DNA from: Rhynchonema sp. JSB1_4
Lineage: Eukaryota; Nematoda; Chromadorea; Monhysterida; Xyalidae
DNA: 64,000 nucleotides
Direction: 5' to 3'
NCBI GenBank assembly: GCA_030248065.1
Contig: JASAMV010003622.1
Span: forward strand, 37,990 to 101,989
The notes beneath the pieces are model-generated. The model ran no database searches. It was given only the letters and a program-made list of their open reading frames with translations, and was not told where the DNA came from. A program made the position numbers and the translations under genes. Positions 1 to 64,000 of the stretch are shown here, in pieces. Every line of letters starts with the position of its first letter. Position 1 is the stretch's first letter.

Positions 1-757
1 CCAGGATGCTTTTGCCCTGGGCAAAAACGTTTCCAAAAATAAACCCAAAAGCTATTGACGTCCCACACAGAAGTTTTATGACGACACGCAGGGCTTTCTG
101 TCACTTGTCTGCGCTGAAATACCATGTTCAATTATGCGAACCTTGAAACGCACACGAACGGTTGCGTGACAAGAGGGTCCAGTGTTCAAGACGGTCCAGC
201 GCAAAAGCCACACAACACCCCAAAACGGACAACAAAACACTACAGTTGTAATCACATTCGGTACTGTCAGCGAGGAATTCAACAAATCTCAATGACCTTC
301 TTCCAAAAATGTTTACCCGATCCGCAGAATGGGATTTTTTACATTGTGTGTGTCCCGTTTACATGGAGTGACCAATAGTTTTGCCGTCAAATCGTGTCGT
401 TAGATAAAGTCGTCAAACAAGCAATAATGCAGTACATAAGCCCCAAATAAGTGCGAAAATAATGCATGTGACTTAACGACAAGATGCAACGACACGATTT
501 GACGACATTACCATAAGCCCATAAAGTGATGCAAGCGTGAGTTGCATAATGCCAAAGTCAATGAAAAATGGGAAATCAGGGAGACAATAACAGCGAAGAA
601 CAACGGCGATGAAGAGCGGGGCTTGCGTTGAACAAGGATGTATTGTCAAGCTTTGCTGCGAGCGTACTATTGTGCTAATGTGTACCTGTCATATGTTTCA
701 AGACCGCTGCTTTTACCAGCGTCGTTTTGAACTTCCCTGCGCACAAGTTTAGCCTAC
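1..757. other. Left-edge non-coding stretch
   Basis: No convincing exon is visible. It contains one copy of a short inverted-repeat element (about 366-518) and an ATGTTTCA octamer at 693-700. It is probably intron or downstream sequence of the truncated ankyrin gene whose exon ends at 758. Confidence 0.5.
366..518. repeat. Short inverted-repeat element, family A, copy 1
   Basis: The ends are imperfect inverted repeats built around GTCGTCAAAT and ATTTGACGAC, with a middle containing an AGCCCCAAA..GCGAAAA block. The same organisation recurs near 11505-11637 and 13840-13955, so it is a dispersed MITE-like family with three copies here. No coding capacity. Confidence 0.6.
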
Positions 758-961
758 CTTTATATTGTCGTTGGTTAACAACACACGCATGACGTCTATT
801 CGGCCTGAACCGACAGCGGTTATCAACGGTGTTCTTCCATACGACCTTTCAGGCTTATTGACGTCTTCGCCCCTTGCGATCCAACGTTTGATGTCGTCTA
901 TCGAACAATCGTAATTAATCGCCTCGATCAGAGGGACCTGTAACAGTTTTTTTGAGTGCAA
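758..961 (-). CDS. Ankyrin-repeat protein, partial (exon of second paralogue)
   Basis: A 68-codon exon encodes about one and a half ankyrin repeats: an N-terminal helix pair (PLIEAIN, IKRWIARGEDVN) and then a TPLITAV..DVMRVLL repeat. It closely parallels the first exon of the neighbouring ankyrin gene (PILIDAIE, LIEQGQDVN, TPLIIAV..DVMRVLL), so the two are tandem paralogues. It ends at a GTAGGC donor in the same position as its neighbour's donor. The remaining exons are not found in the 757 bases to the left edge and presumably lie outside the window. Ankyrin repeats mediate protein-protein contacts; the partner is unknown. The start codon at 961 is the first ATG in frame and may not be the true start. 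Confidence 0.55.
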
Positions 962-1724
962 TGAGGTTAGAATCGCTCACAGCCTTGATAAATTCAATTT
1001 ACCGGTCTGCCAGGAACAAGTCCCATTTTGTGGGGGCGTTTTGAATTTCGCAGACGAAAATTGCTAGAATTTGAAGTCAAATACGAGCACTGAGACACGA
1101 AACGGTGCAGATCTTATACCGATTGGTTTGTTTTGAGTCTGACACAGCACGCACGTATGACTGAAAGAATTTTTTTATTCATCATGAATGAAGTCAAAAT
1201 ACAGCGACTGACACAGGTGGAAAACCCAATCATATTGAAGTTCCTTGTTTTACGAATTACCGGACGCCTGAGCACCGTTCCACTATGAAGAGAAGACACT
1301 GTTGCGTTTTGTGAATAACACTTGCAATAATCAGCAGTTACATGTGTTTCAGGCCGTAATGTGACACAATGTGCCTGGTCTTTGACAGCATCTCGATATT
1401 GTGACTGATAATCGAGATCGAAATCGAGATTAGCGAAACTTTTTAGGGCCTTTAATTTCTCCACGCATTTCTTGAACCATGATCTGTTCAAATACCACGG
1501 ATAAATTAGGTAGATAATTTTGATAAATAATCATAATAATCAAGATGAATTTGATCATTGCGTGCACATTGAATATGGCAATACATAGTTCAACAGAAAT
1601 ATTTCAGGATTAGCATTGCAATTCAAAACAGCCCACTTCTGCGCGAAACAAGGCGGCCACGCTGGACCAAAAAAATGACAATCATTCACCAGAATTAAGG
1701 CAACAGCTACGTATGCTAGGATGT
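962..1724. other. Intergenic spacer between the two ankyrin genes
   Basis: The spacer is A/T-rich. The only long open frame (about 1114-1491, minus) looks neither like an ankyrin repeat nor like another known domain. No repeat ends or RNA genes were recognised. Confidence 0.4.
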
Positions 1725-3025
1725 CTATTCAATCAGCATTTCATCGGCTGTCTTTCCATTACGATTCCGTATGTCGGTGCGTGCACCGTTTTCAATCAGC
1801 AATTCCGCAAATTTTTCCATTCCCCTCCGTTTCGCGTAATGCAACGCCGTGTCGCCCTTGTAGTCCTGCCAATCCAGGTCAACTGCAGACTGCTTGCGGT
1901 CGTCGAGCAGAATTCGACCGATCTTCACCGCTCGATCGTCGCTTTTGTTCTGAGCGCAGTCCATCAACGCAGTCGATGTAAGTGCTCTGCTGGCATTCAC
2001 GTCAGCAGCGCCGATGGCGACCAACAGATGAATGGAGTCGACGTCGTTGTTCACCAACGCACGATGCAACGGCGTTCGGTCGTCGTTATTCTTTTTGTCA
2101 ACCTAAAGGGTTAGCATTTTTTTGGTGCTTCTCTATTGTGCAGAAATTTGTGTGACTCAGGCCGGTCCGGGTTCCAGGCGCAATTTTTAAACTTTGGATA
2201 AAGTATTTCCTGATTCCGCATTGGCAGTGGAATTATTCTGGAGTGGAACCCATTCTCACACTTTGATTGGCCAAAATCAAACATTATTGCGCGATCAACG
2301 GAAATTTGGACCTCTCGCGTAATATTTCAACATCGCTGAGTCGCAAACCACGATTGGACGGTACAAATTTTGAGACAGGTTTGGGTACCTGAATATCTGC
2401 GCAGATCACCAGAGTGCTGACAATGTTGTGAGCCTGACGTGCAACTGCCTCGTGCAACGGCGTGTTTCCAACATTGTCACATGCATTCACATCTGCTCCG
2501 TTGGCAATCAATAACTCTGCTGCCCGAACGTTATTCATGTTGGCCGCCCAATGCAAAGCTGTCCACCCGTTCTCATCGCGTTTGTTCACCTGAAAAGTTA
2601 TTCACGATGCTGACGTCGTTCCAGAAAGAATTATGCTGAGAAGCTATTAATTAAAGGTCTTGTTCGGAGAAGACATACCGTATCACCTCAAATTGAGCAC
2701 CGTTTGAAGGGGGGGGGCTTGCTGTGTGGAACAAAACCGTGGTCTGCAAAAAACCACAGCGGTGAAACAATAACAGCCAGCCAACCTCGATATCATTGTG
2801 CGCCAATAGCACGCGCATTACGTCAACTCGCGATGTTTTCACGGCGATTATCAACGGTGTTTCGCCAAATATTGGTTCATGGTCATTCACGTCTTGTCCC
2901 TGTTCAATCAATTCACTGATCGCCTTGATCGAAGATTCGTGTTCGATTGCATCGATGAGAATGGGAGTCTGGATCTGGAACACACGTGCTGGAGAATGCC
3001 AAATAAGCCCCCGGAATAAGTTCAC
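1725..3025 (-). CDS. Ankyrin-repeat protein, three visible exons
   Basis: The exons read 3025-2786, 2589-2389 and 2102-1725, all joined in phase 0. Exon 1 carries a repeat with TPLIIAV and DVMRVLL. Exon 2 carries GWTALHWAANMNNVRAAELL, IANGADVN, and then NTPLHEAV, the classic ankyrin helix-turn-helix consensus. Exon 3 adds RTPLHRALVNND, GDTALHYAKRRGMEKFAELL and IENGARTDIRN before a stop at 1725, giving about five repeats over about 270 residues. Donors are GTTGGC and GTACCC; acceptors are TTTTCAG and CCTTTAG. An acceptor-like TTCCAG inside the first open frame means the true 5' exon border, and perhaps an extra upstream exon, is uncertain. No enzyme domain accompanies the repeats, so the role is probably scaffolding or adaptor. 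Confidence 0.7.
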
Positions 3026-3354
3026 AGTGGAACCTTCTTCGGAATATTTTCCGAATGAGCTCCAGTCTGGTCATTTTTTATGTCTGGGCGCTTCAATTCG
3101 AATAATTATCAAACGGGATCGCAGAGAACATCACAATATCACCGAAAGACTCTCAAATCTGGGCTAAGTAAACAAAAGCAAATGACATCACTGAGGTTCA
3201 TTAAGCGCCAGATCAAGACCCAGTGGATCTTGGTCCATTGGGCGATCTGTTATGTGTGATCACTCCAAGTTGTCCCAAAGCTTCAAAGTTCTTGGCGACC
3301 AAGGTTGCTCGAGAGGCCAACACGGTTGTGTTCGGCTGGAATGCTTACATCTTG

Positions 3355-3865
3355 CAGGGTTGGGCAAAAAACGTTTTTTTTTCAAAAAACCGTTTTTTTT
3401 AAAAAAACGTTTTTTTTTAAAAAAAACGTTTTTCTAAAACGCCCAGATGACCAAAATATGCCCCCAAAAAATTGGAAAACGCTCATGTTGGGAAGAAAAC
3501 GTGGTTAAACGAAGTAATTCTAAGTGTTCTGAGGCAAAATAAACGGGTTTCAACCCTTTTCGAGCGAGTTGCTAAGATCTCATATCAGACCCGCATCGTG
3601 GGACCAACTTTGGCCAGGGTCATCACTGAAAGTCAAGCTCCGTATATCGACGTATCTCGACAAAGTAAAAATTGGTCGAAAATTTTTTGAAAAAATGGGA
3701 CGGACAAAAAATTGATTTTCCTTGATAATCAGGGTACTTTCCCTGAAAAATCAGGGAAAAGCAAGGAAATTCAGGATTTAAAAAAACGAAAAACGACCCA
3801 GGCGTTTTTTAAAAAAACGTCGTTTTTTTAAGAAAAAACGCCGTCGTTTTTTTTGCCCAACCCTG
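3355..3865. mobile_element. hAT-type MITE with perfect 8-bp TSD
   Basis: A 511-bp non-coding element. It begins CAGGGTTGGGCAAAAAACG, ends with the inverted GCCCAACCCTG, and is flanked on both sides by the direct repeat ACATCTTG (3347-3354 and 3866-3873). Eight-base duplications and CAG..CTG ends are typical of hAT superfamily elements. The interior is made of A/T homopolymer runs around CGTTTTTT and carries no transposase. Confidence 0.8.
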
Positions 3866-3873
3866 ACATCTTG

Positions 3874-5594
3874 CCACGGTGCTGTTGTTTCTTTTGGTCC
3901 TTTGGTTAAAAGGTCGAACAGCCATGGTCATGCAAGGATTGTGTGCGATGAGGGGGTACGTTCAGCAGACGAGTTTGGTATGGGTTACTGTAGTTAGTTG
4001 GCATGGGAAGGAATGTGATGAAACTTTCGATTGAAGATTGATCGAGAAGGAAGATAAAATTCTTCGTCGGCAAAAACCAGAATCTCTACGGTCATTTTCA
4101 GTGATGTTTCATGCTTGTAGATAGTGGGAGCTTTGGGAAAGTATGTTTAATCTCAAATCCGAATTGTGTCCTAAATAAGGCCCCAGGGACTCATTCGGCA
4201 TTTTTACCCATATCAGTGAACTTGAAGTTACCTTTTTTGGGTGGTGAGACTCGGACTGCCCCATTGCGGCGTTTTGGATTTCACCTCGCTCAGATTCAAA
4301 GACGGACACTGAATAGCACGAAATGATGAAATTGCATGTGTAAATACACAGATTGGGTTTTTGAGTCACAAATAATATGCGCATGATGTCGGACAGTTAT
4401 GCTTTTTGTTTTGCATGCAGTCGAAACACTCTGACAGACGAAGGAAACCCAAACACGTCGGTGTTCGACGTTTTACGAGTTGAACGGCCGCTCGATGTTA
4501 AAATCGTTCCAAGCATGGTATGATTCTGTTGCGCGTTCATTCACTTGTGGTCAGGTGCATTCACAAACTGCACAGGTTTCAACCGACGTTGCGAGATGAA
4601 ATAGTTTTAAATCAGCGATGATCAGCTACACATTTGCAAAGTCATCGAATTGAGCTGCACGTTTGCACAACCGCCGAAAGTAAAACGATACAAAACAGGA
4701 TCGTGTTAACTGTCATGTTCCCATAAGAGGAGCTGTTTTCTATTTGCGCAATATTTTGCACGGTATTTTGCTGAAAAACTGCGGTTTCAATAATACATAT
4801 TTGGTCAATATTTCTGCCGACAGCATGAAAAACAATGGGTGGAATTTTCGAAACGGTGTAAAGGTCAGTTGGGCGTAAAAGTCGGTGTAAAGTTCGGTCG
4901 AAAGCTCGGTCGGCGTAGCTCGGTGTAAACGTGAAACACTGCCTGTTATTAACGTGGAATGTTTCAAGTTTACACCGAGGTCTATCACACTGAGCTGTCG
5001 ACCGAGCTTTCCACCGACCTTTACACCCAACTGACCTTTACACCGTTTCGAAAATATCGCCCAATAACGGTCCCGTCTCATGACTGAAAAGTGCACTTTT
5101 CGGCAATGTCTAGTCTGCGCGCCGACGGTGGAAGTAGTCGACGTTGTGTTGTTTTGATCTCGATTAAGGTGTCCATCTGAAAGGATCTGCTAACAGAACA
5201 GTACACCACTAAACGCTGGAATACTTCACCAACCGCCAACAATACGCCCGTTTACTTTACCTGACCTGACACAACACCCGAATCACTCAAGATGCTTTTG
5301 CGGTCCTGCTTACGGCCAGAAAATAAACTTGAAACTGACTGACGAGTGTTCAGAGAAAAAGTGCATTACGACTGTCACGATTTTGAGTTTTTTATTTGGG
5401 TCACTGGTTCCTTGACCAAAATGGGGCACCGTATATTGTGGTGTCCCAGACGCATGCGCACACAAACCAAAAATTGGACGGGCCAAACTAAACCTACCTA
5501 CATGGAGTATGGAGATCGATGTTTCAATCAGTTTATCATCCAATCTGACACGTTCATGTCGCACAATGTACATTCACAAACTCAACACATATTG
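3874..5594. other. Spacer between ankyrin gene and OGG1
   Basis: No gene recognised. It contains a fold-back element (about 4835-5063) and ATGTTTCA octamers near 4104 and 4960. Open frames on both strands are short and resemble no family I know. Confidence 0.45.
4835..5063. repeat. Fold-back (inverted-repeat) element
   Basis: Two arms of about 90-100 bases are inverted copies of each other. The left arm runs GGGTGG..TTTTCGAAACGGTGTAAAGG; the right arm ends CCTTTACACCGTTTCGAAAA..CGCCC. The short middle contains TGAAACAC and ATGTTTCA. Non-coding, MITE-like. A clean TSD was not identified. Confidence 0.6.
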
Positions 5595-7253
5595 CTACCG
5601 ACGTTTCTTATTTTTCACCCGACCGGTTTTTGAGCCAGTTCTTTTCTGCAATTTAGCACCACTGGCGTTCGTGAGATCTTGCTGCTCAGATCTGAGATCA
5701 GCGCGTTGCTGCGTGTCATCAGATTTGGTCAAATGTTCCAGGGCAAGATCTGCAGTGAAAAGCACAGTCTGCGCCCAGCCAGCGTACGGCCCGAAACGGT
5801 CACGGTAGAACTGTACTGAAAATTGAACATAAACATAAAAATAAACATAAACTAGAATGATGAAAATTAAAGTTTGAGGTAAAAAAATTAACTGACCGAT
5901 TTCATCATAGGTGGTCTTGTTCAGCGATTTGTGATGTTTCAGCCTGGGCATGTAATGATTGGCTGTTATCTGCAACACATGCGTGTCGACGGGTACAGCG
6001 TCGTGATGACAAAGGCCCATCAACAGAACACAGTCGGCCACCTGCGACAGACACATGATGTTTCAGGCGGTGTGCGTTGGTTCATGAAGGATAGTCAGCG
6101 AAATTAATTCAAAGAGAAAATTCACCTTCGGCCCAACACCCTGCAATTTCATCAGTGCACTTTTCGCAGCATCATATTTTAAGTTCCGTAATGTTTCAAG
6201 CCATTGTTCACCGCCGAGTTCACGAATTTGCTTCGCCGCTTGGCTGATGTAGGCGGCCCTGGGTAAACGTTAAAAATGTGAAAATTGATATCTGAAAATT
6301 TAGTCAAAACTCACCTGTACCCAAATCCTAGGTTGCGTAGTGATGTTTCAGTACCAGCGCCACACAATGCATCCAAAGTCGGGAAGTCGTAGTGCACACG
6401 ACCATCGGAGGCCGTTGTTGACTCGCCAAAGGTTTCGCACAGTTTTTCAACCATGCCTGACAGTGACAATATTGGATATTTCTCTTGAAAAATCAGGCAA
6501 TAAAGTGAACTATACATCCAAAATCCACCTGATATTCTCTTGATGTTGTTATTTGACGAACAAATGAAGGTGACCAGACATTCAAACGGCTGTTGTCGCA
6601 TTATGCAAATGCCTGAACAAATACAAACAGGTTATGATGTCAGCATTGTTGACGAGTTTGAAAAAGTCTCAACTATGGTCGATACACAGCATCAGCAAAT
6701 TTCGTTCAATGCAAAGTCATATGACCAAATACCGGACCTGATCACCAACTTTAATTCTGGAATCGGTCATGGTGATGACCTATTCAGCTGCACATCAATG
6801 AACAAACCCTGTAATTTGTGCTTGTCTCGTTCGAAGATTGTCCTGAAGTGCGTATCCCGATCACACCATTGCTGGTACAATTCTTCAACACTCACATTGT
6901 CGCCTTGTTGATTCAGGTGAAACATCGACTCGATCACTTCCCGGTCGAGACCGCGAGCTCGACTGAACCGGGCCAAGACCAGGACCTGCATTTGCGTGTC
7001 GTCCGGCTGCGACAGTTGCCAAACGCGATGGTGGGACACACCAATGTGACCCGTTGGGGTTCGTGTCCAGCTGGAAAGATTCGGTCGCATTAAAATACGT
7101 TAAGTGCTTGCAACAGGAAACGAATATCACTGTTTTGAAACAAAAAAACAGATACCGCAAAACACAGTCCATTCCCAACCGAAAACACTGCCCGTTTCTG
7201 AGTAACACATCCAGATTGACTTTCGCCGGTCGACAGGGAATACGGAACGACAT
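5595..7253 (-). CDS. OGG1: 8-oxoguanine DNA glycosylase/AP lyase
   Basis: Removes 8-oxoguanine opposite cytosine and nicks the abasic site (base excision repair, nucleus and mitochondria). Seven exons fit: 7253-7180, 7070-6808, 6612-6529, 6456-6315, 6258-6126, 6041-5897 and 5815-5595. The sum is 1062 nt (353 aa, close to the animal length of about 345) with every phase compatible. Visible landmarks are GQCFRW near the N-terminus, the family signature FICSSNNNI, GMVEKLCETFG, LGFGYR, the helix-hairpin-helix LQGVGPKVADCVLLMGL containing the catalytic lysine, the catalytic aspartate in VPVDTHV, and FGPYAGWAQTVLF. The C-terminus is lysine/arginine-rich (KNKKRR), possibly a nuclear localisation signal. 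The start at 7253 is the first ATG before the conserved segment. Donors include GTTGGG, GTTTGT and GTCAGT. Several exons carry the ATGTTTCA octamer in different reading frames. The gene looks complete and functional. Confidence 0.95.
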
Positions 7254-7284
7254 CACTGCAATTACAATTCGAAATTTTAGCTTG

Positions 7285-7479
7285 TAAAGGCAAACTACAC
7301 CAACATGAGTTCGATTTCACAGCCGGCAGAAAGGTGAAACATTCGGACGTGGCTGCCAATTTGGGAAATGTTACACACAATGAAGAACACAAAACGAGGC
7401 ACCATGATTTTCTCTTTCTATTCGATTTGATTACACGCCACCTTTGAAATCGGACTCGTGTTGGTGTAGCGTGCCTTTA
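7285..7479. repeat. MITE family B, copy 1
   Basis: A 195-bp element whose termini are inverted repeats (TAAAGGCAAACTACACCAAC at the left, GTTGGTGTAGCGTGCCTTTA at the right). A second, diverged copy lies at 38290-38476 in an intron of NUP133. Both copies keep an internal TGAAACAT octamer and a GGGAAATGTTACAC block. It sits just upstream of OGG1 and may overlap its promoter. Confidence 0.7.
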
Positions 7480-7777
7480 CGATAGCATTTTTCAATTTTT
7501 GTATAGCGTCGAAACGGTTTTATCTAATACTGTCCACAAAACATTTCTGGGAGATTCCGAATCTGGACACGAAGGTATCGCAGCGAGCTCAAAGAACTCC
7601 AGAAAATAACTGATTCTTAATTCGAATTACGACGAAGAAAACAATGTTTCTTTTTATGCACAGGGTCGGATAAAATCTCATAGAGAAAAGTGAATCAGTC
7701 AAAAAATAGTGAATATCACATGTTTGAAGGAATAATATCTTGAACGCACGATAGCACCAAACAACAGAATGGAATCC
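7480..7777. other. Spacer between PSTK and OGG1
   Basis: About 300 A/T-rich bases between the PSTK stop and the repeat in front of OGG1. It presumably carries the PSTK 3' end and the OGG1 promoter. No specific sites were recognised. Confidence 0.4.
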
Positions 7778-9285
7778 TCAAATCCCAGCCATCTCCATAA
7801 TAACCGCACAAAGATGCTCTTTTTCCTCTTTCGGGTCCTCACACGCCAGTTCGCCAGATTTGAACCTCGCCAAAACCTCGTTTTTAGCCGCGACCACTTT
7901 ATCGATTTTCAGTTTATGCTCATCCGCTGATTTCAGCCCGGCCACCAGCTGAGCAATACATTCGCGCAATGTCAGGTCCAACTGATGTTTCACACTGGCG
8001 GCACATTGTTCACGACTGCGCTCCAACTGGCCTTGATCATCAGGCAACATTATTGGTGGGTGTAACGTTTCAATCCATTGCATTATGCCCGCACAATCAG
8101 GGTCATTGGTGTCAGTGAGAGTGCGACTGCAGTCGCGTTGCCAACAATCAGCCATGTTGGGTGTTTCGAGTCGTGCGTCCATACGATCGATCACATCTGA
8201 TGGCACTCGGTCGAATAATGGACGCCGATCGTTACGAAAGTGGGCGAGCTCACGTGACACTGGCAAATACAGCTGCAAGCCATGGGTAGATGTTTGCACT
8301 TGCGCACATTTGTGGTGCACCAGGTCATCGTCAGTATGCAACAAGGCTTGCTTCGTCCGTTTGATATGAAATTCTGGAGCTTGCAATTTGTCCATGTTTC
8401 CCAAAACCATTACATCATCGTCAGTTGCGAGTGTACAAGCGATCAATCAATCCATCCATTTGAAAAACAAGAAACAACTTTTACCAATGTGATGACTCAG
8501 CCATACCTGACAATAGACCGACTGCATACGAGCGCACAGTCTCCAATACACCTTTCGCATGCTGGCATAGTAGAAGTTGTCGTCGACGAGCAACAACAGC
8601 CGTGAAACATCAGCTGATCGTTGGTGATCGATGACAATGCGTTCCACTCTGTCAACAACAGTCAAACGATCGCTTTTCCACACATACGACGGGCATGACC
8701 AGTGCGCACGATCGGCTGCAGCAATGAAGCAGTTATTGATGTTCATTTTGTACTTTGCCATTTTTGTTACCCTGAGAGATAACGAACACCACGATGGTCA
8801 ATGTGCATGATATGGCCGACTTAAATTATGTCCGATATCAAGCTCGGCGATCGGTCCTACATTGGTCACGGACGTTTTGCGTTATGTCAAAAGTTTCGAT
8901 CAGCTAAAGTGCTGTCTCGGAACAACGCTTACGGCGGGTAGTGGGCGTAGTCATCAAGTAAAAACAAGACCTTCAATGCAAAAAGCTACGAGACCACGAC
9001 CGGACCGAACACCAAATTTCATAGTAATCGGCCAGCACGAAAACTTCGCTGTTTCGGTTGCACAGGGTTGAGACTCACCGATGACCAGGCCTGCCTATGT
9101 ATATCAAACTGTTGACTTAGTGACCCGAACACTGCCCGGCACGTACCCAACAACTCATCGTAACACACATGCTGTGCGGCCCACCCTGCCTCGTTGTTGT
9201 TGACATGTGCAACCAGTGCACGACACAATGTTGTCTTGCCTGATGCTGGAAGGCCGATCAACACGCACACAATGGGCGTCGACAT
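7778..9285 (-). CDS. PSTK: O-phosphoseryl-tRNA(Sec) kinase
   Basis: Phosphorylates Ser-tRNA(Sec), the intermediate converted to selenocysteinyl-tRNA by SepSecS, so it implies that this animal makes selenoproteins. Exon 1 (9285-9079) starts MSTPIVCVLIGLPASGKTTL with a textbook Walker A P-loop and then CYDELL. Exon 2 (about 8771 or 8752 to 8507) carries the family hallmark LLLLVDDNFYYASMRKVYW and ends VYCQ. Exon 3 (8272-7778) opens LYLPVSRELAHFRNDRR and contains VPSDVIDRMDARLETPN, then a helical C-terminus ending at 7778. Total length is about 316-322 aa against about 350 in vertebrates. The exon 1-exon 2 junction is ambiguous. The good GTGAGT donor at 9078 and the TCTCAG acceptor at 8772 are not phase-compatible; a GTCATC donor seven bases earlier, or a GCAAAG acceptor at 8753, would restore frame. 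Confidence 0.92.
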
Positions 9286-10126
9286 CGCACCTGCCGAAGA
9301 GAAGGGGCAAGGATTTTCGTTTCTTCTGTCCTGGAGTCCTGCATGAACTACACTGTGGTTATACAAAACTCGGCAATGCAATATATGCATTAGAATCATC
9401 AGATAAGGAGTCATTTGGGTCGTCCTTGCACAGAACATCAGCTAATATTCACAGACCAATGAAGCAGTGAGAAACTAACTCAACAAAATATATTTTATTC
9501 GTGAACAACGAGTGAACCACAAATGATATAATTATTATACGAAACAGAAAAACAGCAACAAACTGAAACATCAAACAAACGACAATAGCAACGGACCAAC
9601 AAAAAGAAACAAAACTGAATCCAGCAATAATCGAACAGAACAAGTTTCCGGTGCTCACAATGTCATGGTCACATGACTGTTCAGACTGACACACCATAGA
9701 TTCCCTGAAGACTGAGCAATCATTACGGAAGACAATTAAATCAACAGAAGCAGAGTATCTGGACGTGAATAATATAATTATTTAGCCAAAATAGTTATTA
9801 TACGGTGCAGAAAAACTCAAAAATGAAACATCCAACGAAACAGAACAACAACCGATGAACAAAAAGAAACAGCCTTGAAACCCGCACAACCGAACAGAAT
9901 AAATTTGTACTCAAACTGTGATTGGCACAATATCGATCAGACTGGCGCATCAGAAACATTCCCTGAGGACTGAGCAACTACAAGAGAAGGCCATTCAGCA
10001 GTAACATCAACAAATCGATTTCACACAGAACGAGAACAAAAATACGATCAACAAAAAAACGAACAAGAAAAGAACAAACACCAAAAAGCAAAAAAACAAA
10101 ACAAAACAGACTGGGGGACAGACGAG
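9286..10126. other. Spacer between F-box gene and PSTK, with internal duplication
   Basis: About 840 bases without a gene. Most of it is an imperfect tandem duplication (see the next entry) followed by A-rich sequence. Presumed PSTK promoter on the left and F-box gene 3' end on the right. Confidence 0.5.
9530..9995. repeat. Imperfect tandem duplication, two units of about 230 bp
   Basis: The units start near 9530 and 9793. Each begins ATTATACG, continues through ACAGAAAAAC, TGAAACATC, a run of CAACAAAAAGAAAC, CGAACAGAA and AGACTG, and ends with ATTCCCTGA-GACTGAGCAA. Both preserve the TGAAACATC octamer although the surrounding sequence has drifted. No coding potential. Confidence 0.65.
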
Positions 10127-13100
10127 TCAAATCTCAGTGAACGTCCTATAAGCACATATCTTGATCACATGTGCACCCAACTGCACTGTGCACACATGAC
10201 GCGGGTTGACGTCAATGTCGCGCACGGTCGAGTCCCCCACGGACATGGTGATCGATGCACGAGGCACGTTGTACTCCTGTGTCGGTATGCGAATACATTA
10301 TGCCCATTTCCCACGTGTTGTAGCATAGCACGTGCTATAAGTATGCGCTTTATATGCGCTCGCTGCATATGCCGAGAAGCTTCCTATGGAAACGCCAGTT
10401 ACTAAGCTGCGTGCGGATAACATACAAAAACAGATAATGAAGCTGGCCGTATGCTCGTTAGTTAATGTACGCGCGAAATCAAGAGAAAACAACACACGAA
10501 CCTTGGCGAACGCCTTGCGCCATTTCTGGAAGTAGATGCTGTCCCTCGGTGGGTAGTCTTTGGCGTAGTGCTGCAGACAAAACAATGGATGATTTGAAAT
10601 AAAAATGTTTGAATGAAATTATGAGTGGCATCAAAGTCGGCTACCGGATCCGGCTAAACCCTTGCCTCCCACGACTTTTAGAATACATATTTTACGTAAA
10701 CTGCCATAAATAATTTGTAAGTGTAGAAAAATATCTGTTGTTCAATACAGTTCATGCAGGACAGATCCAGTAAGACCGCCAAGTTTGACACACACAAAAG
10801 AAATATTCCAAATTTTTCCGGCCGCACCAAATCGAATGGAGCAAAATAAAAGTGAAAAAACCAACGCGGGGATTAATGTCACCCATTTGCAGATAGAATC
10901 GCAGTTTCTTGGGACGATCTGGGTGGAGGAACGGACGGATGGCGCTGACAAATTCGTCGATCGTCACACGCTCGTTGTTGATCAGGGCGTCCTGTGAGTT
11001 GTTATAATTGATTTTTGTTGTTTTGTAAGCTGCGGGCCATGAAAAATGAGCACAACCGCCCTCAACTCTCAGCGGGTCATGCGCCCGTGAAACATAAGCC
11101 AACACCCACCAAACGCTCAACTTTATGGAACTTGAAGTTCAAACCGAAAGACTTGCCCAAGAGCACAAACGGAAAGTGTGCACTGGCTGGCTCTCTCGGT
11201 CATGAGGTGCCCTTATGGCATCATCAGTGCGATTGCACCACTTGACCATTTGTGAACAGATCGTTGTTGTACTAATGACACAAAACCATATCCATCCAAC
11301 CTCAGTCACCAATTGCACATCAACCATATTCGGACGTTTGCCGAGCACACGCAACAGATCGAGCACATCCCGCCGACTCATGCCTGCTTTGTCGGCCTGA
11401 AAGCGACAGACGTGTATTTGTGGGTGGGACGATTTTCACGTTACAATCAAGTTAAGCGTGTCTCTCACTTACCCAATTCACTCACAAACGTTTAGCAAAC
11501 CTTGGCTAATAGTTTTGTCGTCAAATTAAGTCGTCGAACAAGCAATAATACAGGAGCCCCAAACGAGCGCGAAAAAATACATGAGATTTGACGACAAAAT
11601 GTGACGACATGATTTGACGACATCACTATAAGCTCAAACCTTGATGTGCGCGTGTGTCAAATAGGCCATGGCCTGGTCAGCCAGTTTGTGCACGACCGAT
11701 CGCACCGGGTTGTAGGTGTTGACGAAGTTGGGTGCACGGAAATGCAGATACAAATGGGTGAACAGGGGATGCAAGGTCAGTTGGTTCAATACCACAACGA
11801 TGTCGTCCGTCTGTAAATATTTCGGCCTGTTTCTCAGGTCGAATTCACAATGAATGCGCGTTTGCACATTTGTTTGCTGATACTTTGCACACTATTGGCA
11901 CCCACATGTTCAACATGATTACTGATTGGGCACGATCATGAATCTTGTGTCAAAAAAGATGCGCTACGGACACAAAGATGGACGATCTAACAGATTGCTT
12001 TCGGATTTTATGTCACAGTATTCCGCGCCGTCCGGTATTGCACCGTTGTACATTGTTGTGGCTCTGCCTGCGTACATTTAATTTCTGATTGCATGTTGTC
12101 TGTGTCTGTCTGTCCGTGATTTCGTCCACCTTCTCACCCTTTCCTGTCTTGGTTTTGTATTTATTTTTCATTCCCGTAACTTGCACACCCTGTTTTGTAT
12201 TTATTTTCATGCCCGTAAACTCCACACCCGGTCTTGTAATATGCTTCTTTCACTTAATCTTCATATTTATGTATTATTGAGTGGGTGTCGACGCTATAAA
12301 CTAACATCATGAATCTTGAGCCCAGTTTGCGAATATCATTTCTATTTTAAACAATCACTCCGTTGTTTGTTTGTTATTCAAACTGCAGGTTTTCCAATGA
12401 AAAAGGACAGAAACACTGCAAGCTTTGTAACGTCGCTACATATACGTCGTCGGTGAAACATTTCATTCCAACCTGTCTGGCGGTTTAGTCAACTCAAACT
12501 CATCGTATCAGAACAAAAACGCAACAAAAATACTAAAAAAATATTCCCACCACCAACCAAGTGTTCGACGAGATTCACTTCCAAGACGGACAGCAACGGG
12601 AATGTGTGATTCGTCAACACCGGTATCAATGCATCGTTCTCGTGTTTGCCGGCAGCTGAAAACAAAGAACACGCAAAAATCGTTTGCTTTCGGGCGAACT
12701 TCCGGGGTTTTCAAAGCAGGCCAGTGGTTCAACCGGCTTACTATTGGACGGTGCAAACTGCATAAAACCTAAAAATGTTGAAACAATAAAACCAGTGCCA
12801 ACCAATCAAAGAGAAACACTTGACTTTCTCACTCAACACCCCGATCAATTCAGACAGTTGTGTCAGATTGTCGTTTGGCAGGTCCCTGTTGTAGACGACA
12901 CGGATGGACAGATGTTTCATGCGCTCACCAAACGCTTGCAACACGCGCATTAGTTGGGCTGCAATGGAAATGTTGACATAGATTTGAAAGATAAACTGAT
13001 ATGATGTGGTGTGCTGTGTAAATATTATTGTGTGTGTCAGTTATGTTTGTGCAATATTGTCATTATTATAATATTGCATTATCATATTCATTCAAATGTA

Positions 13101-15319
13101 CTCCAATTCTTTATGTAAGGCCGTATTCACAATGCAAGCGCGTTAGCGTGTTAGCGCGCGAGATGCGCACGCTTTTGCATTCAAAATGCAAAGCTGATTA
13201 GCGCATTATCACAACGCCCCTAAACAAACGATTACGCTTATTCACAAAATTACTGCCCAAGAACTGACTACTGTAGAAAGACAGAAAATCACTGTTATGC
13301 GTTATCACAAGATTGTTCGACACTTACTTAGAAACCAACACTAAGATAAAAACCACAAAAATTGAATTATCCCCACCCGTAACCAACCATGATCAGCCTT
13401 GACATCCAAATGTTCCAACATCGGCAGCAACACATCAGCACGCTCTGTGATCACTTTCAAATGTTGTGTCTTCACTTGGTCCAACACCAATTCAGTGGCG
13501 TGCGAACACAAATGCAGCATGCGTAACGTCTATAACGAGGTGATTGACGATTAATTGAGGGATAATTAGCAGGGCCCAAAATCAAACGAAGTTCTCTCTA
13601 AAAGACGCTCACGTTATCACGCCAGACCGTGGGCAAGCGTTGTTGCGGGAAACCGGTCAGACAGTTGTCTTTGATCTGCAGAAAAGTATAAATCCATGTT
13701 TCCATCCATCAAGGCGTCTAACATCAACTCTGTGCGGCATAAGATGCAGAACGGCAAATCAAACGTTTACTGCCGCGTGCAAACAACGCGTGTGCTTCAT
13801 TTGCGTGGATGAAAGTGCGCAAGATGCCCTTGATCATGCATAATTTGTCGTCAAATCAAGCAATAGCACATGAGCCCCAAATGAGCGCGAGAAATAATAC
13901 ATGTGATTCGATGAAAAGAATTGACGCGGTGCTTTGACGACAATTACTATAAGCCGAATATTCCCAATTCATCGCAGACTCAACCTTTGTCTGAACTATC
14001 GGCGGTGGTGGCATTGATCGTTGAGCGTTCCTGAACAATTGTGCAATAGGTATGCCCATGCTGTAGCCACTCACTGGGAACCAGCCACCACGCGAACGAC
14101 GGGGTTTGGGTGCGGGCGGTTGCTGCAATCGCGGAGACTCAATGGGGTAGAACATCGGGATATCAAGTTAGGTTTGGTGTTTACCTAGCATACTGTATGT
14201 CACTTTGGAGATTTCAAGCAAAAAAAAGAACGGATTGTATCAGACATTCGCAAAAGTATGTATTGCATCTACACAAGACACAATACATTTTGAAGTAGCC
14301 TTCCTCTAATTATCACCGACCAACGACCACTGAAGGTGAAGACTGAGGGAGCCAACTTGACCATTGGAATATCTCACCAACGACAGATAAAAAATGTATG
14401 TGTTCGATTTTAACACAGATCCGATGCAAAAATTAATCCAACCTCCATTTCCAGCACGACCACCTTCGTCACATTTGCCCATGCATTTGAATTGTTCATT
14501 TGTCGATTGAACTCGCGACAGACCAACGACAGATTGTGACGATCTGAACCGCTCGACACCTCAAACACGGATATAGGCATGGTGAAACATCAGCGCACAA
14601 TGATGATGGCATCTTGGCTTGCATGAGGAAAGAAAATTCCGCTGTAAAATGCTTGACAAACCGAGTGGCTTCTCGCCGCCGGTATCGCACAATCGACACG
14701 ACGCGAAACAGCCAGTTGAAAGAGCAAAGCTTGGCACTAAAACTGCACACACAACTAACCCAGCTGAACACGAGTTTATCCAGATTCAGCCAAATCGGCT
14801 CCGGAATTCTGCAACCGGCTGGGGGTTTCACGGGTGCAAAGCGGTCGACGCCAGCATCCTGCATTCTTTTGGTTCTCAGCAATTTCTTTATGTTGATCGA
14901 TCTTATGTTTTTGCAAGGGAGGATCTGACCTAGAACGTTACATAAAGACAGCGCGACCATGTTATGCTTTACGCGAAACATTCCTGGGAGTTCCTCAGCT
15001 TGCAGCTGAAGAGATCTCATCACAGCGTGCCCTCTGTGGTGATTGGGGCGGGCGGGACCAGTTAATTTGAGTCTATAACACGCATTTTTAGGAGAAATAA
15101 TTAGCATGCCACATTGCAAAGTTGAAGGAAAGCATGGTTCAAAAATACTACAATTGCATGGAGAGATTAACCACATTAAGAGTCAATACAAAGAGGGCAC
15201 ACTGTACTCTCCCAGCAAACCTTTGTCTTCGTCTTGCGTGGCGTAGCCTTCTTCACGGGCCGGTGTGCAGCCCCGTCACTGCCGGCAGCCTTGCGTTTGT
15301 ACACTGTTGCAGTGCGCAT
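10127..15319 (-). CDS. F-box protein with leucine-rich-repeat-like region
   Basis: F-box proteins recruit substrates to SCF ubiquitin ligases. Exon 1 (15319-15221) encodes a basic N-terminus (VKKATPRKTKTK). Exons 2 (14924-14760) and 3 (14559-14443) join in phase 0 to give an F-box-like motif: IPEPIWLNLDKLVFSW then DRHNLSLVCREFNRQM, and VTKVVVLEME. Further exons with compatible phases are 13675-13613, 13529-13388, 12958-12818 and 12655-12558, followed by less certain ones near 12472-12415, 11860-11640, 11400-11300, 10990-10870 and 10575-10500. A terminal exon (about 10290-10127) holds NVPRASITMSVGD and ends CAYRTFTEI. Leucine/valine-spaced segments such as LRMLHLCSHATELVLDQV and FPLLSVLEVNLVEHL resemble irregular LRRs. 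A proline-rich open frame at 14155-13970 may be intron. Donors are mostly GTT-type. Exact exon count and family name are unknown. Confidence 0.62.
11505..11637. repeat. Short inverted-repeat element, family A, copy 2
   Basis: Begins TAATAGTTTTGTCGTCAAAT and ends ATTTGACGACATCACTATAA, with the AGCCCCAAACGAGCGCGAAAA middle shared with the copies at 366-518 and 13840-13955. Lies in an intron of the F-box gene. Confidence 0.65.
13840..13955. repeat. Short inverted-repeat element, family A, copy 3
   Basis: Shortened copy (TTTGTCGTCAAATCAAGCAA .. TTTGACGACAATTACTATAA) of the family at 366-518 and 11505-11637. Lies in an intron of the F-box gene next to the proline-rich open frame. Confidence 0.6.
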
Positions 15320-15743
15320 GGTCGAAAGGGCCCGTCGATGCGATGGTGCTACGGTGGAATTCTACGGGCTCCTCTTTGCCTGATACAAAAAGGGAACGGC
15401 AAATTTCAGAAAGATTAACGCAGCATCACAAGAATAAGGTACAGTTACACTGACAGACGGTAAAAACAGTTCTTCTTCGGGAATGTACAGTATATGTATA
15501 CGAACAGGACAGTATATGTACACAAAAGTATTTGGATCAGCGCAGAAACGTCATCACGAAAATTCCAAACTCAACAAATATTTTCTTTCATTTTTATCAT
15601 CATGCCAACCAAGCCGATACAATAACCAGCATTGAAACCAACAGTGCCTCAGCATAAAGCACAGCTGAAAACAGTCACACAAAATAACAAGAGAAAACAA
15701 ACATACGAAAAATCACATCAACAAAGTGCGAGATCATAGTGTT

Positions 15744-18683
15744 TCAGCACACTTGCGTCATGTGCGTATCCATTGCATCTGCCTGTGAAACATCAGCCTG
15801 CAGCACCAGCTCAGCGCGACGTTTCTCCAGTTGGCGTCTCAGACGCTGCTCGCCCGTTCGCAGTAAATGTGCTGCAACGCAATGTGATGACATCCGGTAT
15901 GAAAGGTTCGCATATGCAGTTTCAAAAAAAGCGCCACAATAAACGTCCTTGACCTGGTCGACACAACAAAATATTCCGCCGATCTAGTGAAAATTCCATA
16001 CTATTTTCGAACAGTGATTATGATCCATGCTACTTATACAAACCGACAAGAACTCAAAGCACGAATTTACCAAAAGTGACATTATCCCGCAAGTCGGAGG
16101 AGAGTTCGTCAGACTTCAGCAGGCCTTCCGAATCAGGCAACAGCGACTCAATGACGGCAATCGAATCTGAATAGATCTGAATCTGAACATAGATCATCTT
16201 TGAAACATCCGGTGGGTAATCATAGCCAAGCGTAGCGCTTGTTGTAACGGGGAAACGTGGAATTTGTCAACTTCTTGGTCGTAATTTGTAATAGATTTGT
16301 ACCAGCGTCATTCTCCATTATTGGCACTGTGACGCAGATCGAGATAGTGTATGTAATGACATAGCACAAGATGACCAAAACATGCTTTCACACACCATAT
16401 TTCGCCAATTCGGTGACTGATCGATAGAACAATGTGTTAGCAGCAGCCTTCATTTGTTGAGCGCTGTCCGTCAAAGACGTCACCGCCAGCCAATCATCGT
16501 GCTGCACTGCACGGGACCAGATGCTTGAACGCAGACGCTCGAAGACTGTGAAACATCGGGTTCGTAAGGCACCACATACTTCATAAAATTGGTCACGCAT
16601 TTCCATAAAGAGTGCTAGATGCCATAACAGGAGGTAGGTGGACGAGTCACAAAGCCCCTAATCATGAAATATTGCATTATCCGGCAAAATATGCTCATTC
16701 CACCATCAACTGCAAGCCCAGCATTGCCAAAAACACGATTGACTATGTGCATGCTTCACCCTGTTATCATGTCCATTGGTGCTGATACCACTTGAACGTA
16801 CTCCGCTCCACATAAGCAAACAACAACTCCACGCCATCGTACATTCTTATTGCTTTTGCAAGTTCCTAATTCCGCTGCCTTATGCGTTGTTACAAACGCA
16901 AGCGAACGTCGATTTGAAACCGAAGCAGGCAACAAGCCCGCAGCTGACTTGTGTGACTGAAACCTTGGGAAACATTCGAAACGTGCTGTTAGCTTGTCAT
17001 GTGTTAAGCTTGCTGCCTGTGCCGATTTCGAACTGAACTTTGTCTGTGTCTGTAAAAACGCACTAGGCACCAGTGTTCGAACGGGATCCCGATCCCGATC
17101 CCGGGATCCCGGGCACTTTTTCTGATCCCGATCCCGTCATTTTGAAAAAGTCAATCCCGATCCCGCCCAAAAAAGTACCGGGATCGGGATTAAGTTTTTA
17201 GAACAAAAAGTAAAAAATTATGCAATCATAATTCGCCAAGCTGTTGTAAGGGCGCGTCAACGCAAACGCGGGCGCGGGTCAGAAAAATGCTCTTATATGT
17301 CCAACAACCGCCCCGCGTTTGCATGCCGCACTTGCGAGTCGCGGTTTGCGGGTGACTTGAAACATATGTTTGGCTGCAACACACAAAAATTAACCAATCC
17401 GCGTCCAGCCAACGTAGCAGACTGCCGTAGCAGAGCGCTGATTGGTTCATTTTTGTGTTTAATGGCTAAATAAATGTTTTGAATGACCCGCAAACCGCGA
17501 CCCGCAAGTGCGGCCGTGCAAACGCGCGGCGGTCATTGGACATAGAATTATTGCTGACCCGCGGCCCACAGTCGTGTTTGCGTGGCCGCGCCCCTAAGTG
17601 GTGCTCGACGGCTGATTCCAAGCGTGATGAAACCGCAAGCACCACCAATCGCGAACAAGTTGACATGGAACTGAACGATTACACAAAGTTACATCGAACG
17701 AAGGGACTCAGTTTCGAGGAAATGATGTCATGGTGGGCAACAAATGAGACAAAGTTTCCGCGACTGGCACGTCTAGCTTCCAAATATCTAAGCGCTCCGC
17801 TTACGAGCGTGCCTTCTGAACAGCTCTTTTCCAGTGCAGCTGATTTGTTTGATAACAAAAGATACTGCTTGAAACCAGAAAATGGTGAAATGCTTGTCTT
17901 TTTGTCAAAGGCTTTGCCATTGATCGACTACAATTATGATCTTTGAACTTATCCGTCATCAGCTATTCTCGATTTTCAAACGGCTTTAATCACTGTTCCG
18001 GGTGTTTATCCATGTGTGATAAACAGTGATGTGGTTGGTCCGAGCAAGAAAGCTAGCTAGCAGGAGGGGTCCGGCACAAGAAAGCTAGCTGGCTAGCCGG
18101 GTACCCCGATTTGGGGGGTATTGGTCCAGAAGTCAAAAACAGGGATTTAAAATTTGGCCAAAATTATGCTAAAATAAGCCTTAAAATGCGTATTTTTGTG
18201 CACGTGTGAGAAAATTTGAACGAATTTGACCATTTTGTCCCATAAAATGGTCATTTTGGCACTAAAATCAACACTTTTCTTACTTGATGACCGGAGCAAG
18301 AAAGCTAGCTAGCCAGTTTGGGGGGGGTATGGGTTTCGGAGCAAGAAAGCTACCTAGCAGTTGGGGGGGGTAATACCCCCATACCCCCCCCCCCAACCAC
18401 ATCACTGGTGATAAGCATGTTTCATGACCATGGTTGTCTGTGACATTAACGTGCATCTTATGCATAAAACGATAAAAACTACTGCCTTTGGACTATCTGG
18501 TCAATCCCGATCCCGGGATCCCGGGTTTTTAAAAACCGGGATCCCGATCCCGACATTTTCTTGATCCGAATCCCGATCCCGATCCCGGGATTAAAAATGA
18601 ATCCCGTTCGAACACTGCTAGGCACCGAAATTATAAACTTACTTAAATTGCAAACACTTTTGGGACTGGGTCTCCATGCGACC
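15744..18683 (-). CDS. Unidentified multi-exon gene
   Basis: I do not recognise the product. A possible first exon starts METQSQKCLQF at 18683 and stops at a GTAAGT donor, which would place the hAT element (17071-18617) inside intron 1. A clear exon at 16606-16390 contains RDQFYEVCGALRTRCFTVFE and SSIWSRAVQHDDWLAVTSLT, which looks alpha-helical. An exon near 16200-16085 holds DSIAVIESLLPDSEGLLKSD. The terminal exon (about 15872-15744) reads LLRTGEQRLRRQLEKRRAEL and ends DTHMTQVC with a TGA at 15744. The whole looks like a helical scaffold protein, perhaps a coiled-coil or helical-repeat subunit. Octamers occur in two exons (in CFTVF and in QADVSQ). Exon phases were not fully resolved; this could also be two genes. 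Confidence 0.4.
17665..17946 (+). pseudogene. hAT transposase C-terminal dimerisation domain fragment
   Basis: Ninety-three codons reading from MELNDYTKL to a stop at 17946. It contains the diagnostic hAT C-terminal pattern: W-W, FPRLARLASKYLSAPLTSVP, SEQLFSSAADLFDNKR, L-P-N and VFLSKA. Complete hAT transposases are several hundred residues with an N-terminal zinc finger and an RNase-H-like DDE core. Neither is present between the element's ends, so this is a relic rather than a working gene. Open frame continues upstream to about 17479 but without family features. Confidence 0.85.
18024..18407. mobile_element. hAT MITE family C nested in the hAT element
   Basis: 384 bp, ends CAGTGATGTGGTTGG and CCAACCACATCACTG, near-perfect TSD GTGATAAA/GTGATAAG. 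The interior has repeated GCAAGAAAGCTAGCTAGC words and a conserved AAAATGGTCATTTTGGCACT block. Related copies are at 50428-50803 (perfect TSD), 46261-46578, 47348-47587 (distant) and 63615-63686 (truncated). Confidence 0.88.
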
Positions 18684-18714
18684 AAGCCACAACAATTTAC
18701 AGCAAAACCTCAAT

Positions 18715-21700
18715 TCAATCCTCCTCCAGCTCACTTGTCAACAACTGGTCCGGTAATTGTCTATCCAATCGGACCGTGCTGTTCAACGTCACATCCGATC
18801 CGCTTGGAGCGACAGGCAACATTTCAGCCAGAATCTCCAACGCCTGCAGCACACCGTCGACAGTGATCTCGCTCGCGTGACGTGTGTACAGCTGAAATAT
18901 TACACTCAATATTATTGTTGCTTTCAAGTAAAAAAATTGCAAAAATATAAAAAACCAACATCAATCAATTCTTCCGCGCTAAGAGCCGGCATTTCGGATA
19001 GGTTCGAGTAACCGGCTGCCTGAAAGATGAGCAATTTCAAATAAATTGACAATGTTTATTTTTCGCGGGCCCAACATCACCATTAAAATTGCTGTCTTAT
19101 GACAGACATCGGTGGCCGTGTGCGTGTAGTAAAAACTGTTGTCTCTCCATGTCACTCTTGACTAGGTTCGGTTCTTTCGATGGGAATCACCAAGATGTGA
19201 CATGACGAACCAATTCTACATTATGATACACCAAATCTGTGAAACATTTGTTGTCTCAGCCCAACCTGCACAAGCGCGTCCGGCAACTGTTGTTGTTTGT
19301 CCAACAGAAGCAACTGAACGTCGATCTTCGACAGGTTCGTGCGTGTGCTCTCACTCATTTCATCATCGGATGCACACAACGCTGCCAGTTTCGATAGACT
19401 CAACAGGTCCTGCAAGCAATTTCGTTCCGAATTTTATGAAGGATCGGCCGATGTTTCACAAAATCAGAGCATCCTTGTACCATTGGTACTGATACTCTGC
19501 CAAAAGATAAATGACCACTACGACTGACCGTAATTGTCCCACTTGGTCTTGTAACTGCGATTCTATCACTAAATTTCTGCATGGTTTTATGCGACATTGA
19601 GAGCAACAAAACAAACAAACCACTATGATTGACTGAAAGCAAACATTTGAAACCACACAGACTGCGAGGTAACCTTTTTCCTCGATGCCAATGCTGTCTG
19701 ATCCAGTCCCACTTTTGCCACGGTTTCGCTGGCCTGAAATTTGAATACAACTTTCTGTCCGCTTTAGAAAGTAAACGAACACAACGGAAGACCGATGCCT
19801 CTGAAGCGTGTAATCTTTCATAACACAATAAATCGGTTGATCTCAATCTGAAAGCATGGTTTTCCCGCTTTCCGATGTCTCACGTGCAAGTGCGTGTGTC
19901 ACCTTTATCACGTAATGCCGGATAAACTTCACAATAATATTGGTCACGAAGCTCACATAGAGGCTCTCTATGCTATACAGTTTGATAACGTGCATAAAAA
20001 CAAAAACAAAAACAGGTCATTAGCAGCGTTGGTGTTTCAGTTTACAAGCCTGTGACTAATTACTTAGGTATTCAAAGAAGAATAGTATCAGAAACTGCCA
20101 AAATCAGGCTGCATGATACGTGCCGTGCCGTCTGTCGTTGTGTCATGACATGACTCATAAGAATCACGAAGGTTGTTGCTCACACGATGTCACATGGGGC
20201 ATCGAGTCATCGAACTTTTAAAAAAACCTTGTCGTCAGTGAGGCATACTGTACATACGTATTGCAGGTATTGCGACTTCAAATCACGAGTTTAACAACAG
20301 AGTATTTGCGGAGTTTGCACATCAGCACCTCGCAACTTCGGAACCCCTTTCTTTCCATTACGATTTCTGGCAGCTAAAAACGCTGTCGAAACGTACAGCA
20401 CCCAACCGTCACTTAATACCTTGGTACTTCTATGATGGTCGTGTAAGACAATGTCAAAAGAAACGAAAAGTTGTGCGGGTGACTTGACGTCAAGGCAGTG
20501 TAAAAAAAGATAGCTCCTGTTGCTTGATATGTTGGGATAATTGGGCGAGCAAAAAAGGCGCTGCTGAGTGTGTGACTTCGTCGCTTTTTGAGGTATCGTC
20601 CCCCTTATTGACAACGTCGCACTTTTTGTCATGGTTGCGCGCGTTATATCGATATCGTCGCGCGTGGCCGGCATGTGCTATCTTCGGTGGGCATGTATTA
20701 GCCTACTGTACCTATACATTGTACGATACAATATAACACAAGGCAGACGCACACTGCCTACTTGGCTAAAGGCGTTTTGATGGCATCATTGGTACCTACA
20801 TATACATACATATATGCATAAGTATTGATATACCTACATCTTCTGCTGCCAACTGAGCTGATGCAAAATGTTTGCTTTCCAAAGTCTTCCGCTGGATGTT
20901 GACAGTGCACATTATATGTGTTACGCGCGACGTTGTCCATTTATGCGCGACCGAGTCTCAAGGAACGACGTTACACACATACACGCGACGATTTCACAAA
21001 CTGCGACGAAGTCGCCGGATTGCTCCACTGACTCACTCCCCTGGTCAGAATTTGCGAGGAAATGAGGCGGAATGCTTTACATGACCTCCCTTCATTAGTG
21101 GGCCGTAACACTGAGCCTGTGTGGCAGTAGCACAATAAAAAAAAGCTACCATATAACCGTGAATGGACATTATTGCTGCTCGGACAGGCCAGTACAATTG
21201 CTGAGCGCAAGGTGCGTCGTCTCGAAATTTAAGAATAGCTCCAGAAAACACAACGAAAGCAAAGTTGCTTGACTTGGTCATGACGAACATCGCACTCTCA
21301 CTGCTGTGTCACAAGCATCACACTCAGCTAATCACAAAAAAGCTTACACATTTCCTGAAAAACTGATTTCACCAAATCAGCAATGCTCAAATGCGCAATA
21401 TCGCTTGCGCTCGTGTGCGCCATCTGGTATCCACAGATCTGTGACGCTAAAATCGTCTGTCGCTGGCATCATTGGAAATTCAAACCAACGTAAGTGATCA
21501 ATATGTTACGATGACGGTTGGCGTCCAAACTTGATGATCAGTTCGGATTCGCCTTGGTTGCAGACCGATATCTGTACTACGGAGGATGTACACTGCAACC
21601 ACGACTTTTAAGTTCTTTCAGATGTTACGAACAGCGAGCCTCGCGGGTCAGACAAGGTGCCGACAGGAAGAACTCCACAACATCCGATCTCAGAAAGATT

Positions 21701-24700
21701 TTCGTGACAACTTCGTGGCCGGGATCACCATCGAAAGCCAGCAAGACGCGAATCCAAAAGCAGAAGCGAAGAGTTGTCGATTCCAGAACAACGACAACAG
21801 TAAAACCAGTCCTGACCACAACAATCGTCAAAAGAGTCCCACATCAAGACAAGGAGCTTCGGTTCCGAGACTGTTGGTTTTCGGCCGCCCAATGCATCAT
21901 GATATCACAGTTGACACACGACAGTGTGATTGTGCGTTCTTAAAGGGCTCGGGACATAACCGAAGGAAGGGTAGCAGGACATATTGTTACATACCGTTGG
22001 AAAGCATTCCGACAGCCTACGTCACGCACAAATTTTAAGCTCCTTGGAGACTCGCTATCTCTTGGTAGAGGGACTTTTCGTTCCAGAAAAAACTGAATTT
22101 TTGCCCAAATTGGAACGACCGGTGCAGAAACCCCAAACGAGTTGAAGGTCAACTCACACGTGGATAGGATTACAACAGCTTCGGAATAACTTACCATCAC
22201 AACTTCAGTCGCTCAAACTATTGCTTCACACGGTGAGGGTGCGAAACGCTCCGAAAATCGGCCTTATTTTTCGATAACACAAGTTTGTCCCTAAATTTTG
22301 AGATCACGCTTAGCGCTGTGGAAATAAGAATGCAATGGGAAAATAGAGCATCGTCGAAAGTACCAGAAAATAAGGTTTTTAAATTTTTTAACTCATGGCT
22401 AGCTCCGTGACAGGCCTAAAAATCCATTAAATTGCCGCTAAATTAGGTGCTTACATTCATCGCCAGAATTTTGACACACAAAGGCCACAGATTGTATCGG
22501 ATTCGAAGCAAAAAATTGAGAGAAACGTCTGGCTTAACAACCTATCACGGTCCGAAGACCTCAAGGTCTACAAATCTCTCGGGGCAGCCATACTAACCTG
22601 AATATGATATTCAGCTATAAATGCTTACTGTTAACAGCTATTGTAAATGTGACAGCACCATACAATGTGTCCCGGGAGTAGCTTTCGAACGATATATAAC
22701 AAGCCCCAATAAATTCTTACGCTTAAGGGTAGAGGCTAAAAAATTGCTTTTTTGACGATTCTGGAATGAACCGTCACGTTACCGTGTGCGATTTCGGAAT
22801 TTTGACCGTTTCTTGTCCATAGTAAGAGATAGTATGTGCATGTTATATATCGTTCGATAGCTACTTTAAAGCTACATCGGCTGGTGCTATCAAATGTGCA
22901 ATAGTCGTTAACAGTAACGAATTATAGCCAAATATCTTATTCAGGTTGGCATGGCTGCAGCAGCCGCTCCGTGGAGTTTGAAGTTTTGAAACTCGTCTAG
23001 ATTGTTGGACTGTGCGTTTATTTGACTTTCTCGTTTCCAATGCAATGCAATACGTGGCTTATTTACATCTCATTTCCGTCAATGAATGCAACTATGTAAT
23101 TTAGGGGCAATTTTTAGGTCTTTTTCGGCCTGTCACGCCGCTATCTAAGTGTTTCCAAATTTAAAAACCTTATTTTCTGGTACTTTGGGAAACGCTCTAT
23201 TTTTCTATTGCACTTTCATTTCTGCAGTACAAAGCGCGGCCTCAAAATTTAGAGACAAACTTGTGTTTTCGAAAAATGTGGCCGATTTTTGGAGCATTTC
23301 GCACCCTCACCGAGTGAAGCAATGCTTTCAGCGACTGAAGTTCTCATGATAAGTTATCCAGAAGCTGTTGTAATCCTATCCACGTGTTACTTGACTTTCA
23401 ACTCATTTGGGGTTTCTGCACCAGTCGTTTCAAGTTGTGAAAAAATCTACTTTTTTCTGGAACGAAAAGTCGCTCTACCAAGAGATAGCGAATCTCTAAG
23501 GAGCTTAACATTTGTGCGTGATATATGCTGTCACAGAGCTTTCCAACGATGTATAACACTGCGCTCTGCTGCCCTTCCTTCGGTTGTGTCCCGAGCCCTT
23601 TAAGCTGCGAATCACCAAACTATTGTTATTCAAGGCCATAGGGTATGCCCCTCGTCTCTGTGTACAGAACAAAATGACATTACTGTGTAAGTGGCAAGCA
23701 AAAAAGCACTTTTCAGTGTCAGTTGTGATTCTCATGTGAACAGCTTTCAATGGTCAATCACTGATTGTTTTGATGGGCACGCTTCTCGCCACTTTTGTGA
23801 TTGTGAACCGTGAAATTGTTGTTAACCCTCAGCTAATGTTCTGACTGTATTGTATATAGCTCCGAACCTATCGCATAAAGCGTTTGCTTGATAAATGTTT
23901 GAACTGCATTCGGTACTAATGTAGAAGTAGCCAAGATGTGTCATTCATCGCAGTCTTCGGCGTATGAGAAGCAAAGATGCGACCAGACCTCTGGTCCAAT
24001 GAGGACAAAATATCATCTTGATCTCTTGCTTTGATCTCCCCCCTAGATTTGGGTTGCGGAATTTATTTGAAAATGGGGTCTTGGGTGTAATCTAGGTTCG
24101 AAACACGGATTTGACTCAAGTTTGGCACAGATATATAAAGAATCTCGGGTGGTTTTTTTGGAAAAGGGAGATTTTCAGCCCACTAAAGAATAAGAATGGA
24201 ATTTCGTCCTGCTTCTGGCCCAGGTCCGGAGGCGAGTATGACGTGTGGCGAGTATCATCAAGTCAATCACCCTGAATAAACAGCAATTAAAGTGGACGTC
24301 CTGACGTCATGGCAGTGTCGTCCGTCAATTAGTCGACCGTAAAATTGAGCGCAAATTGGACTATCATGATAAAACGGCCAAGGCCATTACTGATGCTTGG
24401 ATTACTAAGCACAAATGCTAAGTACATGACGCACCGTCACTGATTTAGCTCTAAAATATCCATAAAACAAAGGTTGGTAGCCGACTCAGTTTTCTTAGCA
24501 ACGCACTCAACTCGATATCCTGATCTTTGTCAAAAATATATAATATAATATGCAATATAATACGCAAATATATAAATAACCAAACAATCTAATAATGTTC
24601 AAATGCGCAGTATTGCTTGCGTTTGCGTGCGCCATCTTGTATCCGAAGATCTGCCCCGCAAAAATCGTCTGTCTCTGGCGAAATTGGAAACGCAAGCCAA

Positions 24701-27700
24701 CGTGAGTTTCCACCATCTGAGAACACGAGCAGTATCAATCATATTTGGCGACCGGGTCACATTATTTTTTTTACTATTTTTGCTTTTGGGACACTTCGAG
24801 ATTACTGGTGTCATCAGGGTAGCAGTTGTTCTCATACATCTGGCTGAGCAACAGCCTTTATCGCGTCTAGCTTGTGTAGTGTCACATCAGCAAATCTCAA
24901 AATACTGTACCTATACAACACAAGGTCACGTGACCCGATCCGATCCGATCACCAGGTTTACCGGGATCCATATCATTTCATCCTGGCATATGAACAGAAA
25001 CATTCAAAAATTTTCAGATGCTACGAACAACTGGCCTCGCAAGTCCGACAAGATCCGAAACTGGCTGACAAAACACTCTCCAAGACATTCGCTCTTAGAA
25101 AGATTCTCGTGACGACAACGGAGCCTGGGTCGCCATCAAAAACCAGCAACACACGAATCCAGAAGTCGAAGAAACATGTGGAGCCCACAGCAACAACAGT
25201 CAAACCAATCCTGACCACAACAATGGTCAAAAGAGACACAAATAAAAGAGAGGAGCTTCAGTTCCGAGACTGTTGGTTTTCGCCGGCTCATTGCCTCATG
25301 ATATCACAATTGACACACGACAGTGTGATAGTGCGTTCTTGAGTTGAACACCTATGGTTGTTGTCCTATAGCCATAAGGCGTGCCCCTCGTCTCCATATA
25401 AAAAACAAAATGATACGTACACCTATGTACATGGATTAGCATACCCAAGCACATCTGCGAAGATTCGAACACAAGAGCGTCTGCACCAGGTCTGAGTCAT
25501 AAAATAGTGGCTGGTTTAAAATTATATGGTTCTTACGCCAGGTGGAACGCTTTCAATTACTCAGTACCTGCTGACTATTTCAATAAACATGTTTCTTTTA
25601 GCCATATTTGCGACCCAGGTATATATTGTACATGTGCGAGTGAGATCTGCTGTCATGTTCAACGAATGTTGTAGTGATGAACGGCGATATAGATAATAGT
25701 GCTTCAACAAATCTGATTGCAGACCTGACAATAAATGTTGCTTGTAATTGCGATTGGCAATGACTTTCGTTGTGGGACCTCTGTGTGAATGAAACAAAAC
25801 AGCAAGATATTTCCACCGACCGCTTCATGCTACAGGCTAACCGAAAAAGAAGAGAAACAGTTTCGTGGGCTTCGTGATTGTACGGAAATTTTCGGAAAAA
25901 TTTCCAAATTTTTCACAAAAAACAAGGAAAATCGCGAGGTCAGTTTCTCAAATCGTGTAAAAACTCCATTTTTTATGTTTTGTGTCGACTTGCCCAGCAT
26001 GTCTTTTCCTCATGAAGCAATTTTAGACCTTTTTTAGACATTTTGCCCATGTACCCCATTTCAACAGGCGACCTTGAAAAATATCGAAAAAATGGGTTTT
26101 TCCAAACAAGCGGTTTTTCTACCAAATATTTTTTTCCGGAAAAAATGCAACTATACCTTGTATTATTTTTACTATTATTATCATTATTTACCATCATTAG
26201 TTTATCTCATACTGGGAATACGCAGCACAAACATGAACGATCACTTGATGTGCGCATTGCAGCTCTGGTTTGTCCACCGGCTGCCCAAGTATCTGTCCGT
26301 CAAACAGTATGCCCGACGGGACTCGAACCTGTGACCTCAGGGGCACAACAGCGCTCCCCCACCTGAGCTACATGCACACTTGGCTATTTCTGAAACTTTT
26401 CAAGGCAGACCGTGCACCACACACTACTCCGAATCGAAGCCGATCACTTCTGATCCAAGCTGAATTTCAACCAAAAACGTTTCGACTGGTTATTTTTTGA
26501 AACATCTGCTGGCAATTTTTGCAAATTTGTGCTGCAAAGTTTTGTAGGCTTTTATTTCAAGGTTAGCAGACCACACCAACCCCAACACCAGTTTTCAGAA
26601 TTCAAAGAAATGAGAGGTGGAACTTATTTACCGGAAAATCACCGTTGATCAGCACACGCATGTCTTGCCAATATTGTGCACGTTCAGCAAGAAAACGTTT
26701 TCTCCAGTTTCTTTGTGTATTTTGTGCATCAATTTTTTCATGTTGTTTTTCGGTGAATCATCAACATGGTTTGATTTCAGAATCCATCCGCCAGCCAAAC
26801 GAAGATTGTTGGCAGCAAAAGAAGGCTTCATTAACTCATGCACCGTGTTTGAGTTTGCAATGTCAACTGAAGCGAAATGCTTTAGATAACCTCTTCAATG
26901 GTAGACTGTGGATGAAGCTGCTACCATAAAAAGATGTGTACGTGACACTGATACTAATTATAACTCTAATGACCCTAACGTTAGGTAAGCCAATACTGCT
27001 GGACAGAAAAAATCCGGTCAGTTCTGTTTTTGTAAGCATCGCACTCAACTCGAAAACCTGACATTTTTTCTGCACACAAAAGTAAAGTGATTCCACGATG
27101 TTTAAATGTGCAGCATTGGCTGCACTCATGTGCGCTATCTGGTATCCACATGACAGTGAAGCTAAAGTTGTCTGTCGGTGGCGGCATTGGAGACTCACCA
27201 CTAAGTAAGTTTTCATTTTCACAATGCGATTACGCAAGCTACGATGGATAGAGCAGGACGGACTTGGTCGCTTTTTGAATTGACGATATTGGAAGATTTT
27301 TTTACCAATGCCATCTATTTCGACCGGCGTAAAATCTGGTGGCGTAACAAAATGACAAAACATAATTTAAAAAACGTGGGAAAGACAGGTACAATACTTT
27401 GCTTCATGCGTTTTGTCTGACAGACGATAGACAAACAAAACTTCCATGCCTGTTCAGATGCTACGAACAGCTAGCCTCGCGAGTCAGACCAGATCAGAAA
27501 GCGAACGACCGAAAACTCGCCAAAACATTCGATCTGAGGAAGATTCTCGTGTCAAGTTCGGGTTCCGGGAAATCTTCTAAAACCAACAACCCTCGAATTC
27601 AGAAGCAGCAGCAAAAAATCCCGGATCTGACCACAACAATCAAGCCAGTACTGACAACAACAAATGCCAAAAGACTCCCATATCAAGACACGGAGCTTCG

Positions 27701-30700
27701 GTTCCGAGACTGTTGGTTTTCGGCTGCCCAATGCATCATGATATCACAATTGACACACGACAGTGTGATTGTACGTTCTTGAGTTCAACACTATTGTTAT
27801 TCCATGATCATCGTGTATTGTTTATTGTTCCAGCCATAGCTCTGTATGATTAACCTGGTCCCAATGTGTGTGCAAAACGAGATAATATTTTTGTTCGTGG
27901 CACAAAGTGATCAAATTGACAAAACATGTTTAAATTTGTGTATACTCTGACAATTCTTTTGGGAGAAACTTTTCAAACGCGTTGCCTGATCCGTAAAGCG
28001 CATGATGCGTGCACTGGCTATAGCGGTCACGTGACTTCTGCAGCCAGTGCACGCATAACGAGCTTTACGGATCAGGCAACGCGGATGAAAAGTTTCTCCC
28101 AAAAGAATTGCCAGAGTATACATATTGTATATAACGTATACTGTGTTATTATTTTACAATAAAAACGACGATTTTGCTGTCGTTGACAGCCAATGTTGAC
28201 TTCCACGTTGAAAGTCTGTCTGAATGAACAAAAGAGAAAGCACCAAAATTATTGCGCAAACCGATTCACACTGCGTCGTTTTGAATTGATGCGCGAACAG
28301 CAGCTCTAGTTTGTCACCACTTTTGGCTGCCAGATCGACCCACCAAACAGTGTTACCAACCAGTGGTGTCGTTGGGGGGAAGGGGGTTACCCCCCTAGTA
28401 TCCGGTATCCGGTATCTTGATTTTTTCACACAGGGGTATCTGGTATCCTGACTTTTCGTCCAAGGGTATGCTACCCTAAATTTTTTCCGAAAACCGTAAA
28501 ATCGCCCATTTTACCTCCAAAATGCTCAAAATCGCTTGCTGGCGCAAGCATAACCCCGGAAATGACCTTTTTTGCGCTTCCAACACCAATTTTTATCAAT
28601 TTTCCTCTAAAAAATTGACCTTTTTTAACAACTGGGTATCCGAGATTTTTTATTTTGGGGGCAACCCCCCTGGCATCCGAGATTTTTCATTTTGGGTATC
28701 CGGTATCTGAAAATTTTGGATTTTGGGTATCCGGTATCCTGACTTTTTGATTTCCCAACGACACCACTGTTACCAACGGGACTCGAACCTACCACTACCA
28801 CCTTAGAGATGCAGAACAGAGCGCAAGCAAACAAACCTTTCACGAAGCCCGTGCACACACATACAAGACCTAAACCACAATCGACCCTTATTTTGACCTG
28901 GAAATGCTTCGCATCCCCACATGCGAAACACCTGCGGGCACGTCGTTTCAATTTTTGAAACGTCTGAAAGAAACCCATGCCACACACACAGATTCTTAGG
29001 TGAACCGGTTATTTATAATCCAAACTGAATTTGACCCAACCATGTTTAGATTCGTCATTTTCAAACATCACCTGGCAAGCGCCGTTATTTTTTGAAACAT
29101 CTATCAGCAGATTGTTGATTCAGAGCTAGCAGACAACCCCAACATCAATTTTCAGACAGAGATGAGATTCGGTGCAAAATCGCCGCTCATCAGGATTGTG
29201 TTGCCAAAAATATTGAACATATTCTGTGAGAAAAAGGTTTTCTCTAGTTTCTTTGCACAGACTTTCTTGTATCTCAGACAAATTTTAATTGCCGTTTCTA
29301 AGGTATGATGATCAACGTTGCTTGAAATCAACACCGATGCTACCATCAGTCAAGCGACAATAATTAGCGCGCAAAAGAGGCTTCGTTAACTCAGTTTGTA
29401 CTTCTTCTGCTGCACTTCGTTCACTTCACCGCAGTGTTGTGTCAAGTTTGCAATGTCAACTGAAGCGTAACGGTACACATGACCTGCCCTCATTAGTAGT
29501 AGGGTGCGGGATTTGGGTGGGTGCCGACACCCAAACACAAGCACCTACACTTTGAAAAGACCCGACGCCCAAACACAAAGTCGAAAACCCAAACGCCCGA
29601 CACCCAAACACTTCATTATTGAGAGAGAGAAAAATTTTAGTTGGGCAAAAACGTCAAAGAATTATGCTTTTTACACATGTTTTTTGCTAATGTTAGGCAG
29701 AATCGTACTGTTTTCGATAGTTTCGCCGAAGGTGAACCTAAAATTCATTTAAAGGGCGCAGCGCTCGATTTTTGAAAAAATTAGGTAATTAGAAAGAACG
29801 CCACTTTGCCCAAGAAAAAAAACGCCACTTCGTCGCTTTAAGCCCAAATTTAATTGTAGATTACGATATCTCACGCGCGGAGCGCGCGATTTTTGGATTG
29901 CTGAAGAGTTGTTTTCCAGATTTTCGAACTGGAAAAAATGAATTGCGTTGTGAAAACACACGCTTCCTGAAATTCTAAAACCCAAAACCGCCCGACACCC
30001 AAGCACCGCGGAAAAACCCAAACACCCGACACCTATACCTGCCGCACCCTAATCAGTAGCCCGTAACACTGGATGGGCCTGACGATACGTTACCATCACC
30101 ACAAGCAGATGTTTACGCGTGACACGCACTACCCAATAAGCCAACGTTTCTAAAGTCCATGCTAACAGCAGAACCCTCCAGTCTGATTTGTTTTCCTAAC
30201 ATCGCACTCGTCTACCGTAACCTGCCTGAATTTTTTCACAAAAAAACTGTCAATCACTGCACTCCACAATGTTCAAATGTGCAGCATTGGCGGCACTCAT
30301 GTGCGCTACCTGGTGTCCACGTAACAGGGAGGCTGAGGCTAAAGTTGTCTGTCGATGGCATTGGAAATTCACGGTCACGCTGAAGTAAGTTTTCACCCTG
30401 CGATTACGAACGCTAAGAGGGATGGATCAAATTTGACTTGGTCGCTTTTTCAATTGACGATATTTTAAGATTTTTTTATCAATCCCACCTATTTCGACAC
30501 ACGCAAAAGTTGGTGGCATAACAAAATCAGAAAACGTAACTCAAAATGGCATAACAAAATCACAAAACGTAACTCAAAATGGCATAACGAAAAATCCCGA
30601 AAAGCAAAAATCCCGAAATATAAAAAGGCGTAGAAATGGACCAAATCTTTTTGTCAGAAGTTGGCATTCATGTAGTTGGTGCTCAGGCTTGCATTCAGGG

Positions 30701-33700
30701 TTAGGCTTAGGCTTAGGCTGCCAGCCAGGAAGACCTGTTCATACGAAGGAAACATCAATAAAAATACACATGCTCAGGCTTTATTTCAGGCTTAGGCTGC
30801 CAGCCAGGAAGACTTGTCCACGTAAAGGAACTATCCACAAAAATACAACGCCCAGGCCTTCATTCAGGGTTAGGCTTAGGCTTAGGCTGCCAGCCAGGAA
30901 GACATGACCAAACGAGAATTTCAATATCTTGAGCCCCAACTGATCCATTGCCCAAATTATAATCTCCAACTGCATGAATACCCCTTTCTGCACCTTAAAC
31001 TTAGTATTTTTCCTCAATTTCATTTTTCGGGATTTTTACTTTTCGGGATTTTTTCGGGATTTTTATTTTTCGGGATTTTTTTCCGGAATTTTCGACCCCA
31101 CCCATAACAAAATCACAAAACGTAAGTCAAAAACGTAATGTGAGAAAGACAGGTCACATCCTCTGCTTCATGCGTTTTGTCCAACAGACGTTAGACAAGC
31201 AAAATTTCCATGCCTATTCAGATGCTACGAACAGCTGGCCTCGCGAGTCAGGCTAGATCAGAAAGCGAACGACCGAAAACTCGCCAAAACATTCGATCTG
31301 AGGAAGATTCTCGTGACAAGTTCGGGTTCCGGGAAATCTTCTAAAACCAACAACCCTCGAATTCAGAAGCAGCAGCAAAAAATCCCGCATCTGACCACAA
31401 CAATCAAGCCAGTACTGACAACAACAAATGCCAAAAGACTCCCATATCAAGACACGGAGCTTCGGTTCCGAGACTGTTGGTTTTCGGCTGCCCAATGCAT
31501 CATGATATCACAATTGACACACGACAGTGTGATTGTACGTTCTTGAGTTGAACACTATTGTTATTCCATGATCATGGTGTATTGTTTATTGTTCTAGCTA
31601 TAGCTCTGTATGGTTGACCCGACACTGTATGTTACTATGTTGCAATCATCCGTAACGATTTTGTGTGACTTCCACGTTGAAAGTCTGTTTGAATGAACAA
31701 ACAATATTGCGCATACTCGGTCACCAAATTTTTTCTCTAGTTTCTGTGTACGTCATTTCTGTATCTCAGACAAAGTTTTCTGTTTATGAGGTACATCATC
31801 AACGTTGCATGACATCAACACCGATGATAGGGTCGGTCAAGCGAATTAGCGCGCAAAACAGGCTTCGTTAACTCAGTTACATAGTTCTTCTTCTTCTGCT
31901 GCCTTTCGTTCACTTCACCACAGTGAGAGCTTGCAATATTAACTGATGCGAAATGCTTCACATGCCTTGCCCTCATCAGTGGACCGCAACATTGTACGAT
32001 CACCACAAAAAGATGTTCACCTTTACGTGATACTAAGAACTCAACGTTGGTTACCTCCATGCCAACAGAAAAATCTCGTGCCTGATCCGTTTTCATCGCA
32101 CTGATATTTTTCTATACAAACAAAAATCAATCACTGAATACACCAATGTACAAATGTGCAGTATTGGCTGCACTCACGTGCGCTATCTGGTATACGCCAA
32201 AGTTGTCTGTCGATGGCGGCGTTGGAAACTGACGCCAATTTTTTATACTGATGCCTCTGATTTCGACCGAAGTTTGATGGCAAAACCAAATCACATGAAT
32301 GTGATTAAAAAACGTGACAGGAGACAAACACGTCCAATGTTATCTAATCCTAACCTACGCACATGCATTATGCATATTATCCAACAGACCTCAGAAGAAA
32401 ACCATCAAGCCTGTTCAGATGCTACGAACGAAATAGACGCCATGCGAGGCGGAAGATTCTCGCCACAAGTTTGGGATCTGGACAATCCCATAAAACTGGC
32501 AACGCGCTGCTTCGAAAAAACAGAAGCAAAGCATAAATAACAATGGTGAAAACTGTCCCACATCAAGACAAGCAGCTTCGGTTCCGAGACGGTTGGTTTT
32601 GGACTGCCGCTCAATGCATCATGATAACACAATTGACACACGACAGTGTGTGATTGTACGTTCTTGAGTTGAACACCGACTATTGTTATTTCACAATGAT
32701 CGGGTATCGTTTAGTATATTAGCGAAGCGATCTGTACTTTTGTAGTTCACACTGTTGTTCGTGACCTCAAGTGATCTTATCAACAAACCATATTTAGATT
32801 TTTGTAGGTAGGTTACGTGTAGGTAGTGTCATGCCACTATTCGCAATAAACCATGCCGATTTTGTATGACTTGCATCTTACGACAGTCTGATTTAAAGAA
32901 CAACACAAACCATCAAAATTATTCCACCGACCACTTTATATTTTGCCGCATGATCTGATGACCGCGACCGGTTTGTCACCACTTTGGGCTGAAACCTCCC
33001 CCAACCCCCCTCCCGCCCCCGGGCGACCCACCACATAGTGTTCCCGATAGGGCTCGAACCTGCGACATTTTGAAACATCTGCTGGCACGCACTGCACTTT
33101 GTTCCAATATTTGGCTGCACATGGCAGACTACCCAACATTGATTGTCAAACGCGCATTGTCAAACGCGCATTAGAAAAAACTGAGGTGAGATTTTCCCGA
33201 AAAACCGCCGCTGGCACTGATCAGACCAGACCTGTGTTGCCAATGCTCATTCGGTCACAAAACATTCTCCAGGTTTTTTGTACGTATGTCTGGTATCTCA
33301 GACAATGTTTTCTTGTTTTTAAGGTACATCATCAATGTTGCATGATATCAGCACCGATGTTACCGTCGGTCATGCGTTGCTAATTATCGCACAAAACAGG
33401 CTTCGTTAACTCGGTTCGTTCTTCTTCTTCCAATGCACTTCGTTTGCAATGTCAACTGAAGCGAAATGGTTCATCATATGACCTGGCCTAATTAGTGGAC
33501 GCAACACTGAGTCTGAACTGAATGAGACTGTGACCATCATCATGAAAACATGTTTTCCTCTACGTGATACTAATTATAAAGCGCTAATGAAGCAAACATT
33601 GGTTAACTCCAATCCCAAAGGTAAAACTACCGTCTGCTCCGTTTTCATCGCACTCAACTCGACGAGCTGACATTTTTCCATACATACAAAGTCAGTCACT

Positions 33701-36700
33701 AAATATGTACAATACAACAATGTTCAAATGTGCAGTGTTGGCTGCATTCATGTGCGCTATCTGGTATCCACAAATCTGCAATGCCAAAGTTGTCTGTCGA
33801 TGGCGGCGTTGGAAACTCACGCCAAGGTATGCGACTCACTTATGCGACTAGATTTTTTTATACCGATGCCTCCTATTTCGACCAACGAAAATTTGGTGGC
33901 AAAACCAAATCACAAAAAAAGTGATTCAAACACGTGGTAGGAAACGGACAAGCACGTCCAACGTTATCCAAATCCTATGTACCCACAAAACAGTCAAACC
34001 TCTTCAGGTGCTACGAACTACTCGCCACGCGAGTCAAACAAGATCCAAAACCAGGTGACAACATATTCGATCTGAAAAAGATTCTCGCTACAAGTTCGGG
34101 GTCTGGACAATCTACTAAAACTGGCAACGCGCTGCGCCGAAAACGGAAGCAAAAAATCCCGGATCTGACCACAACAGCTAAGCCAGTACTGACAACAACA
34201 AATGCCAAAAGACTCCCATATCAAGACACGGAGCTTCGGTTCCGAGACTGTTGGTTTTCGGCTGCCCAATGCATCATGATATCACAATTGACACACGACA
34301 GTGTGATTGTACGTTCTTGAGTTGAACACTATTGTTATTGCATAATCCTCGCGTATTTTTTAGTGTACAAGTCTAAATCGTATGTATAGTCCACTCTAGC
34401 CTCTAGTGTACAAAACGAAGTGATATTTTTGTTCGTGCACCAGGCGATCTGAACTTACATTTGTTTATGTATATGCTACTAGTTGCAATAAACCACTATG
34501 ACAGTCTTGCATGACAAACACGTTGACAGTCCGTTTGAATGAACAAAAGCGAAAACGGCAAAATCCTTCCACCGACCGCGTCATATTGTCCCGTTCTGAC
34601 GCGATGTGCGAACAACAGCTCTGGCGTGTCGTGTTTGTTCAACAGTTCAGCTTGTTCATCCAACGAAGACTCGGCAAAGAATCGTTGGTATTTGCCTGAA
34701 AAGAAGCCATTGAATAATGATTCAGACATGTCACCATAAAGACACTTCACATTCCATTACAACTTAACCATTCACTAAACACCATTCAGCAGCGGCATTA
34801 GCAAATCCATCGCCCGCATAGCGTCGTCGCCACGTTTTCATCTGTTCCAAACGATGCTGCGTCCGCTGCACATTGTCTGGCTCTATATAATCGTCGTGAA
34901 ACATCAGCTCAGCAATGTCAAGCAATGAATGGAAGGCCTGTGCAGAAACTGGACTATTCAGAAACCAGCAACAGAAAATGTGGTGATCGTCAAAAATCCT
35001 AAAAAATCCCGAAACGAAAAATCCCGAAAAACATATCGAAAAGCGAAAATCCCGAAAAATCTCGAAAAAAAGGCACTAAATTTTGTCGGAAGCTGGCATT
35101 CATGTAGTTGGTCGTCAGGGTTAGGCTTAGGCTGCCAGTCAGGAAGACCTGTCCACGTGAGAGAGATATCCATAAAAATACAGCGCCTCAGGCTTTCATT
35201 CAGGGTCAGGCGTAGGCTGCCAGACAGGAAGGCAAGACCAGACGAGAAGATCAAGAAATTGAGCCCCAACTGATCCAGTGCCCAAATGACAAATTATGGG
35301 CTCCAACTACATGAATACCCTTTTGGCACAATAAACTTTACATTTTTCCTTTATTTCATTTTTCGGGATTTTTATTTTCCGGGATTTTTTCGGGTTTTTC
35401 TCGGGATTGTCGACCCCACTCAAAAATGTTTCATACGGGACAGATAATGCAGCAGCTTTTTCGCCATTTTTGATCCACTGTAATTTAGGTAAATCAACAA
35501 ATCATATGACAAAGCTCGTTCCCGGTGCTCGAAAATCAACAAAATCGGCGTTTTGCTGTCCCAAACTTTTTGTGTGCGTCTAGGTCTTTGAAATCAAATC
35601 AAATCTTTTTTCAATTTCCCCGCACCGCACATCAAACAATACAAAAAGCGCTCATAACAGACGTTCACAAAAAAACATTTCAGCGTACAGGGAAACATAA
35701 AAACCATTTTGCATACCTTAGCGCGTTCGGCCACTTCAATCGCTCGATCGTACTCTCGGATTTTCACCAACGCCTTCAGCACATGATCACGCACATGCAA
35801 CATTCGGTCAACGCATGCCGTGCCTGATCAAGCAACGTGATATCATGGATAATTTGAGCATGAAATACAACCGCACGTTGGTGCATGAGCTAAACTGCCA
35901 GAACGCACTACAACAATAACAGTCAATACTAACGCTTCGAAGAATAGGAAAACAGAATTTCGGATGGTTCAGAACAAATACAGTACCAAGTACACCGTTT
36001 GTAGCGCTGCTTCTCGTAGCCACCAGACCAATCAAATAAAACAATAACGATAAATAAAGTCAAATAGCCCACACTATCCCTCTCCAACCGACCAGCCGCA
36101 TCCAATTGTGTCAACACGATTCTGACCAGTGCGCACGCATCAGCCACCAACTGTGCCCGATTCTGTCTCGGCAATGCATCTGCGTAATCACACACCGCTG
36201 TCGTGCACACATCGAACTGGAAAGGTCTTTGAGTTTAATATTTTGTTTGCATATTTTTTGGGTGGTGCCATGCTACTGTGACACGAAACGAAAAACTAAC
36301 TGATTCCAATGCGGCTCCTGCTTGAGGAATGTTTTGTGAAAATGGTACGGCAACCGTCGAAATGCGGCTGAACATAACAATAAATGCGCAAGCACCTGTT
36401 TTAAGAGCGGTTCCACGAGCGTTTCGCTGGTCAACCAATTAGCACTTGGTTGCGCGTCAAGAAGTCGACTTTTGCCCGAGCGTTGCTCCTCCACCTGAGG
36501 GAAAAAACTTGGAATGTTTCCAAAAATAGTAAGACAACTGGAAATGGAACAGTTCACAAAACCACCACCAACCGATAACAAAGCCGCCAGCAGAATTCTA
36601 TTATTGGCGACCATATTCTCAGCCAGCTCAATCACATCCGAGCTCGATAACGACAGTTTGACTTCAGTTGTTTGGCCTTTCTTGCTCTTGCCCGTCCGTG

Positions 36701-39700
36701 TCTGTTCGTGCGTGTACGATCGCAGCTGGGCTATTTCGGTGGAGATCAACAGCGAAAAGATTTCATCCACGCACGAAACCTAAAGAAATAAACATTGTTC
36801 CACAAATTTCGATTCACAGAAAAATCAAAAAACCAACTTTCATACCTTCTGACAAAACAAATCCACCTCACTGAATGGTGCTTTGATAGCAACACCGCGA
36901 TTGACAACGCAGTCCTTCATTGCGAGTCGCCACGTATCGGTCAGGCTGAATGACAACAGTAACTTAACAACCCAGGCGGTAGAAAACATTTGGTACAGAT
37001 CACTCTCACTAGCTTATAATCTTGTTTGTTCGGCTAATCTCAAGTTTATTATACGCCGCGACCGGGAGCAAGTCATGCGACGATCGTTTCGGTACATTCT
37101 GCTAGCGACTTATCGCTCTTATTGAAACATTCCACACGGTACGAATACGACTGAAAACATCACTTCCATTGCTCGTTCCTTCAGAGATTGCAAAAGCAGG
37201 TGGTGGGAACTGTGCGCCACAAAATTTCCACTGAAACATCACTTACCCATGTTCCTCCACGCATGTCATAATGCCGACGACGCAAGCGAGTTTCTCCGAA
37301 CATTCGACAAGCAGATCAAGCAGAATGGTCACAACTTTGTGATTCGTGTCCAAGGACAAACCGGCATTGGCCTGCGACAAAAAAATGAGTTTTCAAGGAG
37401 AAATGGAAAATAATCCAAGAAACATAGATAAATAAACACACATTCACAAGCAGGTTCATATTTTTGAGAAATATGAGAAACATATCGTAAGTCTTGCGCT
37501 TGTCTTCGAGTTGCGTCAAAGGTAGTACCGTCTGCTGGTCAGATGTGGTACGGTCGAGAACTGAAAATTGTAATGATTTATACCAACGTTAGTGAAAAAT
37601 CAATTCCATTTATTTTTTACATGAGCGGGAAGCAACTGATCAACCTGTGCATTTAGACAAGAAGCTATACGCAATCGGCAAAACATTTGCCCCCCTTATC
37701 GATTTGATCTCACCACTCAAGTGAGAGCCCAATGATAAATTTGTTTCGACGCGTTTGTACAGGCCTTGGTGGTTGCGAATAAAACAAACAAAACAGACAT
37801 AAATTGATAAATATACCAACAAAACTTTTTCGCGCATGTGGAATTATTCGTATCAGTTGTATCAACTTTGGATACCGGCAGAATAGCAAAAAAATACACG
37901 GGCAAAAAAACTAACCAATGGATCCAGTGTTAGTGCGTTTTGCAGGCACCTTGCTGCCGGCAGTGGTCGTGTTTGTCATGTCGTCATCAACAATGGCCAA
38001 TGCTAATTGTGCAATGATGGAATTGACCTCGGTGATGGGACGATTCGATGAGCACACTTCGTCCGATAGCACTGCTGCCTCGCCCTGATTGTGCAAGGGG
38101 AAGGGGTGGATATGAATTGCTGTGCTTTTTGGGTGAAACTACGCTGATTGCTTTGTGCAACCAACACTCAAAGGTACACTTGGGTTTGGTGCGCGGAGCC
38201 CTGATTGAGTGTTATGTATGAACAGCACATCACATCAACCAATTTCGCAAAAGGCTGGGTCGTGACTATGCCATTATGACGTGTACAGATAAAGTACACC
38301 AACATGAACTCGATTTCGCAGCCGACAGAAAAGTGAAACATTCTGACGTGGCTGCTGATCTGGGAAATGTTACACGTTGAAGAATACAATGTGGAGCATG
38401 ATGATTTTCTCTTTCTATTCGTTTTGAACACACATCACCTTCGAAAACGGGCTCGTGTTGTTGTAGTTTGCCTTTATGCGTTTGTGATATGAGTGGGCGG
38501 CGCTTAATTGCGCTGTTTTTCCTCCACAGATGTAACTTATTCTGGTTGAATCCGCAAATGTTTCGGTGAAAGTGTAAAGTAGAGGGCAGAATTGACATGA
38601 ACAATATTAATGATCAAATACAAAACAATGATTAAAAAGCCAACTTGACCAAATATGTCCAACTCACAATTCGTTTCTTGAAGAACAAGACGAAAGCTCG
38701 TCGCAGTTTCTCATAGTCGCTGACTGCGCCCTGCGGCGACACCGGCCTTGCTCGTTCAGGCACATTGGACGGAGCCGGCATCAGTGATTGGTCGAACTCC
38801 ATCTCGCTCGCGTCGAATCGGGTCACGCCCAGACGACTCTGCTCCACCGATACGTTGTGATCGGCCAGACCTCTGCAGACGTATGACTTTCGCTGTTGCT
38901 AATTGATGTGCACAGAGAAGTCTCCCGAAACGCGTAGAACATTCTTTCGGCACCAGATTACCGTCGTATCATCAGACAGGTCCATGCTAGCTTACTTTTA
39001 TGTGGCTGTCACTGCGCATGCAACTCACTTTGGCAACAATCGCAGCGTTTTGATACCGTCATTGCTTTGGAACAAATAACATTGTGTGCCCAGACAACCT
39101 GAAAGATGTTTCAACGTTTTCACATCAACAATCTCGTTCTGGAATGTTCTGATCTCTGAAGTCGTCTGTGTAGAAAAAATCAAGGACTTAAAAAATGTTT
39201 CAGCGATTCGACAAGACAATCACGTGTTCTAATGAACACAACACCGCATTTTGGGAATACCTAGTCCAGTTTCAAAATTGACTTCCCTTTTTCTCAGGCT
39301 TAGTCTTTCTAGGCTTATGCTTAGAACTAAGCAAACCCGTGCCTTCTATGGCGAAATCTACAATTTGCGTTTTCTCTCTCTCAAGGCAACTGGACCAGCT
39401 CTTCCCGACATCCGTCCACACGCATAGTATTCAGAATGACGGCCCTCACCAGCACCAATCACACAGCTTTCCACCGGCAATACATTCCAATGACATAGTG
39501 TCTTCGCAACATTGACCACATGGAAATCATCCTTGCTGTCTGATAATCTGAAATCGTCAGCCAAATCAGGTCAATGAACACAATAAAGTGCTATGCATAC
39601 CTATTCTACGCTCTGTTCACGAGAGCGCGAAGTAGGCAGAGGGTGAAGCGTCGCAAGTAGCAGCTTGGCCACGCAAAACAAACACCCCAACAGTTCGAGG

Positions 39701-42700
39701 CAGGCACCCGACCTGTTCGGTTCCATTAACTGTACGCAGACGATGTCCCTTCGTGCCAACACATAGACGGGCACACGGTTATTGTAGAGCGACTCGGGCC
39801 GGCGTGCACACAGGATGCGGCAGGACAGAATCGAGGCTTCGTCCGGGCACTGCTTGACAAATGGTTGGTTACAGGACGTGGTCGTGAAAAGGCAAATCAA
39901 CCTCTTTAAAATCGCAGCTTGTATAGGCAATCCGCCAGCTGATGGCACTCCGCACACACAGGCTGCATGCTACATTACTGCCATCAACGAATGCATCTAT
40001 TCACTGCAGTTATCCGTTGAAACATCCCCAAATTTTGCAACAATGCAGAAAAGTGTTATGGCAAGCAGCAAATGAAAACCGGATGAATTAAAAAGCGGTC
40101 ATCAAAGTATGACACTCGTTCAAAGTGTACATTTTGTTTAGAAAATGGCGTGTGCTGCTGCGTACGCTGTGTGTATAAAAAGTGCCATGAGCCGATGGAT
40201 TGCCCGTACATTTAGATCACAGTCTGCTCATTCGGTGACACCATTCGGATCGGGTGTTTTGGGTCGGTATAAGAAACATGGCCAAACTCAAACTTGGCGA
40301 TGCATAATCGGATATGTTTACGCGAGTTGCGAACCGATCCGCATCCGATTTCTATTTGCTGTGCGTCAGAATTGGACTAAACCGTCCGTCATCGCACAGA
40401 CTGCTTCAGACTCAAGACAGAAAGGTCAAGTTTCGAAAAATCAGAAAACAGAAACAGGTCAGCAAACATTGACATGTTTATCCAACGGCACCACCGGCAC
40501 GCCCGAGAACCACGCGAACTCGGAGACGGCGAAATCTAGATTCGTGATCAGACCTGCGATTGTAACAATTGTTTTTCGGCATTTTTCGTTCCGGGATTAT
40601 TTTTTTGGAATTTTTGACGGCCACCGTGGAAATGGAAAAGGACAAACAAACTCACCAATTCCAAACTGCACATCGTTTTCCGTGTCATTCCGTCCTCCCA
40701 CCAGCACCAACAAGCTGTCAGTGCCGTACTGCACGCAATCAACCATCCACACATGCACACAACTACGGTAGTTGTTCTGCGAATCTAGCGAGTGGTAACC
40801 CTGAAACATCAAAGTGCTTTGACGTTTTGCTCGGCCGAGTCTGACGACAGTGACCATCGATGAGATCTGCATCTGTCTGACAGGCAGACGTGAAAGCACT
40901 ATTCACAGACAGTTGGGAAACAACACAACATCATGCCGCATGAAAGAAACTACGAGCATCATAGTTCGAGAATACGCAGTAATGACAAGTCACGTGATCA
41001 GGAGACAGATGCGATACAAACACCAATCACTCAATCGATTATCAGCACCCACCCAAATGCCGGTCATCATCGCCTCCTGCACCATCTGAGTCATTCTGGC
41101 TTGCCATTGGAACTCGGGTGCAGCATCGCTGTCGTGCTGGTCGATCTTCCAGACAATCATGTCACTTGTGGATAGTGAGATCAGGTACTTATCGGTACAC
41201 AGTGATCGAACCTGGGATATAAAAACAGCAGTTTCAGTTCATTTGCTTGGTTCGCGGGTTCGTGTGTTACGCACCATAGTTAATGCCAAACTCTAAGCCC
41301 GAAATGGACCTTTGAAACATTCGGACAACACATACACAGCTGTGCCAGGCAGATGTGCGCAATGTTTCAGAATTGCGCATGGGTAGTGTTCGGGTTTGGA
41401 CGTGCACATTAGAGCGTATTTAACTGTACGGCCATGACCTAAGAAATATACTGTACAATCAATCATAGAAACACCAAAGGATTTCATCAAGTGGGCTTTT
41501 GTATTCATGTTATGGGGTAAAGCTTCTTCTCGGCAGCGAAACAAAAACAGTCCGATTGCCCTGTGCCACAACAGCGACGCAGTCATTTTCCAATGCGAAC
41601 GCACAGAACAATGCGAACAAACATTTTCTAATGGCAACACTTTGAACAATACAATGTACAATCGTTATTTTTCGGCGTTCAACTGCCGCATTGTGCGCCA
41701 GGCCATCATCAATTAAAGCGTAAAATTAGTTTTAGTTCAGGTTGGTTTTGTGGTATTCGGCATGGAAGACGATGTTAAATCACAGATACAAAACGTTGCG
41801 CACTTATAATACAAATTAAAAACATTTTGCACCACCAGCAGAATGATGCACCGGGTCGTCATCAGTTTGCGTAAGCGTGAAACAAAATCACAAAACATTC
41901 AAGATACTCACCAATCTGCGTTCACTGCTTGGCGTGCCAGCAAACAGAATCGATGACATTCGCTTCGAAACCCGACCAAATAGTCCATGACCACTCGAAC
42001 TGGCTGGCAGTGTTTCCACGTTGATCAGGCACTGAAACATCATGAATCGAAGTTGGAATAATAAATATAAAGACAAAATATTATAATGTTTTCAAACTAA
42101 CGTTAGTGATCGCCCGACTAGCAACGGTAATTGTGATGAGAAATGTACTGCCGGTAGTTGTGTTCAGCGCGAACTGATTTTCCTGGAATGAAATTTTGAA
42201 TATCAAGCAGATTGCCGTTACCGTTTTTTGTCTGATATGATGGACAACTAGAACTTGAGACCAAAATCAGAGAGCATCGCTGATGTTGTTGTGCTGTGCA
42301 TTTAATTGACTGGATATGCGCAAAAACCAGCATGGCCAGTTGACAAAAATGACACAGCACCGAGAGGTGCAGCAAGAGATTTGAAAACCAAAACCATCGC
42401 ATTTTGTTCCCAGTTATTGTCTAAGTTGTTTAGAGAAATAAATGAACAAAACAAGATTTGAATTTACGACCACAAATTTCTTGATCGCCTACCTTGACTC
42501 TTAGCACCGAGTGCGCGACCAATCCATGCAATTCAGATGTGGCCGAGTGTTCTGCGTAGTTCGAGCTGGAATTCGCGTCCATCCAGTAACGCACAATGCC
42601 TTCGGGACTGACAGCCAGCACAGACAGTTTGGATGACTTGCTGTGACCTGTGGATGGGATTGACAACAAGATCCCGCATCAATTTGAAGGTAAGCTGCGC

Positions 42701-44037
42701 GGGCCTTTAGGGCTGAACTAAATCAAGGCAAAGACCAGTGTCACTTTGCAGAGTTGGAACAACTTTTATGGTGGTCGTAATTTTACAAAAATTGCTGAAT
42801 TCAAATTAGTGCTGCAACTCGTCGCGTCGCAAAATACGGCAAAAAATGAGACTAAATTGCTTTGTCTTGCTGCATCAATGAAATGACAAAACACAGCACC
42901 AACAATTATTAACTGAGCGCGTCTCTTACGAAGAAAATCAAACACGAAACAAACCAAACCTCGATTCCAATAAGCCAGCGTCAAGTTAGCATTGTATTTC
43001 AAACCACTAGCAGGTAGATTCAACATGTGAGTCTGTTGGCCCACAGTTGAGTGCATGGGCCAGACAAACAGCAGCCGATTGTGAACAAATTGCACAAATC
43101 CATCACGACTACAACTCATTTGACCGAACATGGCATCTGAAACGCACTATGGATTTTGGATTGTGCGCAGTGGTGTCGTTGAGAAATCGAAATTTTCCCA
43201 TACCCAGCCCAATTTTCGAAAAATTTCCCATACATACCCCCAAAAATTTCCCATACCAGGGGGGGGGTTTCTCCAAAAGCTCATAAATTTCCCATACCCG
43301 AGGGTGGGGGTTTTGAAGAAATGACGCCAAAAATCTTCTAAAAGTACCAAAAATTGGTCTAAAAAGTGCTTAAAACAGAGTTGTCTTGCAGCAGCAAGCA
43401 ATGCAATTTTTGACATTTTTGGACGAAAAATGGCCAATTTTGGTACTTCTCGGGGTCAAAAAGTCATTTCTCAGGGGTGCTTGTTTCAAAAATGAAAAAT
43501 TTCCCATACCCCTGCCTGGCCGATTTCCCATACCTCATACCAGGGGGTAACCCCCTAACGACACCGCTGATTGAGCGTGTGTGACAGCAGTGTTTTGCGT
43601 TTCAGCTGACCATGTGACCTCAAACAAGAGGTGAAACTGTGTGTACCAAAATCAGAGAAAAACTGGACTGTGCAAAATCTCTAATTTCTGAATTCAATGA
43701 TGTTCAAAAAACTGCAAGTTCCTTCAAAGTGGAGAATTTGTTTTGAGAATCGCAGTTCAGATATCCTGGGCGAACAGATTATACTAAACACCAATTACTC
43801 CTTTGGAAGTACTTCCACCGAAAAATTCAGATCCGATCAGCCAAAAATTCCATTCCGAATCGTTCCAGGCAAACAGTCGATCGTTATCAGCACGAAACAC
43901 AATTTAACAAACACAATAGAAAAAAACCACCAACTTCGTGATTCGGTGATTTCCTGCAGTTTTTCCTTTGCGAACACCGGTATATCGACGGCAGCCTTTT
44001 CCAGCTGGACAGACAGCTCTGTGCTTCGAGCGCTCAT
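18715..44037 (-). CDS. NUP133: Nucleoporin Nup133, nuclear pore Y-complex scaffold
   Basis: Scaffold subunit of the Nup107-160 complex: N-terminal beta-propeller, then an alpha-helical stack. Twenty-six exons fit with compatible phases, total 3462 nt, 1153 aa (human 1156): 44037-43935, 43136-42960, 42647-42493, 42182-42102, 42031-41912, 41211-41053, 40800-40656, 40553-40474, 39849-39713, 39547-39420, 39098-39029, 38872-38668, 38084-37916, 37560-37442, 37371-37247, 36945-36846, 36779-36573, 36494-36301, 36226-36075, 35823-35717, 34937-34769, 34695-34577, 19733-19674, 19409-19266, 19019-18960, 18891-18715. Landmarks: EGIVRYWMDA, GLFGRVSKRMSSILFAG, LISLSTSDMIVWKI, TQLEDKRKTYDMFL, EVDLFCQKVSCVDEIF, AEWCLVNGKYQRFF, DLLSLSKLAALCAS, NLSEMPALSAEELI. 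Exon 1 and the 36494/36226 and 39849/39547 junctions are least certain. Intron 22 (19734-34576) is 14.8 kb and hosts six opposite-strand genes. About half the donors have T or C at +3. Confidence 0.93.
21383..21943 (+). CDS. Secreted AST-C-like peptide precursor, array copy 1
   Basis: Exons 21383-21489 and 21622-21943 join in phase 2 (AC plus A) for 142 aa. Exon 1 encodes a signal peptide (MLKCAISLALVCAIWYPQIC, then DAK) and IVCRWHHWKFKP. Exon 2 starts CYEQRASRVRQ, runs through a basic, Thr-rich linker and reaches a dibasic KR followed by VPHQDKELRFRDCWFSAAQC and a tail ending DSVIVRS. The C-x6-C loop with R-[FY]-R before it and an aromatic-Phe pair after the first Cys matches allatostatin-C peptides (family pattern RYRQCYFNPISC). 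The stop codon TAA is supplied by the TTAA target of a fold-back transposon inserted exactly there; the sister copies use TGA. Function as a neuropeptide is inference. Confidence 0.75.
21944..23599. mobile_element. Long fold-back element with TTAA target duplication
   Basis: The 1656-bp element begins AGGGCTCGGGACA and ends TGTCCCGAGCCCT, flanked on both sides by TTAA (21940-21943, 23600-23603), the target of piggyBac-type elements. Each arm is about 750-800 bases and is an imperfect inverted copy of the other, with a loop of roughly 100 bases near 22.75-22.85 kb. Mismatches are scattered, so it is not a recent perfect palindrome. No transposase was found. Transcription across it would give a long double-stranded RNA hairpin. 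Confidence 0.85.
24595..25342 (+). CDS. Secreted AST-C-like peptide precursor, array copy 2
   Basis: Exons 24595-24701 and 25018-25342 (143 aa, phase 2). The signal peptide starts MFKCAVLLAFACAILY and is followed by KICPAKIVCLWRNWKRKP. Exon 2 opens CYEQLASQVRQDPK. This is the most divergent intact copy: the region before the peptide reads VKR then DTNKREELQFRDCWFSPAHC, giving an extra KR, Q for R before FRDC, and P/H changes inside the loop, while both loop cysteines and the tail DSVIVRS are kept. Such differences suggest a distinct peptide rather than a redundant copy. The promoter-proximal block GCACTCAACTCG upstream is shared with the other copies. Confidence 0.72.
26309..26377 (-). repeat. 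tRNA-like sequence (probable SINE head or tRNA pseudogene)
   Basis: Read on the minus strand it has GTGCATG-TA-GCTC..GAGC (acceptor start plus D arm with A-box TAGCTCAGG) and GGTTCGAGTCC (B box, T arm). The 3' CGGGCAT pairs with the 5' GTGCATG at six of seven positions allowing wobble. The anticodon stem does not pair well, so a functional tRNA is unlikely. Decayed B-box remnants (GGACTCGAACC, GGGCTCGAACC) near 28780 and 33050 show the same relic was copied with the array. Confidence 0.5.
27098..27782 (+). CDS. Secreted AST-C-like peptide precursor, array copy 3
   Basis: Exons 27098-27204 and 27458-27782 (143 aa, phase 2: AA plus A). The signal peptide begins MFKCAALAALMCAIWY, then HDSEAKVVCRWRHWRLT. 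Exon 2: CYEQLASRVRPDQK, DLRKILVSSSGSGKSSK, a Thr-rich linker, AKR and the peptide LPYQDTELRFRDCWFSAAQC with tail IMISQLTHDSVIVRS. The precursor has four cysteines, one after the signal peptide, one at the start of exon 2 and two in the terminal loop. An AATAAA lies near 28158. The last 110 bases of the coding sequence are nearly identical to copies 4 and 6, more so than the exon 1 or linker regions. Confidence 0.75.
27941..28120. repeat. Palindromic MITE
   Basis: About 180 bases. The left arm TATACTCTGACAATTCTTTT..GGGAGAAACTTTTC and the right arm GAAAAGTTTCTCCC..AATTGCCAGAGTATA are inverted copies, continuing inward through TGCCTGATCCGTAAAGC. Non-coding; lies just behind copy 3 of the array. 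Confidence 0.75.
28205..28316 (-). pseudogene. Decayed duplicate of NUP133 exon 22 region
   Basis: On the minus strand it reads ELLFAHQFKTTQCESV followed by LSLLFIQTDFQRG. This matches the end of real exon 22 and the start of its intron (ELLFAHRVRTGQYDAV, LSLLFIQTDCQRV near 34640-34520). The donor has decayed. Similar remnants around the CCACCGACC donor sequence occur near 25810 and 32920. The array therefore duplicated as a block that included the edge of this NUP133 exon. Confidence 0.7.
28361..28769. mobile_element. hAT MITE family D, perfect TSD
   Basis: 409 bp, ends CAGTGGTGTCGTTGG and CCAACGACACCACTG, flanked by direct repeats TTACCAAC (28353-28360, 28770-28777). The interior has repeated GGGTATCCGGTATCC words. 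A second copy with one-mismatch TSD is at 43168-43569. It has split the tRNA-like relic in this array unit. Confidence 0.9.
29500..30051. mobile_element. MITE with 8-bp TSD, family E
   Basis: 552 bp, ends TAGGGTGCGGGATTTGGGTG and CCTGCCGCACCCTA, flanked by ATTAGTAG/ATCAGTAG. It interrupts the conserved upstream block of array copy 4 (..CCTCATTAGTAG | ..CCCGTAACACTG), which is continuous in other copies. Non-coding, with repeated ACCCAAACAC words. Confidence 0.82.
30269..31546 (+). CDS. Secreted AST-C-like peptide precursor, array copy 4
   Basis: Exons 30269-30384 and 31222-31546 (phase 2, 146 aa). Exon 1 is nine bases longer than in the sister copies: MFKCAALAALMCATWCPRNR then EAEAKVVCRWHWKFT, which adds a cysteine at or near the signal-peptide end. 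Exon 2 encodes the same linker as copy 3 with minor changes and the peptide LPYQDTELRFRDCWFSAAQC plus tail DSVIVRS. Its intron (837 bp) is longest because it contains a fold-back element with telomere-like TTAGGC words (30590-31105). Intact open frame; splice sites AAGTAAGT and TATTCAG. Confidence 0.73.
30590..31105. repeat. Fold-back element with TTAGGC words, copy 1
   Basis: The ends are inverted runs of ATCCCGAAAA and TTTTCGGGAT. The interior has three tandem blocks containing TTAGGCTTAGGCTGCCAGCC and AGGAAGAC. A sister copy lies at 34965-35425 in NUP133 intron 20. No open frame of interest. The TTAGGC doublets are part of this repeat, not a telomere array. Confidence 0.6.
32146..32667 (+). 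pseudogene. Secreted AST-C-like peptide precursor, broken array copy 5
   Basis: Exon 1 begins MYKCAVLAALTCAIWY but then lacks about 13 bases that in other copies encode the signal-peptide end, shifting the frame. Exon 2 (from 32419) has lost most of the linker, contains frameshifts (including an extra TG in ACAGTGTGTG) and a stop. The first loop cysteine is changed (GACTGT to GACGGT). The splice acceptor CTGTTCAG, the C-terminal nucleotide block and the stop are still recognisable. Clear pseudogene, useful as a neutral comparison for its siblings. Confidence 0.85.
33720..34320 (+). CDS. Secreted AST-C-like peptide precursor, array copy 6
   Basis: Exons 33720-33826 and 34008-34320 (phase 2: AG plus G; 139 aa). 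The signal peptide begins MFKCAVLAAFMCAIWY, then QICNAKVVCRWRRWKLTP. Exon 2 opens CYELLATRVKQDPK, has DLKKILATSSGSGQSTK and a linker four codons shorter than copy 3. It then has AKR and LPYQDTELRFRDCWFSAAQC, with the usual tail. AATAAA near 34487. It is the copy nearest the genuine NUP133 exon 22, only about 250 bases away on the other strand, so the two transcripts could overlap head-on. Confidence 0.75.
34965..35425. repeat. Fold-back element with TTAGGC words, copy 2
   Basis: Same layout as 30590-31105: AATCCCGAAA-rich left arm, TTAGGCTTAGGCTGCCAG blocks in the middle, TTTTCGGGATTTTT-rich right arm ending GTCGACCCCACTC. Lies in NUP133 intron 20. Confidence 0.6.
38290..38476. repeat. MITE family B, copy 2
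   Basis: A 187-bp relative of 7285-7479 in the NUP133 intron between exons 12 and 13. Shares TACACCAACATGA, GTGAAACATTC, GGGAAATGTTACAC and the inverted terminus TTGTAGTTTGCCTTTA. Confidence 0.7.
41293..41661 (-). other. 122-codon open frame in a NUP133 intron, same strand
   Basis: Lies between NUP133 exons 5 and 6, on the NUP133 strand. Its C-terminal two thirds look coding: LMKSFGVSMIDCTVYFLGHG, YALMCTSKPEHYPCAILKHC, AHLPGTAVYVLSECFKGPF, with five cysteines and no repeats. Exons 5 and 6 join cleanly without it, so it would be an alternative exon, a nested gene or a relic. No family recognised. Confidence 0.3.
43168..43569. mobile_element. hAT MITE family D, second copy
   Basis: 402 bp in NUP133 intron 1. 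Ends CAGTGGTGTCGTTG and CTAACGACACCGCTG; TSD ATTGTGCG/ATTGAGCG with one mismatch. The interior is rich in TTTCCCATACC words, unlike the GTATCC words of the 28361 copy, so the two share termini but not interiors. Confidence 0.82.
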
Positions 44038-45108
44038 TTTGAAAGCAGATTCGAAAATCTGAATCGAAATTTTACAATTCAACATACTGACATTTCAAGA
44101 ATAATTAACTGAAAATGACATATAGACAATAGCTCATCTGTTGTCGGTGATCGAAACACTGCGAAGCAAAAAAATGGAATGGACACTTCACGATAATCAT
44201 TCTTTTATACAACTCAATTTACAAGCAAACACAATGCGAAGGAAGTGCAGCTCGATGAAATCCAAGAATAATAATATTACCAAAACACGCAACCCAATGA
44301 GAATAAGAGAACAATCCAACGTCATTACCACGTATCAGCACGAAGAGTAACACAATAACTAGTAGCTTCAAAAGCCATCTTCCATGAATGCGAACAGCAT
44401 GATATATCATGAAATCTCACAAAATAAACATGACCCATAAAACAGATAAAATTGCCACAAAATAATCACGTTTTTTTCGAAAACAGGAGTAGTATTTCAA
44501 CACACTACACGTATGGTGATTGCTTCGGTAACACACACACACACAAGTTTGCACTTTGCTCTGTATTGAAACGGGACAGCGGACTACAGCTCCCTAAAAT
44601 GCAAAAGGAAAAAGGTTAGTGCCGTAAAAAATAAACAAAACAATGGACAAGTACTGAAAGTCATCTTGGCAATCGTTTAATAATGAAACTAATAACTGCA
44701 GCAATAACGGTGACAGTAAGCAGCAACAGTACAGCACATAGTACGGCACTGTAGTCGGGTCGGGCAAATGAACCAAAAGGAACCAGAGGTCTCCAGCTCC
44801 AAAACTGCCATAGACTGCAAAGTAGCGCACTTGGTAACAATACTGACCGTATTTTTACATGAAAGAATGACCAGCGATGTGTCAGTAGAAAGAATAATAA
44901 TGTCGAAGAAGTGCTTCGGCTTTGCCATTTCAAAAGGCGCAGTGTACAGCCTGGTGAACGTTACATTAGTTTCCAATCTACCACTGAATTCATAATCATA
45001 AATTTGAACATTGAATATTCTAGCAATCTAAAATGGCAGGGTCCAAATCAGGGACGCAGACTGTACAGCGTCCCTAAATGGCAAGGCCAACATCAATTGC
45101 ATAGTGTC
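44038..45108. other. Spacer between PCMT and NUP133
   Basis: Holds the presumed NUP133 promoter and PCMT 3' end. Two overlapping minus-strand open frames (44976-44689 and 44933-44661) together show a hydrophobic stretch (SAVLCAVLLLLTVTVIAAVI) preceded by polar sequence, which could be a small membrane protein split by a frameshift or intron. No family recognised and no clear splice sites, so it is not called as a gene. Confidence 0.3.
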
Positions 45109-48100
45109 TTACACGCACCTTCTGCCCCTCAGCTGATGTTCGCGACTAGTCAACGGCACGTAGATGACACCCATTAGTTCCTGTTTATGTACATTGCCCT
45201 GTTGGTCCTTGTCGACTTGCATAAATGTCTGTCCGCCGCCCTCCGGCCCGACCGGGATCACCATTCGGCCGCCTTTGGCTAGTTGATCGATGAGCTGCAA
45301 CATACCTGGTGTCGTATCCAACTTGATGGTCGGAAAGGATCAAATCTGCTTTCTCGCGTGAGGATTGACCCAGGCAATCCCCTTACGATCGGATTATCAA
45401 GCTCGATGTTAGTCAGTGTCAGAAATTGAGAATGATTTGGGACTGCAGCCTGTCTAACAACAAAATGTATGAAACTTGTGTCGTGTTATTATTGTTGACG
45501 TTGCAAGACAGTAAAACAAAGCAAACAAATAACCGAACAAAAAACAGAAAGAAACTTCAGTTCAAAGTAACGTACTGGCTGTGGTATTTGTGGCGCAGCA
45601 GCACCGACATGAATTGCGTTGAAGGGAGCGTCACTGGCAAAACCTTGTCTGCCGTCACCCGTGACCAGTTTCAATCGATCAGATTGCAGTAATTCACCAT
45701 TATCTAACAAAAGGAATAGCCATTGATAGATTTTCTGTAGAATAATCGCGTACTGAACTGAACGCGGCCATCAAATAAGGTGATCGTATCGGATTTGTGT
45801 CGAATTGGTCACGTGAATTTTGTGGAAAGGATTTCTGATTTACTGCTATGCATGCCACTAAGGTTCTCATGTTCCCTTCCACGCAGAACGTCATGTAATA
45901 ACCGATTCCGATAACCGATTTGACACAGGCCAAAAAAAACAACTCACGTTTCTGAACATTTTTTATCGATTGTTGCGTCAGTTCGTCGATGTGTTCGATG
46001 CCCACAACTTTTCCGGTGTCGCCAACCTGAAGCAGTTTCCACACCAAAAATAAATTCGTTGCAACAATTGTTGATTTTCATTTTTTTTTCAACTAACCAT
46101 ATAAGCCATGCATGCAGCCAGATATCCGGATCCCGAGCCAACGTCGAGCGCACGCATGCCCGGCTTCATTTGCTCTTTGAGTAATTCCAACGCCGAGGCG
46201 TGCTCAAAAGGACAAAGACAAAAATTGGATCGCAGAACGGAAGGCAAGCACATACAAAAACCGGCGGAAGAAAGCTAGCTAGCTAGCCGGGTACCCCGAT
46301 TTGAGGGGTCAATACCACGGATATAAAAATTGGTCGAAATTATGCCTAAATTTGCCTTAAAATGCGTGTTTTTGTGCATGTGTGAACAAATTTGAGCGAA
46401 TTTGACCATTTTGGCCCATAAAATGGTCATTTTGGCACTAAAATCAACACTTTTTTTGACTTGATGACCGGAGCAAGAAAGCTAGCTAGCCAGTTTGGAA
46501 GTATGGGTTTGGGAGCAAGAAAGCTACCCTGCACTTGGGGGTATTACCCTCCCCCCAACTACTGTATGTATATCACTGGTTCTGACGTGACATAAATCAA
46601 ACATCAATTATAAAGCATCAACCAACCATGTGTGGTGCGCTGATGGTGGCGCCATAACCGATTCCTTGTGGTGAATCCATGTACGGACTGTTGGGCGAGT
46701 AATCGGCGCGGTCAACTTTGAGCATCGCTTCTTTGACACGATCCGATTTATAAACGCCGTGTTCTGCAAAACATGCCAACCAATCACCGCAGTCAACAAA
46801 TCAATCGCATAACAAACCCTGTTCGTACTGTAACTTTAAGGTGTTGGCGCGCTTGAAAGACAGAATGATTCAAGCAACACTATTTGGTCAGCGGATTGTC
46901 GCACATACATACAAAGTTGCACAGAAAGACATCTGAAGATCGCGCGAAAATTTGCCTATGCGCCCAACGAACAGACGAACCGCACGCCACGACAAGCAAA
47001 CCCTTTATTTTACCGCATTGTCTCATGCTCCAATACAAGCTCCAACGTGAACGCCTATTTCAACTCGGTTGAAAAAATACAAAGGGATACTCTAATATAA
47101 GGGCCTATTTTGAACAGTTTCGTAAAAATACAAGGGCAAATTGGAGAAAAAAGCTCACTTACTAAGGTGCACAAAATCCGCTTTCAATCAGCGGTTCTTA
47201 GTTTCAGAACAGGGAGTTGCTCAACTTGAAATAAAGTAACGTTTGATTGGAACAATTGGGTTGCGTGTTGCAATAATTTTTAGTTTAACGGCAACTTCTG
47301 CTACGAAGTTACAACCAACAAGCGAAAAAATGCAGGAGCCCACTCCAGTGATGTAGTTGGTCAGGTGCCTCGAGCTAGTTAGCCAGGGGGTCAGGCCGGC
47401 CACCTCGAGCTAGTTACCTTTTACCTAGCAAATGATGGGGATATTGGAAAAATATGCTAAAAATAACATTTTTGGCCCTTTTCGGTAGATCGAGCAAGCT
47501 AGCAGGAGGTTTGGGGGCATGGAGATTTCATAGATCGAGCCAGATGTGCCTAGCTGGGGAACCCGACCCCAAGCTAGGTACATCACTCAACTGCTCTAAT
47601 ATAAGGACATGCTCCATACGAAGACCTATTTGAATTAATGTGAAAAAATGTAAGGACCCCCTGGCATAAACTGGCGAATGAACAAAAACCGTTTTGTTTC
47701 ACGAAAGAAACCGAAAAAACCGGGTCCATCTGGGATGTAAAAACCGAAAGAAAACCAATAAACTTCAGCCTCCGGAAAACACAGGTCTTCTTTTCACGAA
47801 ATTTTCCAATTTTTGACAAAAGTTGGGGAAAACTTTTCAGAACAACTTTGGCAGCGCCCGGACGATGTCAATGTGGCTTGTTTTACCAATTTTGGTCATA
47901 TTCAGCATTAAAAACACCCATAGACACCCACACAACTGTGGTGTCAAATGCCTTATTTGGGCTCCCCTATCCTTATGCACTGCGGTTCCCTATTGGTCTT
48001 TTTCGTTTATTTAAGAAACATGAAAAACCGTTTTTGCGCCAGTATACTCTGGCATATTGGAGGCAACCCGGTAGTGCGACCTGATCATACACTACCATAC

Positions 48101-48184
48101 CATACCAGTACAAAAGACGCACGAACCTTTCAATCTTTCAACCATGTGCTCATTTGATTGGCCATGCGATCGCCAAGCCATCAT
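45109..48184 (-). CDS. PCMT1: Protein-L-isoaspartate (D-aspartate) O-methyltransferase
   Basis: SAM-dependent cytosolic enzyme that methylates isoaspartyl residues so that age-damaged proteins can be repaired. Six exons fit in phase: 48184-48127, 46763-46627, 46202-46098, 46026-45948, 45703-45576 and 45294-45109, giving 229-230 aa (human 227). Exon 1 opens [18 protein letters not shown], the family N-terminus. Exon 2 has [20 protein letters not shown], the substrate-binding segment. Exon 3 has [16 protein letters not shown], the SAM-binding motif I. Exon 4 has [12 protein letters not shown] (motif post-I). Exon 5 has [20 protein letters not shown]. Exon 6 has [17 protein letters not shown] and [10 protein letters not shown]. 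Two ATGs (48184, 48181) precede the conserved start. Introns 1 and 2 carry MITEs. Donors GTTGGT and GTTAGT are used. Complete and apparently functional. Confidence 0.95.
46261..46578. mobile_element. hAT MITE family C, eroded copy in PCMT intron 2
   Basis: Shares AGAAAGCTAGCTAGCTAGCC, GGGTACCCCGATTTG, the AAAATGGTCATTTTGGCACT block and the TATCACTG right end with the copy at 50428-50803. The left terminus is degraded and no TSD is readable. Confidence 0.75.
47348..47587. mobile_element. MITE related to family C in PCMT intron 1
   Basis: Begins CAGTGATGTAGTTGG like family C and ends near AGCTAGGTACATCACTC, but the interior uses CTCGAGCTAGTTA words. TSD unclear. The rest of intron 1 (46764-48126) has no recognised exon; 47.6-48.1 kb is simple non-coding sequence. 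Confidence 0.5.
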
Positions 48185-48479
48185 GGGACGAAATTGACAC
48201 GAAAATAGGACGGTGGTGAAGGGTAGTAGACGGGACGGTGTTGGGATCATAAATGTGGTTGTTGCCGCTGTTATGTGGTATGTTTCAATAAAGTGGTAAT
48301 AATCGGAAAGAAAGTAGTGTAGTTTCAGAAACAAAAGTGTCAATTGGGAAAAAAATTGTTTCCTCATTTTTCACGTCACCGATCAGGAAACAAGGAAAGA
48401 ATCGGGTAAAAATTTTCGCTTTGCCCAGCTACCACGTTTTCCCAAGCACTTTTCTGCCAGAACAGTCATAATTGCCGAA

Positions 48480-49016
48480 AATTCGGCCCGTCCCGGCCAG
48501 GCACAATTTTTTCGGCACGACTTTTTCTGATGATATTTTGTAGAAATCTTCTGGAGCAAAAATTGCAGTTTTTTTGTTTAAAAATAGCTGAAAATCATGG
48601 AAGTCGATCTTAACCTGACCTGCTGAATCGCAAGAAATTTTGGTAATTTAGCGTAAAGTCACGATTTTTTTATTGAAATTCGATGATGTCGGGCCTTTTC
48701 GGGCCGACCATCCCGGCCCGGCCCGACCGTTAGGGCCGGAAACCTCGGCCCGGCCCGATTCCCACCTGTGGTCGGGCCAGACCCGTGCCGGACTTCCCGG
48801 CCCGACATTGCCCAATATATTGAGCAATCGTGGTTTTTCATTAAAAACCGCGGTTTTTCGTAAGGATTTCGCACTGGATTTAATCTTAATTGCAATTTTT
48901 TGTTTGGAGCGGTCAATTTTGTGTCAAAAACCTTGCTTCTCAGAACAAACTGAAAAAGTTATCAGAAAAAAATGGTTAAAAATCGGGCCGGGCGCCCGGC
49001 CCGATTGACACCTCTG
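48480..49016. mobile_element. GGCCCG-rich MITE family F, eroded
   Basis: Palindromic GGCCCGGCCCG and CGGGCCGGGC arms with a right end CCCGATTGACACCTCTG, related to the better preserved copy at 49930-50353. Lies upstream of PCMT. Confidence 0.6.
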
Positions 49017-49134
49017 CTCTTAAGAGCCATAGTGAATAACTGCGAAAAAACGTTTTATTTCCGAAAAAACCACCTCCCACGCCGCCCGGGCGCTAAATAC
49101 CGCAAAAAAACCTAAATAGAAGGGGGGCTCTATT

Positions 49135-49925
49135 CAGTGTAGTTCCTGGTCCGGCGGGGAAATTAGTGTACCTCCCTACTTTTTCGGAGGGGAAATTAGT
49201 GTACCTCCCTGGGGGGAAGGGGGGGGAAGACCCAAAATCAGGAAAAAGTCACTTTTTGAGGTAGAAAATTTGACCTATTTTTACCCCTTTTTGGAAAAAA
49301 TTCTTCATAAAAAGAGTATTTTGGCGACTTTTGAGAACATTGACCTAAAAATCACACATTTTAGGCCTAAAAATGCCCATTTTAGGCCTAAAAACGGCCA
49401 TTTTAGGCAAAAATTGGGGAAATTAGTGTACCCGAGGGGAAATTAGTGTACACAGTGTAGTTCCTGGGGGGAGGGGGTCCCCCCCTAAGGTACACTAACC
49501 GCCGCGACCAAGGTACACTAGTACACTAACCGCCGCGCCAGGTACACTAACCGCCTCAATTTTTGCCAAAAATAGGCAATTTTAGGCCTAAAATGGGCAT
49601 TTTTAGGCCTAAAATGGGTGATTTTAGGTCAATGTTGTCAAAAGTCGCCAAAATACCCTTTTATGGAGAATTTTTTCCAAAAAGGGCCAAAAATCGGTCA
49701 AATTTTCTACCTCAAAAAGTGACTTTTTCCTGAATTTGGGTCTTCCCCCCCCCTTCCCCCCAGGGAGGTACACTAACCGCCGCACGGAAAAAAGGGGTAG
49801 GTACACGTACACTAACCGCCGCGCCGGACCAGGAACTACACTGGTGTACTAGTGTACCTTGGTCGGGGGGGGGGGGAATTAGTGTACCTTAGGGGGGTTC
49901 CCCCCTCCCCCCATGAACTACACTG
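49135..49925. mobile_element. hAT MITE family G in L0
   Basis: Ends CAGTGTAGTTCCTGG and GAACTACACTG. TSD GCTCTATT at the left (49127-49134); the matching right copy is itself split (GCTC | TATT) by the later insertion at 49930-50353, proving relative order. The interior alternates AATTAGTGTACC blocks with AGGCCTAAAA tandem words. Contains family-internal duplications. Confidence 0.8.
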
Positions 49926-49929
49926 GCTC

Positions 49930-50353
49930 CAGAGGTGGGAATCGGGCCGGGCCGAGGTTTCCGGCCCGAACGGTCGGGCCGGGCCGACTTTTCGGAATGT
50001 CGGGCCGGGCCGGGCCGGGGCCGTGGCCGAAAAGGCCCGACATCATCCAATTTCAACAAAAAATCGTGATTTTTTAGGCTAAATTTGCCAAAATTTCTCG
50101 CGATTCTGCAAATTAGTACCGACTTCCATGATTATCAGGTATTTCTAAACCAAAAAACAGTAATTTTTGCACCAAAAAATTGCTTCAAAAGATCATCAGA
50201 AAAAGTCGGGCCGGGCCGGGCCGGGCCGACTTTTTTCCACGTCGGGCCGGGCCGGGCCCGGCCCGAAGTGTCGGGCCGGGCCGGGCCGGGCCGACCCCCG
50301 GACCTCGTCGGGCCGGGCCGGGCCGAGGTAACCCGGCCCGATTCCCACCTCTG
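49930..50353. mobile_element. GGCCCG-rich MITE family F, best copy
   Basis: Ends CAGAGGTGGGAATCGGGCCG and CGGCCCGATTCCCACCTCTG. Flanking direct repeat CTGGCTC (7 of 8 bases). Arms are tandem GGGCC/GGCCC runs that pair with each other; the core has AGAAAAAGTCGG. Related pieces: 48480-49016, 51020-51162, 61819-62150. Confidence 0.8.
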
Positions 50354-50427
50354 CTGGCTCTATTAACTCACTGACCCAATTTTGGGGGGCTCTATTGCGG
50401 GGGGCTCCATTCCGGGGGGGGCTCTAT

Positions 50428-50803
50428 CAGTGATGTAGTTGGTCCGAGCAAGAAAGCTCGCTAGCTGGAGGGGTCCGGCACAAGAAAGCTAGCTAGCTAG
50501 CCGGGTACCCCGATTTGGGGGGTATTGGTCCAGAAGTCAAAAACAGCGGTATAAAATTTGGTCTAAATTATGCTAAAATAAGCCTTAAAATGCGTATTTT
50601 TGTGCACGTGTGAGAAAATTTGAACGAATTTGACCATTTTGGCCCATAAAATGGTCATTTTGGCACTAAAATCAACACTTTTCTTACTTGATGACCGGAG
50701 CAAGAAAGCTAGCTAGCCAGTTTGGGGGGTATGGGTTTCGGAGCAAGAAAGCTACCTAGCAGTTGGGGGTAATACCCCCCATACCCCCCCAACCACATCA
50801 CTG
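50428..50803. mobile_element. hAT MITE family C, perfect TSD, in L0
   Basis: 376 bp, ends CAGTGATGTAGTTGG and CCAACCACATCACTG, flanked by GGCTCTAT on both sides (50420-50427, 50804-50811). Very similar to 18024-18407. Confidence 0.92.
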
Positions 50804-52102
50804 GGCTCTATTAATTCACTGACCCGAACCTGAAAAAATTGTTCCCAAAAATACCCCCAAAAACCCCTAAAAAGGGGTTTGAAAGGATGTTTTTTCGCTT
50901 GTAATCGCATTCATTCGTGTCTATTGGTCAATAAGAGGCGTATTATGTGCACTGAACGAACAACGAACGTGCATAAATGTCCACCACTATCAAGCGTTAA
51001 TACACTACCGTATTGTCGGCAATTTTTTATTGAAATTCGATGATGTCGGGCCTTTTCGGGCCGGCACCCCGGCCCGGCCCGACATTCCGAAAAGTCGGCC
51101 CGGCCCGGCCCGACCGTTCGGGCCGGAAACCTCGGCCCGGCCCGGCCCGATTCCCACCTCTGAATTGAACCCCCCCTAAATGGCTCGAAATCAAAAATAG
51201 AACCCCCCCATTAATTGACCCCCCCATTAATAGAACCCCACCCCAACCTTCACCGTACCGCAGATTAGTGGTATGGTAGGGCTGTGTTGTTGTGTCAAAC
51301 GTTGTTTAAGCTTGCGTACACACAGTGTAGTGGCAGGCAAATGGTTGCAAGGTACCCTTGGGGGGGGATGGATCGAGATGGTTGCAAGGTACCCCCCTAC
51401 CCAGCCTCCGGAAGGTTGCAAGGTACCCCTGAGGTCCGAAAAAAGGGTGTTTTTTACATGCATTATACTGCAAATTTGGCCGAAAAATAGGTACTTTTTT
51501 GCATTTTGGCCGAAAATTTGCCTAAAACACCTATTATATGGAGGTTTGCGCGCGGAGCGCGCGAATTTTGGGGTTTTGAGGTCGAAAAACACCCATTTTT
51601 GCCTATAAAAACCATAAATTGATGGTTGCAAGGTACCCTCCGGGCAGTGTGGTGGCAGGCCAATCGACCCAAGATACCCTAGGGGGGGGGGAAGGTTTCG
51701 GACTTACTCGAGATACCCCCCAGAGGCTACCTAAGATACCCCTATGGTCCGTCAAAAGGCGAAAAAGGGCCGTTTTTTGCATGCAATTTTACTGCAAAAT
51801 TGGCCTAAAAATGGGTATTTTTTGACATTTTTGCCGAAAATTGGCCTAAAATGACCATTTTTGGGTGTTTGCGCGCGGAGCGCGCGATTTTTGGGGGTCC
51901 CGAGGTCGAAAAACACCTATTTTTGCCTTTGAAAACCATAAATCTACTTACTCGAGATACCCTTTGGGGTCGGCTCGAGATAGATACCCTTCCCCCCCCA
52001 TCCCCCCCCCTAAGGGTTGACTCGAGATAGATACCCCTTAGGGGGGAATCCCCCCCCCCCCCCCCCCCAGCCACTACAGTGCCTCCGGGGCAGTGTTGGA
52101 GG

Positions 52103-52133
<31 letters not shown>

Positions 52134-52571
52134 GGCCCCCCCCCCCAGTACAGTAGGTATCCCCCCTCGCCTGGTACAGTAGGTATCCCCCCCCCCGATG
52201 TTTGGCATGGTACAGTAGGTATCCCCCCGATTTTCACCCCGGTACAGTAGGTACCCCCCCCCCCCGATTTTGCCCCAAAAGTGCCAATTTTTGACAAAAA
52301 TGGCAGAAATTAGTTCAAAATCAGTGTATTTTACCTCAAATTACCCTAAATTCGAGCTTCGCGCTCAAATACTACGTTTTCACACGATTCGACACATATT
52401 TAACACATAAAAGATTTTCACCCCAAAACCTAACCCCCCCCCCCCAACCCCCCCCCCCCAAACCCCCTCTAGGTACATAACCCCCCCCAGGCCATCGGCT
52501 CTGGTACAGTAGGTATCCCCCCTCTCCGAGCGCGGTACAGTAGGTATCCCCCCCTCCAGAGTACCTCCAAC

Positions 52572-53584
52572 TATGGGTGGGCACAATACCCAATACCCAA
52601 TACCAATACCACCCAATACCAATACCAATACCAGTGTTTGGTATTGGTATTGGGTCTAATTCTGGTATTGGGTATTGGGTATTGGTATTGACGCTGGCCT
52701 GGTATTGGTATTGGGTATTGGTATTGGGTTTGCCCAGGTATTGGGTCAAAACCAATGCCCAATACTAATCCTGAAAAACCCAATACCAAACCAATACCAA
52801 TCCCAATACCTGACTCAAAACCCAATACCAAACCAATACCGTATTGTCGGAAATAGAACCCGGGGGTCTATTTTTTCACTGGGGTCATTTTGGGGGGGTT
52901 CAATTTATGGGGGGGTCAATTATTGGGGGGGTTATATTTTTCATTTGGCCCCCCGACGAAAAAAATCATTGTTAATAATGCCCTTAAAAATGGCTTGTTT
53001 TCGGTATTTTCTACCTTTAACAGCGTCGATTATGCTTAAAAAGCTGTGTTCTGTTGTGTACGCAAGCTTAAACAACGTTTGACACAACAACACAGCCCTA
53101 CCATACCACTAATCTGTGGTACGGTGAAGGTTGGGGGTGGGGTTCTATTAATGGGGGGGGTCAATTAATGGGGGGGGGTTCTATTTTTGACTTCGAGCCA
53201 TTTAGGGGGGGTTCAATTAATGGGGGGGTCAATTAATGGGGGGGTTCTATTTCCGACAATACGGTACCAAACCCAATACCAACCCAATACCAGACCAAAA
53301 ACCCAATACCAAACCAATACTAAGACCAATACCCAATACCAATACCAACCCAATACTCAATACCAATACCAACCCAATACCAAACCCAATACCAGGCACT
53401 TCAGTAGTATTGATCTGGTATTGGGTATTGGTATTGGTATTGGGTCTCACCCGGTATTGGTATTGGGTATTGGTATTGGGTCACCAATTTGGTGTTGGTA
53501 TTGGGTATTGGGTATTGGTACAGGGCCGGTATTGGTATTGGGTATTGGTATTGGGTGTCAAAAGTGGTATTGTGCCCAGGCCTA
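52572..53584. mobile_element. Element L4 (GGTATT/AATACC minisatellite type) inserted in L3
   Basis: Ends TATGGGTGGGCACAATACC and GGTATTGTGCCCAGGCCTA with a perfect TSD CCTCCAAC (52564-52571, 53585-53592). Both arms are arrays of ATTGGTATTGG/CCAATACCAAT words in opposite orientation, so the whole folds back. The terminal sequence and 8-bp TSD fit hAT. Confidence 0.88.
52839..53264. mobile_element. TA-flanked element L5 inserted in L4
   Basis: Ends CCGTATTGTCGG and CCGACAATACGG with TA on both sides (52837-52838, 53265-53266). Removing it restores the AATACC/ACCAAA repeat rhythm of L4. It is an intact relative of L1, sharing the ACAACGTTTGACACAACAAC core. Confidence 0.88.
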
Positions 53585-53640
53585 CCTCCAACACTGCTCC
53601 GGGGGGGTTGCAAGGTACCTACCCGTCCCCCCCATCCCCC

Positions 53641-54031
53641 CAGTGTAGTTCCTGGGGGGGGGGGAGTCCCCCCCTCGGGCTATCTCCCCCTCGGGTGGTA
53701 CACTATCCCCCTATCTCCCCCTCCGGGTACACTATCTCCCCCAATTTTTGCCTAAAGTGGCCATTTTTAGGCCTAAAATGGGCATTTTTAGGCCTAAAAT
53801 GTGTGATTTTCAGGTCAATGTTCTCAAAAGTCGCCAAAATACCCTTTTCATGAAGAATTTTTTCCAAAAAGGGGCAAAAATAGGTCAAATTTTCTCCCTC
53901 AAAAAGTGACTTTTTCCCCAAATTGGGTCTTCCCCCCCCCCCTTCCCCCCCCCCCTCGGGGGTACACTATCTCCCCCGCCGGTAAATACGGAGGGTCCGC
54001 TATCTCCCCCTCCGGACCAGGAACTACACTG
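53641..54031. mobile_element. hAT MITE family G in L2, perfect TSD
   Basis: 391 bp, ends CAGTGTAGTTCCTGG and CCAGGAACTACACTG, TSD CATCCCCC (53633-53640, 54032-54039). Interior AGGCCTAAAATGGGCA tandem words. Confidence 0.9.
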
Positions 54032-54890
54032 CATCCCCCCAAGGGGTGGTTGCAAGGTACCTACTCCTTATGGGGGGGAATCCCCCCATCCCCCCCCCAG
54101 CCACTACACTGCGTACACCACAGAATACAGCTTTTTAAGCATACCGTATTCCCTAAAATAGAGCCCCCCAAAAATACAGCCCCCCCTGAACGGGGTCAGT
54201 GAAAAAATAGAGCCCCCCCAAAAATACAGCCCCCCCCCCAACTTGGAATTCCCCGTTTGGGGGTCGTAAAGTCAAGTTCTTGTATACGACACATTATGTA
54301 CAACGTTTGTGGTTGAGTATATGATGACGTAAAGCCTTTTATGGAAGATCTGCACCTAAAAACACTCAATAATGACCAGTAACACCCTGACAGAACTCCA
54401 TTTGAGGGGCATTTTTGGGAACATTTTTTGAGATTTTGGGCAGCGAAAAAATACAGCCCCCCCCAAAAATAGAGCCCCCCCCCAAATAATACAGCCCCCC
54501 CTAAAAGGGGTCAGTGAAAAAATACAGCCCCCCCCCCCTTGTATTTTAGGTTTTACGGTAATTGCCGCTGTTGAAGTTAGAAAATACCGAAAACAAGCCA
54601 ATTTTATGGGCATTATTAACAATGATTTATTCGTCTGGGGGCCAAATGAAAAATATAACCCCCCAATAATTGACCCCCCATAAATTGAACCCCCCAAAAT
54701 GACCCCAGTGAAAAAATAGACCCCCCCCCGGGTTCTATTTCCGATTTCCGACAATACGGTACTGTATAGGGGATGTTACATAGGGGGGCTCTATTCCGGG
54801 GGGGGCTCTATTAATTCACTGACCCCTTTTTGGGGGGGCTGAATTACGGGGGGGGCTCTATTCCGGGGGGCTGTATTTAGGTTTTTACGG

Positions 54891-55027
54891 CAGCGGCAGC
54901 ACGTAATGACGCACAAATTACAAAATTTCTTTTTCTGTTTTTTTTTATTTGTCGTGGTGACCGACAAGCGCTGTGGATTTTGTGTGTGGTGTAACACTTG
55001 TGGATGTGGGTCTGACTTGGTCTGATC
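54891..55027. other. Short unique spacer
   Basis: Between the right end of L0 and the minisatellite element. Contains GTAATGACGCACAAATTAC and GTGTGTGGTGTAACAC. No gene. Confidence 0.4.
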
Positions 55028-55035
55028 GTGCCGGG

Positions 55036-55408
55036 AAGACTGATTATAAATAAAACGGATAAAGCTGATAAACCTGATAAACCCGACTCCCTTGCGCTGG
55101 GGGGAAGACTGATTACAAATAACCCGGATAAAGCTGATAAACCTGATAAAGCTGATAAACCCGACTCAGCTGCGCTGGGGGGAAGACTGATTACAAATAA
55201 CCCGGATAAAGCTGATAAACCTGATAAACCCGACTCAGCTGCGCTGGGGGGAAGACTGATTACAAATAACCCGGATAAAGCTGATAAACCTGATAAACCC
55301 GACTCAGCTGCGCTGGGGGGAAGACTGATTACAAATAACCCGGATAAAGCTGATAAACCTGATAAACCCGACTCAGCTGCGCTGGGGGGAAGACTGATTA
55401 CAAATTGA
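55036..55408 (+). repeat. 69-bp minisatellite, about five units, open in one frame
   Basis: Each unit reads GACTGATTACAAATAACCCG then GATAAAGCTGATAAACCTGA, TAAACCCGACTCAGCTGCGC and TGGGGGGAA. Sixty-nine bases is 23 codons, so the frame stays open (units of ITNNPDKADKPDKPDSAALG, GRL) from ATG 55028 to 55408. Unit 2 has a 12-base internal expansion. The last four units are almost identical. The lack of splice sites or homology argues for a repeat rather than a protein. Confidence 0.8.
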
Positions 55409-55510
55409 AAAATAAAACGGATAAACCCGAATCGGTTGTGGGACAGTTCGTTCCCAGTGATCTGGTCCGGATCCGGATGCGACTGTTTTGGAATTGGAAC
55501 GACGGCGTCT

Positions 55511-55657
55511 AATGTTTCACGTCAATGATTGTCTCGCTGTTTTACAGGCCTGCGATGTTTCATTTGGCTCAGGCTGGACGGAGCCTAAGCCTAAGCCTTA
55601 GCCAAGTGAAACATCACAGACACTACAAACTAGAGATAGTCAATCACGTGAAACATT
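55511..55657. repeat. Nested hairpin with four TGAAACAT octamers
   Basis: Outer stem: AATGTTTCACGT (55511) with ACGTGAAACATT (55646). Inner stem: GATGTTTCATTTGGCT (55553) with AGCCAAGTGAAACATC (55597). The loop contains AGCCTAAGCCTAAGCC. Both stems are built on the over-represented octamer. Confidence 0.7.
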
Positions 55658-55960
55658 ACTGCCCAACTGCTATTTACTGCTGCATTCAATTGGGACCAGA
55701 CCCCAACACCAGATCGTGCTTCACGCCACACCGGCCATACGCACGTTCCGCGTAATTCGGTCAGCGTAATCAGTCTTCCCCCCAGCTGCCCAATCCGGGA
55801 AGGCTGATTATATACATGCTACAGCATGCGTAATCAGCCTTCCTGAGATTGGGCCTTGGGGAAGGCTGATTATGGCTTCGTTTAATTTGTAATCAGTCTT
55901 CCCTCCAGAGCCTCTGCAGGGTGTACTGATTACAATGGTAATCAGTCTTCCATCAACCGG

Positions 55961-57254
55961 TCTGATTGGTATTGGTCGCACAATGACTAAATCAGAATTC
56001 ATCTACCCTGATCTTCAGGTTCAACCTTAACCACTATGCTACTTGTATTTTTGACAAAACATTTTCAGCTAAAAATAATCTAGCAGATCAACCACGTTGC
56101 CGCAGGTCTGAAACATTCTCTTTACTGCATACTTTGTGTGCGATCACGCAACGCAACGTCATTGCCCCGTCACTTTCCCTCTTCACGATTCAGGAAAAAA
56201 ATTTGACCAATTCTTATAAAGTCATTGTGCGACCAATAACCGTCTGATCAGCGTCTGATACTGTTGTTGTCGTCAAAGTTGTAGATGACCAGTTGAATTG
56301 CGTTCATAATGCTAGCCTTAAAGCTGATCAACAGTGCAGCAGTTATCACCCCGTTTCGCTTACTCAACCGAATATACAAAAAGAGCTTGCCATCCATAGC
56401 TGAGGGCAGCTCAATGGACGTTTTTTCTCCCGCTCTGGCGTTCCCGACGTCTCATTGAGGCTTTTGCTGAAAGTGGCGCAACCAACGCCAATGCCTTTTA
56501 AATACCTAGCAAGCGTCTGTTGGAGGCAGTTTGGGCATTTATCAAACGCAGAATAGCCTAAAAATCGAAGCTGAGAAATTCAGTTCCATGTTGAGATCTG
56601 TTTAATCGCATCAATTTATACATATGTAGCTGACGTACAGGTTGTTTAACAGGTTGCCGGTTACTTGGGCTGATTGTCCCTGTGTTGGGCAGCCTTCGAC
56701 GACCTTGATTTCTGAATCGAGCGAAGAGGACACGAAAAAACTTTGTCATTTCATTGAAGAAAGGTATCGGCTTCCCGCCGTCCGACAACGCTATGCAGGA
56801 GCATTTTATTTGTTTGGTCACATGATTTCGAATAACACCTCCCACTCACACAGGCAGCTATGGAGGTCGGATGTTGATGCTCGCCTGCACATGACTCATA
56901 TATATGCAAACAAACGTTCTGCAAACATTCGAAAGCACGGAACTCTCATGCACGGAAATGCCTGAAACCCCTTTCAAGTAAATTGCATGCTGTTGTGTTG
57001 ACCAACTTAGCACACAACCTGATGTAATGTGATTGTCTGGGGCACACTTAGTGGAACAAGTCGAAAAAGCTGACAAAGTTGCTGTTTGGGTTTCTTTGCA
57101 AGAATACATTTGATGAGATGAATCGGTATGAAGCTATATGTATGTACACTTTCCCTATTGATTAATTCAACAGATAACGAACAGCCAGCACGAAAATCGT
57201 GGTGTGGAAGCTTCATCAAATTTGAATATTGTGAAGCAGGATATTTGCCGCATC
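55961..57254. other. Spacer left of the ionotropic receptor gene
   Basis: About 1.3 kb. A + strand open frame (56642-56965) contains a plausible protein-like stretch (KKLCHFIEERYRLPAVRQRY) but no recognised domain or splice context. One TGAAACAT at 56109. Nothing else identified. Confidence 0.35.
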
Positions 57255-59793
57255 TTAAATTACCGCGGATGATTTGACCCAAGCAACAATTTTTTCTGCA
57301 AGAAGAACTCCAACACAAACAGCCATAAACACCAAAAATAAAATCAAAAGAATTAAAGTGTCGGGTAAATCGATAGTTTCCCATTGCTTCTGTGAATTCT
57401 CGCATCCATCTCGACGATGTTGTTGCTGCCTGTCGTATTTCAGCAATATTGCGTCGAACCTTAAATGAAAGCAATAGCACGAAAGCCAAGCCAGCTCTAC
57501 AGATTGTATGTTAGAGGTAGAATCTTATCAGCAATGGTTGTTTCTATTTTGTGAAATACCGCAGACGTTCGATTAAGCCCGCTCCTCTGAATAAGCTGTC
57601 CTGCGGGTTGATTTGGCAAGTTTTCCGAATAAAAAAATCTTTCCTGCCCCTCGGCTCGGCAGAGCGACAGAAGTCGCACATATTGCAGTGTTGTGCGTTG
57701 CGCACCACGTTTTTGTCAAATAATTACAATAACTTGTGCAGTTGTAATGACATTGTATAGTCCAAGCATCAGCTCATGGCACTTTTATTTGGGAGATTCA
57801 GCTTCCGTTGTTAAAAATTGTTCCTCCGCAAGGCAATGTCAGAGAAAACGGCGCACAAAAATAAAATAAAAACCGATTTCTCTTTCTTTTCTTTTTCGTA
57901 AGCCAACCAGAACCGGAACAGCTTTGGATCCTGTCAAGCTTTTAAGCTTACAAAAAGTGTCATGAGCTGATGGATGGACTATACCGATGCGAAACACAAG
58001 CGCCACAGGCGATGTTTTGAGAAAAAAACAAATAGAAACATGCATAAAAACATGCATTTCACAACAAAAAGGGGGAAAAGTATAAGAAAAAGGTGTGAAA
58101 AAATAAAAAAAGTGAACTAACTTTTCTAATTTTTAAAAACCGAAAAAGTGGCGAACTTTTTTTTAAATTTTACTTTTTTTAACCGAGCCCTGACCAAAAG
58201 CATATGCATTTACCAATTCAAAACGGAATATGCGCCTTTTATTCTTTTTATTCTGCAACTGGCTTGTTCGGAAGCTTGCCGGTAAGCCCTCTGGGGGCTC
58301 AGCTTGTTTGAATTGTTTGTGTGAATTGTTTTCTTTCAATCTGAAAACAGACACATGTCCCAAATAAGCCCCCAGTGGGCTTAATCGAACTTCGGGGCCC
58401 CCGAACTTCTGCGATATGAAGATTATGATGTCTCATAATACCCAGCTTCCGTGCTAAACATCTAAAAGTGCTCTGAGGACAAACTATAGCCCTTTCCGGA
58501 CGCTTACCGGTTATCAAAGCTTGCCATTGATTCTTCAAACAGCTGCGTGATGTCAGAGGACGTGTTTGGAGAGAACATCCAACCGGTGGCCTCGAAACCC
58601 CACTCCGGAAAGGGAATGATTCGCATCTTTGTGCACGGTGTGCTATAGTCCAGAGATCGCAACCAACTGAGGCTTGATATCACCATGAGTGCATCATTTG
58701 AGGTCGCCAGTTTTGAAAAGGGGCCGAACAGTGGAGGATTCTTGGTCAACGCGCTCTGCAAAGTTGTATTTATCGAATTAGTGTTTAGCAAATCGGCCGG
58801 TTACTTTAGCTCACCCGTAATTTCGTTGGTGCGGTTGCGTTTGAAGTCGTGACTGTGTCCAGAGCACTGGTCCCCGCTAACGTCAACCAGCTAATCCTTT
58901 TCTCTTCCACAGCGCGTAGCATTTCGCCAAAATTTTCAAACGGGAACGTCTTGTGCGGCACGACCAAGCGAAGCAGAATGAAATTGCCATACAGGCCCAA
59001 CAGGATTCCGATCGTGAGTTTAGTCAGACCTTGGAACAACCGATGAATTCGTAAATGATGACGTGCGTCGGATTCCTGGAAAATGTGAAAATCGGTTTTG
59101 AGAAATAGGAAAAAGGTACCGAAACAAGCGTGGGCTCGTTCGAGGAGTCATTTTTATTCGTCGAATAAAAACTGCGGGTTCAAAATACTGACTGTTAAAA
59201 AACATCTTCTTTAAAATCATTCAAAAGCTTTAGAGCCCAATGTCATTTTTTGCAATTTTCCCCATGACGACAAAAATTTTATGTGATCTAAAATCATTGG
59301 CTGGTATGCACAAATCGGTGGAGTGGAGCTTTAAAGTTGAGTTGAAAGTTTGCTGGACAATAATGTTGGTTTGAAAATCAGTGCCGCTGATCAATTTCAC
59401 CGAACTGTAGTTCGATTGAGTGGAAATGGGTGGAATTATTGGACGGAAACATCGCACATGTTATTGCATGAACTGTGTGGCTGTGTTGTGTGTGAACCAG
59501 TGGTTTTTTAAAAAAAAATTTTTTTTTTTTATTAAAAAAATTTTTTTTTAAAAAAATTAAAAAAAAAAAAAATTTTTTTTATTATAAAAAAAACTCTCTT
59601 TTGCATTTATAATACAGTTGGAAAGTGTAATAAGCACACCCACACCCCCAACAAGAAAAGAGATCAGCAAACCAACAGCAAGCAAGAGCACTTATGCAGC
59701 AAAGAAGAGATACCTCATCGACCAAAACCACCCAACAGAGAAGAAGCTGACTTCTACTTTCATTATACCACAAAAAGGAAACTTACTTATCCG

Positions 59794-59833
<40 letters not shown>

Positions 59834-60930
59834 GTGAACAACACGCGGTCCATGCCAATTCAGTCTGGGTGTGCGGAGGATTTTACGCCGCGAAATTGAA
59901 CGTCAGTGTTTCCACCGAACTTTCCGTTGAACTGAAGGAGTTTGGTGGAATTTATCAGTTGCAGCTGTTTTCAACCGATTTTGGTTCACGGATATTTCCA
60001 CCCAACTTTAAAGCTACCTTCCATGCCACTATCCACTCCACGGTTTCATGAATAGCACCCATATTTAGACCAACCAGTATCGACTCTGCCAAACCTGATT
60101 TACGGCGTGCTTGACCAGTCGATTGATCCACTTGACATGTTTGTGAAATGCGTATGTCAGCAGGATGCACACCCAAACGAACACATCAAAGACGCCCGTG
60201 TACGAGTAGAGTGCACTCCAGTAACTGACGACGGCTTGACGGTCGCGGTACATGGCCCCTGCCAAGCTCACGCTCTCGGAACCCGGATATCGCACAAACT
60301 GCAAACCACGAGCGAGACGAACCGAAGTCACAACACTGAAATTCGGGTGATACGGGGTTTTGAGTTTCCGAAGGTTTCTGACAGCAGTCGCAGTGGTGAA
60401 CAGGCAGGGTTGTTGTGGAGGTAGAAGGACAGTTTTTGTAGAGGTGAACGGGAGGGAGCCCATTAGCCCAAACCCAAGCGCGCATGGGCAAGAGTCTAGT
60501 TTGCATGGCAACTTACAAACGATCTGTTGCCAGGTCGAACGTCCCATCTGCCACTTGGTCAACGATAGTCGAGTAAAACTCGTTACCGTGCGCCGTCTTG
60601 TTGAAATCAATTAACTTGAACTTTATGCCAAGTTCCGCTAGGATGATACCCAGAATTTCGGCACGATAGCCTGGCCATGGACACCTCTCAGTCACTAATA
60701 GGCGGGACTCGAGTGAGCATGGATTAACGAGCCCAGGCGTTGGAAACCAACCAATTCGCAAAGGATAGTCAAAGGAACCAAAAATCATGACTACGTTGCA
60801 CTCGACTTGAAAAAATGACTGCCTGTACAGATCGACCTTCATACAATAATACTGAAGGTGAACTGGAAATATGATACTGTATGATCTTGTAAAAGCGCTT
60901 GGTCCCATGTGCAAACAATGAAGACTACAC
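57255..60930 (-). CDS. Ionotropic glutamate/IR-type receptor, divergent
   Basis: A ligand-gated cation channel subunit, probably of the divergent IR class used in chemosensation. Reading 5' to 3': exon about 60850-60516 holds the S1 ligand-binding lobe (GYRAEILGIILAELGIKFKL, IVDQVADGTFDLATDR). Exon about 60420-60070 holds FSVVTSVRLARGLQFVRYPG and TM1 (GVFDVFVWVCILLTYAFHKH). Exon about 59075-58810 holds TM3 (LTIGILLGLYGNFILLRLVV, then PFENFGEML). Exon 58790-58520 and a piece near 58460-58350 (FRCLARKLGIMRHHNL) are S2 lobe. The terminal exon (about 57446-57255) has TM4 (DTLILLILFLVFMAVCVGVL) and ends WVKSSAVI. The pore loop between TM1 and TM3 was not located and may lie in 59.1-60.0 kb, where a fold-back element sits. 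No N-terminal domain is seen. Exon borders are approximate; a pseudogene cannot be excluded. Confidence 0.68.
59270..60050. repeat. Fold-back element with A/T homopolymer core inside the receptor gene
   Basis: The arm at about 59290-59460 (GGTGGAGTGGAGCTTTAAAG, ..TTTCACCGAACT) is an inverted, diverged copy of 59885-60040 (CTTTAAAGCTACC..CCACTCCACGG, ..AGTTTGGTGGAA). The centre contains alternating A and T runs (59505-59590) and an uninterrupted run of about 38 A (59793-59831). Confidence 0.6.
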
Positions 60931-61015
60931 TTTTGCTTGTTTTCCACATGATGTATGTATATGTGATCTCCGTGCAGGTAACGCAACCGGGACGCAGAAT
61001 TCTTTTGCCCTACCA

Positions 61016-61335
61016 CCGCGGTCGACTGCGGTCAACCGGAAGCCCACCGACCGCCATGTGTTACACATATATGGGTTCGCTCTTAAAAATATCGCTCTTC
61101 GCTCCCCTGGAAAACTCCGGTAGGTAAGGGTAACCCACTAACAAACACACACGAGCACGACCTTGGGCGGCAGGCATTACCGCTTGGCACGAGCACCAGA
61201 GCACCAGTGACGCACGAGCTTGGGCGGCCGAAATTACCGCTTGAGCGAGGTTTAAACTTTCCCTGTTTTTGCAAGGCTGCGCAATCATGTGGGCTTATAA
61301 CCGAAGCGATTTTTCGGATCCTACCAGAAGAGATT
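61016..61335. other. Spacer upstream of the receptor gene
   Basis: Contains a short direct repeat (GAGCACGACCTTGGGCGGCA / GACGCACGAGCTTGGGCGGC, 61150-61235, each followed by ATTACCGCTTG). No gene recognised. May include the receptor promoter. Confidence 0.4.
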
Positions 61336-61337
61336 TA

Positions 61338-62253
61338 CCGTATTGTCGGAATCGGAAATACCGTAAAAACCTAAATAGAAGGGGGGGCTCTATTAACTCA
61401 CTGACCCCATTTTGGGGGGCTCTATTACGGGGGGGGCTCTATTCCGGGGGGGGGGCTTCTATTAATTCACTGACCCGAACCTGAAAAAATTGTCCCCAGA
61501 CCCAGAAATACCCCCAAAAACCCCAAAAAAGGGGTTTGAAAGGATGTTTTTTCGCTTGTAATCGCATTTATTCGTGTCTATTCGTCAATAAGAGGTGTAT
61601 TATGTGCTCTAAACTAATAATAAACGTGCGTGAATGAACTTGTGCACCACTATCAAGCGTTAATACACTACTGTATAGGGGATGTTACTTGGGGGTGGGG
61701 GGCTCTATTCCGTGGGGCCTCTATTAATTCACTGACCCCTTTTTGGGGGGGCTGTATTACGGGGGGGCTCTATTCCGGGGGGGGGCTGTATTTAGGTTTT
61801 TACGGTAGGGGTGGGCCCCAGAGGTGGGAATCCGGCCGGGTTACCTCGGCCCGGCCCGGCCTGGCCCGACAGTTCGTCCGGCCCGGCCCGGCCCGACTTT
61901 GAAAAAAGTCGGCCCGGCCCGGCCCCTGCCCCCGCCCATTGTTTTCGGCCCGACTTTTTCTGATGATATTTTGAAGAAAATTTTTTGGTGCAAAAATTAC
62001 AGTTTTTTGTTTATACCTGAAAATCATAGAAGTCGGTCCTAAGCTGCTGAATCGCAAGAAATTTTGGCTAATTTACCGTAAAAAGTCACGATTTTTTACT
62101 GAATTTCGATGATGTCGGGCCGACCATCCCGGCCCGGCCCGGCCCGACAGTCCGAAAATAGTGGGGGGTTCAATTAATGGGGGGTTCTATTTTTGATTTC
62201 GAGCCATTTGGGTGGGGGTCAATTAATGGGGGGTTCTATTTCCGACAATACGG
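61338..62253. mobile_element. TA-flanked element (L1/L5 family), third copy
   Basis: Ends CCGTATTGTCGG (61338) and CCGACAATACGG (62253), TA on both sides. Contains the intact L0-family element (61361-61805) and a truncated GGCCCG element (61819-about 62150). Here L0-type sits inside L1-type, whereas at 51006 L1-type sits inside L0-type, so both families were active over the same period. Confidence 0.85.
61361..61805. mobile_element. Intact L0-family MITE with the empty site
   Basis: Ends CCGTAAAAACCTAAATAG and CTGTATTTAGGTTTTTACGG, TA on both sides. At 61661-61680 it reads TTAATACACTACTGTATAGG, the uninterrupted version of the sequence that L1 splits at 51006 and 54761. Confidence 0.85.
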
Positions 62254-62255
62254 TA

Positions 62256-62536
62256 AGTTGACGCGCTCTCCTGATGCAGTACGTAAGTCGCCGCCCCGGC
62301 TGGCACAGTAGCAGGTATAATTTTTGGCTCAAACCTCAAAATGGTTTAAAATCGGTATTTTTCAGTCCAGTCCATGTGGGCGAAAAATCGCGCGTGACGC
62401 GCGAAATTAGCGCTTAAGAGTACATTCTCATCAATATGTAGACATAAAAATTTTGTTCCCGGTTTGACCCCCCTCGTAGGTAGGTTGATTGCAGGCAGGC
62501 TTTTTTGCTGGCACAAGTAAGTTGATTGCAAAGGCC
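62256..62536. other. Spacer between transposon blocks
   Basis: About 280 bases with AATCGCGCGTGACGCGCGAAAT palindromic GC words similar to those in other elements here; probably part of another decayed repeat. The direct words GTAAGTTGATTGCA and TAGGTTGATTGCAGGCAGGC are visible. Confidence 0.35.
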
Positions 62537-63318
62537 CAGTGTAGTTCCTGGTCCGGAGGGGGAGATAGCGGACCCCCCGTTTTTTTCGGAGGGGGAGATA
62601 GTGTACCCCCGAGGGGGGGAAGGGGGGAAGACCCAAATTCGGGAAAAAGTAACTTTTTGAGGGAGAAAATTTGACCTATTTTTGCCCCTTTTTGGAAAAA
62701 ATTCTTCATAAAAGGGTATTTTGGCGACTTTTGAGAACATTGACCTAAAAATCACACATTTTAGGCCTAAAAATGCCCATTTTAGGCCTAAAAATAGCCA
62801 TTTTAGGCAAAAATTGGGGGACATAGTGTACCCGGAGGGGGAGATAGGGGGATACTGTCAGTGTAGTTCCTGGTCCGGCGCGGCGGTTAGTGTACCTACC
62901 CCTTTTTTCCGTGCGGCGGTTAGTGTACCTCCCTGGGGGGAAGGGGGGGGGAAGACCCAAATTCACGAAAAAGTCACTTTTTGAGGTAGAAAATTTGACC
63001 GATTTTTGGCCCTTTTTGGAAAAAAATTCTCCATAAAAAGGGTATTCTGGCGACTTTTGACAACATCGACCTAAAAATCACCCATTTTAGGCCTAAAAAT
63101 GTCCATTTTAGGCCTAAAAATGCATATTTTGGGCAAAAATTGAGGCGGTTAGTGTACCTGGCGCGGCGGTTAGTGTACTAGTGTACCTTGGTCGCGGCGG
63201 TTAGTGTACCTTAGGGGGGGACCCCCCTCCCCCCAGGAACTACACTGGATACTGTACCACCCGAGGGGGAGATAGCGTACCCGAGGGGGGACCCCCCTCC
63301 CCCCGAAGAACTGCACTG
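62537..63318. mobile_element. hAT MITE family G, perfect TSD, hosting another G copy
   Basis: Ends CAGTGTAGTTCCTGG and GAAGAACTGCACTG, TSD CAAAGGCC (62529-62536, 63319-63326). Contains a second family member at 62859-63247. Confidence 0.9.
62859..63247. mobile_element. hAT MITE family G nested in its own family
   Basis: 389 bp, ends CAGTGTAGTTCCTGG and CAGGAACTACACTG, TSD GATACTGT (62851-62858, 63248-63255). Interior GGCGGTTAGTGTACC and AGGCCTAAAA words. Confidence 0.9.
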
Positions 63319-63614
63319 CAAAGGCCTGGGTATGGGTAGCTGCACTACTGCTTCTTTCTTCAAAACGATGACAAAAGGTCAAGAACTAGGAAATGTTATT
63401 GCGCGAAGCGCAAAATTTTTTTAAATTTTGGTTCAAAAAGTGGTAATTTCGTTTGAATTTAGGCATACCGGGTCGGACCGGGCGGGCGGGTCGACTAAAA
63501 TCGCGGCCCCGCCCGTTTCCGATCTCTGGGGGTCTATTTTTTCACTGGGGTCATTTTTTAGGGGTTCAATTTATGGGGGTCAATTATTTGGGGGTTATAT
63601 TTTTCATTTCCCGG

Positions 63615-63686
63615 CAGCTAGCTAGCTTTCTTGCGCCGGACCCCTCCAGCTGGCTAGCTTTCTTGCTCTGACCAACGACATCACTG
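63615..63686. mobile_element. hAT MITE family C, truncated end
   Basis: Only the terminal about 70 bases remain in inverted orientation: AGCTAGCTAGCTTTCTTGC, CCGGACCCCTCCAGC, GACCAACGACATCACTG. It abuts a remnant of an L5-type element (TTTTTTCACTGGGGTCATTT) to its left. Confidence 0.75.
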
Positions 63687-63744
63687 CTCCACTCCCCAAC
63701 CAGATCAAACCAATCCTGCGGTAAAATAAAGTCAGCAAACTGAA

Positions 63745-64000
63745 ATGGAGGATAACGATGACGATAGTGAAATGACGGCGATGGAATGTTCGAGCAGTGA
63801 CATACCGACGCGAGAATCAATGGCCGAAACTTTGTATCTGGCTTTGCAACGATACCAATGTGTTTTGGTTGAGGTGAGGTTAAACATATATGACTAACTG
63901 AAAAAAACAGTTTTTCGGAAAAAACGGAAAAGACCGTTTTTTTCCGGAGCCCGGTAATTTTCGAAAATAAATTAGCCGGAAAAATTGCCGGCAGTGTAGT
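63745..64000 (+). CDS. Unidentified gene, first exon only
   Basis: A 43-codon exon (63745-63873) begins MEDNDDDSEMTAMECSSSDI and continues SMAETLYLALQRYQCVLVE to a GTGAGG donor in phase 0. The acidic, Ser-rich start followed by an amphipathic helix looks like a genuine protein N-terminus, and it is the only long + strand frame beside non-repetitive sequence at this end. The rest lies beyond the window. No family assigned. Confidence 0.45.

Follow-up and report, generated by a model that had tools for sequence, protein, structure and literature searches.

Between positions 21383 and 34320 on the plus strand of the window, i.e., the whole stretch of 64,000 nucleotides that was analysed, lie repeated two-exon units comprising five intact genes and one pseudogene, the fifth of the six. 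The array is real, looks functional, and represents an expanded variant of a nematode peptide family that is already known; what is unusual in its precursors is an additional N-terminal pair of cysteines together with a conserved tail. We consider it likely that these are prohormone genes which encode a ligand for a receptor of the somatostatin/AST-C group and which make up a derived branch, expanded at this locus, of the nematode AST-C-like NLPs. The family of nematode AST-C-like peptides is known, with little functional work found in the literature; here, one AST-C-like branch would have multiplied and acquired both a second pair of cysteines and a long tail, conserved to about the same degree as the ring. 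The array would allow a natural test of which parts beyond the ring a somatostatin-type ligand requires, and also of why a worm keeps five near-identical copies of one hormone.

Exons 1 and 2 of the intact genes, all on the plus strand, are located at 21383-21489 and 21622-21943 (g1), 24595-24701 and 25018-25342 (g2), 27098-27204 and 27458-27782 (g3), 30269-30384 and 31222-31546 (g4), and 33720-33826 and 34008-34320 (g6). The original prediction had described six two-exon genes, in which a phase-2 intron joins a CRW..W segment to a second exon starting with CYE.. and a KR cleavage site precedes the C-terminal block. For g1, g2, g3, g4, and g6 this description proved correct: all five yielded GT..AG models with phase-2 introns of 132, 316, 253, 837, and 181 bases, respectively, and precursors of 142, 143, 143, 146, and 139 residues. 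Each begins with a putative signal peptide, recognised in the translation as a hydrophobic leader, and contains a Thr-rich, basic linker between the leader part and the KR, which stands ahead of the C-terminal block in every intact copy; the C-x6-C block and a subsequent 15-residue tail form the C-terminal end. In g1, exon 1 encodes the leader and KIVCRWHHWKFKP, whereas in g4 the leader region is longer and the C..C spacing is increased by one residue; the exon 2 protein of g4 is 97% identical to that of g3. The block predicted for all copies, RFRDCWFSAAQC, is present exactly in four of the five, but g2 (24595-25342) carries QFRDCWFSPAHC instead. The ring octapeptide is CWFSAAQC or CWFSPAHC in all five, the decapeptide of g4 and g6 is the same as that of g3, and the C-terminal ends before the stop codon read RFRDCWFSAAQCIMISQLTHDSVIVRS in g1 and QFRDCWFSPAHCLMISQLTHDSVIVRS in g2, the latter retaining FSP. 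With up to three mismatches allowed, the window contains six copies of an 18-base core from the block (five of them exact, the other with a single mismatch), compared with 0.10 expected from shuffles. The fifth unit (32146-32667, plus strand) is broken, so that the count is five intact genes and one pseudogene rather than six genes. In its exon 1 remnant (32146-32235, end approximate), the leader is truncated and has lost its frame, and no donor is found at the usual place; its exon 2 remnant (32419-32667) contains an in-frame stop, a late frameshift, and a glycine for the first ring cysteine (DGWF). At the stop codon of g1, a 1,656-base element (21944-23599, no strand assigned) carries long inverted repeats and is enclosed by two copies of TTAA.

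The array is probably nested in an intron of NUP133, as had been proposed with the array in antisense orientation. Minus-strand pieces at 18.7 to 19.4 kb, joined by eye over 18718-19409, resemble the C-terminal part of NUP133; in a two-sequence comparison they matched the human protein with 38% over 61 columns (E = 7e-07), for which the human letters were checked and the joins between pieces set by eye. With a donor near 34,572 and an acceptor near 19,410, the array would lie in one 15-kb intron (19410-34572 on the minus strand, ends read by eye). The exon upstream of the intron, placed near 34.57 kb by eye only, is unmatched to NUP133. A Pfam search returned no match for the 19224-19433 piece, and neither Pfam nor PDB returned a nucleoporin for the pieces upstream of the proposed intron.

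Relatives of the array are present elsewhere in the same genome (203.9 Mb in 5,747 contigs; labels such as C3090 denote its contigs or genes). A search with exon 2 of g3 recovered all six window units, C3090 with 56% identity, and, faintly, C3874 (E = 0.026), and an exon 1 search up to an E value of 10 found nothing beyond the six window units and C3090. The latter gene is intact and has the same four cysteines, the phase-2 intron, and the core FSA of g1, g3, g4, and g6; no KR is positioned directly ahead of its block. A search of the genome with the C3874 protein identified C4518 (E = 4e-04), and the same query gave E values of 0.009 to 0.024 against the five intact window copies and of 0.053 against C3090. 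The C-terminal ends of C3874, RIRNCWFSPVQCLLFTKKHFREV, and C4518, AKRIRNCWFSPVQCLLKERAYRS, share the core RNCWFSPVQC, and C3855 contains an inverted pair of genes reading KNCFFTPVQC. C3874 and C4518 each have one phase-2 intron after the leader, as does C3855 (phase derived by hand). The two extra cysteines of the array, noted in the original prediction, are real and missing from the mature part of all three plainer paralogues, which in C3874 and C4518 has the two ring cysteines only. The tail had been noted as a departure from AST-C; its 15 residues are indeed strongly conserved in the array, but a tail is also found in the plainer paralogues, with 9 residues after the second ring cysteine in C4518, 11 in C3874, and 17 in C3855 (3 if cut at RRRR). 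A degenerate core pattern, drawn up after the family had been seen, gave 12 matches in 204 Mb, 10 of which lie within array-type or plainer genes, and the reversed pattern, serving as control, gave none in the same 204 Mb. Among the pattern matches, C3578 was dropped since it reads through a stop, and C3823 on account of its hand translation, NCYFCAGHC; the weak own-genome matches C465 and C4223 were dropped on reading.

The ring and the 15-residue tail are under strong purifying selection. When C3090 was compared with each of the five intact window genes, dN was 0.05 to 0.10 and dS 1.2 to 1.7 for the last 29 residues, the dS values being rough because only 19 synonymous sites are available, versus a dN of 0.40 to 0.48 and a dS of 0.87 to 1.11 for the remainder of the protein. 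In the alignment of C3090 with g1, 13 of 14 ring-part residues and 13 of 15 tail residues agree. This pattern, seen in all five comparisons, together with five intact frames with GT..AG splice sites, makes it very unlikely that the array is a decaying tandem repeat with little function, even if one of the six window units is a pseudogene and exon 2 is almost the same in g3 and g4. Local gene conversion within the array is likely. In Fisher tests on array pairs, which are non-independent and for which counts were rounded, the last 29 codons had less synonymous change than the remainder of the gene, with 0 of 19 versus 25 of 77 sites for g3-g6 (p = 0.0025), 0 of 19 versus 25.7 of 76 for g4-g6 (p = 0.0013), and 3 of 19 versus 35.5 of 76 for g1-g6 (p = 0.018); the other four of the seven array pairs tested gave p values of 0.06 to 0.19 and two pairs with C3090 gave 0.45 and 1. 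The 3' end would be partly homogenised among the array copies, and the presence of several near-identical copies suggests selection for dose or for separate expression control.

According to the available portion of McKay et al. 2022 (PMC8764417), nematode AST-C-like nlp-88 to nlp-91 share the motif RNCFF(S/T)P(V/A)QC, and nlp-92 to -96 the motif (K/R)NC(F/Y)F. The peptides of g1, g2, and g3 fit the former at 7 of 10 places, which was reached by 1, 1, and 3 of 200,000 shuffles, respectively; C3090 fits at 6 of 10 (115 of 200,000 shuffles), and C3874, C4518, and C3855 at 9 of 10 (0 of 200,000). A profile of these three plainer proteins, which are nematode AST-C-like NLP members by motif only, matched a profile of six array-type exon 2 proteins with 95.5% (E = 1.6e-08, 17 columns aligned). 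In view of the motif fits and the profile match, the array is best placed among the nematode AST-C-like NLPs as a derived branch, and the original proposal of an AST-C-related, lineage-specific expansion gains support from the intermediate paralogues in the same genome and from the published nematode motif. The basic site of this family is present as KR in all five intact window copies. In the part of PMC7536072 at hand, protostome AST-C is characterized by a single cyclic peptide with a six-residue ring in the C-terminal region of the precursor, and SST/AST-C proper by an FxP core, common to fly and C. elegans AST-C-type peptides, and a phase-0 intron in the N-terminal part. A single C-terminal C-x6-C peptide, with predicted ring closure, is found in all five intact copies, but FSP occurs only in g2, with FSA in g1, g3, g4, g6, and C3090, and the coding models of g1 to g4, g6, C3090, C3874, C4518, and C3855 contain no phase-0 N-terminal intron. 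Because only one of the five copies retains FxP and the phase-0 intron is absent, the array was filed as a derived variant and not as AST-C proper.

Database searches returned little for these proteins: a protein search with g3, C3874, and C3855 found no homologue in a database of uncertain nematode content, Pfam gave no match for g1, g2, g3, g6, or C3874, NCBIfam none for g6 or C4518, and PDB no useful match for g6. A structure model of exon 2 from seven sequences reached a mean pLDDT of 51.8 and was set aside. The missing database matches would suit an uncut secreted effector or defence protein with four cysteines, whose C-terminal C-x6-C merely resembles AST-C, as would the four cysteines in the mature part, the Thr-rich basic linker, and the tandem expansion, a feature seen in many secreted effectors. 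We nevertheless regard such a protein as unlikely, given that constraint is concentrated in the last 29 residues and much weaker elsewhere in the protein, that the block is placed C-terminally with KR in all five intact window copies, and that both the phase-2 intron and the profile match link the array to plainer precursors with only ring cysteines in the mature part.

The cuticle collagen N-terminal domain, which is typical of nematodes, has 57 matches in the assembly; the genome is that of a nematode, and the arthropod frame in which the peptides had initially been placed is unsuitable. At one mismatch, a search for the 22-base SL1 leader found no copy, which hints at an early-branching nematode but may reflect a limit of that search. 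The alternative part of the original prediction, a mimic of an AST-C-type hormone, found no support. As a parasitic nematode's imitation of host AST-C or somatostatin, the array would be consistent with its near-identical copies and with RFR-x-C, which resembles the insect peptide as first noted; yet among the peptides found, the most similar are RIRNCWFSPVQC from the worm itself, and the FxP that fly and C. elegans peptides share (PMC7536072, as far as available) is lost in four of five copies, so that we consider this origin highly improbable.

For the prohormone reading, a mode of action can be proposed by analogy with C. elegans, where the SST/AST-C orthologue NLP-99 (named so in the accessible part of PMC9881375), a peptide with a C-x6-C spacing, activates NPR-16, a receptor coupled to Gi/o (accessible part of PMC13082328). 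The hydrophobic leader would be removed, a convertase would cleave at KR, and the last two cysteines would close the ring, resulting in a secreted peptide of about 35 residues, with the same sequence in g3, g4, and g6, which may act, like NLP-99 at NPR-16, on a receptor of the somatostatin/AST-C group that is coupled to Gi/o. The N-terminal cysteine pair probably closes a loop of its own in a separate fragment. A search of the genome with human SSTR2 gave 21 matches, the best of which was C592, with a clear (C4452) and a weaker (C2424) relative in the genome. The top PDB match of C592 was somatostatin receptor 2, and MCH receptor 1 fits equally well; judged from its sequence, C592 is a candidate somatostatin/AST-C-group receptor gene for the array peptide. 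A more far-reaching proposal, which we think rather unlikely, is a new hormone class: a two-ring prohormone in which ring and 15-residue tail would constitute one ligand, the tail would provide a second receptor contact replacing the lost FxP, and dose would be set by a homogenising tandem array in the intron of a housekeeping gene.

Text searches of the literature with printed forms of the array peptides found none, and no report of such an array was found in the titles and opening abstract parts of the papers listed. Within the genome, the plainer paralogues C3874, C4518, and C3855 have the leader, the phase-2 intron, and the C-terminal ring peptide in common with the array but keep FxP, carry other tails, and have only the ring cysteines in the mature part; C3874 and C4518 were each found once and C3855 as an inverted pair, whereas the array comprises six units in tandem. 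NLP-99 (GDGYGWNDCEFSPLSCLL, disulfide 9-16), as presented in the accessible part of PMC13082328, which mentions no gene array, has the C-x6-C ring of the array and an FSP core like C3874 and C4518, but its flanks are unlike those of the array and the synthetic peptide ends two residues past the ring. The closest published counterparts by motif, nlp-88 to nlp-91 (PMC8764417, available portion), likewise belong to a known nematode family with several paralogues and are alike in the putative leader, in R-x-C-x-F-[ST]-x-[VA]-Q-C, and in the six residues between the cysteines. Compared with their motif, the array replaces N by D, F by W, and, in four of five copies, P by A; set beside it are the two extra N-terminal cysteines in a CRWxxW..C loop, the conserved 15-residue tail, and the six tandem units.

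At the 3' end of g1, the first of the six AST-C-like units, lies a 1,656-base element bracketed by two TTAA copies (21940-23603 with these included) and carrying inverted repeats of 493 bases each, which are 84% alike. The stop codon of g1 sits within the left TTAA, and to the right of the second TTAA, judged by eye, sequence resembling the 3' flank of the other array genes picks up again. Downstream of the plainer paralogue on another contig, C3874, 96 bases match the end of this element and are 98% alike. On a further contig, C3855, two closely similar nlp-88-like genes (L034 and L035) lie in inverted orientation about 9 kb apart, at C3855:5480 on the minus strand and C3855:14639 on the plus strand; the pair is either a true duplication or an effect of the assembly.

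Other coding pieces in the window include ankyrin-repeat gene pieces (1725-3070, minus strand), a hAT transposase dimerisation domain (17470-17946, plus strand; E 4.9e-18), and a protein-L-isoaspartate O-methyltransferase gene (45112-46835, minus strand), two pieces of which are matched by Pfam PCMT (E 2.6e-11 and 1.3e-11). On the minus strand at 7778-9441, a weak KTI12 match (E 0.00088) adjoins a P-loop piece with AAA_16 as its top match (E 5.1e-05), both below the cut-off; the locus is perhaps KTI12 or a related tRNA kinase.

Runs of a TTAGGC-like unit at 30700-30876 sit within a dispersed repeat. When the whole genome assembly was searched for the 22-base SL1 leader, zero copies were found at one mismatch, an absence that is unexpected in most nematodes, the early branches excepted.
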